A stretch of 33,477 nt of DNA from assembly GCF_022690685.1 (NCBI RefSeq), contig NZ_JALCYY010000053.1, forward strand, positions 1-33,477, read 5' to 3'. Source of the DNA: Anaeromyxobacter terrae. GTDB taxonomy: Bacteria; Myxococcota; Myxococcia; Myxococcales; Anaeromyxobacteraceae. Under the pieces are notes generated by a model. The model was not told the origin of the DNA, searched no databases, and saw only the letters and a list, made by a program, of their open reading frames with translations. The position numbers and the translations under genes are program-made. Below are positions 1 to 33,477 of this stretch, one piece after another (within the stretch, counting starts at the first letter, position 1; every line of letters begins with the position of its first letter).

Positions 1-127
1 GGCGATCGAGAGCTACATCGCCATCACGAACGACCAGCCCAAGCCCTTCGTATGGACCAAGTCCGCCGACGAGATCCTCGCCAGCGTTGCGCGTTTCTGC
101 CGGCGGACTTCTGACTCAGGACACTAG
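1..127 (+). pseudogene. IS630-family transposase, C-terminal tail (cut by window edge)
   Basis: Frame 2 reads from the window edge to a TAG at 125-127 and gives a 41-residue tail containing KPFVWTKSADEILASVARFC. That pattern is the usual C-terminus of IS630-type DDE transposases, where a 'KPF-W-T-A--I' block closes the protein. Only the end is visible, so it cannot be said whether the upstream part is intact. The gene converges on the minus-strand RAYT gene and the two overlap by 12 bp (116-127). I see no convincing terminal inverted repeat or TA target duplication just beyond the stop. Confidence 0.7.
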
Positions 128-739
128 TTCCTGCACGGCGGCCGAGAGCTGCTCGCGGAACTCATCCGCGGAGGCGAAGCCCGGCGGGGCCGACAGCTCG
201 AGCTCGACCGTCTCCGGAAGATAGCCCTTGGGGTTGAAGAAATGCTTCGGCCGCCTCGCAGCGAGCGTGGTCCCGATCTGGTCGGGCGAAGTCCAGAGCC
301 CCGGCCACTCCGCGCCGCGCCGGACGAGCCCGGCGGCGACGGGGTTCGCTAGCACGTACGCGGCCTTCGCGAGGACGTCCTGGGCGTCGAGCTGCTCGAC
401 GGCGCTGTAGCTCCCGTCGGTGGCCCAGAACGCCTCGAAGCGGCCGAGCGAGGCGTTCACCGCGCGGGCGACGAGGGAGTCCAGGTACTGCATGAACGCG
501 GGGATCCGCCCGTTGGGATCCGTGACGATGAGATGGGCGTGGTTGGAGAGCACGCACAAGACGTGGACGACGACGCCGTGGCGCTTGGCGGCGAGCGCGA
601 GGACGTAAAGGAAGATCTCGTTGACGATCTTGGACGGGCGAAGGAAGAAGCGTCGCTCCGAGCAGCGCCTGGTGATCAGGTAGACGGTCCCGGGCAAGAC
701 GCGACGAGGTGCGGTCACAGGCGGCGACAAGGCACGCAT
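116..739 (-). CDS. REP-associated tyrosine transposase (RAYT, Y1/IS200-like HUH transposase)
   Basis: The 207-residue product has the organisation of REP-associated Y1 transposases. An N-terminal 'PGTVYLITRRC' strand is followed by the HUH metal-binding motif in 'LSNHAHLIV' (about residues 65-73). A helix then leads to 'AAYVLANPVAAGLV' (about residues 126-139), the signature in which the catalytic tyrosine helix ends. These single-strand transposases cut and bind hairpins in REP sequences and are usually domesticated single genes without IS ends. The ATG is at 737-739, in the loop of a long hairpin described separately. The 3' end overlaps the convergent IS630 tail. The catalytic Tyr was assigned from family pattern, not from an alignment. 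Confidence 0.85.
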   Translation of the reverse strand: MRALSPPVTAPRRVLPGTVYLITRRCSERRFFLRPSKIVNEIFLYVLALAAKRHGVVVHVLCVLSNHAHLIVTDPNGRIPAFMQYLDSLVARAVNASLGRFEAFWATDGSYSAVEQLDAQDVLAKAAYVLANPVAAGLVRRGAEWPGLWTSPDQIGTTLAARRPKHFFNPKGYLPETVELELSAPPGFASADEFREQLSAAVQELVS

Positions 740-752
740 CGTGCCGTCGCCG
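722..752 (-). promoter_or_regulatory. Hairpin enclosing the RAYT start codon
   Basis: On the plus strand cggcgac (722-728), a 2-nt bulge aa, ggcacg (731-736), cat (737-739), cgtgcc (740-745) and gtcgccg (746-752) form a 13-bp stem with a two-base bulge and a three-base loop. The loop is exactly the RAYT start codon on the minus strand. It could block ribosome access, or it could be a REP-like palindrome that the transposase itself recognises. REP hairpins characteristically carry a small bulge. No clear GTAG/GGAG guide tetranucleotide was seen beside it. Confidence 0.55.
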
Positions 753-824
753 AAACGTGTCGTGGAGCACCGTTCGCGAGTCTCGACGGATGGCGAAGGT
801 CCGCGCCTTGGGGCGGGGGTCCGC

Positions 825-923
825 GGATCGGTACTCTCGGTCGGGGCTCCGGATCGGTACTCTCGGTCGGGGCTCCGGCTCCGTACTCTCGGTCGGGGCT
901 CCGGGCTCCGGGCTCCGGGCTCC
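825..923. repeat. Tandem repeat block: 26-mer x3 followed by 7-mer x3
   Basis: A 26-bp unit built around GGTACTCTCGGTCGGGGCTCC-like sequence occurs at 825-850, 851-876 and 877-902. The first two copies are identical and the third differs at about three bases near its start. It runs directly into three heptamers gggctcc (903-923), which copy the end of the 26-mer. The block lies between the RAYT gene and the 3' end of the broken membrane-protein gene and is probably non-coding. Slipped-strand or REP-associated expansion would explain it. Confidence 0.85.
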
Positions 924-927
924 TCTC

Positions 928-1595
928 TTACTTTGCGAGCGCGGCAATGCGTTCGAGCTTGTTCCTGGCACCGGGCGACGCGTCGATGATTGCAGGCGGA
1001 ACCCTGGCCAACAGCTCACTCACGAGCTCGGGGTAGCCGTCGAACAAGAGGCCAGGGACTGGGATGCGGCGCCCGTCCGCATCGATGCGGACCGCCGCCG
1101 CTTACAGCGTGGATTCCTGTCACCTGGAGCCATCCGATGCGCACCATCTCCGCGCGTCCCCTGAACATAAGCAGTCCCTCCGCGTCGACGCTGATGCGGT
1201 CGCGTGTCGTGAGCAGCAACGCCGACGTGAAGAGAGCCGTGACCAACATGACGACGAGACCGGGGACGACGTCGCCCCGCAGGAAAGCCCACGCGCACAG
1301 CGGCCACCCGACGAATGGATATCCAATCGCTAGCGCCATACGTCGCCACGGGGGCATACGGATGACCCTGGCGCCGTCGAGTTCGACTGCTTGCACTCGC
1401 GGCGATACGAAAAAGATCGTGAAAGAAGCCGAGCAGGACCTCGAGCCCAGCGACGAGCGCGAGGAATTCACCCCAGCCAGGCCGGTCCGGTCGTGCTCCG
1501 ACTCCGTTCGCGAAGGCCAGGAAAACCAGGAACGCGGCGGGCATGGCCATCGCTAGCCCGAGCATTGCGAACGGCCGACGATAAGGATCACTCAT
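928..1595 (-). pseudogene. Small membrane protein gene broken by two frameshifts
   Basis: A minus-strand gene starts at ATG 1593-1595 (MSDPYRRPFAMLG). It encodes one hydrophobic segment (MLGLAMAMPAAFLVFLAFA) and continues to about position 1410. There the sensible reading moves to another frame, which carries two more membrane segments and a 'RISVDAEGLLMFRGRAEMVRIGW' strand pattern recalling bacterial PH-like domains. Near 1095-1105 the frame shifts again and the tail (AVRIDADGRR ... LERIAALAK) ends at TAA 928-930. All three pieces have natural composition and join to a protein of about 220 residues. No named family was recognised. The breaks may be real decay or sequencing errors. Confidence 0.7.
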
Positions 1596-1747
1596 GTAAC
1601 GTCCGCGCACCTGCGCCCTCGTCGTGGACTCCGCGTGCCGCCTACACACCTTGTCGAAGCGTATCAGTCTGGTGTGGCCCCTGCCTACGGGTGCACGCGG
1701 ACGCGCCACTTCCGCACGAGAGGGCTCAACTCTCCTGATCACGGCCG

Positions 1748-3847
1748 TCAGGGCGGCCCGAGCCGCAGCCCCGCGGCGAAGCCGAGCCAGGCGTCGCCCC
1801 CGCCGAGCTCGCGCTCGAGCGCGCCACCGAGGCCCGGACGGAAGTCCCCCTCCGCCCAGAACATGCTCACGCTCGGCCCGGCCACGACCGCGGCGTAGGG
1901 CGTGAGCTGCCAGCCGGCGAGCACCCGCGCCGTGGCGAGCACGTTCGCGTCCTCGTCCACCACCTGCTGGCTCAGGAGATCCACGTCCAGGAGGAACCGG
2001 CCGCGCGCGTGGTGCGCGCCGAGCCCGAGGCCCGTCCAGAAGCGCCCGCCGCCGCTCGCGCGCTGCGCGCCTGCGGACAGGATCGTGTGGAACGTGCGGC
2101 TCCCGAGCAGGAGCCCGGTGGAGAGGATCCCGTTCTCGTCGCCCAGCACGAGGAGCTTGTGCTCGCCGTCGCGGACGAACGGCACGAGCCCGAGCGACAC
2201 GCCGTCGAGCCCGTCAGCCACGTTCACGAGCCCGAGCTGCGCCCCGCGGACGTGGCCGGCGACGTTGACGAGCCCGAGCTGGACGCCGCGCACGCCGGCG
2301 CCCACGTTCACGAGGCCGACCTGCGCCCCGAGCACCTCGCCCGAGACGGAGGTGAGCGCGAGCTGCGCGCCAGAGATCGACGAGGAGTAGCTCACGAGCG
2401 CGGACTGGAGCCCGGTCACCGCCCCGGCCGCCCAGCTCACGCCGGAGTGCTGCCAGCCGACGACGTCGCCGCGGACCAGGTTCAGGCCCTGGGTGAGCTG
2501 CACGCCCCGTAGCGACCCGGCCACGTTCGCCACCATCCCGACCTGCACGCCGGTGACCCGGCCGCGCGCCGAGCTCCCGATGTAGGAGAAGAAGCCGCCC
2601 ACCACGTCCTCGTCCGCCCAGAGCACCGGCGCGAGCCCGATCCCGCGCAGCCGCGTCGTCCGCGAGCCGATGAGGCCGAGCTGGAGCCGGTTCACGACGT
2701 AGCGGTCGCCGTTCAGCGACACGGGCGGGAAGATCGAGAGATCCACCGGCACGCGGGCGAGCTCCTCCACCGCGTCGCCGCGCAGCGCCGTCAGCTCCCG
2801 GGGCACCGCGGCGAAGCCGGCGGCGGCGAGCTCGGTCCGGCCGCCCTGCGTGAGCGCGACGCGCGCCTCCACGAGCCGGCCGCCGTCCTCGCGGGAGACC
2901 CGGTAGCCGCCCGGGTCGAGCGCCAGCTCCAGCGGCCGGCCGGCCTGCTTGCGCAGCTCGGCCACGAGCCGCTCGCCCGAGTCGCGCACGAAGAAGCGGC
3001 CCGCGGCCGCGGCCGGCAGGACGAGCGTGGCGCCGGTGCCGCGCAGATCGGTCAGCACCACCTCGCCCGCGCCGACCAGCTGGATGTCCCAGACCGCGTG
3101 CTGCGGACCGCCCCGGGTCCGCTCCGTCCGCGCGAGCGTCTCCTCGAACGCGAACTGGTAGACCTCCGAGAGCGTGACCTTCCCGTCCTGGCTCGAGTCG
3201 GCGGCGCCCCGGAGGCCGGTGACGAGGGCGTGGGTGAAGTACGACGCGCCGACCCGGTCCGACTCCTGGGAGGCCTCGTCGGCGGAGCTCGAGGTGAGGA
3301 TCACCTGGCCGCTCACCCGCGACGAGGCGTCCACCAGGAACGGCGCGGCGCGAGCGCCCCCCTTCCCGCGGGCGAACGAGCCCGAGGAGCACGAGTCGAG
3401 GATGGCGATGCGGATGTCGGCGCCGAGGTCCTCGAGCCACCGCCGGAGCTCGCTGTACGGGACGCGCGCGCCGCGGAGGAGCAGCCCCTCCTCGTCGGAG
3501 TGTCCGGAGTAGTAGAAGAGCACCTCGGTGCGGCCGCCGAGCCGCGCGCGCTTCACCCGAGAGCGAAGCTCCTCGAGGGCCGCGCGCAGCCTCGCCTCTC
3601 CGGGGTCGAGGAGCACGATGGTGTCCTCGCCCGCGACGCCGCCCATCTGCTGCAACACCCGCGCGACCCGCTCCGCGTCGGAGATCGCGTAGCGGAGCCG
3701 CGGGCGGGAGGGGCCCCCGTCGTTCGCCCCCGCCACGATCGCGAGGCGGCGCACCGCCCCGGGCTGCGCGCGCTCGTGCGGCGGCTCCTGCGCGAAGGCG
3801 CCCGCGGCGCAGAGCGCCATGGCGAGCGCGAGGACGGGTCGGGTCAT
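1748..3847 (-). CDS. Secreted caspase-family (C14) protein with C-terminal surface-repeat domain
   Basis: The 699-residue protein begins with a signal peptide (cleavage probably after AFA, residue ~19). A caspase-like peptidase domain covers about residues 34-255, with catalytic His116 in YYSGHSD and Cys153 in ILDSCSSG. An acidic loop 'DSSQDGKVTLSE' (~217-228) is typical of bacterial caspase-like proteins. A short linker region (~265-345) follows. From about 366 a domain begins 'VPVDLSIFPPVSLNGD' and passes into repeats of the form G-x-Q-L-G-L-V-N-V (to ~560), resembling the LA_2272-type surface repeats, then a beta-rich tail. The domain from 366 on is homologous to the gene at 5207-6292. Its ATG overlaps the stop of the anti-sigma gene by 4 bp, so the two are translationally coupled. 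Substrate is unknown. Confidence 0.88.
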   Translation of the reverse strand: MTRPVLALAMALCAAGAFAQEPPHERAQPGAVRRLAIVAGANDGGPSRPRLRYAISDAERVARVLQQMGGVAGEDTIVLLDPGEARLRAALEELRSRVKRARLGGRTEVLFYYSGHSDEEGLLLRGARVPYSELRRWLEDLGADIRIAILDSCSSGSFARGKGGARAAPFLVDASSRVSGQVILTSSSADEASQESDRVGASYFTHALVTGLRGAADSSQDGKVTLSEVYQFAFEETLARTERTRGGPQHAVWDIQLVGAGEVVLTDLRGTGATLVLPAAAAGRFFVRDSGERLVAELRKQAGRPLELALDPGGYRVSREDGGRLVEARVALTQGGRTELAAAGFAAVPRELTALRGDAVEELARVPVDLSIFPPVSLNGDRYVVNRLQLGLIGSRTTRLRGIGLAPVLWADEDVVGGFFSYIGSSARGRVTGVQVGMVANVAGSLRGVQLTQGLNLVRGDVVGWQHSGVSWAAGAVTGLQSALVSYSSSISGAQLALTSVSGEVLGAQVGLVNVGAGVRGVQLGLVNVAGHVRGAQLGLVNVADGLDGVSLGLVPFVRDGEHKLLVLGDENGILSTGLLLGSRTFHTILSAGAQRASGGGRFWTGLGLGAHHARGRFLLDVDLLSQQVVDEDANVLATARVLAGWQLTPYAAVVAGPSVSMFWAEGDFRPGLGGALERELGGGDAWLGFAAGLRLGPP

Positions 3848-4620
3848 CTCGGTTCCTCGGGCTTCCGGAGGAGCAGCGCGTGCTGGTTCAGGCCGGCGGG
3901 GAGCGGCAGCGGATCCTGGCGGGCGCGGCCAGCGGCCGCCAGCCGGCGCGCGGCCTCCACCACGGTCGCGGTGTCGAAGGGCGCGTCCGCGGTCACGAGG
4001 AAGAAACGCTCGAACGCGGGCGCATCATCCAGCAGGTAGGCGTGGGGGAGCGGCACCGCCCCGGACTGGGCGAGCGCGGCGGCCGGACCGCCGTCCTCGG
4101 GCCAGTGGAGCGTGACGATCCCGCGGCCGTCGACCGAGACCACCGCGCCGAACCGCCTGCCCGCCGCCACGTACGAGAGCTGCAGGAGGTCGCCCTCCCG
4201 CGCCACCGCGCCGTCGCGGAGCTCCTCCGCGCCGTCGCCCCCGCGGCTGCGGTGCACCTCGAGGCGCGCGGAGAGGCCCTTGAGGCGCGTGTCCTCGACG
4301 GGCGCGACCGGGCCGGAGACGGCGCGCAGCACGACCACGGAAGCGACCGCGACCGCCGCCGCGACCGGGACGAGCAAGAGCGGCCGGCGAGCGCGCCGCG
4401 GCGCCGGTGCGCCGAGCGCGGCGCGGCGGCGGATCTCCGCGAGGGCCGGACCGGGCGGATGGGCGTCGCGGAAGGCGGCGTCCTCGCGCGCGAGCGCGTG
4501 GAGCCGGCGCTCGCCGCCCTCGGCCGCGAGGCGGCGCCGCACGCGCTCGGCCTCGTCGGGAGGCAGGTCGCCGGCGTGGAGCCGCTCCACCAGGTACTCG
4601 GGAGTGCGATCCGGGCTCAT
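3844..4620 (-). CDS. ActD-like membrane protein, probable anti-sigma factor
   Basis: A 258-residue protein. An N-terminal charged, helical region (1-75, with 'VERLHAGDLPPDEAERVRRRL') could be a zinc-less anti-sigma domain. It is followed by one membrane helix (about 80-101) and an extracytoplasmic domain with 'LKGLSARLEVHRS', 'GDLLQLSYVAAGRRFGAVVSVDGRG' and 'LDDAPAFERFFLVTA'. This last region matches what I remember of myxobacterial proteins annotated 'ActD-like'. It overlaps the sigma-factor gene upstream and the caspase gene downstream by 4 bp each. The position directly after an ECF sigma gene and the topology support an anti-sigma role, which is inference. The extracellular part could sense or receive a signal from the caspase partner. 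Confidence 0.75.
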   Translation of the reverse strand: MSPDRTPEYLVERLHAGDLPPDEAERVRRRLAAEGGERRLHALAREDAAFRDAHPPGPALAEIRRRAALGAPAPRRARRPLLLVPVAAAVAVASVVVLRAVSGPVAPVEDTRLKGLSARLEVHRSRGGDGAEELRDGAVAREGDLLQLSYVAAGRRFGAVVSVDGRGIVTLHWPEDGGPAAALAQSGAVPLPHAYLLDDAPAFERFFLVTADAPFDTATVVEAARRLAAAGRARQDPLPLPAGLNQHALLLRKPEEPR

Positions 4621-5120
4621 CGCTGCACCTCCGTCTCCGAGGCCGCTCCGGCCTGCTCCGCGGCGCGCCGCCGGAGCCCGCCGAGCCGCTTGCGGACCGC
4701 GGCGGCCGTGAGCCCCACCTCGCGCCCGACCTCCTCGAGCGTCAGGCCGTCCACGTAGTGGAGCACCGCCATCACCCGGGTGGACTCCTGCTCGCGCCCG
4801 AGCAGCCGTCCGACGACGAGGCGCGACAGCGAGCGCGCCTCGGGCTCGTCCGCCGCCGCGATGGCGAGGAGCGCCGCCTCGTCCCGGTCCTCCGGCCGGC
4901 GCCGCTCGGTGCGGAGCAGGTTCAGGCAGACGCGGGTGGCGATGCGCAGGAGGAGCGACGCGGGGGCCTCGTCGCGGAGCCGGTCCTCCGCCCGGAGCAG
5001 GTTCACGAACGTGTCGTGCATGGCGTCCACGGCCCTCTCCTCGTCACGCAGGAGGCGGCGGCAGCGGCGCAGGACCATCGGCGCGAGGTCCCGGTAGTAC
5101 GCGTCGACGTCGACCGCCAC
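4617..5120 (-). CDS. ECF-type RNA polymerase sigma factor
   Basis: A 167-residue sigma-70 family protein of ECF size. Region 2 lies at about residues 8-75 ('AVDAMHDTFVNLLRAEDRL' for promoter -10 contact). Region 4 lies at about 110-155, with the helix-turn-helix 'LTLEEVGREVGLTAAAVRKRLGGLRRR'. The start is a GTG at 5118-5120, preceded on the minus strand by a purine-rich ribosome site (ggagagagaggg) at the right distance. It is the first of three translationally coupled genes (sigma, ActD-like, caspase). ECF genes usually autoregulate, so a promoter is expected in 5121-5206 or upstream of the next gene, but no -35/-10 could be assigned with confidence. Confidence 0.93.
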   Translation of the reverse strand: MAVDVDAYYRDLAPMVLRRCRRLLRDEERAVDAMHDTFVNLLRAEDRLRDEAPASLLLRIATRVCLNLLRTERRRPEDRDEAALLAIAAADEPEARSLSRLVVGRLLGREQESTRVMAVLHYVDGLTLEEVGREVGLTAAAVRKRLGGLRRRAAEQAGAASETEVQR

Positions 5121-5206
5121 CCGCTACCCTCTCTCTCCGGCTCGTGGGCCGGACGAGCTTCTACCTCGAACCCTGGTCCGGCCGTGAGCCGCGCCGGAAA
5201 CCGCCG

Positions 5207-6292
5207 TCAGATCCGCACGCCCGCGACGAAGCCCACCCACACGCGCGCGTACCGGCCGCCGCCGAGCTTCCAGCCGAGGTGCAGGTCGGGCTGGTCCTCG
5301 TCCGAGACGAGCACGTTCGCCGTCGGGCCGGCGAGGATCCCCATCCACTCGGTGAGCCGGTAGGCTGCCACCGCGCGGAGGATCCCGAGCACCGCCTCCG
5401 GGGTGCCGTCGAGCGAGACCGCCTGCGCGACGAGATCCAGGTCGAGCGCGAGGCGCTGCGCCGGCTCGAACCCGACGCCGGCGCCGCCGCCCAGGGTGGA
5501 GAGCGTCTTGCCCGATCGCGGCTGCGCGTCCGGCTGCGCGCCGGCGGCGAGGACCCCGTAGGCGCGGCGCCCGCCGAGCCGGACGCCCGCGGCGAGCGGC
5601 GTGAGCTCGGTCGCGTAGAGCTCGAGCTCGTGGCGGCCGCTCCGCACGAGGGCGAGGACGCCCACCGAGCCATCCGCCTCCTCGGCCAGGTTCACGAGCC
5701 CTACCTGCGCGCCGCGCACCCGGCGAGCGACGTTCACGAGCCCGAGCTGCGTCCCCGCCACCTCGCCGCCCACGTTCACGAGCGCGAGCTGCACCCCGCT
5801 CAGCCCGCCGGCGACGTTGACCGCGGCCACCTGCACGCCCTCGAGCCTCCGCGCGAAGTTGGCCGCGCCGCCGAGCTGGACGCCCTCCCCGCCGCCGCGG
5901 ACCACGTTCACGACCTGCGACGCCTGGAGGCCGCGGAGATCGCGCGCCACCGTGGTGACGGTCGCGAGCTGCACGCCGCGCACGACGCCGCCCGCGCTGG
6001 CCGCGGCCCAGGTCACCTGCGCGCCCGAGACGTCCTCGTCGGCGAGGTGCACCGGCGCGAGCGCCAGGCCGCGCAGGACGGTGGAGCGGGCCACCACGCC
6101 GATCGAGAGGTGGTTCTCCACCCGCCCGTCACCGTTCAGGCTGAGGGGCGGGACCAGGGAGAGATCCACCGGGACCTGGCGGAGCGCGGACACGGCCTCC
6201 GCGGAGGGCCCCTGGCCCGGCGTCGCGGCGAGCGCCAGGGCGGGCACGGCCGCGGCGAGCGCGGCGAGGGTGGTGCGAAGCGGGTTCCGCAT
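5207..6292 (-). CDS. Secreted surface-repeat protein (LA_2272-like), paralogue of the caspase protein's C-terminus
   Basis: A 361-residue protein with a signal peptide (MRNPLRTTLAALAAAVPALA, then ALAA). From residue 40 it reads 'VPVDLSLVPPLSLNGDG', almost the same as residue 366 onward in the caspase protein. It then has 'LRGLALAPVHLADEDVSG' and a run of GVQLAxVxxVA / GTQLGLVNVA repeats (about residues 85-225), and ends with a beta-rich region. The repeats suggest a beta-structured surface or outer-membrane fold; function is unknown. It lies 86 bp upstream of the sigma gene on the same strand and probably belongs to the same regulon or operon. The ATG at 6290-6292 faces exbB divergently. Confidence 0.82.
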   Translation of the reverse strand: MRNPLRTTLAALAAAVPALALAATPGQGPSAEAVSALRQVPVDLSLVPPLSLNGDGRVENHLSIGVVARSTVLRGLALAPVHLADEDVSGAQVTWAAASAGGVVRGVQLATVTTVARDLRGLQASQVVNVVRGGGEGVQLGGAANFARRLEGVQVAAVNVAGGLSGVQLALVNVGGEVAGTQLGLVNVARRVRGAQVGLVNLAEEADGSVGVLALVRSGRHELELYATELTPLAAGVRLGGRRAYGVLAAGAQPDAQPRSGKTLSTLGGGAGVGFEPAQRLALDLDLVAQAVSLDGTPEAVLGILRAVAAYRLTEWMGILAGPTANVLVSDEDQPDLHLGWKLGGGRYARVWVGFVAGVRI

Positions 6293-6540
6293 GGGCGTCG
6301 TCCTCCTTCCCGTGGCCGAGGGGCGGTCGGCGGGGTCGGAGGGAGGAACACCGCCACGTGCCGCGTGCGCTACCGCGGCGCGGGCGATTCACATTTCTTC
6401 ACGCTCCGACCAGATCGGGGCAACCTGCGGCCGCCATGCTCCGCGCCGCCTCGGCGAGGGGCGGTAGCGGGATCTCCGCGCCGCGGTGTTCCCTCGCACA
6501 ACACGAGCGCCGCACCTTCGCGGTCAACGGAGCGTCACAC
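6293..6540. promoter_or_regulatory. Divergent promoter region between surface-repeat gene and exbB operon
   Basis: This 248-bp gap separates two divergent transcription units, so it must hold promoters in both directions. It is slightly less GC-rich around 6386-6420 and 6490-6540. No perfect palindrome, Fur-box-like sequence or confident -35/-10 pair was seen by eye. Confidence 0.4.
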
Positions 6541-7239
6541 ATGACGAAGTCCCTCTTCGAGCTCTTCACGCGCGCCGGCGCCGAGTGGGTGATGCTGCTC
6601 CTCGTCGGCCTCTCCGCCGCCTCGGTCACGGTCATCCTCGAGCGGGCCCTGTACTTCGCCCTCCGCCGCCGCACCTCTCCGGACCTCCTCACCCTCCTCA
6701 TGGACGGGCGCCTCGAGGAGGCGCGGGCCCGCATCGAGGGCCGCCGCGGCCTGGAGGCGGAGGTGGCGCGGGCGGCGCTCGACGCCGCCGGCGGCGGCCC
6801 CGCCGCGGTGCAGGAGGCGGTGGCCTGCACCATCGCGGACCGCCGGCTCGGCTACGAGCGAGGGCTCTCCTTTCTCGGCACGCTCGGCAACAACGCCCCC
6901 TTCCTCGGCCTCTTCGGCACGGTGGTCGGGATCATCCGGGCCTTCTCCGACCTCGCGGTGGGCGGCCCGAAGGGCGCCGGTGCGTCGGCGGTGATGTCCG
7001 GCATCTCGGAGGCGCTCGTCGCGACCGCGGTCGGCATCTTCGTGGCCATCCCGGCGGTCGTCGCGTTCAACGGCTTCCAGCGCTGGCTGCGCACGCTCGT
7101 CACGCGCGCCGAGGCGATCGGCCACGCCCTCGCGTCGCACCTCGAGCGCGACGACGTCCGCGCCGCGGCCCGAGCCCGGCTCGACCACGGCAGGCCCGCG
7201 CGGCGCCCCGAGCCCCACGAGTCGAAGGGCGCCGCCTAG
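6541..7239 (+). CDS. exbB: ExbB/TolQ/MotA-family proton channel subunit
   Basis: A 232-residue inner-membrane protein starting at MTKSLFELF. An open frame extends further upstream but has no coding character. It has the three-helix arrangement of the family: helix 1 near residues 15-35, then a cytoplasmic region, then 'GTLGNNAPFLGLFGTVVGIIRAF' and 'ALVATAVGIFVAIPAVVAFN', which form the conserved channel-lining helices with the family's Thr/Gly pattern. With ExbD it uses the proton gradient to drive TonB. It is the first gene of a five-gene plus-strand operon. TolQ is the alternative name, but the neighbours (TonB and a receptor) favour ExbB. Confidence 0.92.
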   Translation: MTKSLFELFTRAGAEWVMLLLVGLSAASVTVILERALYFALRRRTSPDLLTLLMDGRLEEARARIEGRRGLEAEVARAALDAAGGGPAAVQEAVACTIADRRLGYERGLSFLGTLGNNAPFLGLFGTVVGIIRAFSDLAVGGPKGAGASAVMSGISEALVATAVGIFVAIPAVVAFNGFQRWLRTLVTRAEAIGHALASHLERDDVRAAARARLDHGRPARRPEPHESKGAA

Positions 7240-7269
7240 CGGCGGCCGCGAGAGCACCGGAGCCCGACC

Positions 7270-7695
7270 ATGGCCGCCCACTCGAACGGCAGCGACGAGG
7301 CGATCACCGGCATCAACGTGACGCCCCTCGTCGACATCACCCTCGTCCTCCTCATCATCTTCATGGTCACCGCCTCCTACATCGTGAAGGAGAGCATCGA
7401 GGTCGACCTGCCCCGCGCCGCCAGCGGCGGCGAGACCGTCGGCCCGACCCTCGCGTTCGCGCTCGATCGGGACGGGAAGCTCTTCCTGGACGGAAGGCCC
7501 GTCGGCCGCGCCGAGGCCCGCGCCGCCGTCCGCGCGGCGCTCGCGCGGAGCGCCGACGCGCGGGCGCTCATCGGCGCGGACCGGGCCGTGCCTCACGGCG
7601 AGGTGGTGTCCGTGATCGATCTCGTGAAGAGCGAGGGGCTCACCCGCTTCGCGATCCAGATCGAGCACGACGCGTCGGGGGAAGGCGCGCCGTGA
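7270..7695 (+). CDS. exbD: ExbD/TolR-family energy-transducing protein
   Basis: A 141-residue protein with a short cytoplasmic N-terminus and one membrane helix, 'VTPLVDITLVLLIIFMVTA'. That helix contains the conserved proton-carrying aspartate (Asp22). A periplasmic domain (about 45-138) follows, ending 'HGEVVSVIDLVKSEGLTRFAIQ', typical of the family. It works with ExbB as stator and proton path. The gene follows exbB by 30 bp, and its TGA overlaps the GTG start of tonB. Confidence 0.93.
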   Translation: MAAHSNGSDEAITGINVTPLVDITLVLLIIFMVTASYIVKESIEVDLPRAASGGETVGPTLAFALDRDGKLFLDGRPVGRAEARAAVRAALARSADARALIGADRAVPHGEVVSVIDLVKSEGLTRFAIQIEHDASGEGAP

Positions 7696-8432
7696 CCCCG
7701 GCGCCTTCCGACGGTCCGCCGCGGGGCCGCACGCTCGCCGCGATGGCGCTGGCCTCGCTGGCGATCCACGCCGGCGGGTTCGCCTGGGCCGGTCGCCTCG
7801 AGCCGCGTCAGGCCGCGAGGCCCGCGCCCGTGGTGGTCGAGTTCGAGGCCGCGCGGCCTCCGCCGCCGGCGCCCGCGCCGCGTCCTCCCGCGGAGCGACC
7901 GGCACCCCGCCGCGTCGCCATCGCGAGGCTCCCGCCGCCGACGGCGGAGCCGCCTCCTCCGCCGCCGCCGAACGAGCCGCCGCCGCCCGCCGCTCCGGCG
8001 GCGCGCGCCGTCCCGCGCGTCGGGGTGTCGCTCTCCTCGACCACGACGGGCGGCGGCTTCGCGGTGGGCGTCGGGAACACGCTCCACGGCAGGGCGTCCG
8101 AGATCGCCGCCGATCCCGACGCGGTGAAGCCGTACGCCGCCCCGCGGACCGCGCCCGCCCGGCTCTCCGCGCAGCCGCGCCTGCTCGAGCGGCCGGAGAT
8201 CCCGTATCCCCCCGAGGCCCGGCGGGAGGGGCTCGAGGGGCAGGTCGTGCTGCTCCTGCGGATCGACGCGGAGGGCCGGGTCGCGGCGGCACGCCTCCTC
8301 TCCGCGCCGGGCCCTGCCCTCGGCGAGGCCGCCCGGGCCGCCGCGCTCCGCTTTCGCTTCACGCCTCCCCTTCTCGACGGCGAGGCCGTCGAGACCGAGA
8401 TCCGCTTCACCTACACCTTCGTCCTGGAGTGA
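7692..8432 (+). CDS. tonB: TonB-family energy transducer
   Basis: About 246 residues from a GTG at 7692 that overlaps the exbD stop; an internal ATG at 7742 is a less likely alternative. It has a short hydrophobic N-terminal anchor ('LAAMALASLAIHAGGFAWA', about 15-33). A proline-rich spacer of the kind that spans the periplasm follows (about 50-100, with PPPP runs). The C-terminal TonB domain (about 165-246) contains 'IPYPPEARREGLEGQVVLLLRID' and 'FRFTPPLLDGEAVE'. The middle section holds a Ser/Thr/Gly-rich stretch (VGVSLSSTTTGGGFAVGVGN) often seen in myxobacterial TonB proteins. It delivers ExbBD-derived force to the receptor encoded next. Confidence 0.9.
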   Translation: MTPAPSDGPPRGRTLAAMALASLAIHAGGFAWAGRLEPRQAARPAPVVVEFEAARPPPPAPAPRPPAERPAPRRVAIARLPPPTAEPPPPPPPNEPPPPAAPAARAVPRVGVSLSSTTTGGGFAVGVGNTLHGRASEIAADPDAVKPYAAPRTAPARLSAQPRLLERPEIPYPPEARREGLEGQVVLLLRIDAEGRVAAARLLSAPGPALGEAARAAALRFRFTPPLLDGEAVETEIRFTYTFVLE

Positions 8433-8437
8433 ACTCC

Positions 8438-11029
8438 ATGCGCCGCTCGCCCTTCACCGCGCTCGCCCTGCTCGGCCTCCTCCTCGGCGGCGCGGCCCCC
8501 GCCCGCGCCGAGACGGAGCCGAAGGAGACCGGGGTCCTCACGCGCGCTCCGGCCGTGGTCGAGCCGGTCGAGCCGGAATACCCGGAGGCCGCCCGCGCGG
8601 CGGGGCTGACCGGCGTCGTCACCCTCGAGGTCGAGATCTCCGAGACCGGCGAGGTCACCGACGCGGTGGTGACCGGCCCCGCCGGCCAGGGGTTCGACGA
8701 GGCCGCCCTCGCCGCCGCCCGGAAGCTCCGCTTCTCCCCGGCGGAGATCGACGGAGCGCCGGCACCGGTCCGGATCGAGTATCGCTTCACGTTCTCGCTG
8801 TCCGCGCCGCCCGCCACTGCGCCCGCGCCGCCGCCGCTGAACCTCCTCGGCCGCGTGCTCGAGCGCGGCACCCGGCTCCCGATCGCGGGCGCGATGGTGG
8901 AGGCCGGCGGCCAGCTCGCCCACACCGACGGCGAGGGACGGTTCGCGCTCGCCGGCGTGGCGGACGGCGCGGTGCAGGTGGTCGTGACGGACGTCGACCA
9001 CGCCCGCCTCGAGTCGGTGGAGACCGTCGAGCCGGGCAAGGCGACCCAGGTGACCTACTGGCTCCAGAAGACCACCGCCGCGGGCGAGTACGAGGCGGTG
9101 GTGGTGGGCGAGCGGGAGGAGAAGGAGGTCTCGCACGTCGCGATCGCAGCGGGAGAGATCCGGCGCGTCGCGGGCGTCTCGGGCGACGCGGTGAAGGTGA
9201 TCCAGAACCTCCCCGGCATGGCCCGCTCCTTCCTGAGCGGCGAGATGATCGTCCGCGGCGGCAACGCTCGCGACACGCGCGTTTACGTGGACGACGAGGA
9301 GGTGCCCGCGGTCTTCCACTTCGGCGGCCTCACAAGCGTCTACTCGTCGGAGCTCCTGAAGGACGTCGAGTTCGAGGCGGGGAACTTCGGCGTCCGCTCG
9401 GGGCGAGCGATCGGCGGCCGCGTGAACCTCGTCACCCGCGATCCCGGCGAGCGGACCCACACGCTCGCCGACGTGAACCTGTACCACGCGACCGCGCTCT
9501 ACGAGGGCCGGCCGTCAGAGGACCTCGGGATCGCGATCGCCGCCCGGCGCTCCTACGCGGACGCGGTCGTGACCCGCGCGGTCGAGTCGATGGACGACCC
9601 GCCCGGCGTGAGCACCGCGCCTCGCTACTACGACCTGCAGCTGAAGGCCGCGTGGAAGGCGACCCCCGACGACACGGTCCGCCTCGACGTCTTCGGCTCG
9701 GACGACCGCATGGTCCTGACCGGGGTCGACGACGACCAGTCGCTCGAGGACCTGAGCTTCCTCGAGTACGGCACCCGCTTCTACCGGGCCGGGCTCCGCT
9801 GGGATCACCGCGCGAGCGAGGCGACCCGGCTCCGGCTCGCGCTCGGCGGCGGCTGGCAGGACATGGGCATCGACGCCGCCGGCCAGTTCCGGATGGTGCA
9901 GGAGCTCTGGAGCACGCACTTCCGCGCCGAGGTCCATCACGAGCTCGCGCCGCGGGTGAAGCTCGTCACGGGCGTGGACGGGCAGTGGTACCCGAGGGTC
10001 AAGATCGAGGTGGACGCGCCCCCCATCCCTCCGCCCGGCCAGGTCCCGAGCCCGACCGCCGAGACCCGCCGCTTCGCCACGACCATGGACGGGCTCGAGG
10101 CGGGAGCGTTCGTGGAGGCCACCCTCGAGCCCGTCGACGGGCTCTTCGTCGTCCCCGGCGTGCGCGCCGACGTGCACCGCGCGCTCGCGAACCTCTCCTG
10201 GGTGGATCCCCGCCTCGCCGTCCGCTGGCAGCTCCGGCCCGAGACCGCCCTCAAGGGCGCGGTCGGCCTCTACCACCAGGCGCCGCCGTTCCCTTACGTC
10301 ACCGAGGAGTTCGGCAACCCCGCGCTCCGCGAGGAGGGCGCCTGGCAGTACGCGCTCGGCGCGGAGCAGCGGCTCCTGCCGCGCCTCCTCCTCGACGTGC
10401 AGCTCTACTACAAGCGGCTCTTCGATCTCGCCCTCCCCTCCGACGCGGTGATCACGCGGGACGGCCAGCTCGTCGCCGAGCGCTACCGGAGCGCGGGCAC
10501 GGGGCGTTCCTACGGCGCGGAGCTGCTCCTGCGCTGGGACCCGGACGGCCGCTTCTTCGGGTGGATCTCCTACTCGCTCTCGCGCGCGGAGCGGGGCGAG
10601 TCCGTCGCGGGCGGCCGGCTCGAGAGCGAGGGGGACGCCTTCGACCAGCCTCACAACGTGGTCGCGGTGGGCACGGTCGAGCTGCCCGAGCTCTGGCAGG
10701 GCCTCTCCGCCGGTTTCCGCGCCCGCTACACGAGCGGAAATCCGTACGAGCCCGTCCACGCCGCCGTGTACGACGCGGACGCCGATCGGTACCAGCCGAT
10801 CCAGACCGGCGCGCTGACGGGGCGCATGCCGCCGTTCTTCCAGCTCGACCTCCGCGTCGACAAGAAGTGGACGGCCCGCACCTGGACGTTCGCGGCGTAC
10901 GTCGAGGTCCAGAACGTCACCAACCGTGAGAACCCCGAGGCCGCCGCGTACAGCTTCGACTACTCGCAGCACGGCTGGTACTCGGGCCTCCCGCTCTTCC
11001 CCTCCTTCGGCCTGCGCGCCGAGTACTAG
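8438..11029 (+). CDS. TonB-dependent outer-membrane receptor with an N-terminal TonB C-terminal-like domain
   Basis: 863 residues from ATG 8438 (an in-frame GTG sits 9 bp earlier). The signal peptide ends near APARA (24). Residues about 30-115 are a TonB C-terminal-like domain ('VEPEYPEAARAAGLTGVVTL', 'KLRFSPAEIDGAPAPVRIEY'). A carboxypeptidase-regulatory-like beta sandwich follows (about 125-205, 'LLGRVLERGTRLPIAGAMV'), then the plug (about 215-330, 'IVRGGNARDTRVYVDDEEVP') and a beta-barrel to the end. The substrate cannot be read from the sequence. Carrying a TonB-like domain on a receptor is unusual outside myxobacteria. It follows tonB by 5 bp. Confidence 0.9.
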   Translation: MRRSPFTALALLGLLLGGAAPARAETEPKETGVLTRAPAVVEPVEPEYPEAARAAGLTGVVTLEVEISETGEVTDAVVTGPAGQGFDEAALAAARKLRFSPAEIDGAPAPVRIEYRFTFSLSAPPATAPAPPPLNLLGRVLERGTRLPIAGAMVEAGGQLAHTDGEGRFALAGVADGAVQVVVTDVDHARLESVETVEPGKATQVTYWLQKTTAAGEYEAVVVGEREEKEVSHVAIAAGEIRRVAGVSGDAVKVIQNLPGMARSFLSGEMIVRGGNARDTRVYVDDEEVPAVFHFGGLTSVYSSELLKDVEFEAGNFGVRSGRAIGGRVNLVTRDPGERTHTLADVNLYHATALYEGRPSEDLGIAIAARRSYADAVVTRAVESMDDPPGVSTAPRYYDLQLKAAWKATPDDTVRLDVFGSDDRMVLTGVDDDQSLEDLSFLEYGTRFYRAGLRWDHRASEATRLRLALGGGWQDMGIDAAGQFRMVQELWSTHFRAEVHHELAPRVKLVTGVDGQWYPRVKIEVDAPPIPPPGQVPSPTAETRRFATTMDGLEAGAFVEATLEPVDGLFVVPGVRADVHRALANLSWVDPRLAVRWQLRPETALKGAVGLYHQAPPFPYVTEEFGNPALREEGAWQYALGAEQRLLPRLLLDVQLYYKRLFDLALPSDAVITRDGQLVAERYRSAGTGRSYGAELLLRWDPDGRFFGWISYSLSRAERGESVAGGRLESEGDAFDQPHNVVAVGTVELPELWQGLSAGFRARYTSGNPYEPVHAAVYDADADRYQPIQTGALTGRMPPFFQLDLRVDKKWTARTWTFAAYVEVQNVTNRENPEAAAYSFDYSQHGWYSGLPLFPSFGLRAEY

Positions 11030-11037
11030 GACCGCCC

Positions 11038-12150
11038 ATGAACCGCACGTTCGCCGCCCTCGTCCCCGTCCTCGCGCTCACGGCCGCCTGCGGGCCGGAC
11101 TTCGATCCCGCCTCGGAGGTACAGGGCCTCCGCGTGCTCGCCATCCGCGCCGAGCCGCCGGAGATCGCCCCTGCCTCGGACGGCTCCGCCCCCGCGCGCG
11201 CGGAGCTCGAGACGCTCGTCGTCGACCCGGCCCTCGTCGCGGATCCGGCGCGGCGCGCGGTGGTACTCCACGTCGCCTGCACTCCCGCGCCCGGCGACCC
11301 GGGCCCCTCCCCGTGCACGAAGCTCTCCGAGCTCTCGAACCCCGCGGCGCTGCTCGCGGGCGCCGATCTCGCGGCCGCCTGCGCCGCCCCCGGGGTCGGC
11401 GCGGCCGGGGGAATCTCCTTCGCCGGGCTCGAGGCGTGCGGCCGCGACGGCTGCGGGCCGGTGGCGGTGAGACGCGATCCGGCCGACCCCGGCTCGGCGG
11501 TGTCGCTGCCCAGGGCCGCCTACGCGCTCCCCGCGGACTACACGCTGTCGGCGCTGCCCGCGTCGTCGCCCGAGCGCGTCCTCGGCCTCGAGGTGACCGA
11601 CCTCGCGCTCGCCCTCGACGCGACGCCGGACGAGCTCGCCCCCGCGAGCGCCGTGGGGAGCGACTGCGAGCTCCTCGGGGCCGTCGCCGCGCGCTTCGAG
11701 GCGGAGTGGTCGCGCCGCGCCCACGTCGCGGCGCTGAAGCGCATCCGGGTCCGCGGTCCGGCGGCCCCCTCCGCGCCGAACCACAACCCGGTCCTCTCCG
11801 CAGTGGGGCTGGACGGTGTGGCGCTCCCCGCGCCGGGCGAGCCGCCCGCGGCCGTGGCGCCGAGCGTGAAGATCCAGCTCCTCCCGCTCCTGCCCGGGAG
11901 CTTCGAGGAGCTCCGCGAGACCTACGTCGAGTGCGACGCGGCGGGGCAGCCCATCGCGACGCGCCAGGAGGACTGGACCTTCTCCTGGTTCACGACGGCG
12001 GGGGAGCTCGAGAAGCTGCACACGAACCAACCCGCCGAGGCGGCGGAGCTCACGACTCCGGTGGCCGGGGCTCCGACCGTGTGGGTCGTCGCGCGCGATC
12101 TCATCGGCGGCGTGGCCTGGCGCGCGGGGTCGCTCGCGGTGAGTCCCTGA
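11038..12150 (+). CDS. Hypothetical outer-membrane lipoprotein of the TonB operon
   Basis: A 370-residue protein with a lipoprotein signal peptide: the lipobox LTAAC puts the lipidated cysteine at residue 18. No catalytic family was recognised. Paired cysteines (for example VACTPAPG, CTKL, AACAAPG, EACGRDGCG) suggest disulfides. The C-terminal part, with 'VKIQLLPLLPGSFEELRETYVECD' and 'DWTFSWFTTAGEL', looks like an immunoglobulin-like or carbohydrate-binding beta fold. It begins 8 bp after the receptor and is the last gene of the operon. A substrate-binding or receptor-capping lipoprotein (SusD-like in role, not in sequence) is a reasonable guess only. Confidence 0.8.
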   Translation: MNRTFAALVPVLALTAACGPDFDPASEVQGLRVLAIRAEPPEIAPASDGSAPARAELETLVVDPALVADPARRAVVLHVACTPAPGDPGPSPCTKLSELSNPAALLAGADLAAACAAPGVGAAGGISFAGLEACGRDGCGPVAVRRDPADPGSAVSLPRAAYALPADYTLSALPASSPERVLGLEVTDLALALDATPDELAPASAVGSDCELLGAVAARFEAEWSRRAHVAALKRIRVRGPAAPSAPNHNPVLSAVGLDGVALPAPGEPPAAVAPSVKIQLLPLLPGSFEELRETYVECDAAGQPIATRQEDWTFSWFTTAGELEKLHTNQPAEAAELTTPVAGAPTVWVVARDLIGGVAWRAGSLAVSP

Positions 12151-12151
12151 G

Positions 12152-12175
12152 CGCCGTGACGGGAGTCCCGCGGCG
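12152..12175. terminator. Possible terminator after the TonB operon
   Basis: cgccg (12152-12156), a 3-nt bulge, then cggg-agt-cccg-cggcg (12160-12175) form a 9-bp imperfect hairpin directly after the lipoprotein stop and directly before the convergent thioesterase stop. There is no T-run, so the call is weak. Confidence 0.35.
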
Positions 12176-12646
12176 TCACCGACGCGCTCGCTCCTCCGGC
12201 GGCTCGTCGCGCACGGCGACGTAGACGTTCTCGAACGTGCCTCCGCGCCGGGAGCTCGTCTCGATCGCTCCGCGCACGGTCACGCGCGCGCGGCGGTGCC
12301 GCCGGAGCGTCTCCAGGAAGCGATCCCACTCGGGCGCGGGCGGGAGCGTGGAGGTCGCGAGGAAGTCTCCGTCGACGGGCTCGTCGAACCCTACCTCGCT
12401 GCGCTGGATGACCACCCGCGCCTCGACGCCGCGCTCGCGCAGGGCGAGGTGCACCAGCGTCCAGCCCGAGAGGATCGCGATCGCGGAGAGGCTGCCGCCG
12501 AAGGCGGTGCTCCGGTGGTTGAGGTTGGGCGCGAGCGGCGCGGCCAGGCGCAGCGAGGCTCCGTCGTAACGCTCGACGACCGCTCCCAGGTGGACGGTCA
12601 GGGGGATGTGCTCGCGGAGGTAGCGAGTGGTCTCTTCCAGCGTCAC
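12176..12646 (-). CDS. YiiD C-terminal-type thioesterase (hot-dog fold)
   Basis: A 156-residue protein matching the thioesterase domain found at the C-terminus of E. coli YiiD. The typical pattern is 'IPLTVHLGAVVERYDG', then 'LAAPLAPNLNHRSTAFGGSLSAIAILSGW' (hot-dog helix with the N-H---A-FGG-L motif, about residues 38-62), and 'DFLATSTLP' near the end. The acyltransferase half of YiiD is absent, as in many stand-alone family members. The start is a GTG (12644-12646) with ggagag about 7 nt upstream. Acyl substrate unknown. It converges on the TonB operon. Confidence 0.82.
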   Translation of the reverse strand: MTLEETTRYLREHIPLTVHLGAVVERYDGASLRLAAPLAPNLNHRSTAFGGSLSAIAILSGWTLVHLALRERGVEARVVIQRSEVGFDEPVDGDFLATSTLPPAPEWDRFLETLRRHRRARVTVRGAIETSSRRGGTFENVYVAVRDEPPEERARR

Positions 12647-12808
12647 GGGGTTGCTCTCCGTCTCGGGAGTCGGCCGCAGGGCATGGGCGTCGAGCCTTCG
12701 GGGCGCCCGCGTACGATCTAAGCGATCGGCCGACGCGTGTCTCGAGGTTCATCCGTGTCGATATGACCTGGGGCGGTTCGGGGCGGAGGCGAGGTCGGGG
12801 GCGGGGGC

Positions 12809-12916
12809 GAGGTCGAGGTCGAGGTCGAGGTCGAGGTCGAGGTCGAGGTCGAGGTCGAGGTCGGGGTCGAGGTCGAGGTCGGGGTCGGGGTCGGGGTCGG
12901 GGTCGAGGGCGGGGTC
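12809..12916. repeat. Hexamer array, 18 units of GAGGTC/GGGGTC
   Basis: Eighteen consecutive 6-bp units lie in perfect phase: mostly gaggtc in the first two thirds, mostly ggggtc toward the end, with one gagggc. A looser G-rich version extends back to about 12791. The array runs straight into the left end of the 295-bp repeat copy at 12911. The long open frames across it (for example Ser-Thr or Arg-Ser repeats) are products of the period-6 composition, not genes. Confidence 0.95.
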
Positions 12917-13206
12917 GTTCTGGCCGACACTGCCGCGGCTGACGTCACCTTGGCGCGCCGCCTGGACGGGACCTCACGTCCTCGGCGGGCCACGATGGAC
13001 GGGGACAAGGTACGGGGGGCGGTGCCGTCCGCCAGACGCCGCCGGCAACGCGGGGCTGCGGGCGCTGGCTGCGCATGGGTGAGGTGGCCGTGGCCAACCG
13101 CGTTGCATTGCGGTCCGTGGGTCGGGGCGGTGCCTACCGCGTCCAGTGGCCCGCCTGCGGGCGCGAGGTCCCGCCACGTGGGGCGGCGCGCTGCGGGCGG
13201 GGTGGT
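12911..13206. repeat. Dispersed ~295-bp repeat element, copy 1
   Basis: This 296-bp block is repeated in the same orientation at 14377-14671. By eye I count about 14 differences including one single-base deletion, or about 95% identity. It contains short hairpins, for example gcccgc-ct-gcgggc (within 13149-13163) and ccgcc-N6-ggcgg near 13171-13186. In the second hairpin the stem is conserved between copies and only the loop differs. Open frames across it are not kept between copies because of the 1-bp indel, so it is probably non-coding. It is bordered by hexamer arrays on both sides (12809-12916 and 13229-13264). Confidence 0.9.
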
Positions 13207-13228
13207 GGAGGGCTCGGTGCCGGTCGTT

Positions 13229-13264
13229 GTGGTCGGGGTCGCGGTCGGGGTCGCGGTCGAGGTC
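13229..13264. repeat. Short hexamer array on the right of repeat copy 1
   Basis: Six phased units (gtggtc, ggggtc, gcggtc, ggggtc, gcggtc, gaggtc) lie between repeat copy 1 and the cupin gene. Confidence 0.85.
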
Positions 13265-13327
13265 GAGTTTTCACCCGCACCCGCTTCTCCCCTCGCGCTG
13301 CTGGCGCGCCGCGCTACGCTTCTCGTC

Positions 13328-14329
13328 ATGCCCGATGCCCCGCCTCCCCGCACGCTCATCCGCGCGAGCGAGCTCGGCCCCGCCGAGTCGAGCAGCCATC
13401 CGTACAACCCGCGCTCCGAGGTCCACGGGTGGATGATCTCCCGCGCCGCCGGCCTCCGCCGGATCGCGGTGAACCTCGCGTGGCTGCCTCCCGGCAAGGA
13501 GTCCGCCCTCTTCCACGTCCACTACCGCGAGGAGGAATGGGCGTTCGTCCTCGAGGGGCGGGGCGTGGTCGAGCTCGATGAAGCCGAGCACGAGGTCGGC
13601 CCGGGCGACTTCGTCGCCTTCCCGCCGGGCGTTGCGCACCACATGCGGAACGCCTCCGCCGACGAGCGACTCCTCCTGCTCGAGGGCGGAGAGATCATCC
13701 CGGACGTGGAGGTCGCAGACTTCCCGCGTCTGCGCCGCCGGATGGTCCGCTTCGGCAACCGCTTCGCGGTGTACCCGATGGAAGCGGAGATCGAGTTCAT
13801 CCCCGGAGTGAAGGAGCTGCCGCGGGAGTTCTTCGGCCTCGCCACGCCGGGCGAGCGGCCGCCCCTCCTCGTCCGCGCCCGTGAGCGCGGCGAGGCGAGG
13901 CTCTACCATCACCCGCAGAACCCGCGCTCGGAGATCGCGCTCACGTGGCTCTCCCGGCCGGCGCTGAAGCGGATCTCGGTAGGCGTCGCCGCGGTGCCCG
14001 CCGGGAGAGAGTCCTTCGTGAAGCACGCGCACCGGCACGACGAGGAGTGGATGTACGTCCTCTCCGGGCGCGGGACGGCGGTGATCGGCGATCGCGAGGA
14101 GCCCATCGGTCCCGGCGACTTCCTCGGCTTCCCGGCCGGTGAGCCGGCCCACAACGTTCGCGCGTCGCCGGATGGCGAGCTCGTGTACCTGCTCGGCGGC
14201 GACGCCTGGTCGGCGGCGACGATCGAGATCGTCGACTTCCCCGAGCTCGGCCTGCGCAAGACGTTCGTGGGGACGCGCAGCTCCATGACGTTCCCGCACG
14301 ACGCGGCGGTCGAAGGCAAGGGCACTTAG
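13328..14329 (+). CDS. Bicupin (two-cupin-domain) protein
   Basis: 333 residues from ATG 13328; the frame stays open upstream through the repeat element, but that part is not coding. There are two homologous cupin domains. The first (about residues 45-125) has metal-ligand pattern 'FHVHYREEEWAFVLEGRG' and 'VGPGDFVAFPPGVAHHM'. The second (about 215-300) has 'KHAHRHDEEWMYVLSGRG' and 'IGPGDFLGFPAGEPAHNV'. His/Glu ligands appear in both copies, so both sites may bind metal. Each half starts with a similar 'HPYNPRSEVHGW' / 'HPQNPRSEIALTW' segment, showing internal duplication. Enzymatic role unknown; dioxygenase or isomerase are possible. The gene is the only cargo between two direct repeats. Confidence 0.85.
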   Translation: MPDAPPPRTLIRASELGPAESSSHPYNPRSEVHGWMISRAAGLRRIAVNLAWLPPGKESALFHVHYREEEWAFVLEGRGVVELDEAEHEVGPGDFVAFPPGVAHHMRNASADERLLLLEGGEIIPDVEVADFPRLRRRMVRFGNRFAVYPMEAEIEFIPGVKELPREFFGLATPGERPPLLVRARERGEARLYHHPQNPRSEIALTWLSRPALKRISVGVAAVPAGRESFVKHAHRHDEEWMYVLSGRGTAVIGDREEPIGPGDFLGFPAGEPAHNVRASPDGELVYLLGGDAWSAATIEIVDFPELGLRKTFVGTRSSMTFPHDAAVEGKGT

Positions 14330-14352
14330 GACCGGGCCACGGCGCGCGAGTC

Positions 14353-14382
14353 GGGGTCGCGGTCGGGGTCGAGGTCGGGGTC
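14353..14382. repeat. Short hexamer array on the left of repeat copy 2
   Basis: Five phased units (ggggtc, gcggtc, ggggtc, gaggtc, ggggtc) lead into repeat copy 2, in the same arrangement as at copy 1 but much shorter. Confidence 0.85.
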
Positions 14383-14671
14383 GTTCTCGCCGACACTGCC
14401 GCGGTCGACGTCACCGTGGCGCGCCGCCTGGGCGGCACCTCACGTCCTCGGCGGGCCACGATGGACGGGGACAAGGTACGGGGGGCGGTGCCGTCCGCCA
14501 GACGCCGCCGGCAACGCGGGGCTGCGGGCGGGAGCTGTGCATGGGCGAGGTCGCCGTGGCCAACCGCGTTGCATTGCGGTCCGTGGGTCGGGCGGTGCCT
14601 ACCGCGTCCAGTGGCCCGCCTGCGGGCGCGAGGTCCCGCCACGTAGGGCGGCGCGCTGCGGGCGGGGTGGT
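14377..14671. repeat. Dispersed ~295-bp repeat element, copy 2
   Basis: Direct repeat of 12911-13206, lying 1466 bp downstream in the same orientation. It is one base shorter because of a cgggg to cggg change near 14610. It sits between the cupin gene and the HNH endonuclease gene. The surrounding hexamer arrays (14353-14382, 14710-14733) show that the array-body-array structure moved or was copied as a unit. Confidence 0.9.
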
Positions 14672-14709
14672 TGGGCGGTCCGGCGCGAGGGGATCGTGCG
14701 GGCGAGGGT

Positions 14710-14733
14710 GAGGTCGGGGTCGAGTTCGGGGTC
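14710..14733. repeat. Short hexamer array on the right of repeat copy 2
   Basis: Four phased units (gaggtc, ggggtc, gagttc, ggggtc), partly degraded, just upstream of the HNH endonuclease gene. Confidence 0.75.
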
Positions 14734-14794
14734 GGGAAGTCACTTCCGGTATTCACCGTAAGTGCTCCCTCGTCGCCCCGGCCGTCAGACACGG

Positions 14795-16483
14795 ATGGTA
14801 TGGGTTCACGCGATGGACGTCGTGCGCCCGAACCCTCCCGCACCTCTCGCGACCGCCTCGACGGTCGCGCTGGATGCGCTCGCGGCGGAGGCGTGGCTGC
14901 TCGAGCCGCCGCCGCCGCACGAGCGAAAGGGCGTCATGCGCGACGAGGCGGCGTTCCTGCTCGACCGGCTCCTCACGACCGTGGCGCGCGGGCACGGCGC
15001 GCTCGAGGTCGCGATCGGCCGTGGGCTCGCGGCGCTCGCGGAGCGAGACGGCGCGATGCGGTTCGGGTACGCGAGCGTCGGCGACTACGCGCGCGAGCGG
15101 CTGGGGATCGGTGCCGGCACCGCCCAGAAGCTGGCCCGGCTCGCGCGGGCGCTGCGCGACCGGCCTGTCCTCGCCGAGGCGGTCCGGCGCGGGGAGGTGA
15201 GCGCGCGCAAGGCGGAGACCGTGCTGCCGGTCGCGCGCTGCGAGGCGGAGGAGCGCTGGGTCGCGCTCGCGCGGACCGAGACGGTGCGGGCGCTCGCGGC
15301 GGCGGTGCGGGCGGAGAGCGCCTCCGACACGGGCGACGACGAGGCGTGGGAGCGCGTCTCGGTTCAGCTCACGCCCGCCGGCCGCGCGAAGCTCGACGAG
15401 GCGATGGCGCTCGCGGGCAAGGTCCTCGGCGCGACGGCGCCGCGGTGGCAGCGCCTCGAGGCGATCTGCGAGGAGTTCCTCGGCGCGCATCCGGTGGGGG
15501 CGTTCCCGGACGGCGGGGACGAGGGCGCGCAGGACAGTGCGCTGCGCGGGCCGGCCGCCGAGTGGCTCGAGGCGGCGAAGGCGGGGCTCGAGGAGGAGTA
15601 CGGGCGCTGGGCGTTCCTCGGGAAGGTCGCTCCGGTCGAGGCGGAGGTGAGCGTCGAGCTCGACGGCGGCATGGACGTGATGGGCGTGGACGCGGAGCTC
15701 CGCCGGCTCGCCGCGATGCGGGACCGCTGGGACGAGCTCGTCGGGCACCTCGGGATGCTCGTCCGGATGCTGGGCCTGTGGCGCGACATGGGCTTCGCCT
15801 CCTTCGGCCACTACTGCGAGGAGCGGCTCGGGATGGCGACGCGCACGGTCGAGCAGCGGGTCGCGCTCGAGCGGAGGCTCCACGCGCTGCCGGCGCTCAG
15901 GCAGGCGATGCGCGACCGGCGCGTCTCGTACGAGCAGGCGCGGCTCGTGGCGGAGGTCGCGGACGATCGCTCCGTCGAGGACTGGATCCGCCGGGCGCAG
16001 GGCACGACCTGCATCGCGCTGCGCCGCGAGATCGAGGCGGAGCAGGAGGCGCAGATGTGCGCGCGCGCCGAGCTGGACCTGCGCGTGCCCCGGCGGGTCG
16101 GACGCCTGCTCGAGGCGGCGGTCCGGGCGGCCCGCGCCGACGCGGACCGCTGGCTCTCGCCCGCGGAGTGCCTCGAGCGGATGGCGGAGCACTTCGTCTC
16201 CACCTGGAAACCGGCGCTCGCGGAGCGGAGCACGCCGCAGCGGCGGGCGATCGCGCGCGACGGCGGCCTCTGCCTCGTGCCGGGCTGCAGCCGTGCGGCG
16301 GTCCACGCGCACCACATCGTCTTCCGCTCGCGCGGCGGCGGGGACGAGCCGCCGAATCTGGCGTCCCTGTGCGCTGCCCACCACCTGCGGGGCATCCACG
16401 GAGGGTTCGTCGAGATCCGCGGCGCGGCGCCCGACCGGCTCACGTGGCGGCTCGGCAGCACGGCGCGACGGGCTGCGCGGTGA
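14795..16483 (+). CDS. HNH endonuclease with duplicated DUF222-like N-terminal modules
   Basis: About 562 residues from ATG 14795; GTG 14762 and ATG 14813 are also possible and none has a clear ribosome site. The C-terminus is a complete HNH nuclease: Cys493-LVPG-Cys498, His504-A-His506-His507, Asn521, then C-AA-His529-His530, the zinc-stabilised beta-beta-alpha-metal form. The long helical N-terminal part contains two related modules: 'FGYASVGDYARERLGIGAGTAQKLARL' (about 87-113) and 'MGFASFGHYCEERLGMATRTVEQRV' (about 330-354). Each is followed by a 'LAEAVRRGEVSARKAETV' / 'LRQAMRDRRVSYEQARLV' segment. Such DUF222-like HNH proteins are often multicopy in genomes; their function is unclear. It lies just right of repeat copy 2. 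Confidence 0.85.
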   Translation: MVWVHAMDVVRPNPPAPLATASTVALDALAAEAWLLEPPPPHERKGVMRDEAAFLLDRLLTTVARGHGALEVAIGRGLAALAERDGAMRFGYASVGDYARERLGIGAGTAQKLARLARALRDRPVLAEAVRRGEVSARKAETVLPVARCEAEERWVALARTETVRALAAAVRAESASDTGDDEAWERVSVQLTPAGRAKLDEAMALAGKVLGATAPRWQRLEAICEEFLGAHPVGAFPDGGDEGAQDSALRGPAAEWLEAAKAGLEEEYGRWAFLGKVAPVEAEVSVELDGGMDVMGVDAELRRLAAMRDRWDELVGHLGMLVRMLGLWRDMGFASFGHYCEERLGMATRTVEQRVALERRLHALPALRQAMRDRRVSYEQARLVAEVADDRSVEDWIRRAQGTTCIALRREIEAEQEAQMCARAELDLRVPRRVGRLLEAAVRAARADADRWLSPAECLERMAEHFVSTWKPALAERSTPQRRAIARDGGLCLVPGCSRAAVHAHHIVFRSRGGGDEPPNLASLCAAHHLRGIHGGFVEIRGAAPDRLTWRLGSTARRAAR

Positions 16484-16658
16484 GGAGGTCGTCGATGCGC
16501 GGGGAGCTCGTTCGTCGCGGTGGAGCGCGCGCTGCGCGTGGACGGGGTCCGGACGCGTTGCGATGAATGGAGCACGACTCCCAGCGTGACGGTCGCGCTT
16601 CACGCCAGGGGACCGTTCGCGCCGAGATCCACACCGAGCGCCCAGCCGCCGCGCATGC

Positions 16659-17558
16659 CTACTTCTCCGCCCCGCTCCTCGCGAGCTCCGCCGCCGCGAA
16701 CTCCACGAACGCGCGCACCTTCGGCAGGACGTGGCGAGACTGCAGCGTGAGGGCGTGGATCGGGTGCTCCTCGCAGACCGCATCCTCGAGCACCTCCACG
16801 AGCTGCCCGGAGGCGCGCGCGCGGGCCATCATGAAGTCGCACACCCAGGCGAGCCCTGCGCCGCCGATGGCGAGATCGACGAGCGCCTCGGCGCTGTTCA
16901 CGGCGATCCGCCCACTCGGCGGGAGCTCGCGCACCTTCGCTCCATCGCGCAGGCGCCACGCGATGGCGCGGCCGTGCAGGGTGAACCCCAGCCGCTCGTG
17001 GCGGGCGAGGGCCTCCACCGTGCGCGGCGTCCCCCGGCGCCGCAGGTAGCCGGGCGCGCCACACACGCGCATCCGGGTGCGCCCGAGACGCCGCGCGATG
17101 AGCCCCGAGTCCGCGAGCGCGCCGATCCGCAGCGCCACGTCGATCCCCCCCGAGACGAGATCTTCCGGGACGTCGCGCAGCACGAGCTCGACCTGCACCG
17201 CAGGGTAGCGCGAGGTGAAGCGCGGGAGGGCCGGCACCAGCACGTGGCGGCCGAGGATCGAGGGCGCCTCGATGCGCAGGAGGCCGGCGGGGCGCTCCCG
17301 CAGGCGCGTCAGGGACGCTCGCGCCTCCTCCAGCTCGCGCAGCGCGCCGCGGCAGCGCTCGACGAACAGCCGCCCCTCCTCGGAGAGCCGCACCGCGCGC
17401 GTCGTCCGATGCAGGAGCCGCACCCCGAGCTCCTCCTCGAGCTGGGCCACCCGGCGGCTGAGCGCCGAGGGGCTGAGGCGCAGCCGCCCGGCCGCGAGCG
17501 TGAAGCTGCCGAGCTCGGCGGCGAGCACGAGCGCCTCGAGGTTCCCCAGTCGATCCAT
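16659..17558 (-). CDS. LysR-family transcriptional regulator
   Basis: 299 residues from ATG 17556-17558 (MDRLGNLEALVLA). The winged helix-turn-helix lies at residues 1-62 with the LysR signature 'GSFTLAAGRLRLSPSALSRRVAQLEEELGVRLLHRTTRAVRLSEEG'-type pattern. An effector-binding periplasmic-protein-like domain (about 90-290) contains 'GGIDVALRIGALADSGLIARRLG' and 'LAIGGAGLAWVCDFM'. The form resembles the AaeR/DsdC-like branch common in proteobacteria. It is transcribed away from the small membrane-protein gene at 17708, the usual arrangement for a LysR regulator and its target. The inducer is unknown. Confidence 0.92.
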   Translation of the reverse strand: MDRLGNLEALVLAAELGSFTLAAGRLRLSPSALSRRVAQLEEELGVRLLHRTTRAVRLSEEGRLFVERCRGALRELEEARASLTRLRERPAGLLRIEAPSILGRHVLVPALPRFTSRYPAVQVELVLRDVPEDLVSGGIDVALRIGALADSGLIARRLGRTRMRVCGAPGYLRRRGTPRTVEALARHERLGFTLHGRAIAWRLRDGAKVRELPPSGRIAVNSAEALVDLAIGGAGLAWVCDFMMARARASGQLVEVLEDAVCEEHPIHALTLQSRHVLPKVRAFVEFAAAELARSGAEK

Positions 17559-17707
17559 TGGCCGCCTCCGAGCGCCATTCGTGCGCGCTGCGCACGGGTG
17601 ATGTGCATGCTTCTCGCGGCCGTGCACGGCACGCACGGGTAGCTCTTCCTCGAACCCGTCGCGGCGCGCGGCTCGCGCGCGCACCACGGGAGAGAGGTGA
17701 CGGAGTC
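17559..17707. promoter_or_regulatory. Divergent LysR/membrane-protein promoter region with palindromes
   Basis: The 149-bp gap contains gtgcgc-gct-gcgcac (17581-17595) and a perfect 12-bp palindrome gccgtgcacggc (17619-17630). They are about 37 bp apart centre to centre, a plausible spacing for a LysR regulator binding two sites between divergent genes. A ribosome site (gagagg, 17691-17696) precedes the plus-strand gene. The -35/-10 elements were not assigned. Confidence 0.4.
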
Positions 17708-18235
17708 ATGCACGACGAATCCCCTGCCCCGCACGCGAGGGCGCTCCTCTACGGCGCGCTCGCGACCCTGGGCCTCACCGCCGCGCACCACGTCTACGGC
17801 GGGGTGCGGTACGGCACCCCCTGGCGCCACCACGCGGCCTTCCTGGCGCTCGGCGTGGGGTCCACCCTCGTCGCCGCGTTCGTCGCGTACCGGCGCCGAC
17901 CCGACTCGCCGCTCGGCCGGGCCGCGGCCCTCGCGTTCGCGGGGATCGCCCTCGTCTTCCCGGTGCTCCTCATCGGCGGCTTCGAGGGGCTCTACAACCA
18001 CGTGCTCAAGAACGCCCTGTTCCTGGGCGGCGCCCCGCGTGACCTCCTGCTCGCGATGTTCCCGCCCCCGAAGTACGAGCTGCCGAACGACGCCTGGTTC
18101 GAGCTCTCGGGCGTGCTGCAGGTGGTCCCCGCCGCCTTCGCGGCGCTCGCGGCGCTGCGGTTCCTCCGCGCGCTCAGGGTCGGCTCCGGGCGAGGCGAGA
18201 GGCACGCCTACGGCGCTCCGCAGGGGCTCGTCTGA
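17708..18235 (+). CDS. Small multi-pass membrane protein, function unknown
   Basis: 175 residues from ATG 17708. Hydrophobic segments at about 12-30, 40-60, 72-95 and 135-155 suggest four membrane helices. Conserved-looking features are 'AAHHVYGGVRYGTPWRHHAA' (histidine-rich between helices 1 and 2), 'FEGLYNHVLKNALF' and 'MFPPPKYELPNDAWFE'. The histidine/tyrosine pattern could bind a metal or haem, but this is only suggestive. No family name was recognised. It is divergent from a LysR regulator, which probably controls it, and it ends before a strong hairpin shared with tpx. Confidence 0.8.
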   Translation: MHDESPAPHARALLYGALATLGLTAAHHVYGGVRYGTPWRHHAAFLALGVGSTLVAAFVAYRRRPDSPLGRAAALAFAGIALVFPVLLIGGFEGLYNHVLKNALFLGGAPRDLLLAMFPPPKYELPNDAWFELSGVLQVVPAAFAALAALRFLRALRVGSGRGERHAYGAPQGLV

Positions 18236-18240
18236 GACGC

Positions 18241-18275
18241 CACGAGGCCAGCGGGTCGCCCCCGCTGGCCTCGTG
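18241..18275. terminator. Bidirectional terminator hairpin
   Basis: cacgaggccagcggg (18241-18255) and cccgctggcctcgtg (18261-18275) are exact 15-bp inverted repeats around a 5-nt loop. They lie 5 bp after the membrane-protein stop and 23 bp before the convergent tpx stop. Perfect symmetry between convergent genes fits a two-way terminator, although neither side has a long T-run. Confidence 0.8.
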
Positions 18276-18298
18276 CTCCTTGCCTAGACGACGTCGGG

Positions 18299-18802
18299 CT
18301 AGCCCTGCGCCGCCTTCAGCGCGGGCTCGTAGTCCGGCTCCTGCCCGATCTCCGGCACGAGCTGGCGGTAGACCACCTTGTCGTCCGCGTCGAGCACCAC
18401 GACCGCGCGGCCGCACAGGCCGGCGAGCGGACCGTCCGTGAGCAGGATGCCGTAGTCCTGCGCGAACTTCTTGTCGCGCATGAGCGAGAGGGTGACGACG
18501 TTCTGCAGCCCCTCGGTCGTGCAGAACCGCTTCGCCGCGAACGGGAGGTCCGCGGAGACGACGAGCACCACCGTGTTCGCGAGCTGGCCCGCCTTCTCGT
18601 TGAACTTGCGGGTCGAGGTGGCGCAGACGGCGGTGTCGAGGCTCGGCACGATGTTCAGGATCTTCCGCTTGCCCTTGAAGTCGGCGAGCGAGACGTCCTT
18701 CAGATCGCCCCCCGTGAGCTTGAAGTCGGGCGCCTTGGCGCCGACGGCCGGCAGCTCGCCGCTGGTGTGGATCGGGTTCCCCTTGAGCGTCACCTGGGCC
18801 AT
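18299..18802 (-). CDS. tpx: Thiol peroxidase (atypical 2-Cys peroxiredoxin, Tpx)
   Basis: 167 residues, the normal Tpx length. The start at ATG 18800-18802 has a ggagg ribosome site just upstream; an in-frame ATG at 18889 would add an unlikely extension. The peroxidatic cysteine is Cys60 in '[15 protein letters not shown]', with the Thr at the usual position. The resolving cysteine is Cys94 in 'AKRFCTTEG', with the spacing expected of atypical 2-Cys enzymes. It reduces peroxides in the cytoplasm using thioredoxin. It is divergent from the oxidoreductase-desulfurase fusion; the 173-bp gap must hold both promoters. Confidence 0.96.
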
Positions 18803-18975
18803 GAAGCCTCCGTTCGAGTTCGCGCCGTTGTAACGCGCGCTCCGGCTGGGCGCCGGGATTGTCGCTGCCCGTCCCCAGCGGGGACACACTCACCGTCGCG
18901 CCATCCGGCCGCACCCGCGAGGCGGCTGGCCGCTCTCCGGCGAAGGCCGCATCCATCTGCGGACCGGAGGTGGGG

Positions 18976-21900
18976 ATGGGGGCACCGGAGGCGCCGGAGA
19001 CCAGGACGCGCCGGACAGGCGGCGGCGTCCGGGCTCGCGACGGGCTCTGCGGCATCTGCCCCGCGGGCTGCTGGGTGCGCGCCCACCTCGAGGGCGATCG
19101 GCTCGTCGGGGTGGAGCCGCTGCCCGATCACCCGCTCGGCATGCTCTGCACGATCGGGCGTCACTCGCCCGAGATCGTCCACTCGCCCCACCGGGTGCGC
19201 CAGCCCCTCCGCCGCTCTGGCCCCAAGGGCCGACACGCGTTCGAGCCCGTCTCCTGGGACGCCGCCTACGCGCTCCTCGCCGGGCGCCTCTCGGCCATCA
19301 AGCGGGAGCACGGCGCCGAGGCGACCGCGATCTACACCGGCCGCGGTGCGTTCGAGCTCTCGCTCTGCGACGTGTTCCAGCCGGCCGGCGTCGCCGTCTC
19401 GTCCGCCTCGAGCGTCCTCTTCCCGTTCGGCTCGCCCAACACCCTCGGGGTCGGCGCGCTCTGCTACGTCGCCTTCGCGATGATCGCGCCGCACGTCACG
19501 ATGGGCGCGATGCTGCAGGGCCTCGACGCCGACCTCGACCAGGCCGAGCTCGTCGTCCTGTGGGGGGCGAACCCGGCGACCGACTCGCCGCCGACGGCCC
19601 ACCACCAGGTCGTGCGCGCCCGCCAGCGCGGCGCCCAGGTGATCGCGATCGACCCGCGCCGGAACGACACCGCGCGGGCCGTCGGCGCGGAGTGGATCCC
19701 GATCCGCCCCGGCACCGACGGCGCGCTCGCGCTCGCCCTCGTCGAGGTGCTGATCGAGGAGGAGCTCTTCGACGAGGGGTTCGCGCGCGACTGGACCGTC
19801 GGCTTCGAGGAGCTCGCCCGGCTCGCGCAGCACTACCGGCCGGAGCGCGTCGAGGGGATCACCGGCGTGCCCGCCGGCACCATCCGCGCCCTCGCGCGCC
19901 GCATCGCGGCCGCCCGCGGCGCGTGCCCCGTGACCTACACCGGCCTCGAGTACTCCGGGAACGGCGTGCAGGCCATCCGCGCGCTCCTCACGCTGTGGGG
20001 CCTCGCCGGGCAGCTCGACGTCCCCGGCGGCCTCGTCTTCCGCATGCGCGACGGCGCGTTCCCGCAGAACCGCCGCCACCTCCAGCCGAACCCCGCCGTC
20101 GGAAAGGCGCTCGGGCGCGAGCGCTTCCCCCTCTACACGCGCTACCGCGGCGAGTCTCACGCGATCGCCCTGCCCCGCTCGGTGCTCGAGGGCGATCCGT
20201 ACCGGATCCGCGCGCTCCTCGTGCACGGTGCGTCGATCCTCACCGCCTGGCCGGAGCCGGCGCTGTGGCGCCGCACGCTCGCCGGCCTCGACTTCCTCGT
20301 CTGCATCGACCGCTTCCTCACCGCGGACGCGGCGTTCGCGGACCTCGTCCTGCCGGCGGCGACCGGCTACGAGATCACCTCCTACATGCGCTACGGGCCG
20401 CTCTTCAAGATCCGCGAGCCGCTCGTGCCGCCCGTGGGCGACGCGCGCAACGACCTCCTCATCATGGCCGGGCTCGCCGAGCGGCTCGGCTACGGGCATC
20501 TGTATCCCCAGTCCGAGGAGGCGCTCTTGCGCCACGCGCTCGAGGGGACCGGCTTCACGCTCGAGCAGGTGCGGGCGGCGGGGGGAGAGGCGCGGGTGCC
20601 CGCCCCGTTCCTGCAGTATCGCAAGTGGGAGAAGGGGCTCCTCCGGCCGGACGGCAGGCCCGGCTTCGACACGCCCTCCGGGAAGTTCGAGATCGCGTCG
20701 TCGATCCTCGCGGAGCACGGCTACGACCCGCTGCCGGTCTACGTCGAGCCGCCGGAGAGCCCGGCGAGCCGGCCCGACCTCGCGCGCAGTCACCCGCTCG
20801 TCTTCAACTCCGGAGCGCGCGGCTTCCACGACTTCCGCAGCCAGCACCATGGCGTGCCCGGCCTCGCGGCGCTCTCGCCCGAGCCGCTCGCGACCCTCAG
20901 CGCGGAGGACGCGGCCGCGCGCGGGATCTCCGGCGGGGATCCGGTGTGGGTCGAGACGCCGCGCGGGCGCGCCCGCTTCCGCGCCCACGTGACGCCGGAT
21001 CTCGTGCCCGGCGCGATCGACGCGAGCATGGGCGGCGGCGGGCCGCTCGGGAGCGAGGCGTGGCGCACGTGCAACGTGAACGCCCTCACCGACCTCGCCC
21101 AGTGCGATCCCATCTCGGGCTTCCCGGTCTACAAGGCGCTGCTCTGCGAGGTGCGGCGCGCCGACGGCGTGGCGGCGGCGCCGGCGGCGAACGGCGCGCC
21201 GGAGCGCGAGGATGGGCCGCGGATCGAGGCGGTCGCGCTCCGCCCCATCTACCTCGACCACGCCGCGACCACCCCGCTCGCGCCGGCGGTCGCCGAGGCG
21301 ATGGCGCCGTTCCTCGCGGGCGCGTTCGGGAACCCGTCGAGCGTCCACCCGCGCGGCGCCGAGGCGCGCGCCGCGGTCGAGGACGCGCGCCGAAAGGTGG
21401 CCCGCGCGCTCGAGTGCACCGCGCGGCGCGTGGTGTTCACCGGCTCCGGTTCCGAGTCGGACAACCTCGCCGTGAAGGGGGGCGCCTGGGCGCGCCGGGC
21501 ACGGGGAAGGCACGTCGTCACTACCGCCATCGAGCACCCCGCCGTGCTGGAGGCGTGCCGTGCCCTCGTGCCGCAGGGGTTCGAGCTCACCGTCGTGCCG
21601 GTGGAGCGGGACGGGCGCGTCGCGCCGGAGCGGGTCCTCGCCGCGCTGCGGGACGACACGGTGCTCGTCTCGCTCATGCTCGTGAACAACGAGGTGGGGA
21701 CGATCCAGCCGGTGGCGGCGCTCGCGCCGGCGGTGCGCGCGCGCGGCGCGCTCCTCCACGCCGACGCGGTCCAGGCGCTCGGGAAGGTCCCCCTCGACGT
21801 GGAGGCGCTGGGCGTGGACCTCCTCACCGTCTCGGCGCACAAGATCCACGGGCCGAAGGGCGTCGGCGCGCTCTACGTCCGCGCCGGCGTCGCGCTCGAG

Positions 21901-22401
21901 CCGCTCGTGCACGGCGGCGGGCAGGAGCACGGGCTGCGCTCGGGCACCGAGAACGTCGCCGGCCTGGTCGGGTTCGGGCGCGCCTGCGAGCTCGCCGTGC
22001 AGCGGCTCTCCTCCGGAGAGGTGGACCGGCTGGCGGCGCTGCGCGACCGGCTCGAGGCGGGCCTGCTCAGGCTCGCCCCGGACGCGCGGCGGAACGGCGA
22101 CGGCGCCCGCATCGCGACCACGCTCGACGTGACCCTGCCCGGGATCCGCGGCGAGTCGCTCGTGCTCGCGCTCGGCCGCCGCGCCGTGCACTTCTCGTCC
22201 GGCTCGGCCTGCCACTCCGGCGATCCCGAGCCGTCGCGCACGCTCCTCGCCATGGGGCTCACGGCCGAGGACGCGCACTGCTCGGTGCGCTTCTCCCTCG
22301 GCGCAGGGCAGACCGAGGCGGACGTGGACGAGGCGCTCGCCCGGATCTCCGACACGCTCGCCGCCTCGCGCGCGGCGGTGCGGTTCCTCGCGTGCCGGTG
22401 A
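18976..22401 (+). CDS. Molybdopterin oxidoreductase fused to a NifS/IscS-type cysteine desulfurase
   Basis: One uninterrupted 1141-residue frame from ATG 18976, with ggagg at 18966-18970. Residues ~20-726 form a DMSO-reductase-family enzyme. The [4Fe-4S] ligands are Cys25, Cys28, Cys32 and Cys58. 'FGSPNTLGVGALC' places a probable Mo-ligand Cys163, similar to polysulfide/thiosulfate reductases. A molydopterin-binding C-domain (about 600-726) ends 'VYKALLCEV'. After a ~30-residue Ala/Pro-rich linker, residues 758-1141 form a full cysteine desulfurase: 'IYLDHAATTP', 'GSESDNLA', 'NNEVGTIQP', PLP lysine Lys956 in SAHKIHGPKG, 'GLRSGTENV', and catalytic Cys1079 in SSGSACHSGDPE. Both halves look complete and active. 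There is no Tat signal, so it is cytoplasmic. No electron-transfer partner is encoded alongside. See findings. Confidence 0.93.
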   Translation: MGAPEAPETRTRRTGGGVRARDGLCGICPAGCWVRAHLEGDRLVGVEPLPDHPLGMLCTIGRHSPEIVHSPHRVRQPLRRSGPKGRHAFEPVSWDAAYALLAGRLSAIKREHGAEATAIYTGRGAFELSLCDVFQPAGVAVSSASSVLFPFGSPNTLGVGALCYVAFAMIAPHVTMGAMLQGLDADLDQAELVVLWGANPATDSPPTAHHQVVRARQRGAQVIAIDPRRNDTARAVGAEWIPIRPGTDGALALALVEVLIEEELFDEGFARDWTVGFEELARLAQHYRPERVEGITGVPAGTIRALARRIAAARGACPVTYTGLEYSGNGVQAIRALLTLWGLAGQLDVPGGLVFRMRDGAFPQNRRHLQPNPAVGKALGRERFPLYTRYRGESHAIALPRSVLEGDPYRIRALLVHGASILTAWPEPALWRRTLAGLDFLVCIDRFLTADAAFADLVLPAATGYEITSYMRYGPLFKIREPLVPPVGDARNDLLIMAGLAERLGYGHLYPQSEEALLRHALEGTGFTLEQVRAAGGEARVPAPFLQYRKWEKGLLRPDGRPGFDTPSGKFEIASSILAEHGYDPLPVYVEPPESPASRPDLARSHPLVFNSGARGFHDFRSQHHGVPGLAALSPEPLATLSAEDAAARGISGGDPVWVETPRGRARFRAHVTPDLVPGAIDASMGGGGPLGSEAWRTCNVNALTDLAQCDPISGFPVYKALLCEVRRADGVAAAPAANGAPEREDGPRIEAVALRPIYLDHAATTPLAPAVAEAMAPFLAGAFGNPSSVHPRGAEARAAVEDARRKVARALECTARRVVFTGSGSESDNLAVKGGAWARRARGRHVVTTAIEHPAVLEACRALVPQGFELTVVPVERDGRVAPERVLAALRDDTVLVSLMLVNNEVGTIQPVAALAPAVRARGALLHADAVQALGKVPLDVEALGVDLLTVSAHKIHGPKGVGALYVRAGVALEPLVHGGGQEHGLRSGTENVAGLVGFGRACELAVQRLSSGEVDRLAALRDRLEAGLLRLAPDARRNGDGARIATTLDVTLPGIRGESLVLALGRRAVHFSSGSACHSGDPEPSRTLLAMGLTAEDAHCSVRFSLGAGQTEADVDEALARISDTLAASRAAVRFLACR

Positions 22402-22450
22402 GGAACCTCGTGGCCGTGATGCGGCGAGGCGAGCCCCCCACGCCTCGCCC

Positions 22451-22508
22451 TTCGACAGGCTCAGGGCGAGCGGCTACTGACGACTCCGCTCGCGGTGAGC
22501 CTGTCGAA
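22451..22508. repeat. REP-like inverted repeat between convergent genes
   Basis: Two 23-bp arms (22451-22473 and 22486-22508) are inverted copies with two mismatches, around a 12-nt loop. The outer 13 bp (ttcgacaggctca / tgagcctgtcgaa) are perfect. Sequences of this 'ttcgacaggctcaggg' type are scattered in many GC-rich genomes as intergenic REP-like palindromes. It lies 50 bp after the fusion-gene stop and 39 bp before the convergent helicase stop, so it may also terminate transcription in both directions. Confidence 0.8.
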
Positions 22509-22546
22509 CCGCGAGCAGTCGGGATCGACACGAACGGCCAGGGCCA

Positions 22547-24658
22547 TCAGGCCGGCGGGATCGCGCGCAGGAGCGGCGAGGGCGTGCCCGGCGCGGCGAT
22601 CCAGAGCTGGTGCGCCGCGCGCGTGACGGCGACGTGCAGCCGGCGGCGGGCCTCGTCGGCGTCGGGGTAGGCGCGGACGGAGGCGTCGGGCACGACGACG
22701 TAGTCGAACTCGAGCCCCTTCACGCTCGCGACGTCGGTGACGTCCACGCCCGGCCGGAACGAGAACCGGCCGTCGAGCGCGAGGCGCGCCTCGGGCATGT
22801 CGGCGATGAGGCGATGGAACGCCCGCGCCACCTCGGCCGAGTGCGCGACCACCGCGACCGAGGCGTCCGGCTCGCGCTCCACGAGGTCGCGGACGGCGCC
22901 GACGAGGAAGAGCTGCGCGTGCGCCTCGGTGGGGAAGTCGAAGCGCGACACCGGCGCGCCGTCGCGGCCGGCGCGCGGCGGCGTGGCGGGCGCGAGCGGG
23001 CCGAGGATCGCGTGGGCGGCCTCCGCGATGGGCCGCGGGCAGCGGTAGGTGGTCTCGAGCCTCACCGTCGCGGCGCGCTCCGCCCCGAACGCAGCGAGCG
23101 CCTGCGGCCAGCCGGCGTAGGAGGAGAACGTCTGCTGCGCGTCGTCGCCGGCGAGCGTCACGCTCCGCCCGTCGAGGTGGCGCCCGAGCGCGAACAGCTC
23201 GAAGAGGGAGACGTCCTCCGCCTCGTCCACGACGAGGTGCGCGAGCGACCTGCCGCCCCCGGCACCGCCCAGGGTGGCGAGGAACAGGAGGATGGGCAGG
23301 TCCTCCGGGTCGAGGGTCCCGGCGATCGCCTCGGGGGTGTCCTCGGAGAGGCCGAGGCCGTCGAGCGTCTCGCGGCGGTCGGGATCGACGCCGGCCACGA
23401 GGTCGTCGGGCGGCGGCGCAAGCTGCAGCCGCGTATGCCGGAGCGTCTCCTCGATGGCGGTCGTGGGGAGATCTCCCTGCGACGCCCGGACGACGCCCGC
23501 GAGGAACGTCTGGTCGACGCACAGGTCGCCGAGCTCCTGGCGCAGCTTCGCGAGCGACGGCCGCGCGCCGGCGAGCCGCGGGCGGCGCCGGAGCGTCTCG
23601 TAGAGCGCGGGGTGGCGCTTGAGGCGCGAGACGAGCGAGGGCGTGTCGGCGCACAGGCGCGGCGGTGGCGCGCGGAAGACGCTCTGGAACGCGCCGCGCG
23701 ACCAGGAGTCCAGCGTCCGGACCGCCGCCCGGTCGAGGCCGAGCGGCTCGAGGAGCCGCGCCGCGAGCTGCGCGAGCCCGAGCTCCGGAACGACCACCTG
23801 CATGCGCGAGGGCGGGAAGCGCCGCGGGTCCTCGAACGCGATGCGCGCGAGGCGGTGCAGCGCGACCGTGGTCTTGCCGCTCCCGGCGCTGCCGATGACG
23901 AGCAGCGGCCGATCCGGCGGCGCGGAGACCGCCTCGAACTGATCGGGGTCGAGCAGCGCGGTGATGTCGGGGGCGGCCGCCCGCCCGCGCGCGCCAGCCC
24001 CGGTCCCGAGCGCCCCCGCGCGCGCCGCCTTCCCCGCCCCGCCGCCGAGGGCGGCCCCCTCCACCGCGAGCCGCCGCCATACACCGTCGGCGCCGCGCGC
24101 GACGGTCAGCTCTCCCGCCGAGACGCGGGTGAGCACCCCGCGGTCCACCACCACCACGCGGCGCGCCTCCACCACCCCGGCCGCCACGCGGCCCGGGAAC
24201 GCCTCCTCGAACTCCTCGCCCTCGCGGTAGCGGTAGAAGAGGGCGGAGATCGGCGCGTACCGCCAGTCCACCACGCGCACCCCCGCCCCCCGGTCCACGA
24301 ACGTGTGCCGGCCGAGGCAATAGTCGCGGACCTCGCCCCCCTCGCGCACGCGCAGGTGCGCGAAGTAGGGGGCGCTCGGATCCGGGAAGCCGTCGGGGCG
24401 CTGGCGCTCGAGCACGGCGCGAACGAGCCCCATCTCCTGGAACACGGTCGGCAGGTCCTTCGCGGTGGACTCGAGCGCCTCGTCGCGCAGCTCGCGCAGC
24501 CGGCCGGCGAGGTCGCCCTCCCCCCGGACGGCGGCGCGGGCGCCGAGCGCCCCGTGCACCGCCGCCAGGAGCGCCTCCTCCTCGGCCACGATGGCCCGCG
24601 CGCGGGCGTCGAGGGACTCGGGCGCGGGCGCGATCGACTCTGTCGTCGGGTTCGGCAA
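22547..24658 (-). CDS. HelD-like superfamily 1 helicase (UvrD/Rep fold)
   Basis: 703 residues from a TTG start (24656-24658), chosen because gagg lies 6 nt upstream. The N-terminal HelD-type region (about 20-185) contains a helical hairpin and the characteristic 'YCLGRHTFVDRGAGVRVVDWRYAPISALFYR'-type strand. The ATPase core has Walker A 'GSAGSGKTT' (Lys262) and Walker B 'VVDEAEDVS' (Asp478, Glu479). Motif III is 'AGDDAQQTFSSYAGWP', then 'LETTYRCPRPI', 'VTDVASVKGLEFDYVVVPD' and 'LHVAVTRAAHQLWI'. Family members such as HelD/HelR remove or recycle stalled RNA polymerase and can confer rifampicin tolerance. Whether this one does so is inference. Divergent from fdhA. Confidence 0.85.
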   Translation of the reverse strand: MPNPTTESIAPAPESLDARARAIVAEEEALLAAVHGALGARAAVRGEGDLAGRLRELRDEALESTAKDLPTVFQEMGLVRAVLERQRPDGFPDPSAPYFAHLRVREGGEVRDYCLGRHTFVDRGAGVRVVDWRYAPISALFYRYREGEEFEEAFPGRVAAGVVEARRVVVVDRGVLTRVSAGELTVARGADGVWRRLAVEGAALGGGAGKAARAGALGTGAGARGRAAAPDITALLDPDQFEAVSAPPDRPLLVIGSAGSGKTTVALHRLARIAFEDPRRFPPSRMQVVVPELGLAQLAARLLEPLGLDRAAVRTLDSWSRGAFQSVFRAPPPRLCADTPSLVSRLKRHPALYETLRRRPRLAGARPSLAKLRQELGDLCVDQTFLAGVVRASQGDLPTTAIEETLRHTRLQLAPPPDDLVAGVDPDRRETLDGLGLSEDTPEAIAGTLDPEDLPILLFLATLGGAGGGRSLAHLVVDEAEDVSLFELFALGRHLDGRSVTLAGDDAQQTFSSYAGWPQALAAFGAERAATVRLETTYRCPRPIAEAAHAILGPLAPATPPRAGRDGAPVSRFDFPTEAHAQLFLVGAVRDLVEREPDASVAVVAHSAEVARAFHRLIADMPEARLALDGRFSFRPGVDVTDVASVKGLEFDYVVVPDASVRAYPDADEARRRLHVAVTRAAHQLWIAAPGTPSPLLRAIPPA

Positions 24659-24828
24659 GGGCGACCTCTTTAACGCGGCGCCAGGACGACAGCACGCCGG
24701 TCCGGGCGGCGCATCCTACCCTCCGCCCTGACGTCGCCTCCGGCAAGACGCGCTGCGACAGGGTCGCGGCCGACGCTGGCGTCGCGCCCCGAGCGTGATC
24801 ACCCTCTCGACTCGGGGGGATTCACCCG
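24659..24828. promoter_or_regulatory. Divergent promoter region of helD-like gene and fdh operon
   Basis: This 170-bp gap must drive the formate dehydrogenase operon to the right. It contains two short inverted repeats in a row, gcgac-agg-gtcgc (24757-24769) and cgacgc-tg-gcgtcg (24773-24786), 43-72 bp before the fdhA start, which could bind a dimeric regulator. No convincing sigma-54 GG/GC pair or FNR-like site was seen. A G-run (24814-24819) is the only ribosome-site candidate for fdhA. Confidence 0.4.
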
Positions 24829-27800
24829 ATGCCCAAGCTTCCCGTCATCTCCGAATGGCCGGTCGCACGGCAGCTCGTCTCCGGCGACGGCTCCGGCCTC
24901 GGCGCGAGCGCGATGAGCGAGCGGACGCGCGAGCTCGCGCCCCGCACCGCCTCGGCGGACCGCGTGGTCCGCTCCATCTGCCCGTACTGCGCGGTCGGCT
25001 GCGGCCAGCTCGTGTACGTCAAGGACGAGCGGATCATCGACGTCGAGGGCGATCCCGACTCGCCGATGTCCCAGGGCTGCCTCTGCCCGAAGGGCGCCGC
25101 CACCTTCCAGCTCGTCACCGGCTCGCACCGGGAGCAGCACGTCCTCTACCGCCGCCCGGGCGGCACGGCCTGGGAGCGGATCCCGCTCGAGCGGGCGATG
25201 GACATGGTCGCCGAGCGCGTGAAGCGCTCCCGCGACGAGACGTTCGAGGAGCGGATCGAGGATCCCGGCGCGAAGCACCACGGCGCGCGGGTGCGGCGCA
25301 CGCTCGGGGTCGCGCACCTCGGTGGCGCCACCCTCGACAACGAGGAGAACTACCTCCTCAAGAAGCTCTACACCGCGCTCGGCATCGTGCAGGTGGAGAA
25401 CCAGGCCAGGATCTGACACAGCTCCACGGTCCCCGGTCTGGGGATCTCGTTCGGACGCGGCGGCGCGACGACCTTCCCCGGCGATCTCCAGAACGCCGAC
25501 TGGATCGTCGTGCAGGGCTCGAACATGGCGGAGTGCCACCCGGTCGCCTTCCGCTGGGTGATGGAGGCGAAGAACCGCGGCGCGACCGTCATCCACGTGG
25601 ACCCGCGCTTCACGCGGACGAGCGCGGTGGCGGACCTCCACGTCCCCATCCGCCCGGGCTCGGACATCGCCTTCCTCGGCGGCCTCGTCCGCCACGTCAT
25701 CGAGAACGAGCGCTGGTTCAAGGAGTACGTTCTCCATTACACGAACGCCTCGACGCTCGTGGACGAGCGCTTCCAGGACACCGAGGACCTGGAGGGCCTC
25801 TTCAGCGGGTTCGACTCGAGGTCGAACACCTACGACCCCGAGACCTGGTCGTACCAGGGCGTCCAAGGGGTGGTGCCCGCCGCCGGCCACAAGCAGCTCG
25901 TCGCGGAGAAGGGCGCCGGGAAGGTGCCGCTGCACGGCGCGAACATCCTCGAGCGGAGGACCGACCCGACCCTGCAGCACCCGCGCTGCGTCTTCCAGAT
26001 CCTCAAGCGCCACTTCTCCCGCTACACGCCGGCGGTGGTGGCGGAGACGTGCGGGATCCCCGAGCCCCTCTTCCTCGAGGTGGCCGAGACGCTGTGCCGG
26101 AACTCGGGTCGCGAGCGCACCGGCGCGTTCTGCTACGCGGTCGGCTGGACCCAGCACTCCGTGGGCGTCCAGTACATCCGCACCGCGTCGATCCTCCAGC
26201 TCCTCCTCGGCAACATCGGCCGGCCGGGCGGCGGGATCATGGCGCTGCGCGGCCACGCCTCGATCCAGGGCTCGACCGACATCCCGACGCTGTTCGACCT
26301 GCTCCCCGGGTACCTGCCGATGCCGCACTCCCTCCTGCCGGACCGCGGGCTCGAGCGGTACGTCGCGAACAACCGCTCGCCCTCGGGCTGGTGGAGCGAG
26401 ATGCCGAAGTACGTCGTCTCGCTCCTCAAGGCGTGGTTCGGCGACGCGGCGACGCGGGAGAACGACTGGGGGTTCGATCTCCTGCCCCGCCTCTCCGGCA
26501 ACCACTCGCACATGACGACCGTGTCCGAGATGGCCGACGGCAAGGTGAAGGGGTACCTCGTCGTGGGCGAGAACCCGACCGTCGGCTCGATGCACGGGAG
26601 CCTCCACCGCAAGGGCCTGCGCAAGCTCGACTGGCTCGTCGTGCGCGACTTCGCGCTCACCGAGACCGCCGAGTTCTGGCGCACGGCGCCGGAGATCGCG
26701 CGCGGCGAGGTCCGGACCGAGGAGATCCCGACGGAGGTGTTCTTCTTCCCGGCCGCCGCGCACACCGAGAAGGACGGCTCGTTCACGAACACGCAGCGCT
26801 GCCTGCAGTGGCACCACCGCGCGATCGAGCCGGCCGGCGACTGCCGGAGCGATCTCTGGTTCACGTACCACCTCGGCAAGCGCCTCAAGCGGCTCTACGC
26901 GGAGTCGCCGGGGCCGAACGCCGAGGCGATCCGGGCGCTCACCTGGGACTACCCGACGAAGGGGAAGGACGAGGACCCCGACGCCGAGGCGGTGCTGCGC
27001 GAGGTGAACGGCTTCACCGTCGCGGACGGGAGGCCGGTGGCGGGGTTCAAGGAGCTCGCCGACGACGGCTCCACTGCGTGCGGCTGCTGGATCTACTCCG
27101 GGTGCTACAAGGACGGGGTGAACCAGCCCGCCCGGCGACGGCCCCAGGGCGAGCAGCACTGGGTCGCGCCGGAGTGGGGCTGGTCCTGGCCCGCGAACCG
27201 CCGCATCCTCTACAACCGCGCGTCGGCGGATCCGGAGGGGCGCCCCTGGTCCGAGCGGAAGCGCTACGTCTGGTGGGACGCGGAGAAGGGCGCGTGGTCC
27301 GGCTACGACGTGCCGGACTTCATCGCCGACCGCCCGCCGTCGTACCGGCCGCCGCCCGACGCCGAGGGGATCGCGACCCTCGCCGGCGACGATCCCTTCA
27401 TCATGCAGGCCGACGGCAAGGGCTGGCTGTTCGCGCCGTCCGGGCTCCTCGACGGGCCGCTCCCGACCCACTACGAGCCGGAGGAATCCGTCCTCGAGAA
27501 CCCGCTCTACCCGCAGCAGTGCAACCCGGCGCGGATGGAGTGGCACCGGCCCGACAACCCCTACCACCGGGCCTTCGGCGATCCGCGCTTCCCCTACGTG
27601 GTCACGACGTACCGGCTAACCGAGCACCACACCGCCGGCGGGATGAGCCGCTGGCTCTCGTGGCTCTCCGAGCTGCAACCCGAGATGTTCTGCGAGGTCT
27701 CGCCGGAGCTCGCGGCGGAGAAGGGGCTCGTGAACGGGCGCTGGGCGACCGTCACGACCGCGCGCGGCGAGATCGAGTGCCGCGTGCTCGTGACCGAGCG

Positions 27801-28113
27801 GATGAAGCCGCTCCGCGTGAAGGGGCGGACGCTCCACACGATCGGCCTCCCCTACCACTGGAGCTACGTCGGGCGCGTGCGCGGCGACCCGGCGAACGAG
27901 CTCATCCCGTTCGTCGCCGACCCGAACGTCTCCATCCAGGAGTCGAAGGCGCTCACCGCGAACATCCGCGCGGGCCGCCACTCGCTCGGGCGGCGCTCCG
28001 CCACCGACGGGCTCGAGCTCCGGCAGCCGGAGCCCCCGCGCGCGCCGCCGCGGCGCGACCTGCCGGGGGTCCGCACCGCGCACCGCCACCCGCCGACCGA
28101 GCCGAGGAAGTAG
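24829..28113 (+). CDS. fdhA: Formate dehydrogenase catalytic subunit, selenocysteine-containing
   Basis: 1094 residues if the in-frame TGA at 25414-25416 is read as selenocysteine 196. The frame is open 24829-25413 and continues in phase to TAG 28111-28113. N-terminal [4Fe-4S] ligands are Cys51, Cys54, Cys58 and Cys86 ('ICPYCAVGCGQLVYV', 'CLCPKGAA'). The active-site stretch is 'ENQARI-Sec-HSSTVPGLGISFGRGG', matching the 'RxUH' signature of FdnG/FdhA enzymes. The bis-MGD-binding and C-terminal domains follow ('VVGENPTVGSMHGS', 'GLPYHWSYVGRVRGDPANEL'). There is no twin-arginine signal: the N-terminus is 'MPKLPVISEWPVARQLVSGD'. It oxidises formate or reduces CO2 with FdhB and the NrfD-like subunit. 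First gene of the operon. Confidence 0.96.
25414..25446 (+). other. UGA selenocysteine codon and SECIS hairpin in fdhA
   Basis: The UGA (25414-25416) is followed by a 7-bp stem, ggtcccc (25428-25434) paired with ggggatc (25440-25446, one G-U), closing a 5-nt loop GGUCU (25435-25439). The loop begins exactly 18 nt after the UGA. That is the same distance and the same loop sequence as in the E. coli fdhF SECIS, which SelB binds. It explains why translation passes the stop codon. Confidence 0.95.
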
Positions 28114-28115
28114 CC

Positions 28116-29048
28116 ATGCGGCGGATGGGCTTCTTCACCGACACGACGCTCTGCATCGGCTGCAAGGCGTGCGAGGTCGCGTGCAAGCAGTGGAACCAGC
28201 TCCCCGACGACGGCTTCCACTTCACCGGGATGAGCTACGACAACACCGGCATGCTCGGCGCGTCCACCTGGCGCCACGTCGCGTTCGTCGAGCGAGCGGC
28301 GGAGCTGCCCGGCCAGGGGAGCCCGCGCGACGGGGTCGAGGGCGGTCCGCGCGCGTTCGGCGAGCTGTTCCCCGCCGGCCAGCCCGGTCCGACGAGCCTG
28401 CTCGGCCACGACATCCAGCCGACGCACATCGAGACGCCGGTCCCGCTCGGGCCCACCGAGCGCGCGCTCGGGAAGTTCTCCTGGCTCATGCTCTCCGACG
28501 TCTGCAAGCACTGCGAGCGCGCCGGCTGCCTGGAGGCCTGCCCCACTGGCTCCATCGTGCGCACCGAGTTCGGCTCGGTCTACGTGCAGCCGGACGTGTG
28601 CAACGGGTGCGGCTACTGCGTCTCGGCCTGCCCGTTCGGCGTCATCGACCGGCGCGCGGAGGACGGCCGCGCCTGGAAGTGCACGCTCTGCTACGACCGG
28701 CTGAAGGGCGGGATGGTCCCCGCCTGCGCCAAGGCCTGCCCGACCGCGTCGATCCAGTTCGGCGAGCTCGACGATCTCCGCGCGCGGGCGCACCGGCGGG
28801 TCGAGCAGCTGCACGCGCGGGGCGTCGGCGAGGCGCACCTGTACGGCGAGGACGCCGCGAGCCAGCCCGGCACCGAGGGGCTGCACGCGTTCTTCCTCCT
28901 CTGCGATCGCCCCGAGGTCTACAACCTTCCGCCCGATCCGGTGGTGCCCACCGCCAAGATCGTGCGGTCGTGGCGGTCGATGGCCGCGGGCGTGCTCTCG
29001 CTCGCGGCGCTCGCCATGGGCGCGGTGTTCTCCGCGCGGAGGGCGTGA
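28116..29048 (+). CDS. fdhB: Formate dehydrogenase iron-sulfur subunit (four [4Fe-4S] clusters)
   Basis: 310 residues, starting 2 bp after the fdhA stop. There are four cysteine groups: C13-C16-C19-C23 ('CIGCKACEVAC'), 'CKHCERAGCLEAC', 'CNGCGYCVSAC' and 'CTLCYDRLKGGMVPACAKAC'. This is the FdnH/HybA-type arrangement of two ferredoxin-like halves carrying electrons from FdhA to the membrane. A hydrophobic C-terminal helix (about 288-307, 'SMAAGVLSLAALAMGAVFSA') would anchor it next to the membrane subunit. No signal peptide is present, consistent with a complex lacking a Tat-exported partner. Confidence 0.95.
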   Translation: MRRMGFFTDTTLCIGCKACEVACKQWNQLPDDGFHFTGMSYDNTGMLGASTWRHVAFVERAAELPGQGSPRDGVEGGPRAFGELFPAGQPGPTSLLGHDIQPTHIETPVPLGPTERALGKFSWLMLSDVCKHCERAGCLEACPTGSIVRTEFGSVYVQPDVCNGCGYCVSACPFGVIDRRAEDGRAWKCTLCYDRLKGGMVPACAKACPTASIQFGELDDLRARAHRRVEQLHARGVGEAHLYGEDAASQPGTEGLHAFFLLCDRPEVYNLPPDPVVPTAKIVRSWRSMAAGVLSLAALAMGAVFSARRA

Positions 29049-29051
29049 TCG

Positions 29052-30218
29052 ATGGACGCGATGGATCCGCTGAGGCGTGAGACGGCGCTCCGCGACGGGC
29101 GGAACGTGGATCCGGAGGTGGGGCGCCTCACCGGCGAGGCCTCCGGGCAGCGCGCCTCGCCACGGCTCGCGGCGGCCGCGCTCGCGCGCGCGGAGCGGGA
29201 GGCGGCGCCCGCGGACGAGGCGGAGGGGCCGAGCTACCACGGGCTGCCGGTGCTGAAGGAGCCGGTCTGGAGGTGGATGATCCCGGCGTACTTCTACACC
29301 GGGGGGCTCGCCGGAGCGTGCGGGGTCCTGGGCGCGGCGGCGCAGCTCGCGGGCGGCCGCGGGACCTGGCCGCTCGTGCGCCGGTGCCGGGCGATCGCGG
29401 TGGGCGGGGCGGTCGCGAGCGCCGGGTTCCTCATCGCCGACCTGGGCCGGCCGGCGCGGTTCCTCGCGATGATGCGGGTCTTCCGGCCGACCTCGCCGAT
29501 GAACATGGGCACCTGGGTGCTCGCCACGTTCGGCGCGCTCAGCGGCGCGGCCGCGCTGCCGGCGCTCCTCCCGGCACCGCGCCCGCTCCGGCGCGCGGCC
29601 GACGCGGCGGGGATCGCAGCAGGGGTGGTGGGCCTCCCGCTCGTCGGCTACACCGGCGTCCTGCTCGCGAACACCGCCGTGCCGGTGTGGCAGGAGACTC
29701 GCAACACGCTGCCGATGCTGTTCGCCTTCTCCGGGGCGGTGAGCGCGGGCGCGGCGCTCGACCTGTGGCGGCCACGCGGGCCGGGCGGCGAGATGGCTCG
29801 GCGGTTCGGGCTGGTCGCGAAGGGCGGCGAGCTCGCGCTCTCGTGGGCGCTGCACCGCGAGGCCGGCCTCGAGCGGGTGGAGCGGCCTCTCCGACGCGGT
29901 GCGTCGGGCGCCCTCCTGCGCGGCGCGCGCGTGCTGCTCGGCGCATCGGCGGTGGTCGACCTCGTCCGCCGCGCCTCCCCCGCGCTGCGGATCGCCTCGG
30001 GGGTCCTCGGGACGCTCGGGACCCTCGCGCTGCGGTTCGGGGTGGTGGCCGCGGGGCATGCCTCCGCCCGGGATCCGCACGCCACGTTCGCGTTGCAGCG
30101 CGCTGGGCGCGGCGCCGCCGACCTCGCTAGGAAGGGGGAGGCGCCCGGACCGATGCCCGCACCGCGCGGGATCGACGCGACGGGCCAGGAATCGGTGGAG
30201 CATGGAGCGAACCCCTGA
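29052..30218 (+). CDS. NrfD/PsrC-family membrane subunit of formate dehydrogenase
   Basis: 388 residues with a soluble, charged N-terminus (1-70) followed by about eight hydrophobic segments. The family look is clear in 'WRWMIPAYFYTGGLAGACGVLGAAAQL', 'ADLGRPARFLAMMRVFRPTSPMNMGTWVL' and 'GVLLANTAVPVWQETRNTLPMLFAFSG'. NrfD proteins carry no haem and exchange electrons with quinones, replacing the cytochrome b subunit (FdnI) of other formate dehydrogenases. The gene begins 3 bp after fdhB, and its end overlaps moaA by 17 bp. Confidence 0.9.
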   Translation: MDAMDPLRRETALRDGRNVDPEVGRLTGEASGQRASPRLAAAALARAEREAAPADEAEGPSYHGLPVLKEPVWRWMIPAYFYTGGLAGACGVLGAAAQLAGGRGTWPLVRRCRAIAVGGAVASAGFLIADLGRPARFLAMMRVFRPTSPMNMGTWVLATFGALSGAAALPALLPAPRPLRRAADAAGIAAGVVGLPLVGYTGVLLANTAVPVWQETRNTLPMLFAFSGAVSAGAALDLWRPRGPGGEMARRFGLVAKGGELALSWALHREAGLERVERPLRRGASGALLRGARVLLGASAVVDLVRRASPALRIASGVLGTLGTLALRFGVVAAGHASARDPHATFALQRAGRGAADLARKGEAPGPMPAPRGIDATGQESVEHGANP

Positions 30219-31254
30219 GCTCGTGACGCTGGAGGCCGCTCCGCGCTCCGCCGAGGGCTGCGTGAACGCCGCGCGCCCGCCGGCGGGGAAGCTCGTCGAC
30301 GCCCAGGGTCGCAACATCCATTACCTCCGGGTGTCGCTCACGGACCGCTGCAACTTCCGGTGCACCTACTGCTCTCCGGCGGCGCACGAGCCGCCGGACG
30401 CGCTCCTCTCGCGAGCGGAGCTCGCCCGGCTGTTCCGGCTCTTCGCCGCGCTGGGCGTGCGGCGCATCCGACTCACCGGCGGCGAGCCGACCCTGCGCAA
30501 GGACGTCGTCGAGATCGTGGCGGACGCCGCTGCGACGCCGGGGATCGAGGACGTCGCCATCACCACGAACGGCCACCGCCTCGCCGAGCTCGTCGAGCCG
30601 CTCCAGGCGGCGGGGCTCGGCGCGCTCAACGTTTCCCTCGACACGCTCGCGCCGGAGCGGCTCCGCGGCGTCTCCGGCCAGGCGGCGCGGCTCGACCGCA
30701 TCCTCGCCGGCATCGACGCGGCGGCCGGGCGGTTCCGCTCGCTCAAGATCAACACCGTCGTGATGCCCGGCGTGAACGAGGACGAGGTGGCGGCGCTCGT
30801 GCGCTATGCCTGGGATCGCGGCGCCCTGCCCCGCTTCATCGAGCAGATGCCCTTCGGCGGGGGCGTGCCGGTGCCGCTCTCGGAGGTTCGCAGGCGGCTC
30901 ACGGAGGCAGGCTTCACGCTCGCCCCGGACGTCTTCCGCGGCTGGGGACCGGCCCGCCACATGCGCGGCCGGGATCGAGATGGCCGCGAGGGGCTCGTCG
31001 GCTTCATCGGCGCGATGACCGAGAACTTCTGCGAGGACTGCAACCGGGCGAGGATCGCGGCGGACGGCGGGTTCCAGGCCTGCCTCGGCGGCGAGGATCG
31101 GGTACAGCTCAGGGATCGGATGCGGGCGGGCGACCGGGACGAGGCGCTCGCCGAGGCGGTGGCGGGCGCGCTGGGGCGGAAGGCGCCGCGCCACCGCATG
31201 GAGGAGGCGGGCGCCGGGCTCGTGCTGCTGGCGATGCGCGGCATCGGGGGCTAG
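30202..31254 (+). CDS. moaA: GTP 3',8-cyclase (MoaA), molybdenum cofactor biosynthesis
   Basis: 350 residues from ATG 30202, overlapping the nrfD-like gene by 17 bp. The radical-SAM cluster ligands are Cys50, Cys54 and Cys57 in 'DRCNFRCTYC'. 'RLTGGEPTLRKD' is the SAM-binding GGE motif. The second, C-terminal [4Fe-4S] cluster is marked by 'FCEDCNRARIAADGGFQACLGG'. The protein ends in the Gly-Gly tail (RGIGG) required for activity in the family. It performs the first step of molybdopterin synthesis from GTP. Its place inside the formate dehydrogenase operon implies co-regulated cofactor supply. Confidence 0.95.
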   Translation: MERTPELVTLEAAPRSAEGCVNAARPPAGKLVDAQGRNIHYLRVSLTDRCNFRCTYCSPAAHEPPDALLSRAELARLFRLFAALGVRRIRLTGGEPTLRKDVVEIVADAAATPGIEDVAITTNGHRLAELVEPLQAAGLGALNVSLDTLAPERLRGVSGQAARLDRILAGIDAAAGRFRSLKINTVVMPGVNEDEVAALVRYAWDRGALPRFIEQMPFGGGVPVPLSEVRRRLTEAGFTLAPDVFRGWGPARHMRGRDRDGREGLVGFIGAMTENFCEDCNRARIAADGGFQACLGGEDRVQLRDRMRAGDRDEALAEAVAGALGRKAPRHRMEEAGAGLVLLAMRGIGG

Positions 31255-31277
31255 GCGGTCCGCCGGAGGGAGACGTG

Positions 31278-32618
31278 ATGACGTCGAATCGCTGGCTCAT
31301 CGCCGCAGCGGGCACGGTCGCGATGGCGTGCCTCGGCACGGTGTACTCGTGGAGCCTGTTCACCCAGCCGCTCATCGCGGCCTTCCGCTGGTCCAACACG
31401 ACCACCACCTGGACGTTCGCGCTCGCCATCCTCTTCCTCGGCATCGGCGCGGTGATCGGGGGGCGCTGGCAGGACGTGAAGGGTCCGCGCCCGGTGGCGG
31501 TGACCGGACTCCTCCTGTGGGGGCTCGGCAACGTGCTCGCGGGGCTCGGCACCACGGCGCTCGGAGCGCCCTGGATCTACCTCACCTACGGCGTCATCGG
31601 CGGGCTCGGCCTCGGCCTCGGCTACGTGACGCCCGTCGCCGCGGTGACGAAGTGGTTCCCGGACAGGCGCGGGCTCGGGAGCGGAATGGTGGTGATGGGC
31701 TTCGGGCTCGGCGCGTTCTTCTACAACAACATCCTGAAGGCGGTCCCCGCGTTCGCCGACGCGTCGCGCGAGGCGGGGCGCGTCCTCGCGGCGCGGGCCG
31801 GAGGGGCGAGCACCGCGGCGCTCTCCGCCGGCGCGACCGGCACGATCATGCGGACCTTCATCGTGTCGGGGATCGTCTTCGCCGTCCTCGGGGCGCTCTG
31901 CGCCCTCGTGATCCGGAACCCGCCTCCCGGCACGGTCCCCGCGGCGGCCGCGACGCCCGCGGCCGCGGCGCGCGCCACCCGCGACTACCCGCCCTCCGAG
32001 GCGCTCCGGACGCCGCAGTTCTGGGCGCTCTGGATGATGCTCTTCCTGAACGTCACCGCCGGCATCCTCTTCATCTCGAACGCCGTGCCGATCATGCGCG
32101 AGCTCACCGGGACCACGCCCGAGACCGCGCTCGCGGTGTACGGCTTCATCGCGCTGTTCAACGGGCTCGGTCGCTTCTTCTGGGGCGCCATCTCCGACCG
32201 CATCGGCCGCAACGCCGCCTACCTCCTCATCTACGGCTCGCAGGTCGTCATCTTCTTCGTGGTCGGCGGGATCCACTCCCTCCCGGTGGTGGCGATCCTG
32301 TTCGCGATCGTGCTGCTCGACTACGGCGGCGGATTCGGCACGATGCCGTCGTTCACCGCCGACTACTTCGGCACGAAGTACATGGGCGTGAACTATGGGT
32401 GGATCCTGCTGGCGTGGGGCGTCGGCGGCGTCGCCGGGCCGATCTTCGTCGCGCTCGTGAAGGACGCGACCGGCTCGTTCTCCGGCGCGCTGCCCGTCAT
32501 CGCGGTCGTCCTGCTCGTGGCGGCGATCCTGCCCATCGTGACCCGCCGTCCGGGCGCATCGCGGGAGCGCGCCGAGCGCTGGGCGCACCTCTTCCCGCAC
32601 CGCCGCGCCCACGCCTGA
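31278..32618 (+). CDS. MFS transporter, oxalate/formate antiporter (OFA) family
   Basis: 446 residues from ATG 31278, with ggaggg at 31265-31270. About twelve membrane helices are visible in two halves separated by an Ala/Pro-rich loop (about 215-235). Diagnostic segments are 'GTVYSWSLFTQPL', 'YGVIGGLGLGLGYVTPVAAVTKWFPDRRGLGSGMVVMGFGLGA', 'FNGLGRFFWGAISDRIGRNAAYL' and 'GTMPSFTADYFGTKYMGVNYGWILLAWGVGG', the pattern of the OxlT-like family. It lies 23 bp after moaA in the formate dehydrogenase operon, so formate (or a formate-linked carboxylate) is the likely substrate. Family members also transport other monocarboxylates. Confidence 0.88.
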   Translation: MTSNRWLIAAAGTVAMACLGTVYSWSLFTQPLIAAFRWSNTTTTWTFALAILFLGIGAVIGGRWQDVKGPRPVAVTGLLLWGLGNVLAGLGTTALGAPWIYLTYGVIGGLGLGLGYVTPVAAVTKWFPDRRGLGSGMVVMGFGLGAFFYNNILKAVPAFADASREAGRVLAARAGGASTAALSAGATGTIMRTFIVSGIVFAVLGALCALVIRNPPPGTVPAAAATPAAAARATRDYPPSEALRTPQFWALWMMLFLNVTAGILFISNAVPIMRELTGTTPETALAVYGFIALFNGLGRFFWGAISDRIGRNAAYLLIYGSQVVIFFVVGGIHSLPVVAILFAIVLLDYGGGFGTMPSFTADYFGTKYMGVNYGWILLAWGVGGVAGPIFVALVKDATGSFSGALPVIAVVLLVAAILPIVTRRPGASRERAERWAHLFPHRRAHA

Positions 32619-32677
32619 GCCTGCGCCGAGGGCGCCCCGACGGCTCGACCCGCCGCCGCGCGGGGCACCCGGCCCAG

Positions 32678-32703
32678 CGGGCGCCGTTCACCCGCGGCGC
32701 CCG
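32678..32703 (+). terminator. Possible terminator hairpin after the fdh operon
   Basis: cgggcgccg (32678-32686) pairs with cggcgcccg (32695-32703) around an 8-nt loop, 59 bp after the transporter stop. No T-run follows, so it may be a terminator or a leader hairpin of the next gene. Confidence 0.45.
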
Positions 32704-32767
32704 CCGATCGGGCCGGGGCGCACGGCGCCGTCGCGATCACCAGCTTTACTCGACGGAGGGAGACGAC

Positions 32768-33307
32768 ATGGGAGCCTGGACTCGAAGTGCATACCTCGCC
32801 GCCGGAGCCGCAGCTCTGCTCGCCGCCGCGTGCCAGCGGGAGGGCGGCGACAGCCGGCAGGCGCGTCGCGACACCGGCGGAGCGGTCTCGCCGACCAGCC
32901 CGAGCGCGCCGCCGACCGACACGCAGCTCGCAAGGGGCGAGCGTGAGCGCGCCGCCCAGCCGTCGACGCAGCAGCCGGCGACCGGCCCGCAGGCGTCGCA
33001 GCAGCCGCCGGCCGCGGCGGGCGCCCAGCGCACCGCGAGCGGCACGGTGGTGAGCGCCAGCGCGCAGGAGGTGGTCGTTCGCCAGGGCGGCGCCGAGCCG
33101 AACATCAAGCTCCGCGTCGGCGCGGACACGCCGGTCCTCATCGACGGGCAGCAGCGCACCGTGAGCGACCTGAAGGAAGGGACGCAGGTGCGCGCCGCGT
33201 TCACCGAGAAGGACGGCGCGCCCCAGGCGATCCGCATCGAGGTGCAGGGCGGCGCGAACGCGCCGAAGGGAACGACGGAGCCGCAGGGCACGCAGCAGCA
33301 GCGCTGA
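32768..33307 (+). CDS. Small lipoprotein with Gln/Pro/Ala linker and C-terminal beta domain
   Basis: 179 residues from ATG 32768, with ggaggg at 32755-32760. The lipoprotein signal ends in LLAAAC with the lipid cysteine at residue 22. Residues about 25-95 are low complexity, rich in Gln, Pro, Ala and Ser, as in a periplasm-spanning or surface spacer. Residues about 97-165 form a small beta domain ('ASGTVVSASAQEVVVRQGG', 'VLIDGQQRTVSDLKEGTQVRAAF') that resembles the DUF5666-type pattern. Function unknown. It probably has its own promoter in 32619-32767 and ends at a strong terminator. Confidence 0.82.
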   Translation: MGAWTRSAYLAAGAAALLAAACQREGGDSRQARRDTGGAVSPTSPSAPPTDTQLARGERERAAQPSTQQPATGPQASQQPPAAAGAQRTASGTVVSASAQEVVVRQGGAEPNIKLRVGADTPVLIDGQQRTVSDLKEGTQVRAAFTEKDGAPQAIRIEVQGGANAPKGTTEPQGTQQQR

Positions 33308-33326
33308 AGGAGCGGATGAGGAATCG

Positions 33327-33359
33327 GCGGGGCCCGCGCTTCCGTGGCGCGGGCCCCGC
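33327..33359 (+). terminator. Strong terminator hairpin
   Basis: gcggggcccgcgc (33327-33339) and gcgcgggccccgc (33347-33359) are exact 13-bp inverted repeats around a 7-nt loop, 20 bp after the lipoprotein stop, followed by a short T-containing stretch (tgcgtttcg). Confidence 0.85.
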
Positions 33360-33394
33360 TGCGTTTCGCGTCGAGAACGTCGACGTTGAGCCGC

Positions 33395-33477
33395 CCCGAC
33401 CCCGACCTCGACCTCGACCTCGACCTCGACCCCGACCTCGACCTCGACCCCGACCTCGACCTCGACCCCGACCTCGA
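33395..33477. repeat. Hexamer array (CTCGAC/CCCGAC), cut by window edge
   Basis: Thirteen complete phased 6-bp units plus five bases run to the end of the window. Read on the minus strand the units are GTCGAG/GTCGGG, that is the same GAGGTC/GGGGTC array as at 12809-12916 but in the opposite orientation. It follows the terminator of the lipoprotein gene. If the pattern at 12911 holds, a body copy of the 295-bp element may lie beyond the window edge. Confidence 0.95.

Follow-up and report, generated by a model that had tools for sequence, protein, structure and literature searches.

Genes of the locus

The window analysed here, a stretch of 33,477 nucleotides of Anaeromyxobacter terrae, carries three consecutive genes on its reverse strand: an ECF-type sigma factor gene (4617..5120; 167 aa, GTG start), a gene for an ActD-family membrane protein that is probably an anti-sigma factor (3844..4620; 258 aa, ATG start), and a gene for a secreted metacaspase-type protease with an LA_2272 region (1748..3847; 699 aa, ATG start). 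An earlier note on this DNA had described overlaps of 4 bp for the three genes; both junctions indeed read ATGA, and they number two rather than three. Upstream of the sigma gene and in the same direction, a further gene (5207..6292, reverse strand) encodes a stand-alone LA_2272 surface-repeat protein with a signal peptide, and is probably the first of the operon. Its product matches NF047436 (43.6 bits, cut-off 25) and is a relative of the C-terminal half of the caspase (46%); the gene has the same position in genomes G005 and G006. Both genomes also keep two motif sites found here, namely a promoter-like motif, GGTAGC-N15-CGGTGTT, before the LA_2272-sigma-ActD-caspase genes (6347..6374, reverse strand) and a second, divergent copy before exbB (6463..6490, forward strand). 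Behind the latter, on the forward strand, lie exbB (6541..7239; MotA_ExbB, 105.5 bits), exbD (7270..7695; ExbD, 92.3 bits), tonB (7692..8432; TonB_C, 59.5 bits) and a TonB-dependent receptor gene with an N-terminal TonB_C-like domain (8429..11029; PF00593, 93.1 bits; PF03544, 65.5 bits). This receptor is present in the genomes of the genus that carry the trio.

The sigma factor matches the ECF model TIGR02937 (52.8 bits, cut-off 42.9) and Pfam Sigma70_r2 (PF04542; 43.3 bits, cut-off 24); its region 4 (PF04545) scores 20.3 bits, under the cut-off of 24.1. In the third protein, residues 33-218 match PF00656 (43.5 bits, cut-off 21.4), and the structure model and its fold match assign a metacaspase fold to the protease part, about residues 32-270. 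The EACC1-associated caspase model NF047832 gave 73 bits, below its cut-off of 140. The His116/Cys153 dyad, thought intact in the earlier note, is invariant in 50/50 aligned sequences, the window's among them, and the proposed signal peptide is, judged by eye only, a typical one at the N-terminus. Two acidic residues, D57 and D151, are likewise invariant in the 50-sequence alignment, and we take them to be tied to a putative Arg/Lys cleavage specificity. Basic specificity is ascribed to orthocaspases in a passage of PMC6426788.

Residues 384-697 of the same protein form a separate beta-rich region of some 300 residues, with LA_2272 surface repeats (NF047436; 31.7 bits, cut-off 25), and 47 of the 50 caspase relatives match this model at E 0.01 or better. 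The protein's matches were to Peptidase_C14 and LA_2272/VC2662 only, with neither a TonB-dependent receptor domain nor an N-terminal signalling domain among them. The LA_2272 region probably lies in or on the outer membrane and may be a barrel. The barrel reading draws on the strand pattern of the model, because the porin 8wv0_B (E 6.3e-03) is listed as a fold match of the whole model; the small number of aromatic C-termini (24/130) counts against a barrel.

The middle protein

The middle protein had been described as spanning the membrane with a sizeable external domain, and the structure model agrees: a single membrane helix (84-100) is preceded by four N-terminal helices (8-16, 21-33, 37-53 and 56-70) and followed by a beta domain outside, from about residue 119. 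The external domain is DUF4384-like, a likeness visible only across 73 relatives (26/73, best E 6.9e-05); Pfam and NCBIfam searches with the middle protein alone returned nothing credible. Sequence search against solved structures gave a best E of 0.59, and Foldseek zero matches at E 0.001 or better. The VIA-align rows cover the external domain only, as Ig-like matches with Z of at most 8.9, a level that the tool rates as common, and known anti-sigma factors are absent from the listed matches, an absence that carries no weight. Among anti-sigma families, zf-HC2 gave a match, not a firm one, in 4/73 relatives (best E 0.034) and none in the window protein. A class I anti-sigma factor is defined, in a passage of PMC7406223, by an N-terminal domain of four alpha-helices, the layout also seen in the model of the middle protein. 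An anti-sigma role is probable: it agrees with the model's topology and with gene order, but homology does not establish it.

In the juxtamembrane linker, K114-G115 is invariant in 73/73 aligned relatives. The pair is also kept in ActD-like proteins that have no adjacent caspase gene, and its conservation may reflect a folding constraint. R112 was considered as a cleavage residue and rejected, as it is not conserved in act-type proteins.

ActD takes part in the control of C-signal production, and the act operon is developmental. The actABCD operon of Myxococcus xanthus was reportedly described by Gronewold and Kaiser in 2001, a study cited in PMC4320627. The name ActD-like proved apt: relatives of the middle protein are encoded by the gene after actA-actB-actC in Myxococcus-group genomes. 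In all 27 genomes of this group, the ActD relative stands directly behind actA/B/C with the caspase gene next and the sigma gene elsewhere; the ActA/B/C domains were identified at one such act locus (L084). The copy in the window is the sigma-linked paralog, and no act genes accompany its set. Compared over 26 genomes, ActD proteins without a neighbouring sigma gene and their sigma-linked paralogs agree at 66% in the sigma-side half, 54% in the external domain and 22% in the linker.

Conservation and a shared promoter-like motif

The earlier note had named loss of co-conservation as one of two outcomes that would refute it, and the three genes pass this half of the test: they stand in the same order in members of Myxococcota, Spirochaetota and Acidobacteriota, more often than chance would allow. 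Among named genomes, the middle gene has the sigma gene just upstream and the caspase gene just downstream at 53/80 loci from these three phyla, including 15/15 Spirochaetota and 5/5 Acidobacteriota/Aminicenantes loci. The other 27 lack the sigma gene, the caspase gene or both in the expected place: three of them are at a contig edge or have a partial sigma gene (L132, L134 and L136), two have a neighbour turned round (L156 and L168), and the remainder are mostly splits in Myxococcus, Archangium and Corallococcus. Over all 120 loci, among which some places are counted twice because two routes led to them, both neighbours were found at 78, the sigma gene only at 20, the caspase gene only at 18 and neither at 4. 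The phylum search gave at least 133 of 195, a lower bound because scoring covered only the top 13 candidates of each genome. The trio is equally common in lineages of the three phyla that are known from metagenomes.

Where the sigma gene has moved elsewhere, the caspase gene stays behind the ActD-like gene, at the 27 Myxococcus-group act loci and at four Archangium loci, and separate lineages have each kept one of two caspase copies. Three Corallococcus act loci carry the ActD-like gene alone and 13 carry neither it nor the caspase gene; a close trio caspase was not found in 2 of 16 Corallococcus genomes (G081 and G084), both drafts of many contigs. The sigma-type locus of genome G115 was left out of the fetched loci. 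Caspase-LA_2272 paralogs without an adjacent ActD-like gene stand near an exbB cluster, which indicates that such caspases can work without an ActD-like protein.

The motif GTRAC-N16-GGTGTT precedes the sigma gene at 42/60 named loci and its reversed control at 0/60; a search with this spacing matched 108 of 139. It also precedes the sigma-less ActD-like genes in 36/36 fetched loci (27 from the Myxococcus group, 4 Archangium, 2 Citreicoccus and 3 Corallococcus). The exact motif occurs in only 5/14 Spirochaetota loci, and the usual ECF patterns (GGAAC with CGT) showed no enrichment upstream of the sigma gene. The window's genome (5.65 Mb) contains exactly two variant sites, one before this operon and one before the divergent exbB-exbD-tonB-receptor genes; in genome G001, too, the second site precedes exbB, although exbB lies far away from the trio there. 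A 27-mer of nearly constant sequence, which agrees with the motif in 6/8 genomes, was not counted as a target, since reading of the loci revealed no evident gene behind it. The genes predicted as targets belong to the envelope and to energy transduction, exbB among them. By comparison, the gene module and its regulon are well supported, and the sigma factor of the trio is presumably what recognizes the motif. One suggestion of the earlier note, that the sigma factor controls a caspase-based cell-death or developmental output, stands in part: the motif data support transcription of caspase genes by the sigma factor, and the predicted targets, being envelope genes, leave cell death unsupported.

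A putative trans-envelope signalling module

Our main reading, to which we assign a probability of about one half, is that of an autoregulated trans-envelope module, composed of an ECF sigma factor, an ActD-like anti-sigma factor and a metacaspase with an LA_2272 region, in which the caspase cuts the ActD-like protein to start sigma release. The sigma factor would be held by the ActD-like protein, acting as an anti-sigma factor that crosses the membrane once and has four helices in its cytoplasmic part and a DUF4384-like domain outside, and the third gene would supply a periplasmic protease of caspase fold joined to a beta-rich LA_2272 region, probably at the outer membrane. When the outer membrane receives a signal, the first cut would probably be made by the caspase in the floppy juxtamembrane linker, with the position after the invariant K114 as candidate site, and sigma release would begin. 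The free sigma factor would then act on its own operon (the LA_2272 protein, sigma, ActD-like and caspase genes) and on the TonB operon (exbB-exbD-tonB-receptor), and in Myxococcus relatives on other surface proteins too. We infer the binding of ActD-like protein and sigma factor, the outer-membrane location and the cleavage by the caspase.

The gene order resembles that of the FecI-FecR-FecA and FoxI-FoxR-FoxA systems in which, by the passages of PMC11637429 that describe them, an ECF sigma factor and a single-pass anti-sigma factor are followed by an outer-membrane protein whose N-terminal domain is periplasmic. The outer-membrane place and the anti-sigma activity of the trio's products are putative, and so is the likeness to the proteolysis of the anti-sigma factor described there; a link to TonB is common to both. 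Unlike FecIRA, the trio has as its third protein a caspase with an LA_2272 region rather than a TonB-dependent receptor with a signalling domain, the external domain of its middle protein is DUF4384-like, and the protease is encoded within the module. In another explanation the caspase domain would not cut but would serve as sensor or adaptor: bound to the external domain of the ActD-like protein, it would hold it or let it go, as do the signalling domains of TonB-dependent transducers. Gene order and layout are those of cell-surface signalling, where contact protects the anti-sigma factor (a passage of PMC11637429), but the strict conservation of the His/Cys dyad argues for catalysis, and we regard a non-cutting role as unlikely.

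A stronger competitor, plausible but less likely than not, makes the caspase the output of an ordinary sigma/anti-sigma pair that is opened by other proteases, the caspase being one of several induced envelope proteins and processing surface proteins, for instance LA_2272 proteins or the TonB receptor. The caspase gene does lie in the sigma operon behind the motif, its paralogs near exbB do without an ActD-like gene, and the remaining predicted targets are envelope proteins. However, the trio caspase stayed with the ActD-like gene after the sigma split, in 27/27 and 4/4 loci, and one of its two copies was kept in separate lineages; retention behind the ActD-like gene after sigma loss favours an action of the caspase on the ActD-like protein as well. 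It seems very improbable that the set is a device for cell death or lysis, in which the sigma factor would turn on a secreted caspase to kill or lyse cells, perhaps in development. Such a device would accord with a possible role of metacaspases in M. xanthus autolysis, suggested in PMC3501461, and with the place of the ActD-caspase pair in the act operon of the Myxococcus group, which is developmental, but the envelope and energy transduction account for the predicted targets, and the trio is as common in metagenome-known lineages of three phyla.

Sigma factors beside metacaspases are not new. Asplund-Samuelsson et al. 2012 (PMC3501461), in the passages on these operons, reported that four metacaspase operons of M. 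xanthus contain sigma factors, an arrangement shared by Anaeromyxobacter, Haliangium, Sorangium, Ralstonia and Fibrobacter. That account, as far as those passages go, suggests cell death and is given without the middle protein, an anti-sigma role, the LA_2272 region, a promoter motif or a regulon; added here are the ActD-family middle protein, the LA_2272 region, the gene order in three phyla and the promoter-like motif. ECF sigma genes also neighbour caspase-like protease genes in ECF54 systems (CHAT or subtilase neighbours), an association that the relevant part of PMC8999054 proposes for ECFs lacking an anti-sigma factor, whereas the trio has a membrane ActD-like protein and a secreted caspase. 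Known metacaspases (Peptidase C14; 6w8r, 7qp0) share the fold and the His/Cys dyad, to which the window protein adds a signal peptide, the LA_2272 beta region and a sigma operon. As for the M. xanthus act operon, an ActD relative is followed by a caspase relative as in the trio; the sigma gene is missing from the act operon of the Myxococcus group, whereas in the window the set comes with a sigma gene and lacks act genes.

A bolder form of the main reading, which we offer tentatively and at somewhat less than even odds, is that an ancient ECF sigma system, found in three phyla, has a site-1 protease of its own in a metacaspase anchored to the outer membrane, which would cut ActD-family anti-sigma factors after the invariant juxtamembrane lysine and so switch on surface-repeat proteins and the operon for TonB energy transduction. 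The act operon of the Myxococcus group would have captured the same ActD and caspase genes, which an internal promoter would keep under the control of this sigma factor, and ActD would be an anti-sigma factor.

The caspase is joined to a probable outer-membrane sheet in a set that apparently controls its own genes and a TonB system, and so may be a pair of signalling scissors rather than a killer. If this is true, bacterial caspase homologs would gain a concrete regulatory job, sigma release, where a role in cell death had been assumed, and a new kind of trans-envelope signalling would emerge in which the outer-membrane partner supplies its own protease. A possible function of ActD in the myxobacterial act operon would also be explained, and the motif with its few targets makes the idea directly testable in laboratory myxobacteria.

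Three overlapping genes and their products

On the minus strand of the window, genes for an ECF-type sigma factor (4617-5120), a single-pass membrane protein (3844-4620; open reading frame and structural model) and a secreted caspase (1748-3847) follow one another as the earlier note described, and its 4-bp overlaps can be read from the sequence as two ATGA junctions. The sigma factor scores 52.8 bits against the ECF model TIGR02937 (cut-off 42.9) and also passes for region 2; its region 4 falls below the model cut-off. The caspase reaches 43.5 bits against Pfam (cut-off 21.4), and its His/Cys dyad is indeed intact, H116 and C153 being invariant across 50 aligned sequences. Two features had been missed: the caspase protein extends for some 300 further residues that form long beta strands and bear LA_2272 surface repeats, and a stand-alone LA_2272 gene, related to this C-terminal region, lies upstream of the sigma gene in the same orientation (5207-6292). 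Elsewhere in the window, a 26-bp tandem repeat (3.1 copies, 824-904) lies beside an IS200-like (Y1) transposase relative (116-739, minus strand; 21.4 bits, just below the Pfam cut-off of 23), and GAGGTC/CGACCT hexamer arrays occupy 12786-12917 (22 copies) and 33394-33477 (13.5 copies).

As modelled (mean pLDDT 88.9), the middle protein has four N-terminal helices (residues 8-70), then a membrane helix (84-100), a linker that is floppy at residues 105-111 (pLDDT <50) and, starting near residue 119, a beta domain. By the four-helix definition in the available text of PMC7406223, the model is laid out like a class I anti-sigma factor that carries an external domain. Among 73 relatives of the protein, 26 matched DUF4384 at E <=1 (best E 6.9e-05) and none firmly matched an anti-sigma family. 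For the caspase domain (residues ~32-270), structural alignment with metacaspase-4 (6w8r) covers 208 residues at Z 20.3 and rmsd 2.9, animal caspases align at similar Z, and the nearest solved relatives by sequence are metacaspases (7qp0, E 3.3e-06). The LA_2272 region, modelled mostly at pLDDT >90 with numerous long strands, would form a sheet, probably a barrel, in the outer membrane or at the surface; the C-terminal residue is I, L, F or M in 122 of 130 full-length relatives, and F or W in only 24 of 130.

Distribution of the trio and its place in the act operon

Of 195 genomes from the phylum, 133 or more contain a relative of the middle protein. A scan of named genomes with an alignment retained 80 loci out of 133 stretches that were relatives; these loci belong to Myxococcota, Spirochaetota, Acidobacteriota/Aminicenantes and unplaced MAGs. 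The trio proposed in the earlier note is co-conserved: the sigma gene lies directly upstream and the caspase gene directly downstream of the middle gene in 53 of these 80 loci, including all 15 from Spirochaetota and all 5 from Acidobacteriota/Aminicenantes. Linkage of sigma factors to metacaspases is not new: a 2012 study (PMC3501461, in the portion available) already described them in the metacaspase operons of several organisms, M. xanthus and Anaeromyxobacter among them. A second sigma/ActD-like/caspase set in the window's own genome, G000 (L279, G000:C52:57226-58179) belongs to another subfamily, without an LA_2272 model match. At L234 / L118 (G099:C301), a sigma gene in two short pieces, resembling a decaying gene, precedes intact ActD-like and caspase genes.

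At locus L084, the genes ahead of the middle-protein relative encode a GGDEF protein, a receiver-domain sigma-54 activator and an epimerase-GNAT fusion, which matches the content of ActA, ActB and ActC; the caspase gene follows the relative directly. This act-operon content therefore places the middle protein in the ActD family, and the earlier label 'ActD-like' was right; the operon name actABCD is given by PMC4320627 (in the text available), citing Gronewold and Kaiser 2001. Act-type proteins form one clade (support 96/90).

The arrangement varies among genome groups, whose genus names were inferred from named loci. Act loci of the Myxococcus group hold ActD-like and caspase genes without sigma (27/27), and its sigma loci hold sigma and ActD-like genes without caspase (26/26 fetched), where a short piece of the LA_2272 end is left over. 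In four Archangium-group genomes the act locus has sigma and ActD-like genes, and the caspase lies elsewhere, at another ActD-like gene that lacks sigma; two have the whole trio within the act locus. Citreicoccus keeps a caspase at both loci (2/2). All three genes are present at the Corallococcus sigma loci (11 fetched), and the act loci there have the ActD-like gene alone in 3 and neither ActD-like nor caspase in 13 more. These patterns indicate that the set was doubled or moved and that separate lineages then retained the trio caspase at one of the two places, always behind an ActD-like gene. An act-type ActD-caspase locus (L113) also occurs on BNCN01000010.1, filed as Comamonas sp. KCTC 72670; the record matches contig C10 of genome G125 (Myxococcus group) in length and looks mislabelled.

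A promoter-like motif and its predicted regulon

Upstream of sigma genes, an unsupervised search recovered TGAC-N16-GGT at 37 of 70 non-redundant loci, where 0.2 were expected. The full motif, GTRAC-N16-GGTGTT, is present at 108 of 139 sigma loci (redundant set) and at 42 of 60 named loci alone (Myxococcota and others 34/41, Spirochaetota 5/14, Acidobacteriota/Aminicenantes 3/5), where the reversed pattern scored 0/60. It lies mostly 46-66 nt ahead of the sigma start, and we take it as the putative promoter of the trio sigma. It also stands just before the ActD-like gene in all 27 sigma-less act loci of the Myxococcus group, with no further matches there (27 in 465,454 nt, both strands together), and before sigma-less ActD-like genes in Archangium (4/4), Citreicoccus (2/2) and Corallococcus (3/3). 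With the motif so taken, ActD-caspase in Myxococcus is predicted to be sigma-driven in trans.

Eight myxobacterial genomes contain 69 occurrences of the motif, and 11 of the reversed control. At 30 inspected motif loci, where genes were judged by eye only unless domain-confirmed, those shortly downstream include sigma operons, sigma-less ActD-like genes, exbB (L297, L317, L318 and also L335; ExbB confirmed for L317), an LA_2272 protein gene (L311) and, in several myxobacterial genera, genes for cytochrome-like lipoproteins (L295, L298, L299; L299 confirmed as di-haem peroxidase-like) and GIN-domain lipoproteins (L306, L315, L319; L315 confirmed). A near-constant 27-mer fitting the motif occurs once each in G086, G087, G118, G119, G121 and G136, with no evident gene start behind it.

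The Anaeromyxobacter variant, GGTAGC-N15-CGGTGTT, occurs exactly twice per genome in the trio carriers G000, G001, G005 and G006; genome-wide, it is absent from G002, G003, G007 and G008, and G004 has one match, as does its reversed control. In the window, one site (6347-6374, minus strand) precedes the LA_2272-sigma-ActD-caspase genes and the other (6463-6490, plus strand) precedes exbB-exbD-tonB-receptor, families assigned by domain match. In G001, exbB is ~693 kb away and the second site still lies 45 nt before it. Full-length matches to the receptor gene occur in the four trio genomes and G003; the match is partial in the incomplete G008, and G002, G004 and G007 have none. The middle protein has the same distribution, except that it is not found in G008 and only weakly in G003. 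The receptor (8429-11029), encoded behind a complete tonB gene, carries its own N-terminal TonB_C-like domain. Another caspase-LA_2272 gene comes after the motif-driven exbB-exbD-tonB-receptor cluster of G121, and the Corallococcus genome G087 has a caspase gene directly ahead of the motif and exbB.

From gene content and TonB size, we infer that this Ton cluster is the one with MXAN_0820 and MXAN_0821 of M. xanthus. According to the available part of PMC6434023, deletion of the receptor MXAN_0821 failed, which its authors read as a sign of essentiality, and the TonB MXAN_0820 binds the plug region of Oar, a receptor needed for secretion of the C-signal-making protease.

Proposed control of the sigma factor

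In gene order and layout the trio resembles FecI-FecR-FecA cell-surface signalling systems (PMC11637429, as far as available). In that type, however, the third protein bears a signalling domain, whereas the trio's has a protease instead and is not a TonB-dependent receptor; we therefore do not file the trio under it. ECF54 systems with CHAT proteases are mentioned, for sigma factors without an anti-sigma factor, in the accessible text of PMC8999054. In searches of the open-access literature, no listed title or abstract opening pointed to ActD as an anti-sigma factor, to the GTRAC-N16-GGTGTT motif or to a caspase acting on an anti-sigma factor.

The most likely scheme is that the LA_2272 part would sense the outer membrane or surface, the caspase would cut the linker of the ActD-like protein close to the invariant K114, and further proteolysis would free the sigma factor. 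A serious rival is that the caspase is a mere output of the sigma system. The intact dyad and the place of K114 argue for the cleavage scheme, as does the linkage of the caspase to the ActD-like gene even where sigma is absent. A further point in its favour is that sigma-less ActD conserves its sigma-side half: in 26 genomes this half reaches 66% to the sigma-linked paralogs, the external domain 54% and the linker 22%. Against the scheme stand the caspase paralogs near the Ton cluster without an ActD-like gene, and K114-G115 conservation may be structural. Under the cleavage scheme, which we prefer, the free sigma factor would transcribe the module itself, surface proteins and the Ton system.

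What the first reader, a model, noticed from the sequence alone, without database searches (positions are those of the whole stretch)
18976..22401. Single-chain fusion of a molybdopterin oxidoreductase and a cysteine desulfurase
The sequence shows one frame with a complete [4Fe-4S] Mo-enzyme (Cys25/28/32/58, candidate Mo ligand Cys163) and a complete desulfurase (Lys956, Cys1079) joined by a ~30-residue linker with no stop. Established knowledge: formate dehydrogenases need a terminal sulfur on Mo, moved from IscS by FdhD, and in eukaryotes a NifS-like domain (ABA3/MOCOS) sulfurates Moco. Inference: this protein may sulfurate its own cofactor in cis, or hand sulfur (or selenium) to the selenocysteine formate dehydrogenase encoded 2.4 kb away. 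An alternative is that cysteine-derived persulfide is itself the substrate, since the Mo domain resembles polysulfide/thiosulfate reductases. I do not know of a described system of this architecture.
Basis: partly seen in the sequence, partly recalled or inferred. Interest (0 to 1): 0.88.

Follow-up and report, generated by a model that had tools for sequence, protein, structure and literature searches.

The report
Molybdenum-dependent ergothioneine synthase (MES) gene
The fused protein is real and is the Anaeromyxobacter version of a described enzyme that uses a molybdenum cofactor and sulfur taken from cysteine to make the antioxidant ergothioneine without oxygen; what is mildly new is that this genome also carries the oxygen-dependent enzyme for the same step.

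Summary
In detail: one uninterrupted frame (18976-22401, +, 1141 aa) joins an acetylene-hydratase-like bis-MGD/[4Fe-4S] module to an IscS/NifS cysteine desulfurase. The fusion is not an assembly artefact: full-length relatives (55-93% identity) occur in about 40 genomes across bacteria and archaea. In 32 of 42 genomes with the fused gene, a histidine methyltransferase, EgtD, lies next to it. [quoted passage not shown] Every residue shown essential in Caldithrix MES is present with near-identical spacing. Most likely the desulfurase takes sulfur from cysteine, passes it in cis to Mo (or W), and Mo=S sulfurates C2 of trimethylhistidine. Supplying sulfur to the nearby selenocysteine formate dehydrogenase is not supported: the genome has its own FdhD.

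Beyond the paper: the window genome, the isolate A. soli SG29 and a third Anaeromyxobacteraceae genome also encode the O2-dependent EgtB in an EgtB-EgtD pair, so one EgtD could feed an oxic and an anoxic route. A Methanophagales lineage has lost the desulfurase half but keeps EgtD. The gene itself is a new member of a known kind; interest is modest.

The parts
18976..22401 (+). MES: metallopterin-dependent ergothioneine synthase, 1141 aa, single ORF
   Evidence: residues match Caldithrix MES (PMC9516567)
18966..18970 (+). GGAGG ribosome-binding site 5 nt before ATG 18976
   Evidence: sequence read
19048..19149 (+). [4Fe-4S] cysteines 25, 28, 32, 58 (CaMES Cys14/17/21/48)
   Evidence: spacing 3,4,26 vs 3,4,27 in CaMES
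19366..19368 (+). Cys131, in every fused MES row covering it and in the desulfurase-less form but in none of the 10 compared homologues; lies in a short insertion relative to acetylene hydratase
19462..19464 (+). Cys163, Mo/W ligand (CaMES Cys153)
   Evidence: paper
21169..21246 (+). interdomain linker, about residues 732-757, low-confidence in the model
21247..22398 (+). C-terminal IscS/NifS-type cysteine desulfurase domain (residues 758-1141)
21841..21843 (+). Lys956, PLP Schiff-base lysine (CaMES Lys952)
22210..22212 (+). Cys1079, catalytic persulfide cysteine (CaMES Cys1074)
22279..22281 (+). Cys1102 (CaMES Cys1097, dispensable there)
22393..22395 (+). Cys1140, penultimate residue, relay cysteine (CaMES Cys1135, essential there)
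   Evidence: present in all 37 rows whose C-terminus is covered

Best explanation
The ORF encodes a metallopterin-dependent ergothioneine synthase (MES). The C-terminal PLP desulfurase removes sulfur from L-cysteine (leaving alanine) as a persulfide on Cys1079. The sulfur is relayed, within the same chain, via the penultimate Cys1140 to the bis-MGD Mo (or W) bound by Cys163, forming Mo(VI)=S. The C2 of the imidazole of N-alpha-trimethylhistidine (TMH), made by EgtD encoded elsewhere in the genome, attacks that sulfido ligand. Ergothioneine leaves and the metal is resulfurated for the next round. In Anaeromyxobacter this probably supplies ergothioneine without O2, while the EgtB encoded beside EgtD does so with O2. 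Shown elsewhere for the Caldithrix homologue: desulfurase activity, essential residues, intramolecular transfer, ergothioneine production in E. coli. Shown here: homology, residue conservation, EgtD co-occurrence and linkage, EgtB presence. Inferred: that this particular protein has the activity, the order of relay steps, and the oxic/anoxic division of labour.
For: Same architecture and length (1141 vs 1136 aa) and near-identical residue spacing as CaMES: FeS Cys to Mo Cys 105 vs 105, Lys to Cys 123 vs 122, Cys1079-1102-1140 at 23 and 38 residues in both, last Cys penultimate in both. Mo module closest to acetylene hydratase 2e7z in PDB, as reported for CaMES. EgtD (TIGR03438) in 41 of 42 genomes with fused MES (40 over the curated cut-off, one cut by a contig end) and directly adjacent in 32 (Pfam Methyltransf_33). 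The more distant stand-alone homologues that lack Cys131 have no EgtD in 3 of 4 genomes tested. Window genome has EgtD (381 bits) at C66:139513-140412 and EgtB (576 bits, cut-off 360) at C66:140484-141701.
Against: In this genome EgtD is not next to the fusion but on another contig, beside EgtB, so linkage to EgtD is borrowed from relatives. The authors described MES as confined to anaerobes, whereas Anaeromyxobacter dehalogenans grows microaerophilically (PMC2330069). No activity data exist for this protein. Caldithrix MES itself was not available for direct alignment; the comparison rests on residue numbers printed in the paper. The structure model is weak around the Mo site (mean pLDDT 65, residues 111-183 under 50).
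Confidence: 0.95

Rival explanations
1. It sulfurates its own Moco once (ABA3/MOCOS-like maturation in cis) and then acts as a polysulfide/thiosulfate-type or other oxidoreductase.
For: Mo module scores against thiosulfate reductase and formate dehydrogenase models; cis sulfur transfer is real in the homologue.
Against: Conserved linkage to EgtD, no conserved FeS/membrane subunit beside it in relatives, and direct ergothioneine production by four homologues (PMC9516567). No MOSC domain.
Confidence: 0.03
2. It provides sulfur or selenium for the selenocysteine formate dehydrogenase encoded 2.4 kb downstream.
For: Physical proximity in this window and in A. soli; Sec FDH is real (in-frame TGA).
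Against: FdhD is present in the genome (C2:53802-54554); two other IscS/NifS-type desulfurases exist (C46, C110); in most relatives the neighbour is EgtD; a convergent HelD-like gene separates MES from FDH.
Confidence: 0.01
3. Same chemistry on a different imidazole or heterocycle substrate in Anaeromyxobacter, EgtB being the only ergothioneine enzyme there.
For: EgtD is linked to EgtB, not to MES, in this genome.
Against: All eight MES-diagnostic Mo-module residues (C131, S142, S143, M169, I170, R391, F477, H625) are kept in the window protein and in those whose gene sits beside EgtD, and it is nested with them in the tree.
Confidence: 0.04

Closest known systems
Metallopterin-dependent ergothioneine synthase, MES (Caldithrix abyssi CaMES; PMC9516567)
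   Same: Domain order, length, FeS cysteines, Mo-ligand Cys, PLP Lys, catalytic Cys, penultimate relay Cys, acetylene-hydratase-like Mo module
   Different: Here the gene is unlinked from EgtD and the genome also holds an EgtB-EgtD pair; host lineage is microaerophilic rather than strictly anaerobic
Acetylene hydratase (Syntrophotalea acetylenica, PDB 2e7z)
   Same: Closest solved relative of the Mo module (4.9e-61); Cys-ligated bis-MGD, one [4Fe-4S]
   Different: The Asp in its CxxCD motif (taken, from memory, as the catalytic Asp13) aligns to Pro29; MES has a short insertion with Cys131; no desulfurase in acetylene hydratase
IscS/NifS cysteine desulfurases
   Same: Fold and catalytic residues, about 40-49% identity
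   Different: Fused; has the MES tail ending F-x-x-C-R/K; below the curated cut-offs of the stand-alone families
ABA3/MOCOS Moco sulfurase
   Same: NifS-like domain that delivers sulfur to a Mo cofactor
   Different: No MOSC domain; NifS is C-terminal; sulfur is a per-turnover substrate

Membership tests
MES (metallopterin-dependent ergothioneine synthase) | N-terminal acetylene-hydratase-like bis-MGD/[4Fe-4S] module fused to C-terminal PLP cysteine desulfurase | tested here: met
MES (metallopterin-dependent ergothioneine synthase) | Mo/W ligand Cys (CaMES Cys153) and FeS Cys14/17/21/48 | tested here: met
   Cys163 and Cys25/28/32/58, same spacing to within one residue
MES (metallopterin-dependent ergothioneine synthase) | PLP Lys952 and catalytic Cys1074 | tested here: met
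   Lys956, Cys1079
MES (metallopterin-dependent ergothioneine synthase) | Essential penultimate relay Cys1135 | tested here: met
   Cys1140 of 1141; in all 37 rows with a covered C-terminus
MES (metallopterin-dependent ergothioneine synthase) | Histidine methyltransferase EgtD in the genome | tested here: met
   C66:139513-140412, 381 bits, cut-off 291
MES (metallopterin-dependent ergothioneine synthase) | EgtD encoded next to the fusion (typical, not defining) | tested here: not met
   different contig in this genome; adjacent in 32 of 42 fused-MES genomes
MES (metallopterin-dependent ergothioneine synthase) | No EgtB in the genome (criterion by which MES was discovered, not defining) | tested here: not met
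   EgtB 576 bits, cut-off 360
MES (metallopterin-dependent ergothioneine synthase) | Ergothioneine formed from TMH and cysteine | not testable with these tools
   needs expression or assay
Acetylene hydratase | Asp in the CxxCD motif near the FeS cysteines (identified from memory as catalytic Asp13) | tested here: not met
   aligned position is Pro29
ABA3/MOCOS Moco sulfurase | N-terminal NifS-like domain with C-terminal MOSC domain | tested here: not met
   no MOSC match; desulfurase is C-terminal
Formate dehydrogenase (FdhA/FdhF) | Sec/Cys ligand followed by His | tested here: not met
   Cys163-Tyr164, conserved as CYV in the fused MES; the real FDH in the window has U-H

The most novel reading that the evidence does not exclude
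Anaeromyxobacteraceae (and a few other lineages: UBA5297 Myxococcales, Thiohalomonas) hold two unrelated sulfurating enzymes for ergothioneine, O2-dependent EgtB and O2-independent MES, fed by one EgtD, so that ergothioneine is made across the oxic-anoxic transition. This would contradict the statement that MES is restricted to anaerobes.
Probability: 0.65. Interest if true: 0.4.

Novelty: new member of a known kind. Interest (0 to 1): 0.27.

Why it matters
It turns a puzzling fusion into an identified enzyme. If both routes work, a cultivable genus with EgtB and MES in one cell lets one ask directly what ergothioneine is for without oxygen, by deleting each synthase separately. The naturally desulfurase-less form in Methanophagales tests the claim that sulfur transfer must be intramolecular. 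Cys131 is an invariant cysteine that could be a further step of the sulfur relay.

Tried and rejected
Assembly or frameshift error: rejected, fusion conserved in about 40 genomes. Formate-dehydrogenase sulfuration: rejected on FdhD presence and lack of conserved linkage. MoaA as the conserved neighbour (c1) was my first guess from its length; Pfam showed it is Methyltransf_33/EgtD. Acetylene hydratase: the CxxCD aspartate is absent. AlphaFold with a 20-row alignment gave a confident desulfurase but an unreliable Mo site, so no claim about Cys1140-Mo distance is made. Caldithrix MES could not be retrieved by name.

Full report
What is there. The frame 18976-22401 (+) reads through 1141 residues. 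Pfam finds a molybdopterin oxidoreductase module (24-721) and a class-V aminotransferase module (758-1118); NCBIfam calls the latter NifS/IscS-like, below the curated cut-offs. An ATG with GGAGG just upstream is the likely start.

Not an artefact. Full-length fused relatives were found at 55-93% identity in Myxococcota, Geobacteraceae, Desulfobacterota, Zixibacteria, Nitrospirota, Planctomycetota, Gemmatimonadota, Actinomycetota, Neomarinimicrobiota and methanogenic archaea. All FeS cysteines, the Mo-ligand cysteine, the PLP lysine, the catalytic cysteine and the penultimate cysteine are conserved wherever that part is cleanly covered.

What it makes. Clustering of neighbouring genes showed one gene beside the fusion again and again. 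Pfam identified it as Methyltransf_33, the histidine N-alpha-methyltransferase EgtD of ergothioneine biosynthesis. Counting over whole genomes, 41 of 42 genomes with a fused gene have EgtD by TIGR03438 (40 over the cut-off, one truncated at a contig end), and in 32 it is directly adjacent. The exception without EgtD is a 2.5-Mb actinomycete MAG (G064).

It is described. [quoted passage not shown] CaMES residues Cys14/17/21/48, Cys153, Lys952, Cys1074, Cys1097 and Cys1135 of 1136 correspond to Cys25/28/32/58, Cys163, Lys956, Cys1079, Cys1102 and Cys1140 of 1141 here, with spacings equal to within one residue. The paper shows that the desulfurase, Cys1074, Cys1135 and Cys153 are essential and that sulfur passes only within one chain. 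It proposes attack of the TMH imidazole on a Mo=S ligand. I adopt that mechanism by homology; nothing here tests activity.

What differs in this genome. EgtD lies on another contig directly beside an EgtB that scores 576 bits against the curated EgtB model (cut-off 360). The isolate A. soli SG29 (G005; its fused gene is the same as in L037), a third Anaeromyxobacteraceae genome (G009), a Myxococcales MAG (G024) and a Thiohalomonas MAG (G049) likewise have MES and EgtB; a Solirubrobacterales MAG (G034) has EgtB in two fragments beside EgtD. All five EgtB-over-cut-off genomes are among the eight whose MES is unlinked from EgtD, and none is among the 32 linked ones. Three of the five are one family, so the events are not independent. 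In the Anaeromyxobacteraceae, EgtB is common (14 of 24 genomes) while MES is sporadic (3 of 24; 6 of 195 in the phylum). A. dehalogenans grows microaerophilically (PMC2330069). The simplest reading, not tested, is one EgtD feeding an oxic and an anoxic sulfurating enzyme. The authors found MES by looking at genomes with EgtD and no other sulfurating enzyme, so genomes with both would have been passed over.

The formate dehydrogenase. The FDH downstream is a genuine selenoprotein frame (TGA as residue 196 of 24829-28113), but FdhD is encoded in the genome, a convergent HelD-like gene lies between, and FDH is not a recurring neighbour elsewhere.

A desulfurase-less relative. In three Methanophagales/Methanomicrobiales MAGs (L042-L044) the Mo module stands alone (about 729 aa), 62% identical to the window's, followed at once by EgtD and an FMN reductase. 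On the tree they form one lineage nested in the archaeal fused MES (SH-aLRT 99), so the desulfurase was lost. No IscS/NifS-type desulfurase was found in their genomes: only a weak class-V hit, about 34% identity, in two and none in one (MAGs may be incomplete). They keep Cys131 and Cys163 but have no Cys1079/Cys1140, so sulfur must come from elsewhere.

A candidate relay residue. Cys131, S142, S143, M169, I170, R391, F477 and H625 are invariant in 40 MES rows (fused and desulfurase-less) and absent from ten homologous Mo enzymes. Cys131 sits in an insertion relative to acetylene hydratase and was not among the residues that the parts of the paper I read describe as mutated. The predicted structure is too uncertain there to place it.

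Verdict. Real, explained, and a new member of a known enzyme class; the coexistence with EgtB is the part worth following.

Noticed in passing
L042:1918-5854, L043:7099-11065, L044:3123 onward: Desulfurase-less MES: stand-alone Mo module directly followed by EgtD and an FMN reductase in three Methanophagales/Methanomicrobiales MAGs; nested in the fused archaeal clade, no IscS/NifS-type desulfurase found in the genomes.
   Followed up: partly
L055:7054-10235, L056:7068-10232, L060:9251-12067: More distant MES-like Mo modules without desulfurase in Desulfobacterota, next to a SAM methyltransferase with a Trm112-like N-terminus (Methyltransf_11) instead of EgtD; Cys131 replaced by Lys. Possibly the same chemistry on another substrate.
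   Followed up: partly
G000:C66:139513-141701 and C55:158792-160030 (outside the window): EgtB-EgtD pair, plus a second EgtB-like protein (328 bits, under cut-off) in the same genome.
   Followed up: partly
24829-28113 (+): Selenocysteine formate dehydrogenase (NF041513, TGA at 25414-25416), with an NrfD-like gene (29052-30218) and moaA (within 29899-31254) downstream.
   Followed up: partly
8429-11029 (+): A TonB C-terminal domain (48-124) fused in front of a TonB-dependent receptor barrel (419-825), beside ExbB and ExbD genes (6358-7695).
   Followed up: no
1748-5120 (-): Caspase-domain protein (Peptidase_C14) in an apparent operon with an ECF-type sigma factor.
   Followed up: no
14762-16483 (+): 573-aa ORF with a weak, short match (47 residues, 3.7e-6) to the IscB HNH region.
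   Followed up: no
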